Source: Bifidobacterium asteroides
Lineage (GTDB): Bacteria > Actinomycetota > Actinomycetes > Actinomycetales > Bifidobacteriaceae
Length of the DNA stretch: 64,000 nucleotides
Direction of reading: 5' to 3'
NCBI RefSeq assembly: GCF_019469425.1
Contig: NZ_CP048272.1
Coordinates: forward strand, 806,001 to 870,000
The notes under the pieces are model-generated. The model ran no database searches. It saw only the letters and a list, made by a program, of their open reading frames with translations, and was not told the origin of the DNA. Shown here piece by piece: positions 1 to 64,000 of this stretch; the first letter of the stretch is position 1; each line of letters starts with the position of its first letter. A program made the translations under genes and the position numbers.

Positions 1-1157
1 ACAACATCCCGGTCGAAGGCTCCGGGCCTGGTCGAGGTGCCGATGAGCACCGTGGGTTGGAAGGCGTCGACAACCTGTGCCAGCGAGGTCTTGTCAGTGA
101 CTGATGCGAACTCATCCGGCTTGCGGGCATATCGTGTTTGCCCCTCAGTCAGATCATCCTGATCCTGTTCAATCAAACCCTGACGGTCGAAGAGCAGGAC
201 CCTGCTCCGCGCGGTCTCGGGATCCATGCCCTGGCGGATGGTCAGGTCATCCACGATCTGATCAGCGATGCCCACGCCGGCGGTCCCTGCACCGAAGACC
301 ATGATCCTGGTGTCCTTGGGGTCGGTTCCGGCGATTTTTCTGGCGGCAATCAGTGCGGCCAGGACGGTCACGCCAGTGCCCTGGATGTCGTCGTTCAGAG
401 TCAGGATCCGGTCCTGATAGCGTTTGAGGACGGGCGCCGCCTCGGGCCTGCCGAAGTCCTCCCAGTGAATCAGGGCCTGCGGGTAGCGTTGCAGGACCTG
501 CTGAACGAAGTCATCGATAAAGTCGTCGTAGCGCTGTCCTCTGACCCTGGCGAAGTGGTTGCCCACATAATCAGGATTGTCCAGGAGGGCCTGACGGTTG
601 GTGCCGACATCCACCATGACCGGAAGAACCCGGGATGGGTCAATGTTGGCGGCGGCGGTGTAGACCGCCAGCTTGCCCGTCAGAATCTCAGCGCCCTGGG
701 CGCCCCAGTCGCCTATGCCAAGAATGCCTTCCGCGTCGGTGCAGACCACCAGGTCGACAGGTCGGTCGCCTGCATATTGGTCCAGGGCGTCGCCGATCCC
801 CTCGGGATGATCAATGGAAATGTAAGCCACGTCGCTGCCCGAATAGAACTCGTCATAGCGTTGGATGGATTGTGCCACGGTGGGGGCGTAGACAATGGGC
901 ATGTACTCAGTCAGGTGCTTATCCATGCTCCTGTAGAAGAGCCGGCGGTCGGTGCGGCAGATGCTCATCAGATAGAGCCGCTTGTCCAAGTCGGTGGGTT
1001 GGGCCAGGAAGCGGCCGTAAACGATGCGCTCGCGCTGTTCGTCATCTTGCACGGCAGCAGGCAGCAGGCCGTCCAGCTTTAGCTCGCGCCGTTGTTCATA
1101 GTCGAATCCTAGTCCCCGGTTGGCATAGGAATCGTTGATGGTGTCGAATCCTGTCAT
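1..1157 (-). CDS. NAD-dependent malic enzyme, 3' end cut by window edge
   Basis: Oxidative decarboxylation of malate to pyruvate in the cytoplasm. Reading the minus strand from the ATG at 1157 gives an open frame of about 385 codons to the window edge. It contains the malic-enzyme N-terminal segment (YLMSICRTDRR), the metal/NAD region CTDAEGILGIGDWG, the segment NDDIQGTGVTVLAAL, and a Rossmann loop VFGAGTAGVGIA. AAGGAC lies about 10 bases before the ATG. The family is normally around 470-560 residues, so the C-terminus is outside the window. The divergent neighbour is a dicarboxylate carrier, which suggests a malate uptake and use pair. The cofactor (NAD rather than NADP) is inferred from overall similarity only. 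Confidence 0.9.
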   Translation of the reverse strand, partial: MTGFDTINDSYANRGLGFDYEQRRELKLDGLLPAAVQDDEQRERIVYGRFLAQPTDLDKRLYLMSICRTDRRLFYRSMDKHLTEYMPIVYAPTVAQSIQRYDEFYSGSDVAYISIDHPEGIGDALDQYAGDRPVDLVVCTDAEGILGIGDWGAQGAEILTGKLAVYTAAANIDPSRVLPVMVDVGTNRQALLDNPDYVGNHFARVRGQRYDDFIDDFVQQVLQRYPQALIHWEDFGRPEAAPVLKRYQDRILTLNDDIQGTGVTVLAALIAARKIAGTDPKDTRIMVFGAGTAGVGIADQIVDDLTIRQGMDPETARSRVLLFDRQGLIEQDQDDLTEGQTRYARKPDEFASVTDKTSLAQVVDAFQPTVLIGTSTRPGAFDRDV

Positions 1158-1456
1158 GGTCTCACTTGTCCTTCACGATTGGGGCCGGCCGCGTTGCCAG
1201 ACCTCTGCAAACAGCCTAGAAAAACCTCTTGCCGACCGCCAAATAAGCATCGTCTATATGCTGTCAAGGGCCTATTTACCCTTGTTTGACGGGTCTGGGG
1301 GCCCTAGACAGCCGCCAGCTATGGCGCACCCTCATATATGCGGCGCTTATTTGTAGCCTCTGTCGCCTGCCGCATAGCATAAGTCCACATGAGCATGCCG
1401 ACGAGGAGGCCGGCGGTTTCCGGGCAGATATACGCCGGATCATGAGCGAAGGAGCA
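1158..1456. promoter_or_regulatory. Divergent control region between malic enzyme and DASS carrier
   Basis: No gene is seen in this 300-base gap. CAAATAAGC (1240-1248) and GCTTATTTG (1345-1353) form a perfect 9-bp inverted pair about 97 bases apart, one near each gene. On the minus strand TTGACA (complement of 1262-1267) lies 16 bases from TATTTG (complement of 1240-1245), a plausible promoter for the malic enzyme whose -10 overlaps the left element. A shared regulator binding both arms is inference. Confidence 0.4.
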
Positions 1457-2935
1457 ATGATGGGTGAAACAGTAAGAACGGGTGAGGGCAGGGGAGACCC
1501 CCAGGCAGGGGCTAGCCAGCCTTTCAATACGGGCCAACTGGTCAAGGCTCTCATCTGCGTGGCGGTAGGGCTGGTCATCTTCCTCATACCGCCTCCCAAG
1601 GGACTGACTCCCCAGGGCATGCATATGCTAGGAGTCTTTGTGGGCACCATCCTAGGGCTGATTCTGCAGCCTCTGCCCACATCAGCGGTGGCTATCATTG
1701 GCATGACCGTGGGGATGCTGACTGGTGCCCTGGACCCCAAGAAGGCAGCTTTCAACGGACTAGGCAGTGCCTCCATCTGGCTGATAGTGGCGGCCTTCTT
1801 CATTGCCCAGGGATTTGTCTCCACCGGACTGGGCCGGAGGATCGCTTTGGTCTTTCTTTCCCGATTGGGCAAGTCCAGTCTGGGCATAGCCTACGGGCTC
1901 TCGGCCGCCGACCTGGTCCTGGCTCCGGCCACTCCTTCAAACACGGCTCGTCTGGGCGGCATTCTTTTCCCGATCATCACCTCCATCAGCGACGTGCAGG
2001 ATTCAAAACCGGACACGGACGACTCCCGGCGACGCATCGGCGCTTACTTGGCGATCACGGCCAACAATGTCAACGCCATTACATCGGCCATGTTCCTGAC
2101 GGCTATGGCGGCAGGCCCTGTCGTAGGACAGCTGGCCCAGAAATTCCATGTGGACATCGGGTGGGGCACCTGGGCCCTGGCCGGTATCGTGCCCGGCCTG
2201 ATCTGCCTGATCATCATCCCCGCCTTGATCTATCGCATCTTTCCGCCCACCCTGCGGAACGTTCCTCAGGCTCAGGAGGATGCCAAGGATGAACTCAAGG
2301 GACTTGGCCCGCTGAGCATGCACGAGTGGATCATGGCTGTGACCTTCCTGGTCATGCTGGTCCTCTGGGCGACCGGCTCGGTGATCCATATCAATTCCAC
2401 CACCGTGGCCTTCCTGGGCGTGGCTGTGCTGCTGTGCACCAAGATCATCACCTGGCAGGACATGGTCGCCAACAAGTCCGCCTGGTCCACGCTGATTTTC
2501 TTCGGTGTTCTGGTAGGCATGGCTGAACCCCTGAATACCCTGGGCGTCACCACCTGGGCAGGGGAGATCATCGCCGGGCTGGTCAAGGGCATGCCTTGGG
2601 TATTGGTCTTGGTTATTTTGACGGTCTTCTACTTCTTCATCCACTACATGTTCGCTTCTGAGCTGGCCCAGGTGGCGGCCATCTACACGCTCTTCGTCAG
2701 CGTGGCCGTGGCTGCCGGGGTACCCGCCATGCCTGCAGCGCTGATGCTGGGATGCGCCAGCGGTCTAATCGGTGCCATGACCCATTACGCCTCCGGACCG
2801 GCGGCCTTGATTTACGGTGCCGGATACGTCAAGACCTCTGAGTTCCTGCGTATTGGCCTGATCTGCGGATTGGTGACTGTGGCTATCTTCCTGACCGTGG
2901 GCCTGGGCTGGTGGCGGCTCATCGGCATCTGGTAA
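1457..2935 (+). CDS. DASS-family divalent anion (malate/citrate-type) transporter
   Basis: Membrane carrier of the divalent anion:Na+ symporter (DASS/CitT) family, about 492 residues, with many hydrophobic helices throughout. The SNT signature of the family is visible (PSNTARLGG), as is the second-half segment ASGPAALIYGAGYVKTSEFL. The longer open frame starts at 1286, but GAAGGAG at 1448-1454 precedes the double ATG at 1457/1460, so that start is preferred. Divergent from malic enzyme, so malate or a related C4 dicarboxylate is the likely substrate; this is context, not sequence proof. A strong hairpin follows the stop. Confidence 0.85.
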   Translation: MMGETVRTGEGRGDPQAGASQPFNTGQLVKALICVAVGLVIFLIPPPKGLTPQGMHMLGVFVGTILGLILQPLPTSAVAIIGMTVGMLTGALDPKKAAFNGLGSASIWLIVAAFFIAQGFVSTGLGRRIALVFLSRLGKSSLGIAYGLSAADLVLAPATPSNTARLGGILFPIITSISDVQDSKPDTDDSRRRIGAYLAITANNVNAITSAMFLTAMAAGPVVGQLAQKFHVDIGWGTWALAGIVPGLICLIIIPALIYRIFPPTLRNVPQAQEDAKDELKGLGPLSMHEWIMAVTFLVMLVLWATGSVIHINSTTVAFLGVAVLLCTKIITWQDMVANKSAWSTLIFFGVLVGMAEPLNTLGVTTWAGEIIAGLVKGMPWVLVLVILTVFYFFIHYMFASELAQVAAIYTLFVSVAVAAGVPAMPAALMLGCASGLIGAMTHYASGPAALIYGAGYVKTSEFLRIGLICGLVTVAIFLTVGLGWWRLIGIW

Positions 2936-2959
2936 ATCGTGATTCCGCAGATATAAATC

Positions 2960-2997
2960 TGGTCCCGTCCAGTCGACAGTTCGACAGGGCGGGACCA
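2960..2997. terminator. Bidirectional hairpin terminator between convergent genes
   Basis: TGGTCCCGTCC (2960-2970) pairs with GGGCGGGACCA (2987-2997) through 11 positions with one G-T pair, and GTCGA/TCGAC extends the stem inside. It sits between the ends of the carrier gene and the minus-strand kinase; an AT-rich stretch (2951-2959) follows the hairpin when read on the minus strand. Confidence 0.75.
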
Positions 2998-3025
2998 AAT
3001 CATGCTCCGAGAGAGGGGTAGGGGA

Positions 3026-3925
3026 TCATTGGCCCTGCTGACCCAGATAGTCGGGGATATGTTCGGGATATTCGGGCCAGGCGCCCTGCTGGGTGCAGAC
3101 AAAGGCTGCAGTGTTGACGGCAGCCCGGTGAGCCTGAGTCAGGGAGGCCCCCAACAGGCGGTTGATGGCGAAGGTGCCGGAGAAGGCGTCGCCGGCCCCG
3201 ACCGTGTCAGCCACAGTGATTTCAGGCGTGGGCAGGTGGGAGGACTGGCCGTCCGCCAGATAGATCGTGCTGTAATCGCTGCCGGCGGTCAGCACGATGG
3301 TGTCTAGGTGCCACTGATCCATGAACCAGTGGCAGAGCTCATCATCGGTGGCTCCGGGCACGTGGAACATGTCACGCAGGGTGACCAGTTCTTCGTCGTT
3401 GAGCTTGAAGACCGTGGCCATGTCCAGCAGCTCCTGAATCAGATCCTTGCTGTAGAAGGTGCCGCGCAGGTTGATGTCGAAGAAGCGCATGGCATGGCTC
3501 TTGGTGTGGCGCAGCACCTGCAAACAGGTTTCGCGAGACTGTCTGCTGCGCATGCTCAGCGTGCCGTAGCAGACGGCGTCGGCCTTGCTGGCCAGACCGG
3601 CCAGGTCATCCGTGTATTCCAGATGGTCCCAGGCCACATCGGGCTTGAAGACGTACTGGGGGATGCCCTCAGTCAGCTGGACCTCAACAGTGCTGGTGGG
3701 ATGGTCGTTGTGCTGCAAGACGGCATCGACGCCGGCCTTCTGGACCGCATCCTCGAGCTCCCGGCCCAGGTCGTCGCGTCCCACGGCGCTGATGGCGTAG
3801 CCTTCCGCCCCGTTCTTTGCGGCGTGATAGCTGAAGTTGACCGGTGCGCCACCGGCCCGCTTGCCTGTTGGCAGGACGTCCCAAAGGATTTCGCCGATGC
3901 TGAGGACCACGGGTTTACTGGTCAT
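3026..3925 (-). CDS. PfkB-family carbohydrate kinase (fructokinase-like)
   Basis: Cytoplasmic ATP-dependent sugar kinase of 299 residues, the usual PfkB length. The N-terminal signature is GGAPVNFSYHAAKNGA and the C-terminal ATP/catalytic signature is DTVGAGDAFSG, with the catalytic Asp in GAGD. SIGEILWDVLPTG at the N-terminus resembles bacterial fructokinases. Its start overlaps the end of the upstream ROK regulator by 11 bases, so the two are translationally coupled. Substrate could be fructose or another hexose; since the operon faces a GH20 gene, a role in phosphorylating a glycan-derived sugar is possible but unproven. Confidence 0.85.
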   Translation of the reverse strand: MTSKPVVLSIGEILWDVLPTGKRAGGAPVNFSYHAAKNGAEGYAISAVGRDDLGRELEDAVQKAGVDAVLQHNDHPTSTVEVQLTEGIPQYVFKPDVAWDHLEYTDDLAGLASKADAVCYGTLSMRSRQSRETCLQVLRHTKSHAMRFFDINLRGTFYSKDLIQELLDMATVFKLNDEELVTLRDMFHVPGATDDELCHWFMDQWHLDTIVLTAGSDYSTIYLADGQSSHLPTPEITVADTVGAGDAFSGTFAINRLLGASLTQAHRAAVNTAAFVCTQQGAWPEYPEHIPDYLGQQGQ

Positions 3926-5192
3926 GGTGTTCCTTTCCTGATGACGGGTGATGCGCCCGCCTTGTGCTTGTTGATTTCACAGCTGTACGGCCCATACTGG
4001 CCGGGTGCTCCAAAAACTGGCTGGCAGCTACAGCCGCAGCGCCGGTCAGCGTAGCATCGGCTGGAAGGCGGGAGAGCAGGATCTGCGTGTGCTCTCGCAG
4101 GCCAGGCAGGGAGCGCTGGGACACTATGGATCGGACACGTTCCAACAGGCGTGTACCGGCTCCGGCCACCATGTCTCCAATGACGATCTGGGCGGGGTTG
4201 TAGGCGTTGACGATGGTTACGCAGCCATAGCCCACATAGCCGGCTATCTGATCCACCAGGGTCTGGGCGGCCTGCTGGCCCGTGCGGGCTTTGTCGAACA
4301 GGCCAGCGCAGGCCTTGGCGTGGGTCATGGCCTCGACTCCAGGGAAGTGATCCCGCATATCCGGCTGGCACATGCGGCGGTGGATGGCTACCGCCGAGCA
4401 GTAGCATTCCAGGCAGCCGCGATTGCCGCACTCGCAGGGCAGTCCGTTCAGATCGATGCTGACGTGGCCGATCTCGGTGGCCGCTCCCTGGCTTCCGTCC
4501 ACCAGGGCGCCCCTGTCGATGACTCCAAGCCCAACGCCTTCGCCCACCAGAAAGTAGGCCATGCTGGATGCGCTCACCCGTGGGTCGAACAGACTCTGAG
4601 CCAGTGCGCCGGCGCGGGCGTCCTGCTCGATGAAGGTGGGTACACGGAAGGCTTGGCCGAATTCGTGGATAAAGTCCACGCCACGCCAGCCAGGCATGCT
4701 GGTGACCAAGGCGATGTGGCCGGTCTCGCGCAGATAGGGGCCCGGTATGGCCATGCCTACGGCGACGATGGCGGGGTTGGTCTCCAGTCGTCTTCCCACC
4801 CGGGTTCTGACCTCGGCTACGGCGCCAGGGATATCATCGGGGTCGACGGGAGGCAGATCCTCCGAGTCCAGCAGACGGCCGCTGATGTCGAACAGTCCGA
4901 TGCTGACCAGGCTGCGGGCGAACTTGACTCCGATAACCTGATAGCGGTCGGCGTTCAGGGCCAGGCCGATGGATCGACGGCCGCCCTCTGAGTCCATGCT
5001 GCCGGTCTCGCTGATCAGGCCCAGGTCAATCAGACGGCCTGCCAGCTTGCCCACGGCTGCCGGCGTCAGATTGAGGTCTCGGGCCATCTGGGCTCGCGAA
5101 CTGGTACCGTGCTGGTGCAGATATTGGACTATACGTGACTGGTTGAGCTCGGAGAGGGCCTGTGGCGTGCTGGCGTATGGGCTGCCGCGCAT
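3915..5192 (-). CDS. ROK-family transcriptional regulator
   Basis: NagC/XylR-type repressor of about 425 residues. Residues roughly 15-80 form a winged helix (SRAQMARDLNLTPAAVGKLAG); the rest is a ROK sugar-kinase fold with VAVGMAIPGP and the zinc motif CECGNRGCLEC. The ATG at 5192 is chosen because AAGGAGGAGG lies just upstream; an in-frame ATG at 5237 has no such site. The gene overlaps the PfkB kinase downstream and is divergent from a GH20 gene, so it probably controls both. The ligand is unknown; an amino sugar or hexose (phosphate) would fit. Confidence 0.88.
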   Translation of the reverse strand: MRGSPYASTPQALSELNQSRIVQYLHQHGTSSRAQMARDLNLTPAAVGKLAGRLIDLGLISETGSMDSEGGRRSIGLALNADRYQVIGVKFARSLVSIGLFDISGRLLDSEDLPPVDPDDIPGAVAEVRTRVGRRLETNPAIVAVGMAIPGPYLRETGHIALVTSMPGWRGVDFIHEFGQAFRVPTFIEQDARAGALAQSLFDPRVSASSMAYFLVGEGVGLGVIDRGALVDGSQGAATEIGHVSIDLNGLPCECGNRGCLECYCSAVAIHRRMCQPDMRDHFPGVEAMTHAKACAGLFDKARTGQQAAQTLVDQIAGYVGYGCVTIVNAYNPAQIVIGDMVAGAGTRLLERVRSIVSQRSLPGLREHTQILLSRLPADATLTGAAAVAASQFLEHPASMGRTAVKSTSTRRAHHPSSGKEHHDQ

Positions 5193-5255
5193 GTCAACCT
5201 CCTCCTTGAGCAGTACGGTCACGCGATCTTCGTGCACTTTATGAACGACGTTTAT

Positions 5256-5299
5256 ATATTAACACTGTTTATTATCCCTGCGCAAACTGTTCCGAACAG
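5256..5299 (-). promoter_or_regulatory. Promoter of the ROK/PfkB operon with flanking palindrome
   Basis: On the minus strand TTGCGC (complement of 5280-5285) and TAATAT (complement of 5256-5261) are spaced by 18 bases. CTGTTCCGAACAG (5287-5299), a perfect 6+1+6 palindrome, abuts the -35 side and is a candidate operator for the ROK protein. Apart from a short leader-like reading frame near 5504, the rest of the 5193-5578 gap shows no gene. Confidence 0.45.
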
Positions 5300-5503
5300 C
5301 TCACGCTATCCAGACAGGGGCAACTGCATGGTTGGCTGTGTCGTCATCAACCAGGAAGTTGGCCAGCCTCTGTCTCTGCACCAATGCGATGAATTGCAGA
5401 TTCTTGCCTTTGCTGCTGTCATTGTGTGCTACCGATGGCCGCTCGCCCTGGGTGCCGGCATCATTCCCTGTCCCCGGCGTATGGGTAGATTGAGGAGGTG
5501 GCC

Positions 5504-5533
5504 ATGATGGCCATAGCCGGGGCATGCCGGTGA
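5504..5533 (+). other. Possible 9-codon leader reading frame before the GH20 gene
   Basis: GAGGAGG at 5492-5498 is followed by ATGATG at 5504 and a nine-residue frame (MMAIAGACR) ending in TGA, in the same frame as the GH20 gene 45 bases downstream. The ribosome-binding site is stronger than the one at 5579. It may be a leader peptide, a relic of an older start, or chance. Confidence 0.25.
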
Positions 5534-5578
5534 TGCAGTCGTCGGCGGCATCAGCCTATTTCGGGAAAGGCATGGAGC

Positions 5579-7591
5579 ATGAGTCTTGATAATGGCATCG
5601 ACACCGTTGCCGATTCTTCGCGAGAGCGTCCGTTGGCTCTGATTCCCCAGCCGCTCCATGTGCAAAGGGGCCGGGGCCAGTTGCTGTTGCCGGTGGCGGG
5701 CAGAATTATATGCGGTTCAGCAGTTGACCAGGAGCTGGGTTCCGTCCTGAGCGACCAATTGACAGATACCATCAGGCGGGCTGCAGGAATGGTCTGGGAC
5801 CATTCGCGAGGACAGGCTTGGACTGGGGCGATCAGTCTGGATCTGGACCAGAGACTTGGCCCCCAGGAGTATCTTCTGCGCATCGCCGATCCTGGGGAGC
5901 GCCGTCCAATTGTGAATATCCGCGGCGGTGACTGTCAGGGGCTGCGCTGGGGGGTGCAGACCCTCCGGCAGATCATCATGCAATGCGGTCCTGTGCTTCC
6001 GGCCCTGCACATCCAGGACCGACCTGCCTATCCAACGCGCATCTACAGCCTGGATGTGACCCGCGGTCGGGTGCCCACCATGGACTGGCTGCGGCACTGG
6101 GCGGATATATTGGCCTTGTATAAGTTCAATCAGCTGCAGCTCTACATCGAGCACACCATGGCTTTCCCGGGCATGAGCGAGGCCTGGAGGGGCACAAGCC
6201 CCCTGGAGCCCGGGCAGATCACCGATTTCGACGGCTACTGCGCCCGTCTGGGCATCGAGTTGGTGCCTTCGATCTCCACCTTCGGCCACCATTACGCTAA
6301 CCTTCGCACTCGCGGATTCAGGGATCTAGGCGAGTTTCCTGAGCAGGCGGACCGGCCTTACTCTTTCATAGAGCGCCAGGAGCACCACACCATCAATGTC
6401 AACCACCCGCAGGCCCTGGCATTCTCGACCGGACTGATTGACGCCTACGCGCCGCTTATGTGCACACGTAATTTCAATATCGGCGGTGACGAGACCTACG
6501 ATCTGGGCAAGGGGCGTTCGCGGCAGGATGGTTCCAGCAAGGATCCTGCTGATATGTATGCCGATTATCTGATCAGCCTGTGCAATCACCTGCATGCACG
6601 GGGCCGCCATCCCATGTTCTGGGGCGATGTCGCTGTGTCCATGCCCAGAGTCTTGGACAGGCTGCCCAAGGACTGCACATTGCTCAATTGGCTCTACGAC
6701 CCGCAGGTAGGGCCGGAAAAGGTTGCCCTTGTGGCCTCTACAGGGGCCCGGCAGGTAGTCTGCTCGGCCGTTCACGCCTGGAATCTTCTCCTGCCGGGAA
6801 TCGACGATGCATGGAACAACATCAGCCGTCTGAGCCGATACGGAATCCAGTACGGTGCCGTTGGGGCCATGGTTACCGACTGGGGCGATTACGGGCACAT
6901 CAACGATCCGCGCATGAGCCTGCCTGGCATGGCCTACGCCGCCCAGTGCTTCTGGAACCCGAACGACGATGATAGAGTCCGGGTGGACAGGGATCTGGGC
7001 TTGCTGATCTATGGGGATGCGACAGGGGACTATCTGCCGGCACTGATCCAGGCAGGCTCCAGTGAGGTCTTCGGTTGGGAGGACATGGTTCGTTACTGGG
7101 AGCTGGATGACGGCCATGGCGGATTGAACCAGGATGTGGCCCACTTCCTTGCCGGTGCATTGCCCGTCTTGCCCGGACTTGATTCGTCCGCCGATGCCGA
7201 CGAAGCTCGCCGGGGTCTGCTCATGGCTTTGCGCAGTCGTCTCGGGCAGGTGGATCAGCTTGACGATCGGCTGGTCGACGCGGCTGCGCGCATGGGCAGC
7301 GCCGCCGCCGGATGCGGGGCCGACGCGGGCAGGGCCTTGCAGGCCCAGCTGATGGCTGTCCATGGCCAACGCCTCTTCAACGCACTGGGTCGCAGTCTGG
7401 CTGTCCGCCATGATGTTCTGCCTGGAGCTCCGGATGCCAGAGCCGACCGGGACCTGGCGGATGCTTTGGAGATCTGGTTCGAGTCTTACGCCACGCTCTG
7501 GCGTCAGGTAAGCCGTGAATCGGAGCTGGGTCGGATCGCCCATGTAGTCTGGGGCTTTGCCGATATTCTGCGACGGGGGACGAACCACTGA
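5579..7591 (+). CDS. GH20 beta-N-acetylhexosaminidase
   Basis: Cleaves terminal beta-linked GlcNAc/GalNAc from glycans by substrate-assisted catalysis. The 670-residue protein has an N-terminal GH20b-like domain (about 1-145) and a TIM barrel beginning at YPTRIYSLDVTRG. The catalytic pair is D304-E305 in NIGGDETYD, matching the GGDE signature. No signal peptide is seen, so it acts in the cytoplasm on imported oligosaccharides. The start at 5579 has GGAG close upstream. Divergent from the ROK/PfkB operon and close to the mannosidase operons, it fits removal of GlcNAc from N-glycan-derived sugars; exact linkage is not predictable from sequence. Confidence 0.88.
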   Translation: MSLDNGIDTVADSSRERPLALIPQPLHVQRGRGQLLLPVAGRIICGSAVDQELGSVLSDQLTDTIRRAAGMVWDHSRGQAWTGAISLDLDQRLGPQEYLLRIADPGERRPIVNIRGGDCQGLRWGVQTLRQIIMQCGPVLPALHIQDRPAYPTRIYSLDVTRGRVPTMDWLRHWADILALYKFNQLQLYIEHTMAFPGMSEAWRGTSPLEPGQITDFDGYCARLGIELVPSISTFGHHYANLRTRGFRDLGEFPEQADRPYSFIERQEHHTINVNHPQALAFSTGLIDAYAPLMCTRNFNIGGDETYDLGKGRSRQDGSSKDPADMYADYLISLCNHLHARGRHPMFWGDVAVSMPRVLDRLPKDCTLLNWLYDPQVGPEKVALVASTGARQVVCSAVHAWNLLLPGIDDAWNNISRLSRYGIQYGAVGAMVTDWGDYGHINDPRMSLPGMAYAAQCFWNPNDDDRVRVDRDLGLLIYGDATGDYLPALIQAGSSEVFGWEDMVRYWELDDGHGGLNQDVAHFLAGALPVLPGLDSSADADEARRGLLMALRSRLGQVDQLDDRLVDAAARMGSAAAGCGADAGRALQAQLMAVHGQRLFNALGRSLAVRHDVLPGAPDARADRDLADALEIWFESYATLWRQVSRESELGRIAHVVWGFADILRRGTNH

Positions 7592-7923
7592 TCGGATCGG
7601 TTGCGGAATCATATCGAAAGGCGGCAAGAAGGCAAGATTACCATCAACGAGTACCGCACCGCTCTGCGGCATTTTAAGCTTTCCTGGCATGGAGTCTCAG
7701 GATTGCATAAATGCCGAGCCGGGCAAATTACCCAGCCCCGCTTGACTGTCATTGCCTCGGATGATTGCTTATGCCAACGCTTGAAGCCGACAGGACAAGC
7801 CATCATGCCAAAAGGAGTTCGGCTTTCGTTGTTGGGTGCTAGTCGGGCACTGGGCCCTATACAGTGAAAGAGCTTCTTGAAATCAACTGAGTGAGACTGA
7901 GGGTGGCGATAACGCCTCTATAT

Positions 7924-7963
7924 AATTCAACGAATTGACAAAATCGATCCATCACTCTATGCT
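7924..7963 (+). promoter_or_regulatory. xylA promoter with overlapping palindrome
   Basis: TTGACA (7935-7940), a 17-base spacer, and TATGCT (7958-7963) make a near-consensus promoter about 80 bases before xylA. AATTCAACGAATT (7924-7936), a perfect 5+3+5 inverted repeat, overlaps the -35 box and is a likely repressor site. The rest of the 7592-8044 gap holds no gene that I can support. Confidence 0.65.
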
Positions 7964-8044
7964 TGATGCTCAGGCGGCAGGGACTGGCTTCCTCCCCTGT
8001 GAACGCTGTCAAAGGCAAATGCAATACGCAAAGGAGCATTTCGG

Positions 8045-9388
8045 ATGGGTCTGTGGGACGTTGACAAGATCGAATACGTGGGTCGCCAGGGCATCAAGGA
8101 AGGCCTAGGCTTCCGCTACTACGACAAGAACAAGGTGGTGGCTGGCAAGCCCATGAAGGACTGGCTGCGCTTCGCCGTGGCCTGGTGGCACACTTTCAAC
8201 CAGGGCCTGGTGGATCCCTTCGGTGATCCCACCGCGCAGAGGCCCTACTACCGCTACACCGATCCTATGGATCAGGCGCTGGCCAAGGTGGACTACGCCT
8301 TTGAGCTTTTCACCAAGCTAGGGGTCGAATTCTTCTGCTTCCACGACCGTGACCTGGCTCCCGAAGGCGACACTCTGCGAGAAACCGACGCCAACCTGGA
8401 CAAGGTGATCGACCGCATCGAGGCCGCCATGAAGGACACGGGCGTCAAGCTGCTCTGGAACACCTCGTCGCTCTTCACCAATCCCCGTTTCGAGGCCGGT
8501 GCCGGCACATCGCCCTTCGCTGACATCTACGCATACTCAGCGGGTCAGCTCAAGCACAGCCTGGAGATCGGCAAGCGTCTGGGCGCCGAGAACTACGTTT
8601 TCTGGGGTGGCCGTGAAGGGTATGAATCCCTCTGGAACACCGAAATGAAGCGTGAGCAGGACCACATGGCCAAACTCTTCCACATGTGCGTGGACTACGC
8701 CAAGGAGATCGGCTTCGATGCACAGTTCCTGATCGAACCCAAGCCCAAGGAGCCCACACTCCACCAGTATGACTACGATGCAGCCACCACCATCAACTTC
8801 CTGCGCACCTACGACCTTCAGGACAACTTCAAGCTCAACATTGAAGGCAACCACGCCAACCTGGCCATGCATACCTATCAGCATGAGGTCCGCGTGGCCC
8901 GCGAGGCCGGATTCCTGGGATCCCTGGATGCCAACCAGGGCGACAAGCTGATCGGCTGGGACATGGACGAGTTCCCCTCGGACCTCTACGATGCCACCGC
9001 CGTCATGTGGGAGGTGCTGGCCAACGGGAGCATCGGGCCCCACGGAGGCCTGAACTTCGACGCCAAGCCGCGCCGTTCCTCCTTCCTGCCCGAGGACCTC
9101 TTCAGGACCCACATCGTGGGCATGGACACCTATGCCGCCGGTCTGCTGGTCGCGGCAAAGATGCATGAGGACGGTTACATCGAGCAGCTGCAGCAGGAGC
9201 GCTACTCCTCCTTCGATTCCGGCATCGGCGCCACGGTTGAGGACGGCACGGCCACGCTGGCCTCCCTGGAGGAGTACAGCCTTGACAAGCCGCAGGCCGA
9301 ACTGATCGCCGCCGACAAGTCCGACCATCTTGAAGTGGTCAAGGCCACCATCAACAACTACATTGTGGAGGCTCTGGCTCAGGCTTGA
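8045..9388 (+). CDS. xylA: Xylose isomerase
   Basis: Interconverts D-xylose and D-xylulose in the cytoplasm, feeding the phosphoketolase (bifid shunt) pathway after xylulokinase. The 447-residue length matches class II xylose isomerases. FCFHDRD carries the catalytic His (H100), WGGREGYE and [13 protein letters not shown] supply metal-binding acids, and [10 protein letters not shown] and GSLDANQGD are family landmarks. AAAGGAG lies about 12 bases upstream of the ATG. It has its own promoter and terminator and lies about 18 kb from xylB, so xylose genes are scattered here. Confidence 0.97.
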
Positions 9389-9408
9389 GCCTTAGCCAAG
9401 CATCGCTC

Positions 9409-9450
9409 AACCCTGTACGACGGAATTCGCCCGTCGTGCAGGGTTTTCTT
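9409..9450 (+). terminator. Rho-independent terminator after xylA
   Basis: AACCCTGTACGACGG (9409-9423) pairs with CCGTCGTGCAGGGTT (9431-9445) with one wobble, followed by a T-rich tail TTTTCTT. Confidence 0.9.
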
Positions 9451-9656
9451 ATGCGCTTTCGGCTATCCGGGATTGTTGTGCGTCATGGTGAAAAGACACT
9501 CGCATATGTCTGCGAAAAAATAAAGCGGGGATTTTCTGATCTGAGCAATGCCTGAGGCCTGAGGAATAGCCATTCCTGGAGTATTGGCATCTCTGTTCCT
9601 CTAAGCGACTTTTCTGTGTTTCCGAGGATTTTCGTGGCTCTTGTGTGGTAAGGGGC

Positions 9657-9680
9657 TATAATGGAACTAAATCGCTTTAG
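9657..9680 (+). promoter_or_regulatory. -10 box plus LacI-type operator of GH18/ABC operon 1
   Basis: TATAAT (9657-9662) is followed four bases later by CTAAATCGCTTTAG (9667-9680), a LacI-type near-palindrome centred on CG. The same arrangement occurs at 15159-15182. No convincing -35 box is seen, which may mean an activator is needed or the box is weak. The rest of the 9451-9722 gap shows no gene. Confidence 0.75.
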
Positions 9681-9722
9681 TAGATCATCGAAGAACTACT
9701 GCGAACAACATGGAGGTTGTCG

Positions 9723-10649
9723 ATGTCGAATGAGGCAGAGGGCAGGCCGGAAAGTAATCGCGAAAGTGATGAACCGGGACCTATTTTGGCCGGTTATTAC
9801 CGCGCCTGGCGCGATAACTGTGGAAGGCGGAAAGGGGACTCAGTTTCGCTTGGCGATGTGCCCGCAGACCTGGATCTTGTGTCCATCATCACCAATGGAG
9901 AAGTCGATGATGATTTCTGGGTTGCTCTGCCGTTCTACATTGAAAAACTCCACGCGCAGGGCACAAAGGTGGTCCGAACCTTGTTTTTGGACTGCCTTTA
10001 TCGGGACGCCTATGAGGATTGCGGCAAAGTCCACGCTTTCACTCGGCTTAGCGAAGAAAGGAGCGGACCAGAACGCCGTGCCGACGAGATAATTGCCAAC
10101 TACCTAAAGCCCTTTGACTACGACGGCCTGGTGATCGATGTTGATCATGAACCTGAGTCCGATAAAATGGCTGCCGCAGCCGCGGTGTTTCACGCTTTGG
10201 CGAGAAAGTGGGGACCGAGTTCGGCATCCTCGCGCCTCATGATTTTCGATCAGGATATTCTTCTGCCTCAGACCAGTCTGATTGCTCAGGTCTATCAAGA
10301 TTGCTCCTATTATTTCGCTGACACCTATGGCATGGATGTTCGTCGTATTCAGGGTCTTTTCGAGCAGGTCCGCGACTTTGTACCTGCTTCAAAATTCGTC
10401 ACTGGTTTTTCATTCTATGAAGAAGGAGGCCCTCGATGGGGTGATGTCACGTATCCGATTGAAGGAAGCAGGGTCAAAGACCTCCTATCCTGGCATCCGA
10501 CTGGTTCGAACCGCACAGGAGGACTTTTCGCCTACGCAATAGATCGCGATGGGGTTGCTCAAGGTGACGATCGGTTGAGGCGAACCGATTATGAAATCAT
10601 GCACTATGTAAAAGAAAAATTGGAGAACAAAGGAGTCTCTCATGAATAA
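9723..10649 (+). CDS. Cytoplasmic GH18 (EndoH-like) endo-beta-N-acetylglucosaminidase homologue
   Basis: 308-residue protein without a signal peptide, paralogous along its length to the secreted protein at 13871. Shared blocks are the N-terminal strand AGYYRAWRD, QGTKVVRTL, YDGLVIDVDHE, YYFADTYG, GFSFYEEGG and FAYAIDRDGVAQGDD. The layout (DG..D.D.E-type strand, then a [FY]A..YG strand, then a [YF].[LI]DRDG end) resembles GH18 ENGases such as EndoH, which cleave the chitobiose core of N-glycans. At the acid position of the DGxxxDxE pattern it has Asp (DGLVIDVD) with a Glu two residues later, so activity is uncertain. ATG 9723 has GGAGG six bases upstream. First gene of the LacI-operator operon; its end overlaps the binding-protein gene by 8 bases. 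Confidence 0.6.
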   Translation: MSNEAEGRPESNRESDEPGPILAGYYRAWRDNCGRRKGDSVSLGDVPADLDLVSIITNGEVDDDFWVALPFYIEKLHAQGTKVVRTLFLDCLYRDAYEDCGKVHAFTRLSEERSGPERRADEIIANYLKPFDYDGLVIDVDHEPESDKMAAAAAVFHALARKWGPSSASSRLMIFDQDILLPQTSLIAQVYQDCSYYFADTYGMDVRRIQGLFEQVRDFVPASKFVTGFSFYEEGGPRWGDVTYPIEGSRVKDLLSWHPTGSNRTGGLFAYAIDRDGVAQGDDRLRRTDYEIMHYVKEKLENKGVSHE

Positions 10650-12000
10650 GCTGGGAAAAATATCAGTCATGTTGCTGGCCGCGGCTACCAGCGTCGGGAT
10701 TTTATCGTCGTGTGGCTCTTCCGAATCGGATAAGAAAACAGTCAAGTTTGCCTACCAGGCCACCGGAGACACCAGTGCTATAAGCAAGTGGATGAAAGAC
10801 GTCAAAGCCCAGTTTGAGTCTGAGAACAAAGGCGCCACTTTGAAGCTGGAGCCTATCAAATCGAACGGGGATGACTATGGCAGCAAGCTGGCCTTGATGA
10901 GCAAATCCGAAAAAACCGCTCCAGACCTCATGATCCTTGACACGGAAATGATCCGTCCCTATGTAGCGGCTGGTTACCTTAAGCCCATTGATGACCAACT
11001 GAAAGGGTGGAAGGATTGGTCGCAGTATTTTGACAGTTCGAAGAACGCCGGCAAAGCCGATGATGGAAAAATCTATGCAGTTCCTCTGGGCACTGACACC
11101 AGGGGCATCTGGTATAACAAAGACATTCTCAAGAAGGCCGGCCTGAGCGACAACTGGCAGCCTAAGTCCTGGGATGATGTGATCGATGCAGCGACAAAGA
11201 TCAAGAAAACGCAGCCTGATGTAATACCGATGAACCTCTATGCCGGCCGTCCTCTGGGAGAGGTCTCCGTCATGCAAGGCTTCGATATGCTTCTTTACGG
11301 CACCAAGGGTGGCACACTGTACAACACCAAGACTCAAAAGTGGGTCACTGGTTCCAAGCAATTCAAAGACTCCCTCCAGTTCATCAAGGATATTTACAGC
11401 AAGGGTCTGGCACCCTCGCCCCAGCAGGCTCTGGATCCTCAGCTTGGTGACAAGGTCGGGCAACAGTGGATGCCTCAGTCGAAACTTGGCATGTCAATCG
11501 AGGGCAACTGGCTGGCTTCATCGTGGATGCCAGGCGGCGACAGCGAATGGACTGACTGGCAGAAGCATATCGGCTGGTGTGGTTTCCCAACTCAGAACGG
11601 GCAGAAGCCTGGCCTGATTTCAATGTCTGGCGGCTGGGGCCTGGCGCTGTCCAGCCATACGCAGAATCCTGATCTTGCTTTCAAAGCGCTCAAAGTTTTC
11701 CAAAACGAGAAGCACGCTGCAGCGTACGACACAATCTCCGGATCAATCGCAGTGCGCAAGGATGTAGAGCAAGACAAGAAATACCTGGGATCCAATCCCA
11801 CTATCAAGTTCTTCACGGATTTGGCCAAGTACAGTCAGTACAGGCCTGCAAATTCCCAGTACAAAGAGGTTTCCGACCAGGTCGCCATAGCCACGGAAAG
11901 CGTATTGACCGGCCAGAAGTCAGTCAAGGATGCAGCAGCTGAATACGATTCAGCGATAGCCAAAACTGTAGGTGCCGATCATACAGAAGCCGCGAAGTAA
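10642..12000 (+). CDS. ABC sugar importer, substrate-binding lipoprotein (operon 1)
   Basis: Family 1 extracellular solute-binding protein of 452 residues, anchored to the outer face of the membrane. The signal peptide ends in the lipobox GILSSC with the lipidated Cys at residue 24. Downstream it follows the MalE/UgpB type, with a ligand region near APDLMILDTEMIRPY and typical GGWGLALSSHT and NPDLAFKALKVF stretches. Its start overlaps the cytoplasmic GH18-like gene, and two permeases follow. Given the glycosidases around it, the ligand is probably an oligosaccharide from N-glycans or mannans; this is inferred from context. Confidence 0.88.
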   Translation: MNKLGKISVMLLAAATSVGILSSCGSSESDKKTVKFAYQATGDTSAISKWMKDVKAQFESENKGATLKLEPIKSNGDDYGSKLALMSKSEKTAPDLMILDTEMIRPYVAAGYLKPIDDQLKGWKDWSQYFDSSKNAGKADDGKIYAVPLGTDTRGIWYNKDILKKAGLSDNWQPKSWDDVIDAATKIKKTQPDVIPMNLYAGRPLGEVSVMQGFDMLLYGTKGGTLYNTKTQKWVTGSKQFKDSLQFIKDIYSKGLAPSPQQALDPQLGDKVGQQWMPQSKLGMSIEGNWLASSWMPGGDSEWTDWQKHIGWCGFPTQNGQKPGLISMSGGWGLALSSHTQNPDLAFKALKVFQNEKHAAAYDTISGSIAVRKDVEQDKKYLGSNPTIKFFTDLAKYSQYRPANSQYKEVSDQVAIATESVLTGQKSVKDAAAEYDSAIAKTVGADHTEAAK

Positions 12001-12044
12001 CCGAATTCCATTCGCTGGTTTTCTTTCGTGACTGAGAGAAGAAA

Positions 12045-12935
12045 ATGAATAGCAGCACAAGAAAGAAATTGATAAACGCTGAGCACTACACCCCAATTCT
12101 ACCAGCAGCGGCGATGATGGTGCTTTTCCTGCTTGGCCCAATCATATGGTCCTTGTATGCCTCGCTGACCGACTATTCAATGGTTGGTTCAACGGCTGTC
12201 AACCCACACTTTGTCGGTCTGAAGAACTATGTGGCGCTCTTCACGGATCCTGTTTTTCCCAAGTCCCTCTGGCTGACCATTCTTTTGATCCTGGCCTCGG
12301 CGCTAATTGGGCAGAACATACTGGGCATGGTATTGGCTCTGCTCAGTCAAAAAGCGCCCAGAAGACTGACAAAGGTCGTGGACTCAATAGTGGTTCTGGC
12401 CTGGGTCATTCCGGACATTGTCGGATGCTACTGCGCCTACGCGCTCTTTGCTGGCGGAGGCACTCTTGACGCTCTGGGCAAGGCGGTGGGTGCCGATTGG
12501 TCGGCTCTCCTCTACTACCATCCAATGACCATCGTCATCATTGTGAACGTCTGGCGCGGCACTGCCTTTTCAATGCTCATCTATCAAGCCGCTCTGAACG
12601 ACATCTCCAAGGATGTAATCGAAGCTGCCGAGATAGACGGCGCGAACGCCTGGCAGTCTTTCTTCAGAATCAAGCTGCCTATTATGAGGCACTCGATTCT
12701 TACCAATTTGATGTTGATCACCCTGCAGACACTCTCCGTCTTCAGCATCATCATTGTCTTGACTGGCGGGGGGCCTGGCACGAATTCGAGCACCCTTCCT
12801 GTTCTTGCCTACTTGGAGGCTTTCAACTTCTCGAAGTTGGGATATGGAACAGCCATCTCGGTGATATTGGTCGTCGTGGGTGCCCTCTTCTCGGTGCTCT
12901 ATATCAAGCTGCTAAGGACAAATGATGAAGACTGA
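12045..12935 (+). CDS. ABC sugar importer permease, MalF-type (operon 1)
   Basis: Inner-membrane permease of 296 residues with about six hydrophobic helices and the cytoplasmic EAA loop (EAAEIDGANAWQSF) that docks the ATPase. It lies 44 bases after the binding protein and its end overlaps the second permease by 14 bases. As usual in bifidobacteria no ATPase gene is present, so a shared MsmK-type ATPase elsewhere in the genome is presumably used. Confidence 0.9.
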   Translation: MNSSTRKKLINAEHYTPILPAAAMMVLFLLGPIIWSLYASLTDYSMVGSTAVNPHFVGLKNYVALFTDPVFPKSLWLTILLILASALIGQNILGMVLALLSQKAPRRLTKVVDSIVVLAWVIPDIVGCYCAYALFAGGGTLDALGKAVGADWSALLYYHPMTIVIIVNVWRGTAFSMLIYQAALNDISKDVIEAAEIDGANAWQSFFRIKLPIMRHSILTNLMLITLQTLSVFSIIIVLTGGGPGTNSSTLPVLAYLEAFNFSKLGYGTAISVILVVVGALFSVLYIKLLRTNDED

Positions 12936-13785
12936 AGCTACTCTTGATCCACGGATGAAAGCGCCGCACAGGTACGACTGGATGAAGCTGGTCGCTGCGA
13001 TACTGACAGCCTTGATAGGTTTTCTTTTCGCTGCGCCCATGCTCTGGCTGCTGGTCGCCTCCTTCAACACGCATGCAACCCTGTCTTCGTTCAACTTGGG
13101 TTTTTCCCTCCAGAACTTTGCGAAGGTATTCAACATGCAGACCTTCGGGTTGCCTATCGTCAACTCGCTGATCATCAGCATTGGCACATCGGTCCTAGTG
13201 GTGACTTTTTCGGTCCTGGCAGCCTATCCTCTCTCCAGATTCCGTTCAAAGACCACCAACCGGACCGTTAACGCCATCCTCTTCGCCAGTTGTTTGCCAA
13301 TTACAGCCATGATGGTCCCTGTTTACGGGATATTCGTCCAGCTTCACTTGATCGATTCACTGACCGGGACTGTTCTTTTCATGACTGCCTGCGGATTGCC
13401 GCAGGGCATCTTCATGATGAAGAATTTCATGGATTCAGTGCCGGTTACCTTGGAGGAAGCCGCTTGGGTGGATGGAGCCACGAGGATGCAGGCCCTGTTC
13501 CATGTGGTCGTGCCTCTGATGGTTCCATCGCTTCTGGTCATCTTTATATCGGAATTCGCTGGGAACTGGGGGAACTTCTTCGTTCCCTTCATGCTTCTGA
13601 TGTCTCCGGATAAAGAACCGGCAGCCGTCAGCATTTACACCTTCTTCGGGCAGCATGGCACAGTTGCCTACGGCCAGCTGGCAGCTTTCTCGCTGCTGTA
13701 TTCAATACCCATTCTGATTATTTACGAAGTTACGAATAGATACATTGGCAACCAAACCCTGCTTGCCGGTGCAGTCAAGGAATAG
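12922..13785 (+). CDS. ABC sugar importer permease, MalG-type (operon 1)
   Basis: Second permease of the importer, 287 residues, six predicted helices and an EAA loop (LEEAAWVDGATRMQALF). The ATG pair at 12922 lies inside the end of the preceding permease, giving translational coupling. The C-terminus shows the MalG/LacG-type end with helices near PILIIYEV. It is followed by an 85-base gap and the secreted GH18-like gene. Confidence 0.9.
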   Translation: MMKTEATLDPRMKAPHRYDWMKLVAAILTALIGFLFAAPMLWLLVASFNTHATLSSFNLGFSLQNFAKVFNMQTFGLPIVNSLIISIGTSVLVVTFSVLAAYPLSRFRSKTTNRTVNAILFASCLPITAMMVPVYGIFVQLHLIDSLTGTVLFMTACGLPQGIFMMKNFMDSVPVTLEEAAWVDGATRMQALFHVVVPLMVPSLLVIFISEFAGNWGNFFVPFMLLMSPDKEPAAVSIYTFFGQHGTVAYGQLAAFSLLYSIPILIIYEVTNRYIGNQTLLAGAVKE

Positions 13786-13870
13786 AAGAAGCGTCGATGC
13801 CGCGGAGAGGAGGGAATCGACATTTTATTTGCTTCAGTTAAAGAAAAACAAGTTTGAAAAGAGATCAACC

Positions 13871-14848
13871 ATGAAAATCCGGAGAATGATAACGGCATCA
13901 ATGGCCATTCTGGCCTTGGCAGGAACCTCCGCAATAGGAGCCACTGCTGCCTGGGCCGAATCTGATGCTCAAGGGAAGACCCATGAGATGACTGTTGCCT
14001 ATTTCAGGGCCTGGAGAGATACGCATTCGGATCCGACTGTCAACTTCAACTCGATGTCGGATCTGCCCAAACAGGTGGACATAGCTATCGCCTTTCCCAA
14101 CCCGGAGACCACTCAGGCCTTCTGGGACACTCTTCCTGGGCAGATTGAGTCACTGCACAAGCAGGGCACAAAAGTGATCAGGAGTCTGGATATCAGCCTC
14201 TTCTATAAGGATGATTTCAACGACCCTCATGACCATCAGTCTCTTTCGCCCATGGAAAGCAATGCAGAGGGGTACGCCAAACGCGCCAGCGAGCTCAAGA
14301 GGTCCTATCTTTGCTTCCCTGGACTTGACGGCTTTGTTGTCAACGCAGAGGCGAGCATGACCCCCACCGACGTTCAACGGGCCAAGGGGGTTCTCAGGGC
14401 CATGTCGAGCTACTACGGGCCCAAGTCACCTGAGCCGAGTTCCATCTTTGCTTATAACACCAACAAGCCTGGGACCAACAGCCTCTATAGGGGAGTGTCC
14501 GACGTGGTCTCTTACGTATTCGCCGATGCCTACGGGCGTTCGGTCGGAGCCCTCCAGCGGGACTGGGAGACCTACAAGGGCACGATCAAGAGCAGGCAGT
14601 ACATTCCGGGTTTCTCCTTCTATGAAGAGCGGGGCGGATGGTGGTATGACACCGAAGAGCCGATGTCAACCAGCAGGGCCATGCAGTACGCTCTTTGGGA
14701 GCCTGATGACGGGGCCGATGGCACACAAAAAGGCGGCGTTTTTGAGTATGCCGTCGATAGAGATGGAGTGCGTCGAGGCGACGACAAGCTTCAACCTACG
14801 ACCTTCGAATGGACCAAGGCCCTTTCAGCGGCCATGAACAAGCAGTGA
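13871..14848 (+). CDS. Secreted GH18 (EndoH-like) endo-beta-N-acetylglucosaminidase homologue
   Basis: 325-residue exported protein: residues 1-35 are a Sec signal peptide (KIRR, hydrophobic core, AWA cleavage site) with no lipobox, LPXTG or C-terminal anchor. The mature part is a paralogue of the cytoplasmic protein at 9723 and shows VAYFRAWRD, QGTKVIRSL, LDGFVVNAEASM, YVFADAYG, GFSFYEERGG and FEYAVDRDGVRRGDD. In the DGxxxDxE pattern it keeps the Glu (DGFVVNAE) but has Asn where ENGases have the oxazoline-stabilising Asp. Likely role is release of N-glycans from host glycoproteins outside the cell for the co-transcribed importer. The family call is inferred from strand order, not a search. 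A clear terminator follows. Confidence 0.6.
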   Translation: MKIRRMITASMAILALAGTSAIGATAAWAESDAQGKTHEMTVAYFRAWRDTHSDPTVNFNSMSDLPKQVDIAIAFPNPETTQAFWDTLPGQIESLHKQGTKVIRSLDISLFYKDDFNDPHDHQSLSPMESNAEGYAKRASELKRSYLCFPGLDGFVVNAEASMTPTDVQRAKGVLRAMSSYYGPKSPEPSSIFAYNTNKPGTNSLYRGVSDVVSYVFADAYGRSVGALQRDWETYKGTIKSRQYIPGFSFYEERGGWWYDTEEPMSTSRAMQYALWEPDDGADGTQKGGVFEYAVDRDGVRRGDDKLQPTTFEWTKALSAAMNKQ

Positions 14849-14865
14849 CGGTCATCTGAAGATCG

Positions 14866-14905
14866 AGGGTCCTTCTGCCTTCCGGCACCTGGACCCTCTT
14901 TTATT
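14866..14905 (+). terminator. Rho-independent terminator of operon 1
   Basis: GAGGGTCC (14866-14873) pairs perfectly with GGACCCTC (14892-14899), followed by TTTTATT. The remaining gap to 15158 shows no gene. Confidence 0.88.
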
Positions 14906-15158
14906 GCTGCCAATTCGCGAACAGTGAACAAGAGCCCATTTCCAGAAGCCGCGAAATAAGGCTGAAAGTGTCCTCGGAGGTTGCAAGTCTTCATGGGCCA
15001 GTGGGTTTGCTCAAAGCGTGTGCTGGTCCCAAAACGTTGTGATACCGCCCTTCGTCAGGAATTCATCCTAATGGAATGCGGGCTTGTGCCGACTTTTCGA
15101 ACTGGTGAACAGAAACACGCTATTTATTGGGGGCCAGATCTTTGGGCACTGGATAGGG

Positions 15159-15182
15159 TACAATTGAACTAAACCGCTTTAG
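15159..15182 (+). promoter_or_regulatory. -10 box plus LacI-type operator of GH38/ABC operon 2
   Basis: TACAAT (15159-15164) is followed four bases later by CTAAACCGCTTTAG (15169-15182). This matches the site at 9667 in 13 of 14 bases and in its distance from the -10 box. Repressor binding here would block the transcription start. Confidence 0.75.
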
Positions 15183-15219
15183 TAGAGATGCGAAGCGGAC
15201 CTGCGAGGAGGTTGTGAGG

Positions 15220-18200
15220 ATGCAGCTGAAGATAGAACGCGTGCTTGACAAGTGCGATCGTGTCATGCGTCAACGCGTGCTACCGAAGATTGAGCGGCCT
15301 ATGGGCCAGGTTCAAGTTCGCTCTTTCGTCATTTCCGGGGAACCGATAACGTCATCGGAGTTCTTTGAGAAAGTGCAAAGCGAGAGTGTAGACTTTCGGA
15401 CTCTCTCCCTGGGGGATACCTGGGGCACGACCTGGGGGACCACATGGATGGAGGTGACCGGTCATGTCGATGCCGACTGGGCGGCCAGGGCCCCGATCGA
15501 GCTGGTGGTCGATCTGGGCTGGCATCCGGATGCGCCCGGCGGCCACTTTGAAGCCCTGGCCTATAGGAGTGATGGGTCGATTATCAAGGCCGTCAACCCC
15601 CGCAACCGCTGGATTCCGCTCGACGGCACTGATCTGGACGGGAATCCGACACGTGACGAGGCTTCGGTCATCAACCCGGATGGAACCTTTACCATTTATC
15701 TGGAAGCGGCCTGCAATCCGCTTCTGCTTGGCACCCCAGCATTCGTGGAGACGCAGCTGGGCGAGGGAACCACAGGTCGTGCCGATGAGCCCAATGTCCT
15801 CAAGCAGATGGATGTCTGTCATTTTGACCATGAGGCATGGAACTACTACATGGATCTTGAGGTCGCAGCCCAGCTGATTCGCGAGTGTGACCAGAGCCAG
15901 CCGCGGTACTGGCGTCTGGGCAAGGCCCTGCAGCGTTCGCTGAATATCTACGATGAACGTGACCTGGCCACACTCGGGCCGGCTCGACAGGCCCTGGCCG
16001 GTGTGCTGGCAGTGCCGGCGACCTCCAGCGCCTTGGATCATGCGGCAGTGGGTCATTCTCATATTGACTCCGCCTGGCTCTGGCCCAAGCGGGAGACCAG
16101 GCGCAAGGTTGCGCGGACTGTTTCGAACATGCTTGCACTAATGGAGCGCGATCCTCAATTCATCTATGCCATGAGCTCGCCCCAGCAGTATGCATGGCTG
16201 GAGGAGGATCATCCCGATCTCTTCGCTCGCGTCAAGCAACGCATCCAAGAAGGCAGGTTCATCCCTGTTGGAGGGATGTGGGTGGAGTCTGACGGCATGC
16301 TGCCTTCAGGGGAGTCGTTGACCCGCCAGTTCACCTATGGCAAGCGGTACTACCGCGAGCATCTGGGGGTAGACACGACTGTGGTCTGGGAGCCGGATAG
16401 CTTCGGCTATACGGGCCAGTTCCCGCAGATTGCCCGCCGTGCAGGAATGACTTCCTTCCTTTCGCAGAAGATTTCCTGGAATGATACGACCAAATTCCCA
16501 CACCACACCTTTGACTGGCAGGGCATTGATGGCACGGCCATCTTCACGCATTTCCCTCCCATGGATACCTATGCCTCCAGCATGACGGCCCGGGAGCTCA
16601 ATCACTCCGAAGAGAATTACCAGGACAAGGACATCTCGACCAGGGCCCTGGTCCTGTTCGGCTATGGCGATGGCGGCGGCGGCACTACCAGGGAGATGCT
16701 GGGGCGTTATGACCGTCTGCATGACGTTGAGGGGTCGGCCAAGGTGCGGTATCAGGCTCCTGCAGACTTCTTCCGCCAGTCAGAGGAGGAGATCCGCAAG
16801 GAGGCTGGTTCCGAGATGCCTGTCTGGAAGGGCGAGCTCTACCTGGAGCTGCACCGCAAGACCCTGACCTCCCAGCAGGATATGAAGCGGGGCTGCCGGC
16901 AGGAGGAGGCCATGCTGCGCACGGTCGAATACCTGTGCGCCTACGCCGGCTTGGTCGATGACTCATACACCTACCCCCGTCAGGAGCTGGACGAAATCTG
17001 GCGCACGCTTCTGCTCAACCAGTTCCATGACATTCTTCCGGGTTCCGCCATCTCTTGGGTACACAGGCTGGCCAGGGAAGACTACCGCAGGGACATCGCC
17101 CGTCTGGAACAGATCGGTGATGAGGCAGCCTGCGTCATAGCCTCCGCGCAGCCGCAGGCTCCTATGGTGTCCGATGCCAAGCTGGTACCCATGGATGGCA
17201 ATGGTCAGGCGGCTTGGGAGGCAGTCGGGCCAGTCCATGCTCAGGAGGGTTCCGAGAGTATCAGACCTGTCCAGGTCAATCAAGAGGGCAATGAATTCGT
17301 TATCGACAATGGTCTTATCCGTGCCGTTGTCGCTTCAGACGGCGAAGTCCATTCCATTCTTGACAGGACCTCCGGCAGGGACCTGGTTCCGCAAGGCTCC
17401 TCGGTGGGCGGATACGAGCTCTTCAAGGACGAGCCCTACATGTGGGATGCCTGGGATCTGGAGCGCGATGCCCTGCTGACTGCTTCTCCAGTCGATGACC
17501 CAGTCACCATGGAGGCCTTGGATTCCGGTGTTCGGGTATCGCGTCGGCATGGCGAGACCACAATCGTGACCACGATCGGGCTGACCCCGGGCGGCAGGCA
17601 GCTGAACTTCACTGCTGACGTGGACTGGCGCCAGGATGAGCAGCTGCTCAAGGTGGACATTCCCGTCGCAGTTCAGGCCAGGTATGCGCAATTCGAGTGC
17701 CAGTATGGCTTCATCGACAGGCCCATTCAGAAGAACAACGCTGCTGAAGAGGCCCAGTTCGAGAGCTGCACGCACCGATTCGTCAGGATAAGCGATGACG
17801 ACCTTGCCGTCGGTGTGGTCAACGCCTCGACATACGGCGGCGACACCACACCGATCCACTATGACGGGAAGGCCGGCAAGGAGGCGGGTACCCTGGTCAG
17901 ACTGACCCTCCTGTCCGCTCCGGTCTTTCCCGATCCGCATACCGACAGGGGCAAGCACAGCTTTGCCTGGTCCATCGTCCCTGGGGACACTCAGGCTGAC
18001 ATCCTGCAAGCAGCCTATGCCCTCAACGCTCCGGTCTTCCATCATGGACTGCCTGGCGTTGAACCACTGGCTGGCGTTGAGGATATTCAGGGCACTACCG
18101 TCATCGACTGGGTCAAGACGGCTGATGACGACAGCGGCGATGTGATCGTCAGGGTCTACAATCCGGATTCTTCCCCCTCCAAGGCCAGGCTGCACACGGG

Positions 18201-18369
18201 GTCTGTCCTGCAGGGCGCGACCGTGAAGGAAACCAACTCCTTGGAGGACGGACCCGTGCCCGAGGGCGTGCGGCCAGGCCTGTGCTCCGAACAGGGTGCG
18301 CAAGCTGATGGGGCCTTGCTGGATCTGGTTCCCTTCCAGTTCACCACCTTGAGACTCTCCAGGCGCTGA
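15220..18369 (+). CDS. GH38 alpha-mannosidase
   Basis: Retaining alpha-mannosidase of about 1,049 residues, the normal size for bacterial GH38 enzymes. Zinc ligands are visible in GHSHIDSAWLW (H281, D283) and the nucleophile is D393 in WEPDSFGY. A middle helical domain (KTLTSQQDMKRGCRQEE, LLLNQFHDILPGSAI) and C-terminal beta-sandwich domains follow. No signal peptide, so it trims imported manno-oligosaccharides in the cytoplasm. ATG 15220 is chosen over GTG 15214 because GAGGAGG sits 8 bases before it. First gene of the second LacI-operator operon; with the GH18-like and GH5 genes it fits stepwise N-glycan breakdown. Confidence 0.93.
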   Translation: MQLKIERVLDKCDRVMRQRVLPKIERPMGQVQVRSFVISGEPITSSEFFEKVQSESVDFRTLSLGDTWGTTWGTTWMEVTGHVDADWAARAPIELVVDLGWHPDAPGGHFEALAYRSDGSIIKAVNPRNRWIPLDGTDLDGNPTRDEASVINPDGTFTIYLEAACNPLLLGTPAFVETQLGEGTTGRADEPNVLKQMDVCHFDHEAWNYYMDLEVAAQLIRECDQSQPRYWRLGKALQRSLNIYDERDLATLGPARQALAGVLAVPATSSALDHAAVGHSHIDSAWLWPKRETRRKVARTVSNMLALMERDPQFIYAMSSPQQYAWLEEDHPDLFARVKQRIQEGRFIPVGGMWVESDGMLPSGESLTRQFTYGKRYYREHLGVDTTVVWEPDSFGYTGQFPQIARRAGMTSFLSQKISWNDTTKFPHHTFDWQGIDGTAIFTHFPPMDTYASSMTARELNHSEENYQDKDISTRALVLFGYGDGGGGTTREMLGRYDRLHDVEGSAKVRYQAPADFFRQSEEEIRKEAGSEMPVWKGELYLELHRKTLTSQQDMKRGCRQEEAMLRTVEYLCAYAGLVDDSYTYPRQELDEIWRTLLLNQFHDILPGSAISWVHRLAREDYRRDIARLEQIGDEAACVIASAQPQAPMVSDAKLVPMDGNGQAAWEAVGPVHAQEGSESIRPVQVNQEGNEFVIDNGLIRAVVASDGEVHSILDRTSGRDLVPQGSSVGGYELFKDEPYMWDAWDLERDALLTASPVDDPVTMEALDSGVRVSRRHGETTIVTTIGLTPGGRQLNFTADVDWRQDEQLLKVDIPVAVQARYAQFECQYGFIDRPIQKNNAAEEAQFESCTHRFVRISDDDLAVGVVNASTYGGDTTPIHYDGKAGKEAGTLVRLTLLSAPVFPDPHTDRGKHSFAWSIVPGDTQADILQAAYALNAPVFHHGLPGVEPLAGVEDIQGTTVIDWVKTADDDSGDVIVRVYNPDSSPSKARLHTGSVLQGATVKETNSLEDGPVPEGVRPGLCSEQGAQADGALLDLVPFQFTTLRLSRR

Positions 18370-18469
18370 ATCGCCTGACCAAGGGTGTCTGTCCGGCTGG
18401 TTCGTTCGTTGATTTGGACCGGTCGGAAGCTCCACAAAGAAGTGAGTAATAAAAAGAAAGGAAGCTCCG

Positions 18470-19771
18470 ATGAGAGCACTGAAGAAGGTAGCAGTATTGA
18501 TCTGCGCGACTGCCATGGCGGGTTCTTTGGCGGCGTGCGGAGGAAGCAACAGCAGTTCAGGCGGGTCGAAAGACGGCAAGCCGTCAGGCGAGATTTCCTT
18601 CCAGACATGGAACCTGAAAAACGACAAGTACACTCCGTACTTCAAAAACCTGATTTCTGCCTACGAGAAGTCGCATCCCGGCACCACCATCAAATGGATC
18701 GATCAGCCCTCGGACAATTATGAGCAGAAGCTGTCCGCTGATGCAGCAGCCAACTCCCTGCCCGACATCATCGATGCGGGTCCCTCACTGATGTATGGCC
18801 TGGCCAAGGCCGGGGCCCTGATGAACATCAGCAAGGAAGCTCCCAAGGCTGAAAACAACTATTACAAGAATGCCTGGAATGCAGTGACCTTCAAGGGCAA
18901 GGACATCGAGGAGGGAGCCTACGGCTTCCCCTGGTATGTCAACGATGGACCGACCTATTACAACACTGATCTCATGCAGAAGTGCGGACTGGACCCCAGC
19001 AAGCTGCCCGTGACCTGGGACGACTACTTCTCCCAGGCGGACACCATGGTCAATAGCGGCTGCGGGGCCTACATGTCCACCATGCTGGGCGGCTCCGTCG
19101 ATGACTATGCATCGGCCGGCATCCCCATCATGAACAAGGACCACACCAAGTACATCTTCAATTCCCCCGAGGCCGTCAAGCATCTGCAGCGCTTCGTCGA
19201 CCTGTACAACAAGAAGGGAATCCCGCCGGAGGCTCTGAGCGCACAGTGGTCTCAGCAGGGCGAGTTCTTCCAGAAGGGTTCCATCGTGGCCATGGGCGGC
19301 AGCGCCTACTCGGCGGCGGACTTCAAGCAGAACTCTCCTGACCTGTACAAGCATCTGGCTGTGGGCACCAAGATCAGCGATCAGGGCAAGTCCGCCAGCC
19401 TGGCCTATGAGATGCTGGCCGTCAATGCCCAGACCAAGAACAAAACGCTCGCTCTGGACTTCGTACAGTATGTGACCAATGCCAAGAACCAGCTGGCATT
19501 CGCCAAGAAGTCCAACACCTTCCCCTCGAGCAAGGGCGGTCTTGACGATCCTTACTATGCCAACATCGATACCAGCGATGTTCAAGGCAAGGCCCTGAAG
19601 ATCACTCTGAACTCCGTGAAGAACGGGTATTCAAGCCGTCCTGCCGAGTTCACCGATGCCAATGGCCACGACTACCTGCAACAGCAGGCCGCTCTGGCCC
19701 TGCAGGGCAAGCAGACCGCGAAAGAGTCCTTGGACAAGGCCGTTAAGTACGCCAACGAGAAGCTGCAGTAA
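18470..19771 (+). CDS. ABC sugar importer, substrate-binding lipoprotein (operon 2)
   Basis: Family 1 solute-binding protein, 433 residues, with lipobox GSLAAC and lipidated Cys at residue 23, then a Gly/Ser-rich linker. The mature part has the usual MalE-type landmarks (ADAAANSLPDIIDAG, VAMGGSAYSAAD). GAAAGGAAG precedes the ATG. It is 100 bases after the GH38 gene and only two bases before the first permease. Substrate is inferred from the operon to be a mannose-containing oligosaccharide. Confidence 0.88.
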   Translation: MRALKKVAVLICATAMAGSLAACGGSNSSSGGSKDGKPSGEISFQTWNLKNDKYTPYFKNLISAYEKSHPGTTIKWIDQPSDNYEQKLSADAAANSLPDIIDAGPSLMYGLAKAGALMNISKEAPKAENNYYKNAWNAVTFKGKDIEEGAYGFPWYVNDGPTYYNTDLMQKCGLDPSKLPVTWDDYFSQADTMVNSGCGAYMSTMLGGSVDDYASAGIPIMNKDHTKYIFNSPEAVKHLQRFVDLYNKKGIPPEALSAQWSQQGEFFQKGSIVAMGGSAYSAADFKQNSPDLYKHLAVGTKISDQGKSASLAYEMLAVNAQTKNKTLALDFVQYVTNAKNQLAFAKKSNTFPSSKGGLDDPYYANIDTSDVQGKALKITLNSVKNGYSSRPAEFTDANGHDYLQQQAALALQGKQTAKESLDKAVKYANEKLQ

Positions 19772-19773
19772 CT

Positions 19774-20745
19774 ATGAGCCGCGCTGACTCTTCCGCCATC
19801 CGGCCGAAGGCTTCTGCCCTCGGCCGTCGCGGCGGACCCCAGGCCGGGGTCAAAGACGGTAAGGGGACTCACTGGACCACGGCCTTGGCCCCTTACTTGT
19901 TTGTCTTCCCGGCCTTCGCCATCGTCTTCATCTTCGTCATCGTCGCTGCGCTGAATACCTGCCGACTGGCCTTCACTGATTCCACCCTGCTGCGACCGGG
20001 CAAGTTCGTAGGCATCCAGAACTTTGTAAAGATCGTGCATGACGACTATTTCTGGATCGCGCTGCTCAACTCCACCCTTTATGTGGTGTGCGTGGTCCCC
20101 TTTATGGTGATCCTTCCCCTGATACTGGCCAACCTGGTCAAGGGGAACTCCAGGATCATGGGGTTCTTCAGGACCTCCTTCTACACTCCCGTGGTCATGT
20201 CGGCTGTGGTGGTGGGAATGATCTGGACCAACCTGCTGGATCCCAAGGGGCTGGTCAACTCGGTTCTGGAGTCCTTGCACATCATTCGCAGCCCGATCCC
20301 ATTCCTCAGTGATCGCTGGCTGATACTGTTCACATCCATGTTCGTTACCATCTGGCTGGGCCTGGGATACTACATGGTCATCTACCTGACCGCCCTGGCC
20401 AACATCGACGCCTCTCTCTACGAGGCCGCCTCGCTGGATGGGGCAGGACCGGTGAGGCAATTTCTCTATGTCACCATCCCAGGAGTGAGATCCACCATCG
20501 TGCTGATCATGATGCTGTCCACTATCGCGGCCTTCCGCGTGTTCAACGAGATTTACGTGCTCACCAACGGCACGGCTGGTCCCGGCGGCGAGGACATCAC
20601 CATGTCCATGCTCATCCAGAAAGAGGGCACGGGCATTCAGGCCAGAACGGGCTATGCCAGCGCTCTGTCACTGATTGTGCTGGTTGTGGTCGGAGCCATG
20701 CTGATTTTGCAGCAGATTATCCAGAAGCGGGGGGAGGACTCATGA
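19774..20745 (+). CDS. ABC sugar importer permease, MalF/UgpA-type (operon 2)
   Basis: Membrane permease of 323 residues with a basic cytoplasmic N-terminus, about six helices and the EAA loop YEAASLDGAGPVRQF. Its stop overlaps the start of the second permease in an ATGA junction. No ATPase gene lies in the operon. Confidence 0.9.
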   Translation: MSRADSSAIRPKASALGRRGGPQAGVKDGKGTHWTTALAPYLFVFPAFAIVFIFVIVAALNTCRLAFTDSTLLRPGKFVGIQNFVKIVHDDYFWIALLNSTLYVVCVVPFMVILPLILANLVKGNSRIMGFFRTSFYTPVVMSAVVVGMIWTNLLDPKGLVNSVLESLHIIRSPIPFLSDRWLILFTSMFVTIWLGLGYYMVIYLTALANIDASLYEAASLDGAGPVRQFLYVTIPGVRSTIVLIMMLSTIAAFRVFNEIYVLTNGTAGPGGEDITMSMLIQKEGTGIQARTGYASALSLIVLVVVGAMLILQQIIQKRGEDS

Positions 20746-21581
20746 AAAACGGCCACTCCAAAGTCACTGTTGGCAAGGTTATTCAGTACCTGGTGCTCAT
20801 ACTGGTCTTCATCCTGCTGGTGGGGCCTTTCGTCTGGGAGCTCTCGCTCTCCTTCAAGGGCAAGGGCGACAATGTCTATGCGGTTCCGCCCTATATCATT
20901 CCGAAGACGCCCACCTGGGATAATTACATATCCGTCTTCAGACAGGTCCCGGTCTTCCGGTACATGCTGAACACGGTAATCGTCGCCATCCTTTCTATCG
21001 GTGGCAACGTCATCTTCTCGACCATGGCCGGATATGCGCTGGGCCGGCTCAAGTGGCGCGGGCGCAACCTGCTCTTCACGATTTTCATGGGCACCATGGT
21101 CATCCCCGTCGAGGGTGTGGTCATCTCCCAGTTCCTCATCGTCAGAAGCGTCGGTCTGCAGAACACCCTGTTGGCTGTCGCCCTGCCAGGCATGGTGGGC
21201 GCCGTCAACATTCTGCTTATGACCAATGCCTTCAAGGGCATCCCGGATGAGCTTGAGGAGGCGGCCGAGGTGGATGGCGCCAATCTTTGGCAGCGGTTCT
21301 ACCGGATCTGCGTGCCTCAAGTCAAAGGCACCATGACCGTCGTCGGCATTTTCGCCTTCGTGGGCGCTTGGAATGATTTCCTCTGGCCCCTGATCGTCAT
21401 CTCCGACGAGTCCAACTACACGCTCACACTGGGCATGAACCGGCTTAAGGGCATGTTCGTTTCGGATCCGAGATTGATAGCAGCGGGGGCCCTGGTCTCC
21501 CTGATACCGATCCTGGTCTTCTTCGCCTGCTTCCAACGCTACTTCTTCCGTGGTCTGGAACAGGGTGGCATCAAGGAATAG
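20742..21581 (+). CDS. ABC sugar importer permease, MalG/UgpE-type (operon 2)
   Basis: Membrane permease of 279 residues, six predicted helices, EAA loop EEAAEVDGANLWQRFY. Coupled to the preceding permease through a 4-base overlap. The end ACFQRYFFRGLEQGGIKE is typical of MalG/UgpE proteins. The GH5 gene starts 7 bases downstream. Confidence 0.9.
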   Translation: MKNGHSKVTVGKVIQYLVLILVFILLVGPFVWELSLSFKGKGDNVYAVPPYIIPKTPTWDNYISVFRQVPVFRYMLNTVIVAILSIGGNVIFSTMAGYALGRLKWRGRNLLFTIFMGTMVIPVEGVVISQFLIVRSVGLQNTLLAVALPGMVGAVNILLMTNAFKGIPDELEEAAEVDGANLWQRFYRICVPQVKGTMTVVGIFAFVGAWNDFLWPLIVISDESNYTLTLGMNRLKGMFVSDPRLIAAGALVSLIPILVFFACFQRYFFRGLEQGGIKE

Positions 21582-21588
21582 CATCATT

Positions 21589-22881
21589 ATGAAATTTGGA
21601 GTCAATTACACCCCTTCCCACAACTGGTTCTATTTCTGGTTGCATCCGGATTGGGATACCGTCGCCAAAGACCTCGATGACATTGCTTCCATTGGGCTGG
21701 ACCATATCCGCATCTTCCCGCTGTGGACGATCCTCCAGCCCAACAGAACCTGGATCAACGATGTCGCTTTGGACGACCTGAGGCATATGGCCGCCATGGC
21801 GAATGAGCGAGGACTGGATGTCTACTCGGATGTGATCCAAGGGCACATGTCCAGTTTTGACTTCGTGCCCTCCTGGCTGGTCTCATGGCATGAAACCAAT
21901 ATGTTCACGGATGCGGACGCAGTTCAGGCGCAGGCCCAGCTGGTCACTTCGGTATATGAGGCTCTGGCGGACCTGCCGCATTTCCGCGGTCTGACCCTCG
22001 GAAACGAATGCAACCAGTTCACCGACCGTGTCCATCCGCGCCGAATGCCCTCTACTTTCAAGGAGGCTGAGGACTGGCTGCTGCAGCTGCTGACCCCACT
22101 GAAGGAGAGAGCAGCCCAGGAAGGCCGCGTGCTCCTGCATTCCGAAAACGATGCGACCTGGTATCAGGATGGTCACGCCTTCCTCCCTCGATATGCGTCC
22201 AACATCGGAGACATGACCTGTATTCATTCCTGGGTTTTCAACGGAGCCGCCCAGGAGCGCGGTCCCCTGGCCGAGGAGAGCACGCGTCATGCCGAGTACC
22301 TGGTGGAACTGTCGAAGGCCTTTGCCAATCAGCCCCATCGGCAAGTTTGGCTGCAGGAGATAGGTGCCCCGCTCAATGTAATGGGTGCAGAGCAGGCCGC
22401 TGACTTTTGCAGGTCTTCAGTGGAGCATGCTCTCGATTGCAGCGACATGTTCGGCATCACTTGGTGGTGCTCGCATGACGTCGATCAGCAATTCGGCGAT
22501 TTTCCTCCCTTTGAGCATCATCTGGGTCTGTTCGATCAAGAGAAGCACCTCAAGCCCATAGGCCAGGCCTTCGCCCAGGCGGTGAAGGACTACTCCGGCA
22601 AGGAGGATTCTCGGCCCAGGTCCACGGCTCTGGTCGTAGATGTGGACGAGCACGATGATCCCTTGCTCAGATCTGCCTGCGCGCCTGGCGGGTCCATCTT
22701 CGACAAGTGGATGGAACTCAGCCGTCAAGGAGCAAGGCCGACGCTGGTCACCTCCCTGCATGCGGCTGATAGCAGCTGGCTGGATGACAGGGGCATCAGT
22801 GAGTGCATCGCCGTCAAATCTGTCGGCGGAAGCTCCTACAGCGCCGTATCCGACTCCTCCCTCCTGCGGAAAAAGTCCTGA
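21589..22881 (+). CDS. GH5-like retaining glycosidase, probably GH5_18 beta-mannosidase
   Basis: 430-residue clan GH-A barrel starting at MKFGVNYTPSHNWFYFW. The acid/base is E140 in LTLGNECNQF and the nucleophile is E257 in WLQEIGAP, the NE...E pair of GH5. After about residue 345 a short C-terminal domain follows. No signal peptide. In B. longum a GH5_18 enzyme of this kind and context cleaves the Man-beta1,4-GlcNAc core of N-glycans in the cytoplasm; the operon with GH38 supports the same role. ATG 21589 is used instead of the upstream frame start at 21550, which lies inside the permease gene. Subfamily needs a search to confirm. Confidence 0.72.
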   Translation: MKFGVNYTPSHNWFYFWLHPDWDTVAKDLDDIASIGLDHIRIFPLWTILQPNRTWINDVALDDLRHMAAMANERGLDVYSDVIQGHMSSFDFVPSWLVSWHETNMFTDADAVQAQAQLVTSVYEALADLPHFRGLTLGNECNQFTDRVHPRRMPSTFKEAEDWLLQLLTPLKERAAQEGRVLLHSENDATWYQDGHAFLPRYASNIGDMTCIHSWVFNGAAQERGPLAEESTRHAEYLVELSKAFANQPHRQVWLQEIGAPLNVMGAEQAADFCRSSVEHALDCSDMFGITWWCSHDVDQQFGDFPPFEHHLGLFDQEKHLKPIGQAFAQAVKDYSGKEDSRPRSTALVVDVDEHDDPLLRSACAPGGSIFDKWMELSRQGARPTLVTSLHAADSSWLDDRGISECIAVKSVGGSSYSAVSDSSLLRKKS

Positions 22882-22899
22882 CTGCTGCATACCCGGCTT

Positions 22900-22920
22900 C
22901 TGGATTCGGCTCCAGCTTTT
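22900..22920 (+). terminator. Weak hairpin with T-tract after the GH5 gene
   Basis: CTGGA (22900-22904) and TCCAG (22911-22915) form a short stem followed by CTTTT. It may partly separate the GH5 gene from the LacI gene. Nothing else is recognised between 22882 and 23100. Confidence 0.3.
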
Positions 22921-23100
22921 GTCCGAGGCTAAAATGTGAGCGATAACAAGCTCTTCGGCCTCAGACGAGGTTGTCGGCCATGTTTTGTGCTGATGAGGGT
23001 CTAAGTTAGGGTTGGAGGCCGATATTCGTGTGCGCCTGAAGCGTGTGCAGGCAGTCTGGTTTGCTGAGTCGGCCGAGCCGGATCACGGGTGTCGACGAGG

Positions 23101-27610
<4,510 letters not shown>

Positions 27611-27618
27611 CCCAGGCT

Positions 27619-27640
27619 GGCGGGGCCTTTCATCCCCGCC
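27619..27640. terminator. Hairpin between convergent GH2 and xylB genes
   Basis: GGCGGGG (27619-27625) pairs with CCCCGCC (27634-27640) around CCTTTCAT. It overlaps the last codons of xylB and probably ends transcription from the GH2 side. Confidence 0.65.
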
Positions 27641-29171
27641 AATGCAGGTACTGCTGGTAAACCTGCTCGCAGGGTGCGCCCGTCAGTGTGGTCTCGATGT
27701 CCACAGACCAGGATGGAGGTTCCTCTTCTCCTGTCAGAGTCCAGGCTGCCTGGCGGGCCGCACCGATGGCCACGTACTCGTCCGGCCGGGGCAGCTGCAC
27801 ATCCATGCCTAGGATTCTCGGGGCATAGGCTCTGACCGCTGGGGACTTGGCACCGCCGCCGACCAAAAGGATCCTGGCGACCGTGGTGCCCAGCCGTTTC
27901 AACAGCTCCAGGCAGTCACGCTGGGAGCAGAGCAGGCCCTCCACGAATGCTCTGGCCAGGTTGGTGCGGGTTGTGTTGGCCAGGGTCAGTCCCTCCAGCC
28001 TGGCGTGGGCATCAGGGCGGTTCGGGGTGCGTTCGCCGTCGAAGTAGGGGATCAGGGTGATGCCCTCGGCTCCCGGCGAGGACTTCTCCGCCAGCTCCGC
28101 CAGACCGTCATAATCAGTTCCCAAGGCGGCTGAGCCTGCATCCAGGATGCGTGATGCGTTGATGGTGCAGGCCAGGGACAGCCAGTGGCCGGTGGCATCA
28201 GCGAATCCGGTTACCGAGGCGCTCATGTCGTAGGCGGGGACCGGGCTGACCGCAGCAGCGACCCCCGAGGTTCCCAGGGAGATGGATACGTCGCCCACCT
28301 GCATGGCCAGTCCCAGCGCAGTCATGGCGTTGTCTCCGCCGCCTGGCGCGATGATGCAGCCTCCGGGCACATCCCTGCCGGCGATGCGGGGGTCGGCCTT
28401 GGCTCCGACCTGGTGGGGGCCAAGAACCTTAGGTAGGATCACATGCTCGGCCATGCCGTCGGGTAGGGCCATGGCCAGCAGGTCACGCCGGTAGCGGTCG
28501 GCAGCGGGGTCATAGTAGCCGGTGCCGGAAGCATCAGAGCGATCAGTGAAGAGGTCCTCCAGCCCGGGTTCAGTCTCGGGGTCGGCAGCAGGGCCGTGGC
28601 CGGCGATGACCCAGCTCAGCCAGTCGTGGGGGAGGCAGATAGCCGAGATAGCCTTTGCATTATCCGGCTCCACCCGGCTGATCCAGGCTACTTTGGTGAT
28701 GGTCAACGAGGCTACGGGGGAGGAACCCACAGCCCGCACCCAGGCTTGTTTGCCCCGCATGACCAGGTCCTGGTCTGAATCCGGGTTCTTGTTTGGCCCA
28801 TTGTTTTCCGCACGAGCGCTTTCAGCCTCGCCGGTCTTGGATTTGGCTAGCCGGATGATGAGATCGTCGGCATCAGGAGCCGAACGCGTATCGTTCCAGA
28901 GCAGGGCATCCCTGATTACCTGCCCCTGGCGGTCCAGCAGCACCATGCCGTGCTGCTGGCCGCCCACGCTGATGGCCGAGACATCGTCCAGACCTCCCGC
29001 CTGCCTCGCAGCCTCCTGAAAGGCCTTCCACCAGGCCATGGGATCAACGCATGTGCCTGCCGGATGGGGAGCCTTGCCAAAGCGGACTAGCCGACCAGTC
29101 TGAGCCTCGGTGACCCTCACCTTGCAGGACTGGGTCGATGTGTCCACTCCCGCCACCAGGATCTCATTCAT
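27630..29171 (-). CDS. xylB: Xylulokinase
   Basis: FGGY-family kinase of 513 residues phosphorylating D-xylulose to xylulose 5-phosphate, the entry point to the phosphoketolase pathway. The N-terminal phosphate loop is AGVDTSTQSCKV, the catalytic Asp region is LLWNDTRSAPDAD, and SISVGGQQHGMV plus the C-terminal LLVGGGAKSPAVR loop are typical of XylB. AAGGAGG lies seven bases upstream of the ATG. It is divergent from a ChvE/GguAB-type sugar transporter, which may import xylose. Confidence 0.92.
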   Translation of the reverse strand: MNEILVAGVDTSTQSCKVRVTEAQTGRLVRFGKAPHPAGTCVDPMAWWKAFQEAARQAGGLDDVSAISVGGQQHGMVLLDRQGQVIRDALLWNDTRSAPDADDLIIRLAKSKTGEAESARAENNGPNKNPDSDQDLVMRGKQAWVRAVGSSPVASLTITKVAWISRVEPDNAKAISAICLPHDWLSWVIAGHGPAADPETEPGLEDLFTDRSDASGTGYYDPAADRYRRDLLAMALPDGMAEHVILPKVLGPHQVGAKADPRIAGRDVPGGCIIAPGGGDNAMTALGLAMQVGDVSISLGTSGVAAAVSPVPAYDMSASVTGFADATGHWLSLACTINASRILDAGSAALGTDYDGLAELAEKSSPGAEGITLIPYFDGERTPNRPDAHARLEGLTLANTTRTNLARAFVEGLLCSQRDCLELLKRLGTTVARILLVGGGAKSPAVRAYAPRILGMDVQLPRPDEYVAIGAARQAAWTLTGEEEPPSWSVDIETTLTGAPCEQVYQQYLHWRG

Positions 29172-29264
29172 GTCAGCCTCCTTGCCTGATCAATATCATT
29201 AATTCATCATACTAATGCGTCTTCATGAAAAGCTAAGTTCAGGATGATCAGCGGCTAGCGCCTC

Positions 29265-29309
29265 TTTGAATGCTTCAAATAGTCAAATCAATAAACTTTG
29301 TGCTAATAT
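29265..29309 (+). promoter_or_regulatory. Palindrome and -10 box of the sugar transporter operon
   Basis: TTTGAATGCTTCAAA (29265-29279) is a perfect 6+3+6 inverted repeat; TAATAT (29304-29309) follows, with TAGTCA (29280-29285) as a weak -35 at 18 bases. The palindrome is a candidate site for the downstream ROK regulator and could also serve the divergent xylB. Confidence 0.5.
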
Positions 29310-29382
29310 GTGTGCCGGAAGAGATTCGGCTTGCCGAGGGGGACAAGTCGGAGGCACCCCTTCAACGAAGAAAGGAACCACA

Positions 29383-30503
29383 ATGAACAATTGGAAACGA
29401 GCGGTTTGTGCGCTGGCCGGGATTGTCATGCTCGCGTCCGCAGGCGCCTGCGGAGGCTCCAGAGGCGCGACTGCGGGGGGGGGGGGGGCATAAAAGCCAA
29501 AAACCCCTCGGATGTGACTGTCGGGATCTCGATGCCGGAACAACAGCTGGAACGCTGGCGTCTCGACGGCGATAACCTCAAAAAACGGCTTGAGAGCAAG
29601 GGCTACAAGGTCCTCCTGCAATTTGCTGACAATAAGACGGATCTGCAGGCTTCCCAGATTCAGAATATGGCCAATCAGGGAGCTGATTTCGTTGTCATCG
29701 CTTCCATTGATGGCACGGCGGTAGGGCCGGCCGCGGAGGCAGCCAAATCAAACGGCGCTACGGTGATTGCCTACGATCGACTGATCATGAACACCGATGC
29801 TTGTGACTACTACTCAACCTTCAACATCACTGAGGTGGGCAAACTCCAAGGACAGTACATTGTTAAGAAGCTCGGTCTGGACAGCGGCAAAAAAGGGCCG
29901 TTCAATATCGAGCTGATGACGGGCTCGCCTACCGACAACAACGCCAAATACTACTTCCAGGGATCCTGGTCGGTCCTCGAGCCCTATTTTAAAAACAGGT
30001 CATTGGTGTCCCCGTCTGGTCGAGTTCCCAAGAATATGGAGGATTGGCAGAGCATCGGCATACAGAATTGGGATCGCCAAAACGCGCAGAGCGAGATGGA
30101 AAACCGTATCAATTCCTATTACAACAGCGGAAGACATCTTGATGCCGTTCTCGCCCCCAATGATGCAATTGCCATGGGCACTGTAAACGCTGTAGACGCA
30201 GCCGGCTGGAACTACTATCCGATCATTACCGGCCAGGATGCCGAAAAGGCCAATGTGGCCAATATCGTTGCCGGAAAACAGACAATGACAGTCTATAAGG
30301 ACACCCGTAAGCTGGCTGATTCCACTGCTGCTCTGATCGAGAAACTGGTCAAGGGGCAGAAGCCCAAGACCAACGACACATTCAACAACAACAATAAGGA
30401 TGTGCCTTCGGTTCTGCTGAAGCCGGTCTCTGTTGACAAGGACAACGTCAAGAAGGAACTGGTTGACAGTGGGTACATCTCTGCTGCCGACGCAGGACTG
30501 TGA
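29383..30503 (+). CDS. ChvE/XylF-type sugar-binding lipoprotein, frame broken by a G run
   Basis: Substrate-binding protein for pentoses or multiple monosaccharides. Translation starts at ATG 29383 after AAAGGAA, giving a signal peptide with Cys at residue 23 (SAGACGG). The 14-G run at 29475-29488 then shifts the ribosome into TAA at 29491, so this version yields 36 residues. The rest (IKAKNPSDVTVGISMPEQQ to the end) lies in another frame; 12 or 15 Gs would join them into a lipoprotein of about 373 residues. The body shows the family 2 periplasmic-binding fold (ADFVVIASIDGTA, VLAPNDAIAMG, ITGQDAEKANV). Either phase-variable, or a homopolymer sequencing error. First gene of the GguAB-like operon. 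Confidence 0.85.
29475..29488 (+). repeat. Poly-G tract of 14 bases inside a lipoprotein gene
   Basis: A run of fourteen G starting two codons after ...GAT of the signal region. It is located in the linker just after the lipobox, where extra glycines would be tolerated. Length 14 puts the gene out of frame. Confidence 0.95.
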
Positions 30504-30569
30504 CGAAACGTTATAGGGCATTCGCCAAAGTTCAATGAGTGCGGATGCCCTTCAATTCAGAAGGCACCA

Positions 30570-32138
30570 ATGACATCATCACAAAACATGATTTTGGAAA
30601 TGCGGGACATTGTGAAGTCCTTCGGTCCGGTCACGGCATTGGACCATGTCAATATCAAGGTCCAACAGGGTCAGATCTTCTCCATCTGCGGTGAGAATGG
30701 GGCTGGTAAATCCACCCTCATGAACGTTCTGTCGGGAGTCTACCCGTATGGGTCATATTCGGGGAGCATAATCTACCAGGGCAAACCCTGCAGGTTCTCC
30801 AGCATACGAGATTCGGAGCGCGAGGGAATCGTCATCATCCACCAGGAGCTGGCACTCGAGCCCTACATGACGATTGCTCAGAATATCTTTCTGGGCAACC
30901 CCATCACCAAGGGAATCTTCATCCAGGATGATCAGCAACGCCGGAAGGCCAAGGATGTCATGTCCCTGGTCGGTTTGGACGAGGATCCAGATACCCTGGT
31001 CTCCAACCTGGGCGTTGGCAAGCAACAACTGGTGGAGATCGCCAAAGCGCTCAGCAAGAACGTTCATTTGCTTATTTTGGACGAACCCACAGCCGCGCTC
31101 AACGATGAGGATTCTTTCCATCTGCTGGATTTGATCGACCGGCTTCGCAGGGAACGTGGCATAACTGCCATCATCATCTCGCACAAACTCAACGAAATTG
31201 CGGCGTCAGCGGATGTCGTCCAGGTGATCAGGGACGGGAGAACCATCAGCGATTGCCGGGTTGATAAGAAGCACCCGCTGGACATGGATGCCTTGATCCG
31301 CGATATGGTCGGCAGACCAATGACCAATCGTTATCCGGTGCACGAATCGCAGATCGGCAAGGAGATGTTCCGTGTGGAGCATTGGAGAGTCCACCATCCA
31401 CAAGATTCCAACCGCTTGGTGGCCAAGGAAGTCAGCTTCAACCTGCGCGCAGGCGAAATAGTGGGCATGGCTGGGCTGATTGGGGCCGGAAGGACCGAAA
31501 CCGCTATGAGCATCTTCGGTCACCAGTACGGCGTCGGGGCTAGCGGCGACATATACATGGAAGGTAAGAGAATTTCCCTGCCCGATGTGCGCTCGGCCAT
31601 TGACGCGGGTCTGGCTTACGCCACTGAAGAAAGGAAAGAGTACGGCCTGAACCTGATCGCGTCCATACGAGAGAACACCTCGATGGCTAACCTCGGACAC
31701 CTGTCTCACCACGGTGTCTTGGATCTCGACCGCGAAAAACGGATTGCTGAGCAGTATCGGCGGGATTTCAGGACGAAAACTCCGAGCATAGAGATGCCGG
31801 CGAGCAGCCTGTCCGGAGGCAATCAGCAGAAGGTGGTGCTTTCCAAGTGGGTATCCACTGAGCCCAAAGTGCTCATGCTGGACGAGCCGACCCGCGGCAT
31901 CGACGTGGGTGCCAAATACGAGATATACGAGATCATAGACCGGCTGGCAGATGCCGGTTCGGCCATTCTGGTCATATCCTCCGAGTTGCCTGAGCTCCTG
32001 GGTATCTGTGACCGAATCTACACGATGAGTCAAGGGATCATCACGGCATGTCTGGACGCCCATGCCACCGACCAAGAGGAGCTGATGCGGTACATGACGT
32101 CTGAGATCCCTTGCAGTGAGGAAGCGGTGTTCGCATGA
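30570..32138 (+). CDS. Sugar ABC transporter ATPase, MglA/GguA type (two ATPase domains)
   Basis: 522-residue double ATP-binding protein. The first domain has Walker A GENGAGKST, signature LGVGKQQLVEIAKAL and Walker B LLILDEPTAAL; the second has the degenerate P-loop GLIGAGRTE, the signature LSGGNQQKVVLSKW and Walker B VLMLDEPTRGID. This domain plan is that of monosaccharide importers of the RbsA/MglA/XylG/GguA group. It follows the binding protein by 66 bases and overlaps the permease start in an ATGA junction. Confidence 0.93.
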   Translation: MTSSQNMILEMRDIVKSFGPVTALDHVNIKVQQGQIFSICGENGAGKSTLMNVLSGVYPYGSYSGSIIYQGKPCRFSSIRDSEREGIVIIHQELALEPYMTIAQNIFLGNPITKGIFIQDDQQRRKAKDVMSLVGLDEDPDTLVSNLGVGKQQLVEIAKALSKNVHLLILDEPTAALNDEDSFHLLDLIDRLRRERGITAIIISHKLNEIAASADVVQVIRDGRTISDCRVDKKHPLDMDALIRDMVGRPMTNRYPVHESQIGKEMFRVEHWRVHHPQDSNRLVAKEVSFNLRAGEIVGMAGLIGAGRTETAMSIFGHQYGVGASGDIYMEGKRISLPDVRSAIDAGLAYATEERKEYGLNLIASIRENTSMANLGHLSHHGVLDLDREKRIAEQYRRDFRTKTPSIEMPASSLSGGNQQKVVLSKWVSTEPKVLMLDEPTRGIDVGAKYEIYEIIDRLADAGSAILVISSELPELLGICDRIYTMSQGIITACLDAHATDQEELMRYMTSEIPCSEEAVFA

Positions 32139-33388
32139 GCATCAAGGAAGGAAAAACAACAATGAAGCAGTCGGTCGCTGATGCGCCCAATGACAGCGGG
32201 ACTCCGCAGGTGGCCACGCTTAAGGCCACCTTGCTGGGCAATGCACGACAATATGGAATCTATCTGGCTCTGGTAGTGGTCATCGCTATCTTCGAAGTGC
32301 TGACTGGGGGGCGTCTGCTCTTCCCCAACAATTTCGTTGCCCTTTTCCAGCAGAATGCCTATGTGCTCATTCTGGCCATCGGCATGCTTATGGTGATCAT
32401 CGGTACGCATATCGATCTGTCTGTGGGCTCCGTGGTGGCTTTCATCGGCGGCATGGGCGCTTTCATGATGAAGAACTGGGGTTTGAACTGGTTTCTGGCT
32501 ATTGCGCTCATGCTTGCGCTCGGGCTCATTGTGGGTATCTGGCAGGGCTTCTGGGTGGCCTACGTTGGCGTACCAGCCTTTGTCACGACCCTTGGTGGAA
32601 TGCTGGTTTTCCGCGGTCTTGCAACTGTGATCGCCGGTGAGTCCATTCCCCTTCGCTCTCGTGAGTTCCGTGCCATCTCCAAGGATTTTCTGCCCAACAT
32701 CTTCGGGTTCTGGTTTGGTTTGGATGTGCTGACCTTGGTCGTTGGGGCAGTGGTCATAGTCTTGGTCATCGTAATGCAGATTCGTCGCCGGTCACATGCA
32801 ATCCGGGTCGGTCTGCAGGCTGAGCCAAAGAGCTGGGTGATCATCAAGTGTGTGCTGGCCACCGCAGTCATTGGGTTTGTAACCTATCTGCTGGCTTCAT
32901 CCGGAAACCAGACTCAGGGCGGCATACCCATCGTGCTGGTCATCATCGCTGTGCTGGTGGGCATTTACTGGTTCGTTCTCAATCGAATGGTGCTGGGACG
33001 CGATATATATGCGGTCGGCGGCAATAGAAAGGCTGCCGTGCTTTCGGGCATCGATACACACAAGGTCGATTTCAAAATATTCCTCAACATGGGGCTGCTT
33101 GCCGCCATCGCCGCCATCATCACTCTGTCCCGACTGGCTTCGGCTACGGCCCAGACCGGTATGGAGTTTGAAATGGACGCCATTGCCGCCTGCTTCATAG
33201 GTGGTGCGGCTGTGGCTGGTGGCGTAGGTACCATCCCCGGTGCCATGGTAGGCGCACTGATCATGGGTGTGCTCAACCAGGGACTGTCGATCATGGGCGC
33301 GGATGCCGCCATTGTGAAGATCATCAAGGGTCTGGTTGTGATTATTGCCGTAGCATACGATTTGATCAGCAAACGCCATAAGAAGTAA
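32135..33388 (+). CDS. Sugar ABC transporter permease, GguB/XylH type
   Basis: Membrane permease of up to 417 residues with ten or so hydrophobic helices (LILAIGMLMVIIGTHIDLSV is the family landmark). Length above 400 with an insert around residues 210-260 fits GguB/XylH rather than the shorter RbsC. ATG 32135 overlaps the ATPase stop; ATG 32162 has a better Shine-Dalgarno (AAGGAAGG about ten bases before) and is a possible alternative. Substrate probably xylose or several pentoses/hexoses, from homology and the xylB neighbour. Confidence 0.9.
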   Translation: MSIKEGKTTMKQSVADAPNDSGTPQVATLKATLLGNARQYGIYLALVVVIAIFEVLTGGRLLFPNNFVALFQQNAYVLILAIGMLMVIIGTHIDLSVGSVVAFIGGMGAFMMKNWGLNWFLAIALMLALGLIVGIWQGFWVAYVGVPAFVTTLGGMLVFRGLATVIAGESIPLRSREFRAISKDFLPNIFGFWFGLDVLTLVVGAVVIVLVIVMQIRRRSHAIRVGLQAEPKSWVIIKCVLATAVIGFVTYLLASSGNQTQGGIPIVLVIIAVLVGIYWFVLNRMVLGRDIYAVGGNRKAAVLSGIDTHKVDFKIFLNMGLLAAIAAIITLSRLASATAQTGMEFEMDAIAACFIGGAAVAGGVGTIPGAMVGALIMGVLNQGLSIMGADAAIVKIIKGLVVIIAVAYDLISKRHKK

Positions 33389-33404
33389 TTGCTGACCTGT
33401 TTGC

Positions 33405-33436
33405 GCCCCGCCTTCTGCAGAGGGCGGGGCCTTGCT
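33405..33436 (+). terminator. Terminator after the GguB-like permease
   Basis: GCCCCGCC (33405-33412) pairs with GGCGGGGC (33423-33430) and is followed by CTTGCTT, a short T-rich tail. Confidence 0.75.
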
Positions 33437-33484
33437 TAAAGCTCGCCATTGATATTCCTCCCCGGCTTTTGCGTGCTCATCCGC

Positions 33485-33495
33485 GGGGGGGGGGG
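33485..33495 (+). repeat. Poly-G tract of 11 bases upstream of a ROK regulator
   Basis: Eleven consecutive G between the permease terminator and the ROK gene, about 100 bases before its likely start. TGTGATACT (33528-33536), an extended -10-like sequence, lies 32 bases downstream, so the run would be near the -35 or upstream region. Confidence 0.9.
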
Positions 33496-33587
33496 CGGTT
33501 AACTTTGCGGATTTTGGCAGGTTCATGTGTGATACTGAAAGGTGGTTTCTGACATGTAGGGCGGTTTTGCCGCCCGGATTTGGAAGG

Positions 33588-34832
33588 ATGATTTCCGTGA
33601 CTGCCCTGCGCTCCATCAATCAGGATGATCTGAGGAACCACAACCTCTCGGTCATCGTTGACACCATTCTGCGGTCGCCTACCTCGCTCAGCAGGGCGGA
33701 TCTGGCCAAGGCCACGGGGCTGACCAAGGCCACCATGTCGCTCCTGGCCGGGCTGCTGCTCAGGAATCGGGTAGTACACGAGGAAGAACCTGAGACTTCG
33801 CAGAGCAGCCATGGCCGACCAAGCACCCCGCTGTCTATCGCACACGGACACTGGGCCGGCCTGGGCCTACAGATCAACACTGATGGCTACGGATGTCTGG
33901 CCATGGATCTGGATGGCACCCTGATCGATTCGGCCTGGGTCAAAGATGATATGCATGAGGCGGAACCCGATCGGGTCTTCTCTGACCTAGAGAAGCTGGC
34001 CAAGCCCATCGAACGCAAGCTGTCCCGTCGGCACTACCGTACAGTGGGTTCGGGTCTCGCCCTGCCTGGTCTGGTCGGCGGCGACACCACCCTGCTCATG
34101 GCCCGCAACCTGGGATGGGAACGTCTGGATCTGCAGGACTTTCCTCTGGTCCGTCGTCTAGCTCCCAGAGTGGGCAACGAGGCGCGTCTGGCAGCCCTTG
34201 CCCAGATTCCCGGCTACGCGGCCCAGCGTCCTGCGGGCGGACATGAGGGGCCGCTTTCGCCCACCGACTCCTTTATTTACATTTCCACTGACATCGGCAT
34301 CGGCGGGGCTGTGGTGCGTCGCGGGGCCGTCGAGACCGGAGACCATGGGTTCGCCGGTGAATTGGGGCATGCCTCGGTGGATCTGAACGGCCCCACCTGC
34401 CGTTGCGGCCGCCGTGGGTGCTTGGAGACCTATGCCGGGCGCAGAGCTCTGGTCGAGGCGGCTGACATCGCCACGGGAGCTGAGGCGGTCACGCCCCAGG
34501 CCATGGAGGAACTCTACCTGCGCTGGCAGCAGGGCGATGCCAAGGCCGTCGATGCCATCGACCGTGGGCTCGATGCCATGATCTCGGTCATCGCCTCAGC
34601 CATCAATATTGTCGACGTGGATACGGTCATCCTAGGGGGATTCTGGTCACACTTCGGAGGGAACTTGGCCCAGCGTTTGCAGGATCGGCTCAATCAGCTG
34701 ACCCTGGGCCGGGATGCCGTGGACATTCGGGTGCTCATCCCCACCCAGGCGGACTATCCGGCCCTCAAGGGAGCAGCCTTGGTAGGCCTGCGCCGCTTCA
34801 TCGACGATCCGCTGGATTTCTTCGAGGATTGA
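33588..34832 (+). CDS. ROK-family transcriptional regulator
   Basis: XylR/NagC-type regulator of about 414 residues: winged helix (SRADLAKATGLTKATMSLLAG) at residues about 30-70, then a ROK domain with VGSGLALPGLVGGDTTLL and the zinc motif CRCGRRGCLETYAG. GGAAGG directly abuts ATG 33588 and is nine bases from the in-frame GTG at 33597, which may be the true start. Sitting behind the sugar transporter and near xylB, it is a reasonable candidate for a xylose-responsive repressor. Its upstream region holds an 11-G run that may vary in length. Confidence 0.85.
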   Translation: MISVTALRSINQDDLRNHNLSVIVDTILRSPTSLSRADLAKATGLTKATMSLLAGLLLRNRVVHEEEPETSQSSHGRPSTPLSIAHGHWAGLGLQINTDGYGCLAMDLDGTLIDSAWVKDDMHEAEPDRVFSDLEKLAKPIERKLSRRHYRTVGSGLALPGLVGGDTTLLMARNLGWERLDLQDFPLVRRLAPRVGNEARLAALAQIPGYAAQRPAGGHEGPLSPTDSFIYISTDIGIGGAVVRRGAVETGDHGFAGELGHASVDLNGPTCRCGRRGCLETYAGRRALVEAADIATGAEAVTPQAMEELYLRWQQGDAKAVDAIDRGLDAMISVIASAINIVDVDTVILGGFWSHFGGNLAQRLQDRLNQLTLGRDAVDIRVLIPTQADYPALKGAALVGLRRFIDDPLDFFED

Positions 34833-34878
34833 TGCGTCAAGGACTGAGCTGTCCAAGGGTGCAATGGCCGGCCTGAGA

Positions 34879-35415
34879 CTAGTCGGAATTTGCGGGCAGC
34901 TCCCTGCCGCCAACCCTGAAGAGGGTGCGGGCGTCTCCGCCCTGCAGGCGTTCCAGATAGGTTCGAGCTCGAGCCATGCGTTCGACAGTGGTCTGGGTCA
35001 GCGGGGCTGGGAGTCGATCGGGGTCGAACCAGCCGACCGACAGGCTCTCTTCGTCACCCACAAAGGGGTCGGTGTTGCCGCTGGGGTCAGGCTGACAGAT
35101 GAACAGATGATCCATGTACATGGTCCGGTCGCCGTTGGCATAGGTGATCACCTCTTGGGAGGATGTGACTGCCGCCAGGTCGGTGACGATCACATCCACC
35201 CCGGTCTCCTCCTTGACTTCGCGGACCACGGTGTCAGCTGGCTCTTCGCCCGGTTCGTTGATTCCGTAGACCAGGGCCCACTGGCCGGTGTCAGAACGTC
35301 GACCCAGAAGGAGCCGGCCCTGGTCATCGCTGACGAAGGCCGTCACACCGTTCAGCCAGAGCAGGTCATGACCTATGGACCGGCGCAGTTTGAGCACGAA
35401 GTCAGGGGTGGGCAT
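34879..35415 (-). CDS. NUDIX hydrolase
   Basis: 178-residue pyrophosphohydrolase. The Nudix box is complete: G-x5-E followed by seven residues and REVKEETGV. It hydrolyses a nucleoside diphosphate-linked compound; the exact substrate cannot be read from sequence. LLGRRSDTGQWALVYG precedes the box. It lies 3 bases after the aminopeptidase P gene on the same strand, forming a two-gene unit. Confidence 0.88.
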   Translation of the reverse strand: MPTPDFVLKLRRSIGHDLLWLNGVTAFVSDDQGRLLLGRRSDTGQWALVYGINEPGEEPADTVVREVKEETGVDVIVTDLAAVTSSQEVITYANGDRTMYMDHLFICQPDPSGNTDPFVGDEESLSVGWFDPDRLPAPLTQTTVERMARARTYLERLQGGDARTLFRVGGRELPANSD

Positions 35416-35418
35416 ACA

Positions 35419-37020
35419 TCAGTCCCGGTCCGGGCCGGCAAGAGCAGCCCGCTGCTTCATCCAGGCCTCCACCTCTTCGACGGTCTTGGGGATGCTTGCA
35501 GACAGCCACTGGGGTCCCTGCTCGGTCATGAGCACGTCGTCCTCCACACGCACCCCGATGCCCCGGAACTCCGGGGGCACCAGCAGGTCGTTCTCCTTGA
35601 AGTAGAGTCCGGGTTCGATGGTGAAGATCATCCCGGGGGTGATGGAGGCGCCCTGATATGACTCGTATCGGGCTTCGGCGCAGTCATGCACGTCCAGACC
35701 CAGGTGATGGGCACAGCCGCAGGCGTGCCAGCGGCGGTGCTGCTGGCCCTGAGGGGAGAGGGACTCCTCCACGCTGACCTTGAGAATGCCCCACTCGTGC
35801 AGGGTCTGGGCCAGTACCCGCATGACAGCATGGTGGATGTCCGAGTAGGTGGCTCCGGGCCTAGCGGCTTCAAAGCCGGCCTGCTGGGCCTTGAGCACGG
35901 TCTGGTATATACGTTTCTGCAGGGGGCTGAAGGTGCCGCCTACGGGGAAAGTGCGAGTGATGTCGGCTGTGTAGAGGCTGTTGACCTCCACGCCCGCATC
36001 GATCAGGAGCAGGTCGCCCTTCTGGACTGTCCCGTCGTTGCGCATCCAGTGCAGGATGGGGGCATGCCTGCCCGAGGCGATGATGGACCCGTAGCCCACG
36101 TCATTGCCTTTCTCGCGGGCGTTGGCGTTGAAGACGCCCTCCAGCATCCGTTCGGAGCGGGGACGGCCCACCACCTGGGGCAAGTGGGTAAGAATTCGGT
36201 CGAACCCATCCTTGGTGGCGGCGATGGCCTTGCGCATCTCGCCCACCTCATAGTCGTCCTTGATCATGCGGGCCTCGGAGGTGAACTCTTCGAGCTTGTC
36301 GTCGGCTTCCTCATTGCGGTCCGGGCCGCCGATGCCATTGGCCTTGCGGGCTGCCTCCACCTGGTTCAGGACCTCCTGGTCGGCGGTGCGGATCACACGC
36401 AGCCTGACCGCTCCCTGGTCCGGCCCCAGATCCTTGGCAATGGCATCAGGGAAAGCGGCGATGTCCCTGGTGGGGATGCCGGTCATGATGGCCAGCTCCC
36501 GCAGTCCGGCTCGAGGACCCACCCAGTACTCCCCGTACTGAGAGGAACGGTAGTAGTCGCGGGTGGACTGATCGGCCCGGGGATGGACGAAGAGCTCAGG
36601 GGTGTGGGTCAGGCCTTTGGCGGCCTCCGGACTGTCGGGGTCCACTGGGTCCAGGACCAGGATGGCTCCTGGCTCATAGTCCTCGCCCAGGCCCGTGTAG
36701 TAGGCGAAGGTGGTGTCTGGGCGGAAGGCGTAGTCGTTATCGTTGTTTCGAGTCTTGTAGGATCCGGCAGGGATGACCAGTCGTTCGCCGGGGAAACGCC
36801 GGCCCAGCTCACGCAGGCGGCGTCCGGTGTATTTGCTGGACTCCAGCGGCTCTATCTGAGGCTCCTGGGCCTGCCAGCCGGTGGTCATGAACTCTTGGAA
36901 GGCGGGGGAGTTGGGGCGCAGGGTGCGGTTGTTCACTCGGTCTTCCATGTTCTGCTCATCCAGGTCCACATTCTTGGGATCGGTGTCTCCTTGTAGATGC
37001 TCCTGCGCGGATGCGGTCAC
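35419..37020 (-). CDS. pepP: Xaa-Pro aminopeptidase (aminopeptidase P, M24B)
   Basis: Cytoplasmic metallopeptidase removing N-terminal residues before proline. The protein of about 533 residues has an N-terminal AMP_N domain (RRFPGERLVIPAG, AFRPDTTFAYYTGLGED) and a pita-bread catalytic domain with metal ligands in LLLIDAGVEVNSLYTADITR, CAHHLGLDVHD and MIFTIEPGLYF. The GTG at 37020 is preferred because AAGGAGG lies seven bases before it; the longer frame to 37182 runs into the folC promoter region. Divergent from folC. Confidence 0.9.
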   Translation of the reverse strand: MTASAQEHLQGDTDPKNVDLDEQNMEDRVNNRTLRPNSPAFQEFMTTGWQAQEPQIEPLESSKYTGRRLRELGRRFPGERLVIPAGSYKTRNNDNDYAFRPDTTFAYYTGLGEDYEPGAILVLDPVDPDSPEAAKGLTHTPELFVHPRADQSTRDYYRSSQYGEYWVGPRAGLRELAIMTGIPTRDIAAFPDAIAKDLGPDQGAVRLRVIRTADQEVLNQVEAARKANGIGGPDRNEEADDKLEEFTSEARMIKDDYEVGEMRKAIAATKDGFDRILTHLPQVVGRPRSERMLEGVFNANAREKGNDVGYGSIIASGRHAPILHWMRNDGTVQKGDLLLIDAGVEVNSLYTADITRTFPVGGTFSPLQKRIYQTVLKAQQAGFEAARPGATYSDIHHAVMRVLAQTLHEWGILKVSVEESLSPQGQQHRRWHACGCAHHLGLDVHDCAEARYESYQGASITPGMIFTIEPGLYFKENDLLVPPEFRGIGVRVEDDVLMTEQGPQWLSASIPKTVEEVEAWMKQRAALAGPDRD

Positions 37021-37175
37021 GTCCAGCCTCCTTGAAATTCCGGTTCTGACTATGTTGGTTCCATGGTAGTGCGTTCGACCGATGTGACAGTCGGCTGTTC
37101 CGGCCCTCAATCGGGGTCGGTCGCGCATAGAATAGGCGGGAAGCATCCACAGCCAGCAGGAGGCGCAGGCAGAAT

Positions 37176-38597
37176 ATGTCATTCGAACACCCCAACAGCA
37201 AGGGTCAGAATATTCGGGATGTCGAGCGGGCCATCATGGCGCGTCCCGCCGAGCACGACAGCCCCAACCTGGACTTGGACAGGATGGGGATGATGCTGGA
37301 CCTGCTGGGCCACCCGGAGCACAGCTTCCGGGTCATCCACGTCACCGGGACCAACGGCAAGGGGTCCACGGCGCGGATGGCCGAGGCTCTGGTGCGGGCT
37401 TACGGTCTGCGCACCGGGCTCTATACATCGCCGCACTTGGAGCGGATCAATGAACGAATCGCCATCGACGGTCAGGAGCTCTCAGATGAGGACTTCGTAG
37501 ACCTTTACCAGCAGATCGAGGATTTCATCGCCATGGTGGACGACCGCTTTGCCCAGCAGGGTAGGGCTCCCATGAGCTTTTTCGAGGTCCTGACCGCCAT
37601 GGCCGTCTGGGCCTTCGCCGACGCCCCTGTGGACGTGGCCATCGTCGAGGTGGGGATGGGCGGCCGCTGGGATGCCACCAACGTCCTTGATGGCGATGCC
37701 GCCATTATCGGGCCGGTGGACATGGATCATATGCAGTGGCTTGGGGATACGGTCGAGCAGATAGCAGGCGAGAAGGCCGGGATCATCAAGCCCAAGTCCA
37801 CGGTCATCGTCGGCGCCCAGCCTCATGAGGAGGCCGTCATGCCCATTATCGAGCAGGCCGTGCGCGAGCAGGGCGCCCCTACTCTGCTGAGGGACGGCAA
37901 CGAGCTGGAGGTGGTATCCCGTATGCCCGCAGTGGGCGGCCAGGTGGCCACGCTGCGTACGCCGCAGGGACTCTACAAGGATGTGCCCATTGACAAGTTC
38001 GGTGAGCATCAGGCCCACAACGCGCTGGCAGCCCTGGCTGCGGCTGAGACGGTCGTCCCCGTCAACGGGGCCCTGGACCAGGATCTGGTGGCCGAGGCCT
38101 TGAGCCAGGTGCGCATCCCCGGACGGATCGAGCAGGTACGCACCTCGCCCACCATCATCATCGATGGTGGGCACAACTTGAACGCGGCCCAGTCCCTGCG
38201 CTCGGCCATCGAGGAGAACTACGACTTCAAGCAGCTGGTGGGTGTGATTTCCATGATGGCTGACAAGCAGGTGGAGGACTATCTGGGCCTGCTGGAGCCC
38301 GTGTTGGACAGCGTCGTGGTCACCGAGAACTCCTGGAAGGGCCGAGTCATGCCGGCCGAAGATTTGGAACGAATCGCTGTGCGGGTCTTCGGCCCCGACA
38401 GGGTGGTCCGGCGCGACCGGATGCCTGATGCCATCCAGGCGGCTGTCGACATGGTTGACAGCGAGGATCAGACCGGGGTGGGCTATGGCCGCGGTGTACT
38501 GATTTGCGGCAGCTTCGTCACCGCCGGCGATGCCCGCACCCTGCTGGCCGAGCGTCCCAATCCCGATCTGGCCAAACCTAAGGCGGAGCGCGCCTGA
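37176..38597 (+). CDS. folC: Bifunctional folylpolyglutamate/dihydrofolate synthase
   Basis: Adds glutamates to folate (and may make dihydrofolate). Mur-ligase fold, 473 residues: P-loop VTGTNGKGST, then LYTSPHLERINERI, VGMGGRWDATNVL, and the C-terminal domain near IIDGGHNLNAAQSL. AGGAGGCGCAGG lies upstream of the ATG. The stop codon overlaps the smc start (TGATG), so the two genes are coupled. Confidence 0.95.
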   Translation: MSFEHPNSKGQNIRDVERAIMARPAEHDSPNLDLDRMGMMLDLLGHPEHSFRVIHVTGTNGKGSTARMAEALVRAYGLRTGLYTSPHLERINERIAIDGQELSDEDFVDLYQQIEDFIAMVDDRFAQQGRAPMSFFEVLTAMAVWAFADAPVDVAIVEVGMGGRWDATNVLDGDAAIIGPVDMDHMQWLGDTVEQIAGEKAGIIKPKSTVIVGAQPHEEAVMPIIEQAVREQGAPTLLRDGNELEVVSRMPAVGGQVATLRTPQGLYKDVPIDKFGEHQAHNALAALAAAETVVPVNGALDQDLVAEALSQVRIPGRIEQVRTSPTIIIDGGHNLNAAQSLRSAIEENYDFKQLVGVISMMADKQVEDYLGLLEPVLDSVVVTENSWKGRVMPAEDLERIAVRVFGPDRVVRRDRMPDAIQAAVDMVDSEDQTGVGYGRGVLICGSFVTAGDARTLLAERPNPDLAKPKAERA

Positions 38598-41500
38598 TGT
38601 ATCTCAAGGAGCTGACCCTCAAGGGCTTCAAGTCCTTCGCCTCGGCCACCACCCTGCGCTTCGAGCCGGGCATCACCGCTGTGGTGGGCCCCAACGGATC
38701 AGGCAAATCCAACATCGTCGACGCCCTGGCCTGGGTCATGGGCGAGCAGGGGGCCAAGAGCCTCCGCGGCGGATCCATGGAGGATGTCATCTTCGCCGGC
38801 ACCTCCTCCAGGCCGCCACTGGGCCGGGCTCAGGTCACCCTAACCATCGATAACACTGATCGGACCTTGGACATCGACTACACCGAGGTGACCATCAGCC
38901 GAACCATCTACCGCAATGGCGGGTCCGAATACGCCATCAACGGATCCGACTGCCGCCTACTGGACATCCAGGAACTGCTCAGCGACACCGGGCTGGGCCA
39001 GCAGATGCATGTGATTGTCGGCCAGGGGCGGCTGGATGCCATTCTGCGAGCTGATCCGGCAGGTCACCGTGCCTTCATCGAGGAGGCGGCCGGCATCCTC
39101 AAACACCGCAAGCGCAAGGAACGGGCCCTGCACAAGCTGGCCAACACCGAAGCCAACCTGTCCCGTCTGGATGACCTGATCGGCGAGATTCATCGGCAGC
39201 TGGGGCCGCTTGGCCGCCAGGCCAAGGTCTCCCGCCGGGCCGACATGATCCAGGTCAGCCTGCGGGACGCCCAGGCCCGCATCCATGCCGACGACGCCTT
39301 GACCTCGCAAAAAAAGCTGGAGGATCTGCGCTCGCAGATGGCCCGGACCAGGGAACGGCTGGCTCGCGGGCAGGATGATCTGACCAGGGTCAAGCTCCGC
39401 ATTGAACAGCTGGAGGGGCTGGACCGACGGTCCAGTCCGGCCTTGGAGGCAGTCAACCAGCAATGGAACGACCTGACCAAGCTGGGTGAGCGAGCCGGTT
39501 CCTTGGCATCATTGGCCAGGGAGCGCAGCCGTTCATTGGAGGCCAGTATGGTGACCGATCAGGGGCAGGACCCCGGGTTGCTCAGGCGGAGGGCCGACGA
39601 GCTCAAGGGCCAGGCCGATCAGACGGAGGGCCAGGTTGGAGCCGACCGGATCGCCCTGGATGGCTGTGTCCAAGCCCGTGCGGATCTGGAGCGGCGGCTG
39701 GCCGCTCACCGGCAGACCATGACCGAGCTACGGCAGGCGGCCAGAAAGCGGCAGGCTCGGCTGGGCGACCTGGCGCAGCTGGTGGCCAAGGAGGACTCGG
39801 CCCTCGAACTATCCAGACAGCGCGAGCATGATCTGACCCGTCAGCAGGATCAGGCCAGAGAGGGCCTGGAGCGGGCCAGGAACAGGGTGCGGGACCTGGA
39901 TAACCAGGAGGAAAGTCCCGACCAGGACGGCAGACAAGCCCTGGACCAGGCAGGTAAGGTCAGGGACCAGGCCCGCAGCAGGCTCAACGACCTTCAGGAG
40001 CACGAGCGACGAATCCAGTCCGATGCCATATCGGCCCAGGCCAAGGCCGATGCCCTGGCGGACACGCTGGACCATCGCGGCGCTGGCGAGGCCCTGTCCC
40101 AGGCGGGGGATACGGCCCTGCTGGGTGTGCTGACCGACTTCGTCCAAGTGGAGGAGGGCTGGGAGGAGCCCCTGGCCCAGGCCTTGCACGACTACGCCTC
40201 GGCCTTGGTGGCCAAGGATGGTCAGACGGTCGACCAGACCCTGGAACGAGCCCGCCGAGACCGTCTTGGACGCGCAGCGCTGATCTCAGCATCAGGCCCG
40301 CTCAAGGGGGCAGACATGAAGCCCGGAGACGGCCCCTGGAGGTCGGCTGCCGACCTGGTGGCCCTGCGGAAGCATCCTGCCGATCCTGAATGGGCCCAAG
40401 GGGTGCTGGCTGCCGTCCGCAGCCTGCTGGCCTCTACAGCTGCCGTCAATGACGCTGATCAGGCCCGCCGCGCCTTGGAAGACGGATGGCAGCAGGCGTT
40501 GACCCGCCTGGGCGACCTCTATGACCGGGCAGGTGCTGTAGGCGGATCCGCTCTGGCAACTAGTGACTTGGCGCTGACTGCGCGCAGGGATAAGGCCCTG
40601 GCACAGGTAGAGGCCCTCCAGGAGGAATCCCAGGCACTGCAGCCGCAGATGGAAGCGGCCCGTGCCGCCCTTGAGCAGGCTGAGCAGAAGCTGCAGGAGG
40701 CGCGCAACAAGTGCACCGAGGCCCGGGTCAAGGCTGAGCAGACAACCCGGGAGCTGGCGGCAGCTCACAAGGAGTCGGATCGAGCCCAGGCCGGGGTCAA
40801 GGATCTGGATGACCGGCTGGCTCAGGTGCGCGACCAGGTGCGCACGCACGAACTCAAACTGGAGGACCTCAAGGCAGGCCTGGCCCGTGCCCAGGAGGAC
40901 AGGGAATCTGATTCTGATGACCCGGAGGGCATGGAAGACCGACAGCATGAATTGGAGACGGCTCTGGACCAGGCCCGCACTGCCGAGATGGAGGCCAAGC
41001 TGTCCTGGACCGAGAGCGACCGGCGGCATGCCTCCTTGCTGCGGCAGATCGATCTGCTGCAAGATCAGGCCGATCAGGCTGAACGCCGCCGTCAGCGAAT
41101 AGGAGAGGAGAACCGTCGTCGCAAGGCCGGCATGGCCTCCCTGGGGCTGATCGCGCTCAGGGCCGACCTGCTGGCCCAGCTGATCAAGGGGAGGATGGAG
41201 CGCGCGGCCCGCCGCCGGGATCAGCTCAAGGCCAAGGCTTCGGCCCACGACAAGGAGCTGACCGATCTGCGGGCCGACAGGGACGCTCTGGAACCCAAGG
41301 TGGCCGGTCTTCGGCAGGATGAGCACGGTCTGGATCTGGATCGGGAGCGCCTGGCCGGCGAGGACGGCCGCCTACGTCAGCGCATTCAGGATGATCTGGG
41401 CATGGAGCCGGGGGAGTTGATCCGCGAATACGGCCCTGACCGTCCGGTTCCCGTCCTGGATGACGAGGGCAATCCGGTGCCTCTGGACCAGGATGCGGCG

Positions 41501-42235
41501 GAGAAAGAAGGTGATTCACCAGCCTTCAAAACAGTGCCCTACCAACGCGGGGAGCAGGAGAAGCGGCTGGCCAAGGCCAAGCGGGACCTGGCTGCCCTGG
41601 GGAAAGTCAACCCGCTGGCCACCGAGGAATACGAGGCTTTGGAGTCCCGTAACCGCTACCTGCACGAGCAGCGTCAGGATGTGATAGGCTCCCGGGATGA
41701 TCTGATGGCCCTGGTCAAGGATCTGGATTCGACCATGGTCACGGTCTTCAAGGAGGCCTTCGACGACACTGCCAAGGCCTTTGAACGCATCTTCGCCACC
41801 CTCTTTCCAGGCGGGCGCGGGCGGTTGCGGCTGGAGGATCCGGATGACCTGCTGACCACAGGCGTTCTGGTCGAGGCCAGCCCGGCCGGCAAGAAGGTCC
41901 GTCGGCTCTCTCTGCTCTCGGGCGGGGAGCGGTCGCTGACAGCCTTGGCCCTGCTCCTGGCCATCTTCACAGCCCGGCCAAGCCCCTTCTATGTCATGGA
42001 CGAGGTCGAGGCCGCCCTGGATGACGTGAACCTGACCAGGTTGCTCAAGGCCTTCGAACAGTTGCGTGAGCATGCCCAGCTGATCATCATCACCCACCAG
42101 CAGCGGACCATGGGCATCGCCGATGCCCTCTACGGGGTCACCATGCGGGGGGACGGGGTGACGGCCGTCATCTCCCAGCGGCTGAAGGATCCGAATCGTT
42201 CCGGTCGTGAAGAGCCCGAGCCCGATAAAGGGTGA
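38597..42235 (+). CDS. smc: Chromosome segregation protein SMC
   Basis: 1,212-residue condensin ATPase. Walker A GPNGSGKSNIVDAL is at the N-terminus and the ABC signature LSGGERSLTALALL with Walker B FYVMDEVEAALDD is at the C-terminus. Between them lie two long coiled coils rich in Q, R, E and A, interrupted by a hinge around residues 500-650 (LLGVLTDFVQVEEGWEEPLAQAL). Start coupled to folC. The 3' end overlaps the convergent racemase gene by 68 bases. No scpA/scpB is in the window. Confidence 0.97.
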   Translation: MYLKELTLKGFKSFASATTLRFEPGITAVVGPNGSGKSNIVDALAWVMGEQGAKSLRGGSMEDVIFAGTSSRPPLGRAQVTLTIDNTDRTLDIDYTEVTISRTIYRNGGSEYAINGSDCRLLDIQELLSDTGLGQQMHVIVGQGRLDAILRADPAGHRAFIEEAAGILKHRKRKERALHKLANTEANLSRLDDLIGEIHRQLGPLGRQAKVSRRADMIQVSLRDAQARIHADDALTSQKKLEDLRSQMARTRERLARGQDDLTRVKLRIEQLEGLDRRSSPALEAVNQQWNDLTKLGERAGSLASLARERSRSLEASMVTDQGQDPGLLRRRADELKGQADQTEGQVGADRIALDGCVQARADLERRLAAHRQTMTELRQAARKRQARLGDLAQLVAKEDSALELSRQREHDLTRQQDQAREGLERARNRVRDLDNQEESPDQDGRQALDQAGKVRDQARSRLNDLQEHERRIQSDAISAQAKADALADTLDHRGAGEALSQAGDTALLGVLTDFVQVEEGWEEPLAQALHDYASALVAKDGQTVDQTLERARRDRLGRAALISASGPLKGADMKPGDGPWRSAADLVALRKHPADPEWAQGVLAAVRSLLASTAAVNDADQARRALEDGWQQALTRLGDLYDRAGAVGGSALATSDLALTARRDKALAQVEALQEESQALQPQMEAARAALEQAEQKLQEARNKCTEARVKAEQTTRELAAAHKESDRAQAGVKDLDDRLAQVRDQVRTHELKLEDLKAGLARAQEDRESDSDDPEGMEDRQHELETALDQARTAEMEAKLSWTESDRRHASLLRQIDLLQDQADQAERRRQRIGEENRRRKAGMASLGLIALRADLLAQLIKGRMERAARRRDQLKAKASAHDKELTDLRADRDALEPKVAGLRQDEHGLDLDRERLAGEDGRLRQRIQDDLGMEPGELIREYGPDRPVPVLDDEGNPVPLDQDAAEKEGDSPAFKTVPYQRGEQEKRLAKAKRDLAALGKVNPLATEEYEALESRNRYLHEQRQDVIGSRDDLMALVKDLDSTMVTVFKEAFDDTAKAFERIFATLFPGGRGRLRLEDPDDLLTTGVLVEASPAGKKVRRLSLLSGGERSLTALALLLAIFTARPSPFYVMDEVEAALDDVNLTRLLKAFEQLREHAQLIIITHQQRTMGIADALYGVTMRGDGVTAVISQRLKDPNRSGREEPEPDKG

Positions 42236-42911
42236 CCTGCGCCAAAACTGCCTGGGAGTCCACGATGGGCAGCTGCGGCAAGGGGTAGGCCTCGTTGAGC
42301 ACCGAGAGCTCGGTGCAGCCCAGCAGAACCGTGTCGCAGTGGTAGTCGTTCAGGAAGGTATCGAGGACGCCCAGATAGCGGTCCCGGTCCAGACGGCCTT
42401 CCTTGACGTCGTTGTAGATAAGCGCGCTCACCCGGTTCTGCAGGGCCTGGTCTGGGTCCACCAGCTTGTAGCCAGCGCTGTCGGCCGGGCCCTGGTAGAT
42501 GGCGGCATGGCGGGACCCCTCGGTGCCCATGTACCCCATGCGAGGATGAGATTTCGCGGGGTAGTGCCGATCAGCCCAGTCGATGGTGGCCTGGGGCATG
42601 CTCAAAATGGGCACCGGGGTCAGGGCCTGGAGCCGGGGCAGAATCTGATGGGCGGTGTTGCAGGCCATGACCATGAAGGAGGCGCCCATGGCTGTGGCCT
42701 GGCGCACGTCCTCGGCCAGATAGGGGAAGGGATCATCCTTGCTGCGGCCCAGGATGAACTCGGTGCGGTCGGGCACGGTGGCGTGGTTGAAGACCACGTA
42801 GTCCAGAAAATCCTGGTCCCGGTGCGCACCGGTCATCCGGTCCAGCACCCGTACGAAGCTCTCGGTGGCCAGCGTGCCCATGCCGCCTAGGACGACGAAG
42901 AAGTTCCTCAT
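42168..42911 (-). CDS. Aspartate/glutamate racemase family protein
   Basis: 247-residue cofactor-independent racemase with the two catalytic cysteines in MACNTAH and LLGCTELS and the N-terminal FVVLGGMGTLATE typical of aspartate racemases. It most likely makes D-aspartate for the ligase encoded just upstream, whose end it overlaps by 4 bases. The 3' end runs 68 bases into the convergent smc gene. Glutamate as substrate cannot be excluded, but the neighbour favours aspartate. Confidence 0.85.
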   Translation of the reverse strand: MRNFFVVLGGMGTLATESFVRVLDRMTGAHRDQDFLDYVVFNHATVPDRTEFILGRSKDDPFPYLAEDVRQATAMGASFMVMACNTAHQILPRLQALTPVPILSMPQATIDWADRHYPAKSHPRMGYMGTEGSRHAAIYQGPADSAGYKLVDPDQALQNRVSALIYNDVKEGRLDRDRYLGVLDTFLNDYHCDTVLLGCTELSVLNEAYPLPQLPIVDSQAVLAQVTLYRARALHDRNDSDPSAAGR

Positions 42912-44152
42912 GCCAGTGTCCTCTTGTCACGGAAGTAGCGCCGGTAACGACGCCGATAGATGGAAAACATGTGTCGAATCAGCAGCCAGCGCTTGAAATT
43001 GCGGTCTTTGCTGTACTCCAAGGTGGTGCCCCAATCCCCGCGGCGAATCATGGTCATGGCCTGTCGCTTGTCCTCAGAATCGGTGCAGTATTTGCGGAAG
43101 ATATCCTTGGGGATCTCCATCCAGAGGCGATGCCCCCGGCCAAAGACGGTGCGTCCGTCGAATGGGGTGTCCAGAACCAGGTCGTCCACAAAGTAGCGGG
43201 CCAGGTTGAATCCGTTCAGGGTGACCACGTAGCTGCTGCGGCCTTGGCGCAGATTGATCTCGAAGAGCTTGTAGACGCCGTCGCGCGGGTCGTACTTCAT
43301 GTCGAAGTTGGCCACCCCGCTGTACTTGATGTCCTCAAGGAAGGCCTTGATACGGTCGAAGATGTCCTGATTGTAGTCGGGGATGATGGCCGCGTAGTTG
43401 CCTATGGCCTCAGGCGCGGGATCCTCCAGCAGGGGATGGCCCAGGAACATCATGCGCACCCGGTGGTGGCGGTCCACGTAGGCATTAAGCACCCTCATGT
43501 TGTCATCGCCCCCCGGCACGAAGTCCTGGATGACCATCCGCGAGGTGTACCCGGCCTGGTAGGACCTGCGGATCATGGTGTCCAGCTCCTCAGGATTGCT
43601 GAAGATGAAGGCCTTCTTCCTGCCGGGGAAGTCGATGCCCAGCCACTCGTCGCTGTCCGCGGGCTTCATGGCCACCGGGTAGTCGAAGGGCAGGTTGCGG
43701 TGGCGGCCGGCCTTCACATCATCGGCATCCACTGAAACAGTCTTCGGGTGGGGCAGGTCATAGCGGTCGCAGAGTTCGTAGAAGGAGGATTTGAGCGAGA
43801 GGGACCGGTTCAGTTCCTTGTCGATGGCGTTGAAGACGAACCGTGCGCGCAGGGGATCGCCGAACTTGTCCAACAGGTTGGCGTAGGTGTCCCCGCAGGG
43901 CAACAGGAGCAGGGTGGCCCCTGGGTGGTCCCGGTGATAAGCGTCGGCCCACTCGTTCAAGGTGGACACGAAGACCTCGGGATTGGTGAAGTCGTGTACC
44001 AGATGCAGGTCCAGGATCCTGCTGTACTTGGTGGGGGAGAGCTGGTAGTGGCCGAATGCGGTGGAGACCAAGCCGTAGGCCTCGTGGAAGGCTCGCGCCA
44101 TACCGTAGGTGTTGATGTCGGTGCCCAGTATGACCGGTTGGAATTCTTTCAT
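42908..44152 (-). CDS. ATP-grasp D-aspartate ligase (peptidoglycan cross-bridge)
   Basis: 414-residue ATP-grasp enzyme resembling the D-aspartate ligase of Enterococcus faecium (Aslfm), which attaches D-Asp to the Lys side chain of the peptidoglycan precursor. Visible are the N-terminal VILGTDINTYGMARAFHE, the ATP-binding YPVAMKPADSDEW, and the Mg-binding end YKLFEINLRQGRSSYVV. ATG 44152 is preferred to 44173 because GGTGG lies about 10 bases upstream. It lies between a MurE-like ligase and an Asp racemase on one strand, which strongly supports the D-Asp function. Confidence 0.8.
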   Translation of the reverse strand: MKEFQPVILGTDINTYGMARAFHEAYGLVSTAFGHYQLSPTKYSRILDLHLVHDFTNPEVFVSTLNEWADAYHRDHPGATLLLLPCGDTYANLLDKFGDPLRARFVFNAIDKELNRSLSLKSSFYELCDRYDLPHPKTVSVDADDVKAGRHRNLPFDYPVAMKPADSDEWLGIDFPGRKKAFIFSNPEELDTMIRRSYQAGYTSRMVIQDFVPGGDDNMRVLNAYVDRHHRVRMMFLGHPLLEDPAPEAIGNYAAIIPDYNQDIFDRIKAFLEDIKYSGVANFDMKYDPRDGVYKLFEINLRQGRSSYVVTLNGFNLARYFVDDLVLDTPFDGRTVFGRGHRLWMEIPKDIFRKYCTDSEDKRQAMTMIRRGDWGTTLEYSKDRNFKRWLLIRHMFSIYRRRYRRYFRDKRTLA

Positions 44153-44238
44153 GTTTCTGAAACCACCTACCATGTGCTCGTGCGCCCCACCCTGCCGCGG
44201 GGCATTCGGCTTTCCATCTTAGGAACCTGTCGGGATCG

Positions 44239-45807
44239 TCAGACCTTGGCTGCGCCGGTGGCTCCCAGGTCGTAGCTTTTTGTGCCCAGAAGACGTGCCA
44301 CCACGTGGTCGTCACCCTCGTAGGGCACGTGGCGGCCCTTGCTCTTGAACCAGCGTTCCTCGCCCTTGCCGGTGACCAGAATGATCCGCAGACGATCTCC
44401 GGGCAGGCCCGGTTGACCAAGACCCTGTTCGATGGCCTGGGTCCTGTCCAGCACCATGCTGGTCTCCAGATTGGCGTTGGTGACGAAACTCAGCATCTCC
44501 TGGGCCACGTGTTCCGAGCTTTCTTCGTTTTCGTCGTCAGAGGTCAGGATGAGCCGATCGACACGGTCCTGGGCTGCCTGGACGATGCCCTTTCGGCGGT
44601 CGATCCCCCTGCCGCCTGTCGCTCCGCAGACCAGAGTGATCTGAGGGTCACGCTCGCCATAGCGCTCATCCACAAAGTCCAGAAGGGCCTTCATGGAGGC
44701 GTAGTTATGGGCGTAATCGACATAGACGATCCGGTTGTCGGCTTGGAAGCATTCCATTCTGCCGGCGATGCGGACCTTCTCCATGGCCTGGACGGCATCG
44801 GCATCGGGTTCCAGCCCCAGCCGGTTCAGCATGGCAAAAGCAGCTATGGCGTTCAAGGCGTTGAAATCACCGGCTATGGACAGGCTGATCGGGATCATGG
44901 AACCACTGGAGGGGCCGATCAGATAGTCGTTGCCCTTGCCCGGGGCCTTGCGAGCCACGAAGTCGGCCTCTTGTCTGCCGAAACCGAAGGTGGTCACTGG
45001 AATGCCGGCGGTGTTCGCATCCTGGCGGATCAGGTCGGCTCTCTGGATGTCGGCTCCCATGACCAGCTGCCTGCTGTTGTAGGCTATGCGGCGCTTGCAG
45101 TAGAGATAGTCCTCGAACGTGGGGTGCTCCATGGGGCTGATGTGGTCGGGGGAGATGTTCAGGAAAGCCCCCAGGTCGAAGGTCAGCCCATAGACACGAT
45201 GCACCTTGTAGGCCTGGGAGGAGACCTCCATGACCAGGTAGCGCATGCCGTCATCCACCGCCTGGCGCATCATGCGGAAGAGGTCCAGCGACTCGGGCGT
45301 GGTCAGCTGGGATTCTGCATAATGGCGGCCGTCCAGGCAGTTGTCAACTGAAGAGAACAGGGCCGCCCTGCCCCCGGAGAGTTCGCTCAGCATGGCGTGC
45401 AGGTAGTAGGCGGTGGTGGTTTTGCCCTTGGTGCCGGTGATGCCCACCAGGGTCAACTGGTTCTGAGGGTAGCCGTAGAAAGCGGCCGAGAGCAGGCTCA
45501 TGGACTTGCGCACGTCATTGACGATGATTCCCGGGGCGTTGGTGTGGGCGGACAGGTCCTGCTGGGCCACATAGGCTGCCGGGCCTTCGGGGCCGCAGGA
45601 ATCCATGTATTCGGGCAGGAAATGCCCCTTGCAGAAGAGCAGGCTGCCGGGCCCGGCCTGGCGGGTGTCGTAGGTGACGTCGGTGAAGGGCTTGAGCAAA
45701 TGGTGATCCGCTGGCTGATCCAAGGCCCATCGGTCACCCTGAATCACCTCGCGCAGCTGATCGCGTTTGCGCAGCAGTTCCAGGGCCGAAGCCATAGTCA
45801 GCGCCAT
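44239..45807 (-). CDS. murE: MurE-like UDP-MurNAc-tripeptide ligase (probably L-Lys/Orn adding)
   Basis: Mur ligase of about 522 residues adding the third amino acid to the peptidoglycan stem. It has the N-terminal VTYDTRQAGPGSLLFCKG, P-loop VGITGTKGKTTTAYYL, VDYAHNYASMKALLDF and the C-terminal substrate loop TSDDENEES. That loop is not the DNPR of meso-diaminopimelate enzymes, consistent with lysine or ornithine. GAGGAGGAAG precedes ATG 45807. With the D-Asp ligase and racemase downstream it forms a module for stem peptide and cross-bridge synthesis. Confidence 0.85.
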   Translation of the reverse strand: MALTMASALELLRKRDQLREVIQGDRWALDQPADHHLLKPFTDVTYDTRQAGPGSLLFCKGHFLPEYMDSCGPEGPAAYVAQQDLSAHTNAPGIIVNDVRKSMSLLSAAFYGYPQNQLTLVGITGTKGKTTTAYYLHAMLSELSGGRAALFSSVDNCLDGRHYAESQLTTPESLDLFRMMRQAVDDGMRYLVMEVSSQAYKVHRVYGLTFDLGAFLNISPDHISPMEHPTFEDYLYCKRRIAYNSRQLVMGADIQRADLIRQDANTAGIPVTTFGFGRQEADFVARKAPGKGNDYLIGPSSGSMIPISLSIAGDFNALNAIAAFAMLNRLGLEPDADAVQAMEKVRIAGRMECFQADNRIVYVDYAHNYASMKALLDFVDERYGERDPQITLVCGATGGRGIDRRKGIVQAAQDRVDRLILTSDDENEESSEHVAQEMLSFVTNANLETSMVLDRTQAIEQGLGQPGLPGDRLRIILVTGKGEERWFKSKGRHVPYEGDDHVVARLLGTKSYDLGATGAAKV

Positions 45808-45993
45808 GCCGTCTTCCTCCTCGTCTGATTGGTTCTTTGAGCCCGACTGCAATCCGGTCGAGGCCAAGTCTAAGTCTATAGTCTCAGCCAGGCAGCGGCA
45901 GGTGGGTCCTGCGACCCCTTGACCGAAAATATACATATGCTTCAGGTTCCATACCGGAAGTGACTGGGCCAACCATTCCCCAGTGATGAAAGG

Positions 45994-46752
45994 TCAGAGC
46001 CAGGTGTCTGCGACCGGGCGGCGGCCCTGGGAGATCAGGTGCTGGTTGAACCGTTCCCGCCACTTGGCCTGCGCCTGCCGCTGCCAGTCCATAAGGGAGT
46101 CCATGGTGATTCGGGCCACCTGGGGGAAAAGGGCGGTCATGGGTTTGATCAGGTCCACGGCCGCCACCGTATCCGCCATGGCATTGTGGAAGTTCCCATG
46201 GGGGATGACGCCGTAGTACTCGCTGGTCAGCCCCAGAGTGCGGCGGCCCGGCCGATGGGAGATCTCCCTGTCCAGGACCAGAGGGTCCACCACCAGCAGA
46301 TCGCCCTCGCTTATGGGCTTGACCGAACCCGCGCACCAGCGGGCGATGTCCCCGTCCAGCATCTGCACGTCGAAGGGAGCGTTGTAGGCCAGCAGAGGGA
46401 TGCGTTTGTCCTGGGCGCGGGCAATGAATCCCGCCATCTGCTCGGTGGCCAGCTCAGGCTCCATGCCCTCGGCGGCCAGCTGCTGATCAGTGAACCCGTT
46501 GACCCGACTGGCCCCCTTGCTGATATGCCGGTGCGGATTGACTATCCAAGTGGCTACTGCATCCCCTGAGTAGCCCTTGGTTGGGTCGCGCAGAACCAGG
46601 CTGGCCGAAACAATGCCATCCTTGCCCGGTCTGGTGCCCGTGGTCTCGGTGTCGAACCCCAGAAGCCAGGAGTCCCCCAGGCGAGTCGACCCCTCTTGCT
46701 GCGGGGCGGACTGAAGCGCCTGCTCCATGCTTGGGTACTCGGTGTTTTCCAT
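45994..46752 (-). CDS. DnaQ-like 3'-5' exonuclease
   Basis: 252-residue DEDDh exonuclease. Exo I is FDTETTG, Exo II is LLAYNAPFDVQML and Exo III is HNAMADT. It could be a stand-alone proofreading subunit or another RNase T/DnaQ-type trimming nuclease; no polymerase domain is fused. Divergent from the sigma factor gene. Confidence 0.88.
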   Translation of the reverse strand: MENTEYPSMEQALQSAPQQEGSTRLGDSWLLGFDTETTGTRPGKDGIVSASLVLRDPTKGYSGDAVATWIVNPHRHISKGASRVNGFTDQQLAAEGMEPELATEQMAGFIARAQDKRIPLLAYNAPFDVQMLDGDIARWCAGSVKPISEGDLLVVDPLVLDREISHRPGRRTLGLTSEYYGVIPHGNFHNAMADTVAAVDLIKPMTALFPQVARITMDSLMDWQRQAQAKWRERFNQHLISQGRRPVADTWL

Positions 46753-46841
46753 AAGCGTGATTTCTCCTCAGTCATTATGGTAACCGAGGACCGACCGGGT
46801 CGGAACCGCAACGGGCGAGGGGGGATGGCACAATAGGGGGT

Positions 46842-47516
46842 GTGGCAGATACCAGCGAGCTCGAAAGCAGAAAACGTCAATTCGAGGCCCTGGCCATGCC
46901 TGCGGTGGATGTGCTTTACCGACAGGCCATGCGCCTGACCAACAACCCCGACGACGCCCAGGATCTGGTCCAGGACACTTTCGAGCGCGGCTTCAAGGCC
47001 TTCGACCGCTTCCAGCCCGGCAGCAACTTCGAAGCCTGGATGACCACCATCGAGCGCAACGCCTACTTCAACCAGTACCACAAGGCCAAGCGGCGCCCCC
47101 AGAGGGCCAACGACTCTACCGGCGAGTACAACGACTGGGACATCTATTCGGCCTCGGAGCATGGGTCCGAGGGGCTCAAATCCGCCGAGCAGGAATACAT
47201 GGAGACCTTCGCCCCTGAGGAGATCATGGCCGCCTTGGACCGGCTCAGTCCGGAACGCCGGCGGGTCTTCATCGACGCCGCCATCGACGGCAAGAGCTAC
47301 CAGCAGGTGGCCGACGAGGAGGGCATCAAGATCGGCACGGTCATGAGCCGGCTGAACCGGGCGCGCTCGCAGCTGCGTCAGGAGCTGGAGCGGTATGCCC
47401 AGGAGCGTGGCTACCAGCAGGGGCGTGGGGCTGCGGGCAAGCCCTCAGCGGAACAACATGGCGCTGGTGCTGCCAGGCCTAGTATAAAAAAAGAGATCAG
47501 CAGCAAGGGGCACTGA
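46842..47516 (+). CDS. RNA polymerase sigma factor, SigH/SigR (ECF) type
   Basis: 224-residue group 4 sigma factor. Region 2 is LYRQAMRLTNNPDDAQDLVQDTF (core binding and -10 recognition) and region 4 is the helix-turn-helix KSYQQVADEEGIKIGTVMSRL. The start is a GTG at 46842 after GGGGG; no upstream ATG is in frame. In actinobacteria SigH/SigR answers disulfide and heat stress. A short cysteine-rich gene follows 39 bases downstream and is probably its anti-sigma factor. A low-complexity C-terminal tail (from about residue 190) is unlike most homologues. Confidence 0.92.
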   Translation: MADTSELESRKRQFEALAMPAVDVLYRQAMRLTNNPDDAQDLVQDTFERGFKAFDRFQPGSNFEAWMTTIERNAYFNQYHKAKRRPQRANDSTGEYNDWDIYSASEHGSEGLKSAEQEYMETFAPEEIMAALDRLSPERRRVFIDAAIDGKSYQQVADEEGIKIGTVMSRLNRARSQLRQELERYAQERGYQQGRGAAGKPSAEQHGAGAARPSIKKEISSKGH

Positions 47517-47555
47517 GGGCCCCCGAAGATCGGATACCAGGAAGCGGGCAGGAGC

Positions 47556-47843
47556 ATGGACGGACGCGTGGAGATGAGTCACTACGCCTACGATGACGGC
47601 GGCACCGTCAGGGTGTCCCACGCCAGCCTGCGCATCTACCAGGATGCCTCCTGCGTGGATCCCAGCGACAGCTTCGACCCGGAATCATGCTGCGACGATC
47701 GGGAGCGCATGGTCATCGAGGAGTTGCGCCGGTATCTGCGCCCCGAATGCGCACCGGACTGTCTGCTGGATCGGCTCAAGCAGATGTTCGATCAGATGGA
47801 TGAACTGGAGCAGGGGACACCGGATCGCAATATAGACAAGTAG
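47556..47843 (+). CDS. Putative anti-sigma factor (RsrA/RshA-like), atypical zinc motif
   Basis: 95-residue protein following the sigma gene. It has five cysteines (C at DASC, CC in ESCCDD, and PECAPDC), and a C-terminal amphipathic helix. Its place and size match the zinc-containing anti-sigma factors RsrA/RshA, but the classic H-x3-C-x2-C core is not evident: PECAPDC is C-x3-C and the expected His is replaced in YLRPEC. Function is thus mainly inferred from position. GGCAGGAGC precedes the ATG. Confidence 0.65.
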   Translation: MDGRVEMSHYAYDDGGTVRVSHASLRIYQDASCVDPSDSFDPESCCDDRERMVIEELRRYLRPECAPDCLLDRLKQMFDQMDELEQGTPDRNIDK

Positions 47844-47949
47844 ATCCAGCCGGCTTCTTGGCAGAGCTCGGTTCTGCCGGCCATTCAGGCTATTGCAGAA
47901 ATCATGGTCATGCGTATGCAGCCATGGTTTTTTACGTATATATGCAAAA

Positions 47950-47972
47950 CCCCGGCACCGTTGGTGCCGGGG
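47950..47972 (-). terminator. Rho-independent terminator after bL37
   Basis: Read on the minus strand, CCCCGGCACC pairs perfectly with GGTGCCGGGG around a three-base loop, followed by TTTTGCATAT. Confidence 0.9.
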
Positions 47973-47979
47973 CAGACGA

Positions 47980-48054
47980 TCAGGTGTTCGGCCTCTTGCC
48001 GTGGTTGGCGGCCTTCTTGCGGCGATCCCTGCGCTTGCGTCCGCGCATGCCCAT
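47980..48054 (-). CDS. Ribosomal protein bL37 (24 residues)
   Basis: Minus-strand frame ATG 48054 to TGA 47980 encodes MGMRGRKRRDRRKKAANHGK plus RPNT. This very basic 24-residue peptide matches the actinobacterial large-subunit protein bL37 (the RGRKxRD...ANHGKRPN pattern). AAAGGAG lies about eight bases before the ATG and a perfect terminator follows. It is easily missed by gene callers because of its size. Adjacent to the sigma/anti-sigma pair on the opposite strand. Confidence 0.9.
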   Translation of the reverse strand: MGMRGRKRRDRRKKAANHGKRPNT

Positions 48055-48139
48055 GATTGGACTCCTTTGCTACTGATGAACCTATAAGCCTTGCCGATTA
48101 TCGCACACCGGGCTGACCTTTGTCGACCGGCCAGACAGC

Positions 48140-49108
48140 TCAGACCTCTTGTGCCCGGTATCCCACCTGGGTGGTGTAGACGGCGGCAGGCTGAAGAATC
48201 ACCAGATTCCGGCCTGTCCGAAAAGCGTTGGCGTAGGCGGTCATGGGCTCCACGGCAACGCCGGCCGGACGCATGCCAGCGTCGAAGCCGGTCCCGGTGC
48301 ATACCTGCCATGAGGTGATGGTCTCATCGCCCCAGAGCTGAATGCGGATGCTGTCCGGCCGGGTGAACCAAGCCGAGCAGGTGCCGTCATCGTCCCGCTC
48401 CACATCGGTCCAGGCATCGTCGAAGTCCGCATCCTCGCCCAGCACAGAACCCTGGCGCAGATCGGTTCGTCCCTGGACGGGTTCGGTGCCGGTGGGCAGC
48501 AGCCTGTCCGGATCGACCACCACGTGAGTGCGGCAGGGGATGGACAGGTTGCAGGGGGCGTTGTCCTTCTGGACCTGGTCCCCGACGCCCCGCTTGCCAT
48601 TGGCCAGCCAGGGGTGGATGCCGAAGGCCCAGGGAGCAGCCTCGTCGCCTAGGTTCAGGGCCCGGGTGGTCATGGTCAGCCCCTGGTCGTCCAAGGCGTA
48701 GGTGACGCTGACCACCACGTCGAAGGGGTATCCGGCCATGTCGGGCACCCGCCAGGAGAGGCTGACGGAGTCCTCGGACAGAACCTGCAGGTGCCAGTAG
48801 GCCCGGTAGCCGTATCCGTGAATAGCGGTGTTCCGGTCATGCTCGTCAATGGGCAAGGTGTAGGTGTGGCCTTGGAATTCGTAGGTGCCGTCCTCAATCC
48901 GGTTAGGGAAGGGGACCAGCACGTTCCCGTTGCTGCAGGGTACGGTTCCATCCGAGTCAAAGGAGGCCAGCAGGTCCTTTCCCCGGTATTTCAGAACCCG
49001 CAGTATGGCACCCAGCTCCGTCACCACCGCTTCGTAGTCCCCGTGACGGATGCTGTACTGCTGTCCTGTCCGGGGCAGAGCCCCGCCCATCATTTCGTTC
49101 GTATGCAT
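48140..49108 (-). CDS. galM: Aldose 1-epimerase
   Basis: 322-residue mutarotase interconverting alpha and beta anomers of galactose/glucose. Landmarks are NVLVPFPNRIEDGTYEF, the His of AIHGYGYRAYW, FGIHPW and the Glu region near the C-terminus (GVAVEPMTAYANAF). ATG 49108 is chosen because GGGAG lies close upstream and the sequence before it lacks family features. It could act with the GH2 beta-galactosidase, but the two are not linked. Confidence 0.92.
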   Translation of the reverse strand: MHTNEMMGGALPRTGQQYSIRHGDYEAVVTELGAILRVLKYRGKDLLASFDSDGTVPCSNGNVLVPFPNRIEDGTYEFQGHTYTLPIDEHDRNTAIHGYGYRAYWHLQVLSEDSVSLSWRVPDMAGYPFDVVVSVTYALDDQGLTMTTRALNLGDEAAPWAFGIHPWLANGKRGVGDQVQKDNAPCNLSIPCRTHVVVDPDRLLPTGTEPVQGRTDLRQGSVLGEDADFDDAWTDVERDDDGTCSAWFTRPDSIRIQLWGDETITSWQVCTGTGFDAGMRPAGVAVEPMTAYANAFRTGRNLVILQPAAVYTTQVGYRAQEV

Positions 49109-49280
49109 GCTCCCACTTCCATAGTGCCGTTGATGCTTGGTACGCCACCATCCTAGCGCCTCAGTGGTCTTGGCTTCTTGGTGAAAGAGTTGCGTATGGA
49201 CTACCGGGGGCTGTCCAGGCTTTCTACCATGGACCTGCAGCGTCCGGAACCGTCCGGATTGACATCGATAAGGAGCGGCA

Positions 49281-50366
49281 GTGGCAGGATTTCGGACCAC
49301 CGTGTGCGGACAGCCGACCCTGCAGGGGCATGGGCGGGTCATCCTTGCTGATCCGCGCGGATTCTGCGCGGGGGTGGACCGAGCCATCCAGACTGTGCAG
49401 ACCATCCTGGATGCAGACAACCCCCGCCAGGATCAGGGTTTGCCTCCGGTATACGTGCGCCGGCAGATAGTCCATAATCGGCATGTGGTTGAAGACCTGT
49501 CACGGCGGGGGGCCGTGTTTGTGGATGAGCTGGACCAGATTCCCGACCAGGCCGTTCGTGCCGGAGTGCCCGTGGTCTTCTCGGCCCATGGAATCGCCCC
49601 CTCGGTCGTCAAGGAGGCCCGGCGGCGGGGGATGCGCGTGGTCGATGCCTCATGCCCTCTGGTCAGCAAGGTCCACCGGGAGGTCCAGCGCTTCGTTCGC
49701 GACGGCTACTCGATCATCTACATAGGCCACCGTGGGCACGACGAGGCTGTGGGAGTCATGGGGGAGGCCCCGGACCGGGTTCACCTGGTCGAGCATGAGG
49801 CTGATATTAAGGCCTTGGATTTTGGGCCCGACACCCCGCTGGTCATGCTGACCCAGACCACCCTGAGCCTTGATGAGACCGCCGACCTGGCTGCAGCCCT
49901 GCGTCGACGCTTCCCCTGGATGGAGGAGCCGCCGGGTTCCGACATCTGCTATGCCACTCAGAACAGGCAGCAGGCTGTCAAGCTGGTGGCCGGTCAGGCG
50001 GACTGCATGGTTGTGGTGGGCTCGGCCAATTCCTCCAATTCGGTGCGTCTGGTCGAGGTGGCCCGTCAGGCTCTGGAGACGCGGTTTCCTGGTCAAGGCG
50101 GGCAGAGGGCCCACCGGGTCGACGATGCCGGCGAACTGGACCCGACTTGGCTGCAGGACATGGATTCGGTCGGGCTCACTTCGGGTGCTTCGGTTCCCGA
50201 AGACCTGGTTCAGGGGGTGCTGGAGACTCTGGCTTCCCGAGGGTTTTCCCAGGTGACCCGAGCCCGGGCGGTCGACGAGCATATGCGCTTCGTCCTGCCT
50301 GCCGCCTTGCGCCCCGCCCGGGCAACCAGGACAGTTCCACAGCCGCAGGGCCAGGACCAGCGCTAA
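49281..50366 (+). CDS. ispH: 4-hydroxy-3-methylbut-2-enyl diphosphate reductase
   Basis: Last step of the MEP isoprenoid pathway, an iron-sulfur enzyme of 361 residues. The three cluster cysteines are in RGFCAGV, DASCPLV and DICYATQNRQ; TQTTLS and VGSANSSNSVRL are family motifs. Start is the GTG at 49281 after AAGGAG. The C-terminal tail after VLPAALR is Pro/Gln-rich and probably disordered. Confidence 0.96.
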   Translation: MAGFRTTVCGQPTLQGHGRVILADPRGFCAGVDRAIQTVQTILDADNPRQDQGLPPVYVRRQIVHNRHVVEDLSRRGAVFVDELDQIPDQAVRAGVPVVFSAHGIAPSVVKEARRRGMRVVDASCPLVSKVHREVQRFVRDGYSIIYIGHRGHDEAVGVMGEAPDRVHLVEHEADIKALDFGPDTPLVMLTQTTLSLDETADLAAALRRRFPWMEEPPGSDICYATQNRQQAVKLVAGQADCMVVVGSANSSNSVRLVEVARQALETRFPGQGGQRAHRVDDAGELDPTWLQDMDSVGLTSGASVPEDLVQGVLETLASRGFSQVTRARAVDEHMRFVLPAALRPARATRTVPQPQGQDQR

Positions 50367-50372
50367 AAACTC

Positions 50373-50879
50373 TCAGTCGGCGGCTAGAGGTGCGGTTTTG
50401 GCTTTGAGGACACGTATCAGATCCCTCGGGTCCAACCCCAGGCTGATGCCGCGCTTGCCGCCGGAGACCATGATGGTGTCAAACTCTAGAGCGCCCTGGT
50501 CCAGCACTGTCAGGTGCTGGGTGCGTTGCCCGAAGGGCGAAATGCCGCCCAGGACGTATCCGCTCTCTCGCTCGGCCTGGGCTTTGTCGGCCATGCGGGC
50601 CTTCTTGGCGCCCACGGCTGCTGCCAGGTGTTTGAGGTTCAGATGGCCAGTAACTGGAACAATGCCGATAACCCGTTCCTTGCCCGTGTCGGCCATCAGG
50701 GTCTTGTAAACTATGCGCGGGTCCAGGCCCAGCTTTTTGGCGGCCTCGATGCCGTACCCCTGGTCCATGTGGTCGGCGCTGTGATGGTACTCATGGATGG
50801 TGAAGGGGACTCCCAGACGCTCCAGCTGGGCCATGGCCGGGGTCGCGGCATCCGAGTCCGGCCGCTTCTTCTTGCTCAT
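50373..50879 (-). CDS. ybaK: YbaK/EbsC-type Cys-tRNA(Pro) deacylase
   Basis: 168-residue editing-domain protein that removes cysteine mischarged onto proline tRNA. Family segments are IVYKTLMADT, GIVPVTGHLNLKHLAAAVGAKK (catalytic lysine region) and YVLGGISPFG. Convergent with ispH, six bases apart. Confidence 0.9.
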   Translation of the reverse strand: MSKKKRPDSDAATPAMAQLERLGVPFTIHEYHHSADHMDQGYGIEAAKKLGLDPRIVYKTLMADTGKERVIGIVPVTGHLNLKHLAAAVGAKKARMADKAQAERESGYVLGGISPFGQRTQHLTVLDQGALEFDTIMVSGGKRGISLGLDPRDLIRVLKAKTAPLAAD

Positions 50880-50956
50880 GACTCCATGTTAAGGTACTGA
50901 CCGTTTAGGTAGGCTGAGGGGGTGTTTTTGGCGCCCTTGCGTGGAAAGGATAGTCC

Positions 50957-51553
50957 ATGACCGCTGTCAATGCCTGGCTGCTTGATGCGGTGACTGGTGG
51001 CTGGGGGCTGGCTGTGCTGTTCCTGGCCGCCTTCCTGGATGCGCTGATCATTCCCATACCCACGGAACTCATGGTTCTGGCTACGGCTTCAGCCTTTCGA
51101 GCCTCGGGACGACCCCTGCCCGTCCTGGTCTTTCTGGTATGCGCCCTGGCCTTTGCGGGCGGCGATGCTTGCGCTTATGAGCTGGGGCGGCTGGTCCCGC
51201 TGAACCGTCTGGCCGTCTTCCGCGGTGCCGCAGGCAAGGCTGTGGCTTCATGGGCACACCGGGCCCTGCTCCAGGGAGGAGGCTTCTTCACTCTGGCCTC
51301 GCGGTTCGTGCCCTCGGGCAGGACCGTGGTCAATCTGACTGCCGGGGCGGCGCGATATCCGCTCAGCCGTTACCTGCCTCTGGCTGCTCTAGCCGGTCTG
51401 CTCTGGTCCGTCTACATGTGGACCTTGGGGTACATGGCATCCTCCTGGCTGAAGAACAACCCTTTGGCCGTCATGGCCATCGGTTTTCTGGTGGGCATGG
51501 TCATCGGCCTGGTCTGCGACTTGGCCATGCGGGCGCTTACCCGGAGGCGCTGA
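50957..51553 (+). CDS. DedA-family membrane protein
   Basis: 198-residue integral membrane protein with about five hydrophobic segments and the DedA/SNARE-associated motif region ASRFVPSGRTVVNLTAGAARYP. The family acts in lipid carrier (undecaprenyl phosphate) or phospholipid flipping; the specific role here is not known. AAAGG precedes the ATG. Confidence 0.88.
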   Translation: MTAVNAWLLDAVTGGWGLAVLFLAAFLDALIIPIPTELMVLATASAFRASGRPLPVLVFLVCALAFAGGDACAYELGRLVPLNRLAVFRGAAGKAVASWAHRALLQGGGFFTLASRFVPSGRTVVNLTAGAARYPLSRYLPLAALAGLLWSVYMWTLGYMASSWLKNNPLAVMAIGFLVGMVIGLVCDLAMRALTRRR

Positions 51554-51563
51554 CTACGACAAG

Positions 51564-51591
51564 GGGCCCGCCCCCGCATGGGAACGGACCC
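51564..51591. terminator. Possible hairpin between dedA and gap
   Basis: GGGCCCG (51564-51570) pairs with CGGACCC (51585-51591) with one G-T pair. It lacks a T-tract and sits between convergent genes. Confidence 0.45.
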
Positions 51592-51625
51592 GAAATCGCT
51601 ATGGCCGGAGAAACCGGTCTGATGC

Positions 51626-52681
51626 TCAGTCGCCCAGTTCGGCGAAGTAGAGCAGGGTGCGGATCATGTTGCTGGTGAACCCGTACTCGTTGTCGTAGAA
51701 GGCGACGGTGCGGACCAATTGATCATCGCCGTGGGTGTTGACGTCAGTCTGGGTGGCGTCAAAGACACCGCCGTGAGTGTCGCCGATCACATCCGAGGAG
51801 ACGATGCCCTCGTCGTTGTAGCCGTAATAATCAGTGCCCTCGAAGGCCTTCTTGGCCGCAGCGTTGATCTCGTCGACGGTGACCTTCTTGTCCAGGACGG
51901 TGGTCAGCTCGGTGACGGAGCCGGAGGGGACAGCCACACGCTGGGCATGTCCCTGCAGCTTGCCGTCCACAGAGGGGACGACCTTGCCGATGGCCTTGGC
52001 AGCGCCAGTGGAATGCTCGATGGTATTGATCGCTGCAGCGCGTGTGTTGCGGGGCTTGTTGCCCTTGGGGCCGTCCAGCAGCATCTGTGAGCCGGTATAG
52101 GCATGGATGGTGGTCATGTAGCCGATGCGGATGCCGAAATTGTCATCCAGCATCTTGACCATGGCGGCCATGGAGCCTGTCGTGCAGGAGCCTGCCGAGA
52201 TGATCTTGTCAGAGGCCTTCAGGGTCTCCTGGTTGACTCCGTATACGACGGTGGGGGTGGTATCGTCCTTGGCGGGGGCGGAGATCAGGACCTTCTTGGC
52301 GCCTGCGTTCAGATGGGCCTGGGACTTCTCGGCCGAGGTGTAGAAGCCGGTGCACTCCAGAACGTAGTCCACGCCGTCGTTCTTGACCCAGGGGATGTTG
52401 TTGGCATCCTTCTCGGCGTAGACCGGGTACGCCTTGCCGTCCACCACAATGGCGGTGTCGGTGGAGGTGACCGAAACCGGTGTGCCGTCGTCGTGGCGGA
52501 AGTTGCCCTGGGTGCTGTCATACTTGAGCAAATAGGCCAGAATGGCCGGGGTGGTCAGATCGTTGATGGCGGCCACCTCGATGTTGGAGGCGTCGCCGCC
52601 GCGGGCCTGGAGCTCAAAGATGCGCCGGAAGGCCAGACGACCGATACGTCCGAATCCGTTGATGCCAATCTTTACTGTCAT
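51626..52681 (-). CDS. gap: Glyceraldehyde-3-phosphate dehydrogenase, type I
   Basis: 351-residue central glycolytic enzyme. NAD-binding [13 protein letters not shown] at the N-terminus, catalytic Cys in [12 protein letters not shown], then [31 protein letters not shown] and [11 protein letters not shown]. The catalytic motif reads SAGSCTTG rather than the common SNASCTTN, a variation seen in bifidobacterial enzymes as far as I recall. Preceded by a good minus-strand promoter. Confidence 0.97.
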
Positions 52682-52763
52682 TCAATTCTCCCTTGGAGAT
52701 TGGCCGTATACAGCACAAAAAATACCGGACCGTATATGGCCGATTACTGATAACATCTCATAG

Positions 52764-52791
52764 TTTATAGAACCCTGTGTACTTATAGCAA
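52764..52791 (-). promoter_or_regulatory. Promoter of gap
   Basis: On the minus strand TTGCTA (complement of 52786-52791), a 16-base spacer and TATAAA (complement of 52764-52769) lie about 80 bases before the gap start. Confidence 0.6.
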
Positions 52792-52823
52792 GCGATTGCA
52801 CTGGTTATGCAAAGGAAAAAACG

Positions 52824-52856
52824 AACAAACAAAATGGTAGGTTTTGTTGTTTGTTT
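52824..52856 (-). terminator. AT-rich terminator after the ArsC-like gene
   Basis: Read on the minus strand, an A/C-rich arm (AACAAACAACAAAA) folds onto TTTTGTTTGTT and is followed by CGTTTTTT. The stem has a small bulge. Confidence 0.55.
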
Positions 52857-52870
52857 GCACAACAAAACGA

Positions 52871-53296
52871 TCAGGAATTGTGAGGATTTTCGTTCGTATC
52901 AGCCAGCCAATCCTCCCACTGCTGCTGACGGAATCCAACCAAAACATGCCGGCCATCCAGCAGGATGGGACGCTTGACCAGCATGCCGTCGGTCGACAGC
53001 AGCTGCAGAGTCTGCTCCGTGTCCATCTGCGGCAGGCGTTTGCTCAGTCCCTGGCTGCGATAAGCCTGGCCTGAGGTGTTGAAGAATCGTCGGACGGGCA
53101 GGCCGCTCATGTCCAGCCAGGCGGTGAGTTCCTCCTGGGCGGGGCGGTCCTCCTTGATGTCTCTGTCGGTGAAGTCCACATTGTGGTCACGCAGCCAGGT
53201 GCGGGCCTTGGCGCAGGTGGAGCAGCGGCTGTAGCAGATGAAGAGCGGGTGCCGGGCTGTCGGGGTCGCTGACTGCGTGGTTGAAGCAGCTGTCAT
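52871..53296 (-). CDS. ArsC/Spx-family thioredoxin-fold protein
   Basis: 141-residue protein with the CxxC redox pair in YSRCSTCAKARTWL and the ArsC-family ending LVKRPILLDGRHVLVGF. Such proteins are arsenate reductase homologues or Spx-like regulators; with no ars genes nearby, arsenate reduction is not supported by context. ATG 53296 follows AAAGGAAA. Confidence 0.85.
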   Translation of the reverse strand: MTAASTTQSATPTARHPLFICYSRCSTCAKARTWLRDHNVDFTDRDIKEDRPAQEELTAWLDMSGLPVRRFFNTSGQAYRSQGLSKRLPQMDTEQTLQLLSTDGMLVKRPILLDGRHVLVGFRQQQWEDWLADTNENPHNS

Positions 53297-53336
53297 GCAT
53301 TTTCCTTTCCAAATGGAGTTCCAGGTCAAAAGAGGC

Positions 53337-54086
53337 TCAGGCCAGTCGCCGGGAGGGCCGGGTCTCCAGGGAGCCCAGGTCAGCCTTGGCTTCCAGGCTG
53401 GTGATCCAGACCGGCTCGGGCGCCGAGATGGGGTAGGTGACGAACATGGTTCCCTGCTTCAGGGCTATGTGGGCCGGTCTGCCGGGCAGGAACTCGTTGC
53501 TGACACCAGTCACTTGCTGGTTGGTCATGGTCATGCCGTCCGTCTGGTATTTGAGGCCCTGCTCGACCACGCCCAGAGCCTGGTCATCGGCAGCCAGGAC
53601 GGAGACCATGGACCTGGGCGGGCAGTCCCAGGCGGGGAAGTCCAGGCTGCCAGGGCCAAGGGCCGTGACCAGCATTCCCTGGCCCCAGAGTTCGGCCCGG
53701 CCCCCGCTGGCGGCGATCAGATGGATCAGGTTCAGGTTGGCCAGCGTGTGGTCCATGCGCCCGCCCAGGCCACCATATATAAGGAACCGTCGGCAGCCCC
53801 GCTGCCAGCCCACCTTGGCTGCAGCCATCAGGTCGGTGTCGTCCTTCTCGGCAGGAAGGACCCGGCGGGGGATGTCTGTACGCAGTTTTCGGCTCCCGGC
53901 GGGCAGGGAGTCGAAGTCGCCCACGACCAGTTCGGGTTCGTCCCCGTGCTCCAGGGCCGGCTCCAGTCCGCCATCCGCCGCGATAACCAGAGCCTGTCCG
54001 CCGCGTGCCTTTTCTTTGCCGAAGTACTGTCCTGCGCCCCAGATTCGGCAGAGAGGCACCTGGGCTGATTGACCGTCATTCTGCAT
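53337..54086 (-). CDS. thiN: Thiamine pyrophosphokinase
   Basis: 249-residue enzyme transferring pyrophosphate from ATP to thiamine to give thiamine diphosphate, the cofactor of phosphoketolase. Family motifs are ALVIAADGGLEPAL, VVGDFDSLP, KDDTDLMAAAKVGW and GGLGGRMDHTLANL. ATG 54086 follows AGGAAGAAG; the longer frame from 54230 runs into azlD. It lies 40 bases after azlCD on the same strand. Confidence 0.9.
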   Translation of the reverse strand: MQNDGQSAQVPLCRIWGAGQYFGKEKARGGQALVIAADGGLEPALEHGDEPELVVGDFDSLPAGSRKLRTDIPRRVLPAEKDDTDLMAAAKVGWQRGCRRFLIYGGLGGRMDHTLANLNLIHLIAASGGRAELWGQGMLVTALGPGSLDFPAWDCPPRSMVSVLAADDQALGVVEQGLKYQTDGMTMTNQQVTGVSNEFLPGRPAHIALKQGTMFVTYPISAPEPVWITSLEAKADLGSLETRPSRRLA

Positions 54087-54127
54087 AAGAGTCTTCTTCC
54101 TGCGTTCGTCCCTTTGAGGCGCCCCCA

Positions 54128-54484
54128 TCATCCCAGACCAGCCAGACCGACCAGGAAGGTCAGCCAACCCTGCACCAGGGCCATGTAAGTCAGGGTGCCG
54201 CAGGCGATGCTGACCATCATGTTCCTCCATCGCAGGTGAGCCAAGGCCGTGACCAGCAGGGCCAGGGCCTCGTAGAGCCCGTGATCGCCACTCACCAGGT
54301 TGGTGTGCCTCAACGAATAGACCACCAGCAGTCCCATGACGGCGCCGGGCAGCAGACGCCCCAGCCTGGTCACCAGGGCCGGTGGCCGACGCCCCTCCGG
54401 CCAGATTATGAAGGGCAGGAATCTGGTGGCCATGGTTGCCAGGACCACAATGCCTATGGTGATCAGTTGCTGCGCGGTTGTCAT
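54128..54484 (-). CDS. azlD: AzlD-family branched-chain amino acid exporter subunit
   Basis: 118-residue hydrophobic protein with about four membrane segments, including LATMATRFLPFIIW, typical of the small AzlD/BrnE subunit. It starts within the last four bases of azlC (ATGA overlap). Together they are expected to export branched-chain amino acids. Confidence 0.88.
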   Translation of the reverse strand: MTTAQQLITIGIVVLATMATRFLPFIIWPEGRRPPALVTRLGRLLPGAVMGLLVVYSLRHTNLVSGDHGLYEALALLVTALAHLRWRNMMVSIACGTLTYMALVQGWLTFLVGLAGLG

Positions 54485-55218
54485 GAGGCCTCCTTTTGTC
54501 TGTGGAAGTCCAAGAGGATGAAGATGGCCAGGATGGCCACCATGGACGGGATGATGAACCGGTCGGGTCCGAAGACCAGCAGACAGGCCAGAGAGGCCAG
54601 CAGACCGATCAGGGCAGGCAGGCGGGCCTCGGCCTGCCGCCACTGCTCCAGAAAGAGGACCAGGAACATGGCGGTCAGCACGAAATCCAGCCCCCTGGTG
54701 TCGAAGCTCGCCAGGTTGCCTAGCACAGCGCCCAGGGTGGCGCCGCCCACCCAGTAGATTTGGTTGAGCAAGGTGACAAAGAACAGGTACCAGCCCTTGT
54801 CGGTCCCGGCTGGGTGAGGATCGGCGGACTCCAGGGCAAAGGTCTCGTCGCACATGCCGAAGATCAGGTAGGGCTTTTTTCGGCCTGTCCCACGAAAGAC
54901 CGGCAGCATGGCCAGGCCGTAGAAGAGGTGCCGTGCGTTGACCATCAGGGTCAGCATCAGCGCGCCCCAGGGATTGAAAGTGGACATAAGCAGGTCCACG
55001 GTCACGAACTCCATGGACCCGGCGTAGATCAGGGCGCTCATGGCCAGTGGGTAGACCACCGGGAATCCTCGGCTGGTCATCAAAAAACCGTAGGAGATCC
55101 CCAGCACCAGGAATCCGGCCATGATGGGCAGAGTCCGTGGGAAGGCCGCGGCTAGGGAGCCCAGGATGGTTCCGGAAGGCTTCGCGACTTCGCCTGCCTC
55201 TTCCTGCGTCGTCTGCAT
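54481..55218 (-). CDS. azlC: AzlC-family branched-chain amino acid exporter subunit
   Basis: 245-residue membrane protein with the AzlC landmarks IMAGFLVLGISYGFLM, ALIYAGSMEFVTVDLL, NARHLFYGLAML and GMCDETFAL. GGAGGAG lies upstream of the ATG at 55218. Forms a coupled pair with azlD. Confidence 0.92.
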   Translation of the reverse strand: MQTTQEEAGEVAKPSGTILGSLAAAFPRTLPIMAGFLVLGISYGFLMTSRGFPVVYPLAMSALIYAGSMEFVTVDLLMSTFNPWGALMLTLMVNARHLFYGLAMLPVFRGTGRKKPYLIFGMCDETFALESADPHPAGTDKGWYLFFVTLLNQIYWVGGATLGAVLGNLASFDTRGLDFVLTAMFLVLFLEQWRQAEARLPALIGLLASLACLLVFGPDRFIIPSMVAILAIFILLDFHRQKEAS

Positions 55219-55392
55219 GACCCTCCTCCTGACGTCGTTTCAAAGATGGTCAGCAATGATAATCGCCCTTTGCTCCGCAGATGCAGGCTGGTCGACAATG
55301 TGAGAAGGCTGTCAAGAGGCGAGAGAAACGGAATAGGCGCTCTCCCGCTCCTGTTGAATGCGGAGACATGCACCGGCATGTGAGGAGGAATC

Positions 55393-56370
55393 ATGGATAA
55401 GAACAAGATTTCGACCAACAACCCGGCCACGGTCGTTCTGGCTGGGGGATGCTTCTGGGGCATTGAGCGGTTCTTCCAGGAGGTGGATGGGATCATTGAC
55501 ACCCAGGTGGGATACGCTCAGTCCATTGAGCCCGATCCCAGCTATGAACAGGTATGCAGCGGCGCCACCGACGCTGTGGAGAGCGTGCGATTGACCTATG
55601 ACCCCCAAGTTGTCAATCTGCGGACCCTGACTCTGCTCCTGCTCGACCTAATCGACCCCTTCTCCGTGGATCGGCAGGGCAACGACCGAGGCAGGCAGTA
55701 CCGCAGCGGCCTTTACTGGGATCCCGAGCATCGCGAACAGGAGGAGCCCGTCTTCCGGCGTGCCCTGGATGAGCTGGAGCGCAGGACAGGCCGTCATCCC
55801 GCTGTGCAGGTGGAGGCTCTGATCAACTTTTATCCCGCCGAGCAGGCCCACCAGGACTATCTGCTCAAGAACCCCGGCGGATACTGCCACATCCCTCTGG
55901 AGGCTATCGCCAGCGCCGCCTCCCGCCAGCGCTACATCGAGCGCATCTGGTCCCTGGATCCCGAAAGCTACGAGGTGACCCAGCACTCCGCCACCGAGCG
56001 GCCCTTCGCCAACGCCTACGACGGGGAGTTCCGCCCCGGCATTTACGTGGACGTGGTCAGCGGGCAGCCGCTCTTCTCCTCGGCGGACAAGTACGACTCG
56101 GGCTGCGGATGGCCGGCATTCACCAAGCCTATCGACCCCGACTTGCTGACCAATCGCAAGGACTACAAGCTGCTGGGCCGGCCCCGGATCGAGGTGCGGA
56201 CGGCACAGACCGGCATCCATCTCGGGCATGTCTTCGATGACGGACCGGCCGACCGTGGCGGGCAGCGCTACTGCATGAACTCCGCCGCCCTGCGGTTCGT
56301 GCCCCGGGATCGGATGGAAGAGGAGGGCTACGGGGACTATTTGCCCCTGGTGGACGGGGCGACCCGCTGA
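55393..56370 (+). CDS. msrAB: Fused methionine sulfoxide reductase A/B
   Basis: 325-residue fusion repairing oxidised methionines. The MsrA half (about 1-170) has AGGCFWGIERFF and the AEQAHQDYL block; the MsrB half (about 190-320) has CGWPAFTKP, HLGHVFDDGP and the catalytic-Cys segment RYCMNSAALRF. MsrB zinc cysteines (CxxC pairs) are not evident: SGCGWP is present but without the usual partners. No signal peptide, so cytoplasmic. GAGGA lies upstream of the ATG. Confidence 0.95.
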   Translation: MDKNKISTNNPATVVLAGGCFWGIERFFQEVDGIIDTQVGYAQSIEPDPSYEQVCSGATDAVESVRLTYDPQVVNLRTLTLLLLDLIDPFSVDRQGNDRGRQYRSGLYWDPEHREQEEPVFRRALDELERRTGRHPAVQVEALINFYPAEQAHQDYLLKNPGGYCHIPLEAIASAASRQRYIERIWSLDPESYEVTQHSATERPFANAYDGEFRPGIYVDVVSGQPLFSSADKYDSGCGWPAFTKPIDPDLLTNRKDYKLLGRPRIEVRTAQTGIHLGHVFDDGPADRGGQRYCMNSAALRFVPRDRMEEEGYGDYLPLVDGATR

Positions 56371-56389
56371 CGATTCCTCTTCCAATGGC

Positions 56390-56419
56390 GTGCCAGAGCC
56401 TCAGCAGAGGCTCCGGCAC
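56390..56419 (+). terminator. Hairpin after msrAB
   Basis: GTGCC-A-GAGCCTC (56390-56402) pairs with GAGGCTC-C-GGCAC (56407-56419), twelve base pairs with one mismatch around AGCA. No T-tract follows. Confidence 0.55.
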
Positions 56420-56491
56420 GAGCCAAGTGCAGAGCCATCGTCTTTTGGGTCTATTGTGGACTTGCTGATGGCTTGATAGGGGGTCATATCA

Positions 56492-58381
56492 ATGTGCGGA
56501 ATAGCCGGGTTCGTCAGCGATGCCACCGCCGAGGAAAAGACGGATGTGCTTAAGCGGATGACGGATATCATAGCTCACCGCGGCCCTGACAATGAAGGCC
56601 ATTTCGTCGATGAGCGGGTGGCCATGGGATTCCGTCGCCTGAGCATCATCGATCTGCAGGGGGGCGACCAGCCCATCTTCAATGAAGATTCCTCCATGGC
56701 CATCACCATGAACGGGGAGATCTACAACTACCGCGAACTGCGCCGCCAGCTGATCGACCTTGGCCACACCTTTTCCACCGAGTCGGACACCGAGGTCATC
56801 CTGCACGGCTACGAGCAGTGGGGCCACCAGGTGGTCAACCACCTGCGGGGCATGTTCGCCTTCGTCATCTGGGACCGTGGCCTCGGCGAGCTTTTTGGGG
56901 CCCGGGACCATTTCGGCATCAAGCCCTTCTACTACGCCCAGATGGGCGGCACTTTCATGTATGCCTCGGAGATCAAGAGCCTGTTGCAGCATCCGGACTT
57001 TCGCAAGGAACTCAACGCTCAGGCTCTGCGCCCCTACATGACCTTCCAATATTCGGCCCTGCCCGAAACCTTCTTCAAGGGGGTCTTCAAGCTTCCGGAG
57101 GGTCATTGGTTCACCTTTCGTGACGGTCAGATGAGCATCCGCCAGTACTACGACCCGGCCTTCGGCGAGAGCAGACAGAGCCTGAGGGATCTGGTCGACT
57201 CCATCGATCGAACTGTCCAGGATTCAGTCAAGGCCCACCAGGTGGCTGACGTGGAGGTGGGCTCCTTTCTCTCCTCAGGGGTGGACTCCAGCTATGTGGC
57301 CGCCTTGGCGCGCCCCCGGCGCACCTATTCGATCGGCTTCGGCAAGGGCACCTACAACGAGTGTGACCAGGCCGGCGAGCTGGCCTCCATGCTTAAGCTC
57401 AACAACACCGCCGAGTCCCTGGACGGTGATCAGGCCTTTCGCTACTTCCCCCAGATCCAGTGGTACATGGATGAGCCGGATTCAAACCCCTCCTGCGTGC
57501 CGCTCTTCTTCCTTTCCGAGCTGGCCAGCCGCGATCTGCGCGTGGTTCTGAGCGGGGAGGGCGCCGACGAGCTTTTCGCCGGGTACGTCGACTACGGCGT
57601 GCACACACGATCGCGCATCATCAAGGATGCCACCCGTCTTCTGGGCAGGCTGCCTCGCAAGGCCAGGTATGCCATCGGCCGTTGGGCCAAAGGCAAACAC
57701 TTCCACGGAGCCTGGCACCTGTATGCCAATCTGGTCCCTGCCGAGGAGAGCTTCATCGGCCAGGCCAGGGTCTTCGACGAAGACGAGGCCGGCAGACTGC
57801 TCAGGCCGCCCTACCGCGAGGCTCCCCGGGTCTCTGAGATCACTGGGAGGATTTACGCCCGGATCAAGGGGAGCGGCCTGTCCGAGATCAAAAAGAAGCA
57901 GTATCTGGACATGCATCTGTGGATGCCCGGAGACATCCTTCTTAAGGCTGACAAGATGACCATGGCCCACTCCCTTGAGCTGCGGGTGCCCCTGCTGGAC
58001 CGCAAGCTGATGTATGTGGCCGAGAAGGCGCCCACCAAATACCTGATCACTGATCAGAACACCAAGTTTGCCTTCCGCAAGGCCGCCAACCGCCATATTC
58101 CCCGCGAGTGGTCCGCCAGGGAGAAGCTGGGCTTCCCTGTGCCCATCCGGGATTGGCTGCATCAGGAGCATTACTATCGTCTGGTCCGCAGTATGTTCGA
58201 GCAGGAGTGGGTGGCTGAATTCTTCGACCAGGAGTGTCTGCTGCGCATGCTGGACGACAATTATGCCAAACGCAACGACGCCCGCCGCAAGATCTGGACC
58301 GTGTACTCCTTTCTCACCTGGTATGACGTCTACTTCGTCCACGATGGGACCAAGCCAGAGCTTCAGGATCCAGGACAATAA
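56492..58381 (+). CDS. asnB: Asparagine synthase, glutamine-hydrolysing
   Basis: 629-residue enzyme making asparagine from aspartate, glutamine and ATP. The N-terminal glutaminase begins MCGIAGF with catalytic Cys2 and continues with HRGPDNEG and NGEIYNY; the synthetase half has the PP-loop SSGVDSSYVAAL and LSGEGADELFAGY. AGGGGG precedes the ATG. Single-gene unit between two hairpins. Confidence 0.96.
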   Translation: MCGIAGFVSDATAEEKTDVLKRMTDIIAHRGPDNEGHFVDERVAMGFRRLSIIDLQGGDQPIFNEDSSMAITMNGEIYNYRELRRQLIDLGHTFSTESDTEVILHGYEQWGHQVVNHLRGMFAFVIWDRGLGELFGARDHFGIKPFYYAQMGGTFMYASEIKSLLQHPDFRKELNAQALRPYMTFQYSALPETFFKGVFKLPEGHWFTFRDGQMSIRQYYDPAFGESRQSLRDLVDSIDRTVQDSVKAHQVADVEVGSFLSSGVDSSYVAALARPRRTYSIGFGKGTYNECDQAGELASMLKLNNTAESLDGDQAFRYFPQIQWYMDEPDSNPSCVPLFFLSELASRDLRVVLSGEGADELFAGYVDYGVHTRSRIIKDATRLLGRLPRKARYAIGRWAKGKHFHGAWHLYANLVPAEESFIGQARVFDEDEAGRLLRPPYREAPRVSEITGRIYARIKGSGLSEIKKKQYLDMHLWMPGDILLKADKMTMAHSLELRVPLLDRKLMYVAEKAPTKYLITDQNTKFAFRKAANRHIPREWSAREKLGFPVPIRDWLHQEHYYRLVRSMFEQEWVAEFFDQECLLRMLDDNYAKRNDARRKIWTVYSFLTWYDVYFVHDGTKPELQDPGQ

Positions 58382-58384
58382 CGC

Positions 58385-58426
58385 GGTACCCTTGAATACA
58401 GCTTGAAGAGCTGGATAGGGGGTACC
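58385..58426 (+). promoter_or_regulatory. Two-stem hairpin overlapping the ribosome site of the SorC gene
   Basis: GGTACCC (58385-58391) pairs with GGGTACC (58420-58426), and CAGCT (58399-58403) pairs with AGCTG (58409-58413) inside. The right outer arm overlaps the GGGGG that serves ATG 58431, so folding could hide the ribosome site; alternatively it is the terminator of asnB. Confidence 0.4.
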
Positions 58427-58430
58427 CTCC

Positions 58431-59390
58431 ATGGCTTTACGCCCTGATGTCGCCAGAGGCAGGATGGCGGATGCCGCTGAACTCTATTGGGTGCACGGCA
58501 TGAAAGTTGCTGCCGTTGCAAGAGAGCTTGATGTGTCCGCATCAACGGTCTCACGTCTGTTGTCTGAGGCGAAACGCCGCCACATCATCGAATTCACCAT
58601 CAATCGCCAGGAGGACTCGGCGCTCGAGCTGAGACATCACCTTGAGGAGAAGTTCCATATCCACGCAGTTGTCGTGGGTACTGGTGAGATATTGGATGCC
58701 ACCAGGCGAAGGGTTGCCGTAGGGGATGCCGCTCAATCGCAGATCTGGAAGATGGCCAATTCCGATATGGTCATCGGGGTGGCGTGGGGTCGTACTACAG
58801 AATCCCTTTCCCTTCAGCTGATACCGAAGCACCTATCGGGTGTTGAGATTCTGCAGCTTCATGGTTTCGGGAATACGCTTTCCTTCGGGGAAAATTATTT
58901 TACTCAGATTCTCACTCGCTTCGGCACTGCATATGACGCTCAAGTTCATTTGTTCCCTGCTCCTGCCATCTTCGATTCCAGTGAAACCCGTGAGATGATG
59001 TGGAAAGAGACCAGCATTCGTCAGATGCTGGAATTGCGGCGTTCCCTGGATCTGATCATAACCTCTGTTGGCACCCCGTACGGGGCCACGCCCAGTCCTT
59101 TGTTCGGTTCGGGAGTGCTGTCCCGTCATGATCGCGAAGAGCTCAACCGTGAGCATGTAGTAGGGGACGTGACTTCCACCTTCTACCGCAGCGACGGCAG
59201 CATGCGTGATTTGGCTATCAACAAGAGGTCGACTGGACTGAGCCGAGAGGAGTTGCTCAGGGTGCCGACCCGTCTGTTCATCGTAGCCGATGAAAACAAG
59301 GTTCAAGCCTTGACTACGGCTCTTAATGCCGGCTTGGTTACTCACCTGGTCGTTGACCAGACGACGGCAGCACATCTGGTCCGGCAGTAG
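58431..59390 (+). CDS. SorC-family sugar-responsive transcriptional regulator
   Basis: 319-residue regulator with an N-terminal helix-turn-helix (GMKVAAVARELDVSASTVSRLL) and a C-terminal sugar-phosphate-binding domain of the SorC/DeoR-like type (SDMVIGVAWGRTTESL, LIITSVGTPYGA, GDVTSTFY). Members respond to sugar phosphates and control adjacent catabolic operons. Here the adjacent operon is the DAK kinase/PdxA2-like set, which starts about 350 bases downstream. Confidence 0.88.
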   Translation: MALRPDVARGRMADAAELYWVHGMKVAAVARELDVSASTVSRLLSEAKRRHIIEFTINRQEDSALELRHHLEEKFHIHAVVVGTGEILDATRRRVAVGDAAQSQIWKMANSDMVIGVAWGRTTESLSLQLIPKHLSGVEILQLHGFGNTLSFGENYFTQILTRFGTAYDAQVHLFPAPAIFDSSETREMMWKETSIRQMLELRRSLDLIITSVGTPYGATPSPLFGSGVLSRHDREELNREHVVGDVTSTFYRSDGSMRDLAINKRSTGLSREELLRVPTRLFIVADENKVQALTTALNAGLVTHLVVDQTTAAHLVRQ

Positions 59391-59742
59391 GCGGGATTGC
59401 TCCACCAGCAAATACAGGCGTGCATTGTGGCATGGGCTGATCGACCTGTTCGATGCAAACTATATCCAAACGCTTGGCAGTTCATGCAGCATGTCGTTTT
59501 CATGTGATTCACATTCCAATAAATACCTAATAAGTGAAAATATTTGCAAAAATATCTGGTATTCGATGCGCGATATCACCATTTATGCGTAAAATATTCG
59601 CTTCTAGTGGGCGTTTTTGCTATTACTGAAAGTGCCGTGAGGGATGGCGATGTCCTGAAGCGGATCTGAAAAACAGAAGAGCCCAGTGTCATGCTCCTGG
59701 GCTCACCACCTTTCCGGGTGAAGATCTCGGGGACAGAGAGGA
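59391..59742 (+). promoter_or_regulatory. AT-rich control region and leader of the C4-sugar operon
   Basis: No gene is seen. ATATTTGCAAAAATAT (59540-59555) is a 6+4+6 inverted repeat in a strongly AT-rich patch, a candidate operator for the SorC protein. In the leader, GAGCCCAG (59679-59686) pairs perfectly with CTGGGCTC (59697-59704), forming an 8-bp hairpin 38 bases before the start of the kinase gene; it lacks a T-tract. Confidence 0.5.
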
Positions 59743-61518
59743 ATGCGCACGATGGCGTGTCGGATTGATGATGTCGGTGAATTCGCAACGGAATCGATCA
59801 GAGGATTCGTCCAGGCCAATCCTGGATATGTCAAGGCATGCCCAGGCGGCGTGATTCGTCCAACACGTTCCAGGGATAATCAGGTTGCGCTGGTAATTGG
59901 CGGAGGCATGGGACACTATCCGGCATTCGCGGGACTCGTGGGGCCAGGCATGGCTCAGGCGGCCGTGCAAGGCAATATATTCGCATCTCCGTCCGCCAGG
60001 CAGGTTGTTGACGTTTGCCGTCGAGCCGATCAAGGGCGAGGCATAATCCTCATCTTCGGCAACTACGAAGGAGATCGGCTGAATTTCAACCAGGCTGCAC
60101 GCACGCTTCGTGCTGAAGGCCATGATGTACGGGTTCTGCCGGTTACCGATGATCTGTATTCCGCCCCTCCAGATCGAATCCAGGAACGCCGGGGCATAGC
60201 GGGCGATATGGCGGTTTTCAAAATCGCTGGAGCTGCCTGTGCGGCGGGAATGGACCTGGATTCTGTGGAGGCCTTGGCTATGCGTGCCAATGCCTGCACA
60301 CGAAGCTTGGGTGTGGCATTTTCCGGGTGCACGCTGCCCGGGTCGGACAAACCACTGTTCAGCGTCCCTGAAGGCCGTATGTCGCTAGGGCTCGGAATCC
60401 ATGGAGAGCCTGGAATCGGCCAAACAGATCGGCCTACTATCGACGGTTTGGCGGATCTGCTGGTCCGACGTCTCATGGATGAAAGACCCGTGGATCGTCA
60501 AATGCATGAGGCGCATGTGGCTCCCATTCTTAACGGCTTGGGCGCCCTTAAGTCCGATGAGCTCTTTGCGGTATACGATGCTGTCCAGCGACGTCTGTCA
60601 CAGCTGGGTCTGCGACTGATCCAACCTCTGGTGGGGGAGTTTTGTACCAGTTTTGACATGAACGGATTGTCGCTGTCCTTGTGCTGGCTGGATGAGGAAT
60701 TGGAGCCTCTTTGGTGTGCTTGCGCGGAGACGCCGGCTTTGCACCTGGGCGATCGTACAGATGCAAATCAGACGGATATAGATGCTGAAATGTCTGTGCA
60801 GGAGGATGGTCCGACTGAAAAAGAACAGCAGGCCACTCCGGAGTCAAAACAGGCTGCTCAAAGCATGGCCAGAATCATGCAGACTGTGATGCAATGCGTT
60901 GACGACAATGTGGATTATCTGGGACGGATAGATGCAGTGGCGGGTGACGGGGATCACGGACTCGGCATGCAGCGCGGTGCTGAAGCAGCCTCAAAAGCTG
61001 CAGATGAAGCAATTGCAACTGGGTCCGGCTGCCGAACTGCATTGAAGGAAGCCGCTGAAGCTTGGGCCGATAAGGCAGGCGGCACGTCAGGAGCGCTCTG
61101 GGGCGAATTGCTGGCATCCCTAGCAGGTCATCTCTCTGATTCATCGAGACCTGGCAAGGAGGAGATTGCAGAGGGCTGGCGCGACGCTGACAAGCATCTT
61201 ATGGAGTTTGGCGGGGCGAAACCGGGAGACAAGACCATGGTCGATGCCGTGCATCCTTTTGTGCAAGCTTTTGCGAGTTGCGGGGACTCGCTGGCAAATA
61301 CGTGGAGTCACGCTGCAGAAGCCGCTCGCCATGGGGCTGAGGAGACAGCCGATATGCTTCCCAAGAAGGGTCGCGCGAAAGCCCATGGCAGCAAGGATCT
61401 GGGTACTCCAGACCCAGGAGCGATCTCATTTGCCATGATTGTCCAAGCCGTAAGCCCCTTACTTAAGGATTTGGCCAGCGAAGAACAGTGCAATGCCGAC
61501 AAGGCGGTGCTCTCATGA
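59743..61518 (+). CDS. Fused DhaK-DhaL kinase, dihydroxyacetone/erythrulose type
   Basis: 591-residue ATP-dependent kinase of the DAK family. The DhaK part (about 1-330) has VIGGGMGHYPAFAGLVG and the His that forms a covalent adduct with the substrate carbonyl, H220 in LGIHGEPG. A Q/E-rich linker (about 335-370) leads to the DhaL part, with the ATP/Mg loop AGDGDHG (D402, D404) and GGTSGALWGE. Related enzymes phosphorylate dihydroxyacetone or D/L-erythrulose. Beside a TIM-barrel isomerase and a PdxA2-like gene, a four-carbon ketose is more likely than dihydroxyacetone. ATG 59752 is a possible alternative start. Stop overlaps the next gene in ATGA. Confidence 0.85.
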   Translation: MRTMACRIDDVGEFATESIRGFVQANPGYVKACPGGVIRPTRSRDNQVALVIGGGMGHYPAFAGLVGPGMAQAAVQGNIFASPSARQVVDVCRRADQGRGIILIFGNYEGDRLNFNQAARTLRAEGHDVRVLPVTDDLYSAPPDRIQERRGIAGDMAVFKIAGAACAAGMDLDSVEALAMRANACTRSLGVAFSGCTLPGSDKPLFSVPEGRMSLGLGIHGEPGIGQTDRPTIDGLADLLVRRLMDERPVDRQMHEAHVAPILNGLGALKSDELFAVYDAVQRRLSQLGLRLIQPLVGEFCTSFDMNGLSLSLCWLDEELEPLWCACAETPALHLGDRTDANQTDIDAEMSVQEDGPTEKEQQATPESKQAAQSMARIMQTVMQCVDDNVDYLGRIDAVAGDGDHGLGMQRGAEAASKAADEAIATGSGCRTALKEAAEAWADKAGGTSGALWGELLASLAGHLSDSSRPGKEEIAEGWRDADKHLMEFGGAKPGDKTMVDAVHPFVQAFASCGDSLANTWSHAAEAARHGAEETADMLPKKGRAKAHGSKDLGTPDPGAISFAMIVQAVSPLLKDLASEEQCNADKAVLS

Positions 61519-62444
61519 GCATGGCCGTGATCAATAAGCCAGTGATTGCCACTTGCCTGAATGGAGCGCCTCTGCAAGGAGCCGACGGTAGATCCATGTC
61601 CGAGGCCGACCCAAGCGATTGGGCCAAGGTTTTCACAGCGATAGCAGCTGCCGGTTTCCATTACGCCGAACTGTCGGATGCCTGGATCAGGCCGGCGGAC
61701 ATGACCCCTGCAAGGAGGCATGAACTGGTGGAGACTGCACGAAGCTGCGGGGTTGAATTGCCTTCCTTGCATGTGCAGCGCGCCAGCGTCATACAGCCGG
61801 GAATCGGGCAGAGCAATTTGGCTTATGCGCACGCCAGCATTGACGCTGCGGCAGAGATGGGCATGAAAGTCTTTTCAACCGGACTGCATCAGCCCTTGAG
61901 CCCCTCGCAACGCAAGGCCTTTTGGTTCTGGCTGGGACAAGGTCCGGTAGATCCGCCTGACGACCCTGAACGCTGGCAGACTGCGGTGCGCAGAATCAGA
62001 GAGCTGGGCCGGCATGCCAATGGCGCAGGAATGGTCATGTCTTTGGAGATGTACGAGGACACCTATTTGGGCCGCGCTGACTCCGCCGTTCATTTCGTAT
62101 CCGAAGTAGGCCTGCCCAACGTGGGTCTCAATCCTGACGTAGGCAACCTGGTACGTCTGCGCCGGCGGATCGATGATTGGCGCGAAACCTATCGGAAAAC
62201 GCTTCCATATGCGGTTTACTGGCATCTGAAGAACTATCAGCGCGACGAAGCCCCTGACGGTTCCTGGCATGTTGCTATACCCACAACCTTGCGTGACGGC
62301 ATCATCGATTACCGTTGGGCGGTCCATTATGCCCAAAGCTGCGGATACCAGGGCATGTTCATCTGTGAGCACTACGGGGGCGATGTCCTGTCTGTCTGCG
62401 CTCACAACGCTGGATACCTGCAGAAACTACTTTCCCGGCCGTGA
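61515..62444 (+). CDS. Xylose-isomerase-like TIM-barrel isomerase/epimerase
   Basis: 309-residue protein of the sugar phosphate isomerase/epimerase (AP endonuclease 2-like) barrel. Metal-ligand candidates are the Glu of SLEMYEDTYLG, Asp/His around NVGLNPDVGN, YWHLKNYQRDE and CEHYGGDVLS. Family members in C4 pathways isomerise erythrulose phosphates or act as OtnI-type isomerases; the exact reaction cannot be assigned. ATG 61515 overlaps the kinase stop. Confidence 0.75.
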   Translation: MSMAVINKPVIATCLNGAPLQGADGRSMSEADPSDWAKVFTAIAAAGFHYAELSDAWIRPADMTPARRHELVETARSCGVELPSLHVQRASVIQPGIGQSNLAYAHASIDAAAEMGMKVFSTGLHQPLSPSQRKAFWFWLGQGPVDPPDDPERWQTAVRRIRELGRHANGAGMVMSLEMYEDTYLGRADSAVHFVSEVGLPNVGLNPDVGNLVRLRRRIDDWRETYRKTLPYAVYWHLKNYQRDEAPDGSWHVAIPTTLRDGIIDYRWAVHYAQSCGYQGMFICEHYGGDVLSVCAHNAGYLQKLLSRP

Positions 62445-62518
62445 CCTTCGAAACGATGAACCTATCGGTCAATGATTTGGGGAAATAAACCAACACCATA
62501 TCCAACAAAGGAGTACAT

Positions 62519-63514
62519 ATGAGTGCAAATGCATCAACAAAACCGCGTATTGCCATGACATTCGGCGATCCGGCCGGCATTGGCCCTGAACTTGGCGTCA
62601 GACTGCTCGCTGATCCCAAAAACCGTAAGTCCGCCGACATCTATGTTTTGGCTGACAGGGTTGAGGTGGAGTCCGCGGCCGAGAAGGCCGGCCTCGAAGT
62701 CCCCATTGCTGGTCAGCCTAATGATGATGCGGTAGCCGTTCTCGACGATCATTCGCTACCTGAAACCGCTATCCCCGTCAAGCAGACGTCCAAGGTAGCC
62801 GGCGAGCGCGCACTGCATCAGCTCAGTCGTGGACTTGATCTAGCGCGCGATGGCAAAATTGAAGCCATGGTTTTCATGCCGCTGAACAAGACCAGCCTGC
62901 ACCTGGGCGGCATGAACGAGCTCGACGAACTCCGTTGGTTCGCCAAGAAACTGGGATTCAATGGGTTTACGAGTGAAATCAATATCATTCCAGGATTGTG
63001 GACTTCAAGGGTGACCAGTCACATGGGACTCAAGGACGTGCCGGGCCGTATCACCAAGGATGGTGTGGTCAGCGCAATCACTCTGCTGCACAACTTGCTG
63101 CATGACTCGGGCATAGCAGAACCCCGCCTTGGTGTTTGCGCTTTGAACCCCCATAATGGCGAGAACGGCATTTTTGGCCGTGAGGAGATCGATATCATTC
63201 GTCCCGGTATCGAGCAGGCTCGGCAGGCCGGTGTCAACGTGGATGGGACCTATCCGGCTGACACCATATTTATTGGCGCCAAGGACAGGTATGACGGTGT
63301 CGTTACGATGTACCACGATCAGGGCCAGATCGCTATAAAGCTGATGGGCTTTGACGGTGGAGTCACTGTCCAAGGCGGTCTTCCTGTCTTCATAGATACG
63401 CCTGCGCATGGAACGGCATTCGATCTGGTTGGTCAGAACAAGGCCAACATCACCTCAAGCCAGAATGCCTTCAACATTGCCTGCGCCATCGGATCAAGCA
63501 GGGTCAATCGCTGA
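62519..63514 (+). CDS. PdxA2-like 4-phosphate-sugar-acid dehydrogenase
   Basis: 331-residue protein of the PdxA family: TFGDPAGIGPE, HMGLKDVPGRITKDG, the metal-binding TMYHDQGQIAIK and FIDTPAHGTAFDL. Classical PdxA serves vitamin B6 synthesis, but PdxA2 proteins in catabolic operons oxidise and decarboxylate 4-phospho-D-threonate or -erythronate to dihydroxyacetone phosphate. The operon (kinase, isomerase, GntP permease, SorC regulator) and absence of B6 genes here favour PdxA2. AAAGGAG precedes the ATG. Confidence 0.82.
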   Translation: MSANASTKPRIAMTFGDPAGIGPELGVRLLADPKNRKSADIYVLADRVEVESAAEKAGLEVPIAGQPNDDAVAVLDDHSLPETAIPVKQTSKVAGERALHQLSRGLDLARDGKIEAMVFMPLNKTSLHLGGMNELDELRWFAKKLGFNGFTSEINIIPGLWTSRVTSHMGLKDVPGRITKDGVVSAITLLHNLLHDSGIAEPRLGVCALNPHNGENGIFGREEIDIIRPGIEQARQAGVNVDGTYPADTIFIGAKDRYDGVVTMYHDQGQIAIKLMGFDGGVTVQGGLPVFIDTPAHGTAFDLVGQNKANITSSQNAFNIACAIGSSRVNR

Positions 63515-63589
63515 TCGTCAAGATCCTGCCGGCGGTCAGGCGAAAGAGGTCGACAACGGATGTCATCCGCTTCCCTGACTGTTCGACGT

Positions 63590-63624
63590 GCCCCGGCATC
63601 CTTATGGCTCCGGGGCCATCTTTT
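63590..63624 (+). terminator. Intra-operon terminator/attenuator before the GntP gene
   Basis: GCCCCGG (63590-63596) pairs with CCGGGGC (63610-63616), followed by CATCTTTT. It lies between two genes of the same apparent operon and may lower permease expression. Confidence 0.75.
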
Positions 63625-63650
63625 GGTCATACATTCAAGGAAAGAGTGTC

Positions 63651-64000
63651 ATGCTTCCAGTTCTCAGCGGCATTGCCGCCATCATTGTTTTAATAGTTTT
63701 GATTGTGTACTGCAAACTACATCCCTTTGTGGCGCTCATCATCTCATCTTTGTGCCTTGGTTTGGTCAATGGCCTGGGCACGGAGAAGACCGTCAAATCC
63801 TTTACTACGGGATTCGGTTCTCAGCTGTCCACCACCGGTATCGTGATAGGTTTGGGAGCCATTATCGGTGGGATGCTCGTCAGCAGCGGCGGTGCCGAAC
63901 GAATAGCCAGCGTGATCGTGGGCAAGAGCAAGAAAGCTCTGATCCCCCTTGCCGTAGGTCTGGTGGCTTTGATCATCGAATTGCCCAATTTGTTCGAGGT
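63651..64000 (+). CDS. GntP-family permease, 3' end cut by window edge
   Basis: First 116 codons of a membrane carrier: an N-terminal helix (SGIAAIIVLIVLIVYCK), then HPFVALIISSLCLGLVNG and GLGAIIGGMLVSSGGAERIA, the latter typical of gluconate/GntP and related sugar-acid carriers. AAGGAAAGAG precedes ATG 63651. It probably imports the sugar acid or polyol metabolised by the upstream genes. Confidence 0.85.
   Translation, partial: MLPVLSGIAAIIVLIVLIVYCKLHPFVALIISSLCLGLVNGLGTEKTVKSFTTGFGSQLSTTGIVIGLGAIIGGMLVSSGGAERIASVIVGKSKKALIPLAVGLVALIIELPNLFE

Follow-up and report, generated by a model that had tools for sequence, protein, structure and literature searches.

The window considered here is a 64,000-nucleotide stretch of the Bifidobacterium asteroides assembly GCF_019469425.1 (contig NZ_CP048272.1, positions 806,001 to 870,000 of the forward strand), from a honeybee-type gut Bifidobacterium. 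A five-gene operon on its plus strand begins with the gene for a 308-aa protein, here called P1 (9723..10649), and ends with that for a 325-aa protein, P2 (13871..14848). Between them, as the first-pass annotation had proposed, lies a single ABC importer, consisting of a solute-binding lipoprotein (10642..12000) and two permeases (12045..12935 and 12922..13785). BLASTP bears out the claim that P1 and P2 are paralogues (34% identity, 285 aligned positions, E 5e-50), and the motifs said to be common to them (YYRAWRD/YFRAWRD, QGTKV, GFSFYEE, and YA[IV]DRDGVxxGDD) are indeed present, with correct coordinates. P2 has an N-terminal Sec-type signal peptide, called by eye, and P1 has none. The sole further in-frame start upstream of P1 is a TTG at 9717, two codons before and next to a GGAGG at 9712-9716, so a signal peptide cannot be added there. 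The cytoplasmic location proposed for P1 holds by its reading frame and by that of its orthologue in a second genus (locus G063), which also begins without a signal peptide; an overlooked one upstream is thereby ruled out. The identical five-gene order occurs in four related loci of the same genus (L001-L004, giving five same-genus carriers of the cassette with the window) and in G063, and given this recurrence the arrangement is far beyond chance. The cassette is missing from some related genomes, and in L004 the P1 gene is split in two.

Both proteins match the Pfam profile for EndoS-type GH18 proteins, PF23916, across the whole catalytic domain (P1, E 1e-50, 172.9 bits; P2, E 3e-64, 217.7 bits; cut-off 27). 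Their best PDB sequence matches are 6KPL, which we take to be Endo-CoM (the PDB file name is Chitinase), 6E58 (EndoS2), 4NUY (EndoS), and 7PUJ, presumably EndoE. The earlier assignment to a GH18-like family is upheld by these matches to PF23916 and to solved TIM-barrel relatives, and from homology to the solved enzymes a TIM-barrel fold is expected for both. An EndoH-type identity, also put forward, is ruled out, as both Pfam and PDB matches go to the EndoS/Endo-CoM type instead, and the same assignment disposes of a new branch of clan GH-K. A BT1044-like profile match was seen only in the P2 orthologue of G063, below cut-off. P1 and P2 belong to the same catalytic-domain family as the EndoS-type ENGases (Endo-CoM, EndoS, EndoS2, EndoE, and EndoBI-1, the last presumably the subject of NF049901), align with them along the entire domain, and have the same aromatic motifs, but they are single-domain proteins with replacements in the catalytic motif and on strands 5 and 6. 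Their NF049901 scores (91.6 and 136.2) are far below the cut-off of 900.

The canonical motif DxxDxDxE, found in 25 of 25 other relatives with a readable strand, is absent from both. P2 has DGFVVNAE (DGxVxNxE), with Asn for Asp as in GH85, and P1 has DGLVIDVD (DGxVxDxD), with Asp for the acid Glu. The strand-6 Gln (Q303 in EndoS) is Asp in both proteins, and the Tyr corresponding to EndoS Y305 is retained in both. The residues marked on the two proteins are V137, D139, D141, F175, D176, Q177, D178, and D200 in P1, and V156, N158, E160, N196, and D219 in P2. According to PMC5951799, the catalytic residues of EndoS are D233 and E235, and alanine changes of Q303 and Y305 in loop 6 abolished hydrolysis; the equivalent positions altered here are D233 and Q303 in P2, and E235 and Q303 in P1. 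At the E235 position Asp is found in all five P1-type rows of the alignment, and P1 also departs at four further positions from residues that all 18 canonical rows share. Both altered motifs recur in the second genus with the gene order kept, at overall identities of 44% (P1) and 60% (P2). P1 retains there its acidic residues in strands 4, 5, and 6, along with Y202 (equivalent to EndoS Y305), Y232-E233, Y271, and D274, these last being family residues. Random decay of the two sites was rejected, as the substitutions are identical or conservative across genera; so was the idea that the acid had shifted to the HE following the P1 motif, which is RN in G063.

P2 is under strong purifying selection, with a mean dN/dS of 0.056. 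For P1 the mean is 0.19, against 0.02-0.06 for its neighbours, a ratio of 3.4 to 9. This higher value, the uniform Asp at the E235 position, and the split gene in L004 would all be consistent with a P1 that is no hydrolase, acting instead as a cytoplasmic protein that binds glycans, holding imported N-glycan or sensing it, for instance as an aid to induction or for hand-over to GH38, and leaving P2 alone as the ENGase. We consider this unlikely, if by no means negligible, since the strand 4, 5, and 6 acidic residues and the family residues listed above are kept at 44% identity, and since, for a sensor, a LacI regulator is already at hand in the locus.

GH85 ENGases, such as Endo-A and those of bifidobacteria, have the same DG-x-hydrophobic-x-Asn-x-Glu strand as P2. 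It reads DG[WY]F[IV]NQE in 8/8 GH85 proteins of the bifidobacterial family, and N171 and E173 of Endo-A are named essential (PMC2646837); of the two proteins here, only P2 has the Asn-x-Glu pair (N158/E160). The likeness is local, the whole-sequence profile match of P2 being insignificant: the hhalign probability for GH85 is 2.6% for P2 and 13.8% for P1, both from shallow alignments, and 42% for canonical relatives. P2 was accordingly rejected as a GH85 member. Searches of the genome for GH85 and for PF00704 GH18 proteins found none of either, and P2 is therefore the only secreted ENGase candidate found with these two profiles.

The absence of DxxDxDxE from both proteins and the change of the strand-6 Gln in both could also mean that neither hydrolyses, with P2 a secreted protein for glycan capture, P1 its internal counterpart, and the N-glycans freed by other gut bacteria or the host. 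This is improbable, as P2 has not lost the acid/base Glu and evolves under strong purifying selection, Asn is functional at this place in GH85, and GH38 and GH5_18 genes are kept though no other secreted ENGase was found with the two profiles.

These genes are part of a larger set on the same strand. Downstream of P2 are a GH38 alpha-mannosidase (15214..18369), like the solved Alpha-mannosidase chains 7UFR-7UFU; the binding protein (18470..19771) and permease (19774..20745) of a second importer, the former with counterparts in two loci with canonical EndoBI-type genes (L063 and L064); a GH5_18 beta-mannosidase (21589..22881, with the search query taken from 21604), like BlMan5B and BlGH5_18; and a LacI-family regulator (23089..24261), conserved in the G063 locus. 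Upstream is a GH20 beta-N-acetylhexosaminidase-like gene (5579..7591) with no obvious signal peptide. The GH38 and GH5_18 proteins have matches among the solved enzymes of the N-glycan pathway of bifidobacteria, and GH5_18 is found in 5/5 same-genus cassette carriers versus 8/22 non-carriers (Fisher 0.016). The GH20 gene is present in four of the five carriers (the window and L002-L004) and absent from L118 and L120, the two cassette-less loci covering that place. With GH38, GH5_18, LacI, and importer all together, the window has the content of a bifidobacterial N-glycan locus (GH38, GH5_18, LacI, importer, and EndoBI, as covered in the review PMC10154615), with which it also has the second importer and the operator in common. 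It differs in that no EndoBI-type or GH85 gene was found and the P1-importer-P2 operon stands in. PF01112 was matched once; this says little on glycosylasparaginase because the NCBIfam match is beta-aspartyl-peptidase-like and far below cut-off.

A predicted LacI-type operator, the 16-bp palindrome ACTAAATCGCTTTAGT (9666..9681), is located before P1, just 3' of a TATAAT -10-like box, and a second copy, ACTAAACCGCTTTAGT (15168..15183), before the GH38 gene. With one mismatch allowed, the genome has no further copy, which places the P1-P2 operon in the N-glycan regulon and, with GH38 and GH5_18 nearby, agrees with the N-glycan context proposed at first. G063 has perfect copies before both P1 and GH38; L064, which also has a canonical EndoBI-type gene, has one before GH38, and L070 has one before its EndoBI-type gene. 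No exact copy was found in L063 and L066, which have an EndoS-type gene and GH5_18. The LacI-family protein at 23089..24261 is the likely reader of both operators. The pair might instead act on a different substrate that contains GlcNAc, for example chito-oligosaccharides or fragments of peptidoglycan, as GH18 includes chitinases and the operon's binding protein, which matches many kinds of sugar binder, has chitin-oligosaccharide binders among its matches. An operator shared with GH38 alone, the GH5_18 association, and best matches to the EndoS-type endoglycosidase family make this highly improbable.

The reading preferred here, with a probability of roughly 0.42 on sequence evidence, is that the five genes form an N-glycan acquisition module, with P2 as an extracellular ENGase and P1 as a cytoplasmic enzyme for chitobiose-ended glycans. 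We infer its catalytic steps, substrate, and transport specificity as follows. Outside the cell, P2 would cut N-glycans at their GlcNAc-beta1,4-GlcNAc core. Catalysis would be substrate-assisted, with the acetamide oriented by Asn158 and with Glu160 as acid/base, the pair that GH85 has where GH18 has Asp/Glu. Both the glycans so released and free chitobiose-ended ones would enter through the importer, and P1 would act in the cytoplasm on those still bearing two GlcNAc residues. In P1 the acetamide would be oriented by Asp139, and the acid/base could be the strand-6 Asp200 (the EndoS Gln there contacts O1) or Asp141; that P1 is active at all is close to an even question, leaning toward doubt. 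GH38, GH5_18, and GH20 would finish the core afterwards.

P1 and P2 are likely, from their sequences, to derive from a single gene duplication. In a tree built without eight active-site columns the two types are joined with support of 97/95, both on long branches. Without the P2 rows, P1 groups with L087-L089 (92/86); without the P1 rows, P2 lies beside L087-L089 without resolution. The duplication is likely rather than proven because the grouping rests on long branches and shifts when either type is removed. A more speculative extension, doubtful as a whole, is that after duplication a GH18 lineage remodelled its catalytic site along two complementary lines. P2 would have converged on the Asn-Glu of GH85 and may naturally transglycosylate; in P1 the acid/base would have moved to the strand-6 Asp, or a conserved cluster of Asp residues (139, 141, 176, 178, 200) would bind a metal. 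In P1, Asp178 falls where EndoS has Thr281, a residue in contact with O6 of GlcNAc +1. The +1 site changed in this way may accept plant N-glycans with an alpha1,3-fucosylated core, a core that, by the account of a 2023 review (PMC10154615), none of the described GH18 or GH85 enzymes acted on.

If P2 does hydrolyse, it would be a natural protein linking the GH18 and GH85 mechanisms, and would test whether hydrolysis in a GH18 barrel can survive an exchange of Asp for Asn. Substitutions of the catalytic Asp are otherwise known as laboratory constructs, often made to obtain glycosynthases; in the 6KPN chain the two catalytic positions are occupied by Asn and Gln. If P1 hydrolyses, it would be a GH18 enzyme working without the canonical Glu and would give bacteria a way to process, in the cytoplasm, the free chitobiose-ended glycans that plants release. 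Either would be relevant to the use of pollen and insect glycoproteins by bee gut bacteria. A cytoplasmic GH18 protein in an N-glycan locus is not in itself new, since signal-less EndoS-type proteins with intact motifs are present in another family of the order and since a signal-less GH18 in N-glycan locus 1 of Cutibacterium acnes was proposed to be a cytoplasmic ENGase (PMC6160142). In a table of that paper this GH18 is closest to EndoT, and the passages on it name no secreted paralogue in the locus and no catalytic change. As here, it lies beside GH38, GH5_18, GH20, and an importer, and the GH18 and GH20 genes are likewise variable between strains.

The first and last genes of the operon, which runs P1, solute-binding lipoprotein, two permeases, P2, encode paralogues (34% identity over 285 aligned positions), one cytoplasmic and one secreted, much as the first-pass annotation had proposed. 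P2 (13871–14848) has a Sec-type signal at its N terminus, judged by eye, and the reading frame of P1 (9723–10649) has none; because its sole further-upstream in-frame start, TTG at 9717, is just two codons earlier, P1 cannot carry a signal peptide. The four loci with close P1 relatives in named genomes (88–90% identical) are from Bifidobacterium asteroides, B. mellis, B. choladohabitans, and Bifidobacterium sp. 7101, all honeybee gut species. In the last of these (L004, 9995–10926) P1 falls in two reading frames at a locus one base shorter, possibly a sequencing error.

The GH18 likeness proposed earlier stands, both proteins matching the GH18-type Pfam profile PF23916 (EndoS TIM barrel) above its cut-off of 27 bits (P1 172.9, P2 217.7); the suggested EndoH-type likeness found no support, the PDB matches being of EndoS type. 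Each protein retrieves 13 distinct PDB chains at E 1e-16 or better, headed by 6KPL and 6KPN, labelled Chitinase, which we take to be Endo-CoM; next come EndoS2-, EndoS-, EndoE-, and CP40-type chains. The NCBIfam match, far below its cut-off, is NF049901, presumably EndoBI-1, and a whole-genome profile search with the classical GH18 model PF00704 gave zero matches in this genome (2.23 Mb, single contig). Together, these results identify P1 and P2, at the level of sequence, as GH18 proteins of EndoS type, with fold and active-site geometry predicted by homology.

The active sites are altered in both. Eighteen canonical relatives with an intact motif were hand-picked from the fetched loci for alignment; frames that were incomplete, frameshifted or spuriously long were set aside, as were some other rows. 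EndoS numbering was mapped onto them through an alignment of the EndoS PDB chain. The positions matching EndoS D231, D233, E235, D279, and Q303 are invariant in all 18. The corresponding residues of P1 are V137, D139, D141, D176, and D200, and in addition F175 replaces the usual Tyr and Q177-D178 an invariant Thr-Asn (D178 aligned with EndoS T281); P2 has V156, N158, E160, N196, and D219. Across the fetched loci (E up to 1e-3), DGxDxDxE was found in 25 of 25 readable relatives not of P1 or P2 type, a count that excludes ten long duplicate loci; the strand was unreadable in three other rows and in the N-terminal piece of a split P1.

The catalytic strand of P2 has the pattern of GH85, in which, relative to GH18, a hydrophobic residue stands for the second Asp and Asn for the third, with Glu retained. 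GH85 is present in eight of 189 genomes of the bacterial family by profile search, all eight proteins reading DG[WY]F[IV]NQE, and that family-wide search did not find it in the window's genome. The likeness is local only, since a four-row P2 profile matches GH85 at 2.6% probability, below the 42% of the canonical set; a P1 profile matches the canonical set at 100%. In the GH85 enzyme Endo-A, N171A is reported to leave hydrolysis undetectable (PMC2646837). P2 is probably a hydrolytic ENGase, cutting the GlcNAc-GlcNAc core of N-glycans (probability roughly 0.7), because it keeps the acid/base Glu, an Asn at this place is known to work in GH85, and neither GH85 nor a PF00704-type GH18 occurs in the genome.

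For P1, the odds of a hydrolytic ENGase appear slightly short of even, the main rival reading being that it holds the glycan instead of hydrolysing it. Mutation of loop 6 is reported to abolish EndoS activity (PMC5951799), and in EndoE two residues are described as contacting O1, the acid/base Glu and Q243 (PMC8894350), the latter of which we infer to be the strand-6 Gln. A relocated proton donor is possible in P1 because its strand-6 Asp occupies the place of the O1-contacting Gln of EndoS. A cytoplasmic ENGase would be meaningful only where imported glycans still carry their two GlcNAc residues. Chitobiose could also be cleaved by a cytoplasmic GH20, a role suggested in Cutibacterium (PMC6160142), and this would make P1 less necessary. 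The idea of a cytoplasmic ENGase in an N-glycan locus is itself already published for Cutibacterium, where a signal-less GH18 is listed as such (PMC6160142). Among the matches listed from the openly licensed literature, titles and abstract openings do not report the P1/P2 variant or the operon. According to a 2023 review (PMC10154615), activity on plant N-glycans had yet to be described for any GH18 or GH85 enzyme.

Neighboring genes include GH5_18, matching BlMan5B (E 5e-168), and GH38, matching 7UFR (E 0). A 16-bp palindromic operator was noticed first at 9666–9681 between a −10-like box and P1 and used as query. With at most one mismatch allowed, it recurs just once in the genome, at 15168–15183 before GH38; the reversed operator has no match in the genome. 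In window-only shuffles allowing up to three mismatches, 7 of 100 yield two sites, while both real sites have no mismatch. Exact copies precede GH38 in four fetched loci (L064, L118, L119, L120) and an EndoBI-type gene in L070; in L069 the operator lies beyond the end of an EndoBI-type gene, and L063 and L066 have no exact copy. The operator ties P1 and P2 to the putative N-glycan regulon more firmly than neighborhood alone does, and the adjacent LacI protein presumably reads it. A ROK-family regulator (3915–5237), NagC-like below cut-off, is encoded on the other strand, upstream of GH20, and may control GlcNAc use. Adjoining the cluster is xylA (8045–9388), which in the symbiont of a presumed pollen feeder might serve the core xylose of plant N-glycans.

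The site between xylA and GH38 seems to exchange mannose-related modules, since G007 has a different cassette there (L119, 1310–11236: PfkB kinase, DeoR regulator, GH4, second GH38, importer). Two other genomes, G004 and G020, lack the stretch at about 9390–15155, so that GH38 with its operator comes straight after xylA. GH20 is absent from both, and from one of five same-genus carriers of P1 and P2 (L001). Where it is absent, a GH2 protein, identified by profile, lies upstream of xylA in L118 (7363–9825), and a frame similar by look in L001 (5131–7614). Within the genus, GH5_18 occurs in 13 of 27 genomes, two with an in-frame stop, and in all five of the 27 with P1-P2 (Fisher 0.016, not corrected for relatedness).

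PF23916 matched 13 of the 189 genomes returned for Bifidobacteriaceae. P1 and P2 occur together in six of these: five belong to the window's genus and one, G063, to another; P1 is split in two in one carrier (G003, probably the genome of L004). G063 has the same order (P1, binding protein, permease, permease, P2), preceded on the same strand by GH38, GH5_18, and LacI counterparts, with perfect operator copies before P1 and GH38; an additional copy before P1 has two mismatches. Its P1 and P2 are 44% and 60% identical to those of the window and keep the substitutions: the first place is V or I in P1 and V or A in P2, and the other altered positions are identical except for Q177, which is H. Its P2 (L061, 4677–5921) has an additional C-terminal List_Bact repeat (PF09479) that the window's P2 lacks. 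P1 is under constraint, weaker than that on adjoining genes (mean dN/dS over four genomes: P1 0.19, P2 0.056, GH38 0.05, importer genes 0.02–0.03).

In a class sample of 296 genomes PF23916 matched 62, 29 above cut-off; besides the window only G288, which is canonical, exceeds 36 bits. A phylum sample of 396 genomes had no match at E 1e-15 other than the window's own. P2 matched 18 of 396 genomes in an order sample, those outside the carriers being canonical wherever the motif was readable. In one group from this order (f8), EndoS-type GH18 proteins of L093, L095, L103, and possibly L102 have intact motifs and lack a signal. In the stretches around f8 GH18 genes (L112–L115), only the GH18 has a counterpart among the 14 window proteins searched, and those of L093, L095, and L103 lie away from an N-glycan cluster. 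The genomes of L103 (G737) and L102 (G754) also encode a paralogue whose N terminus resembles a signal (L087, L089).
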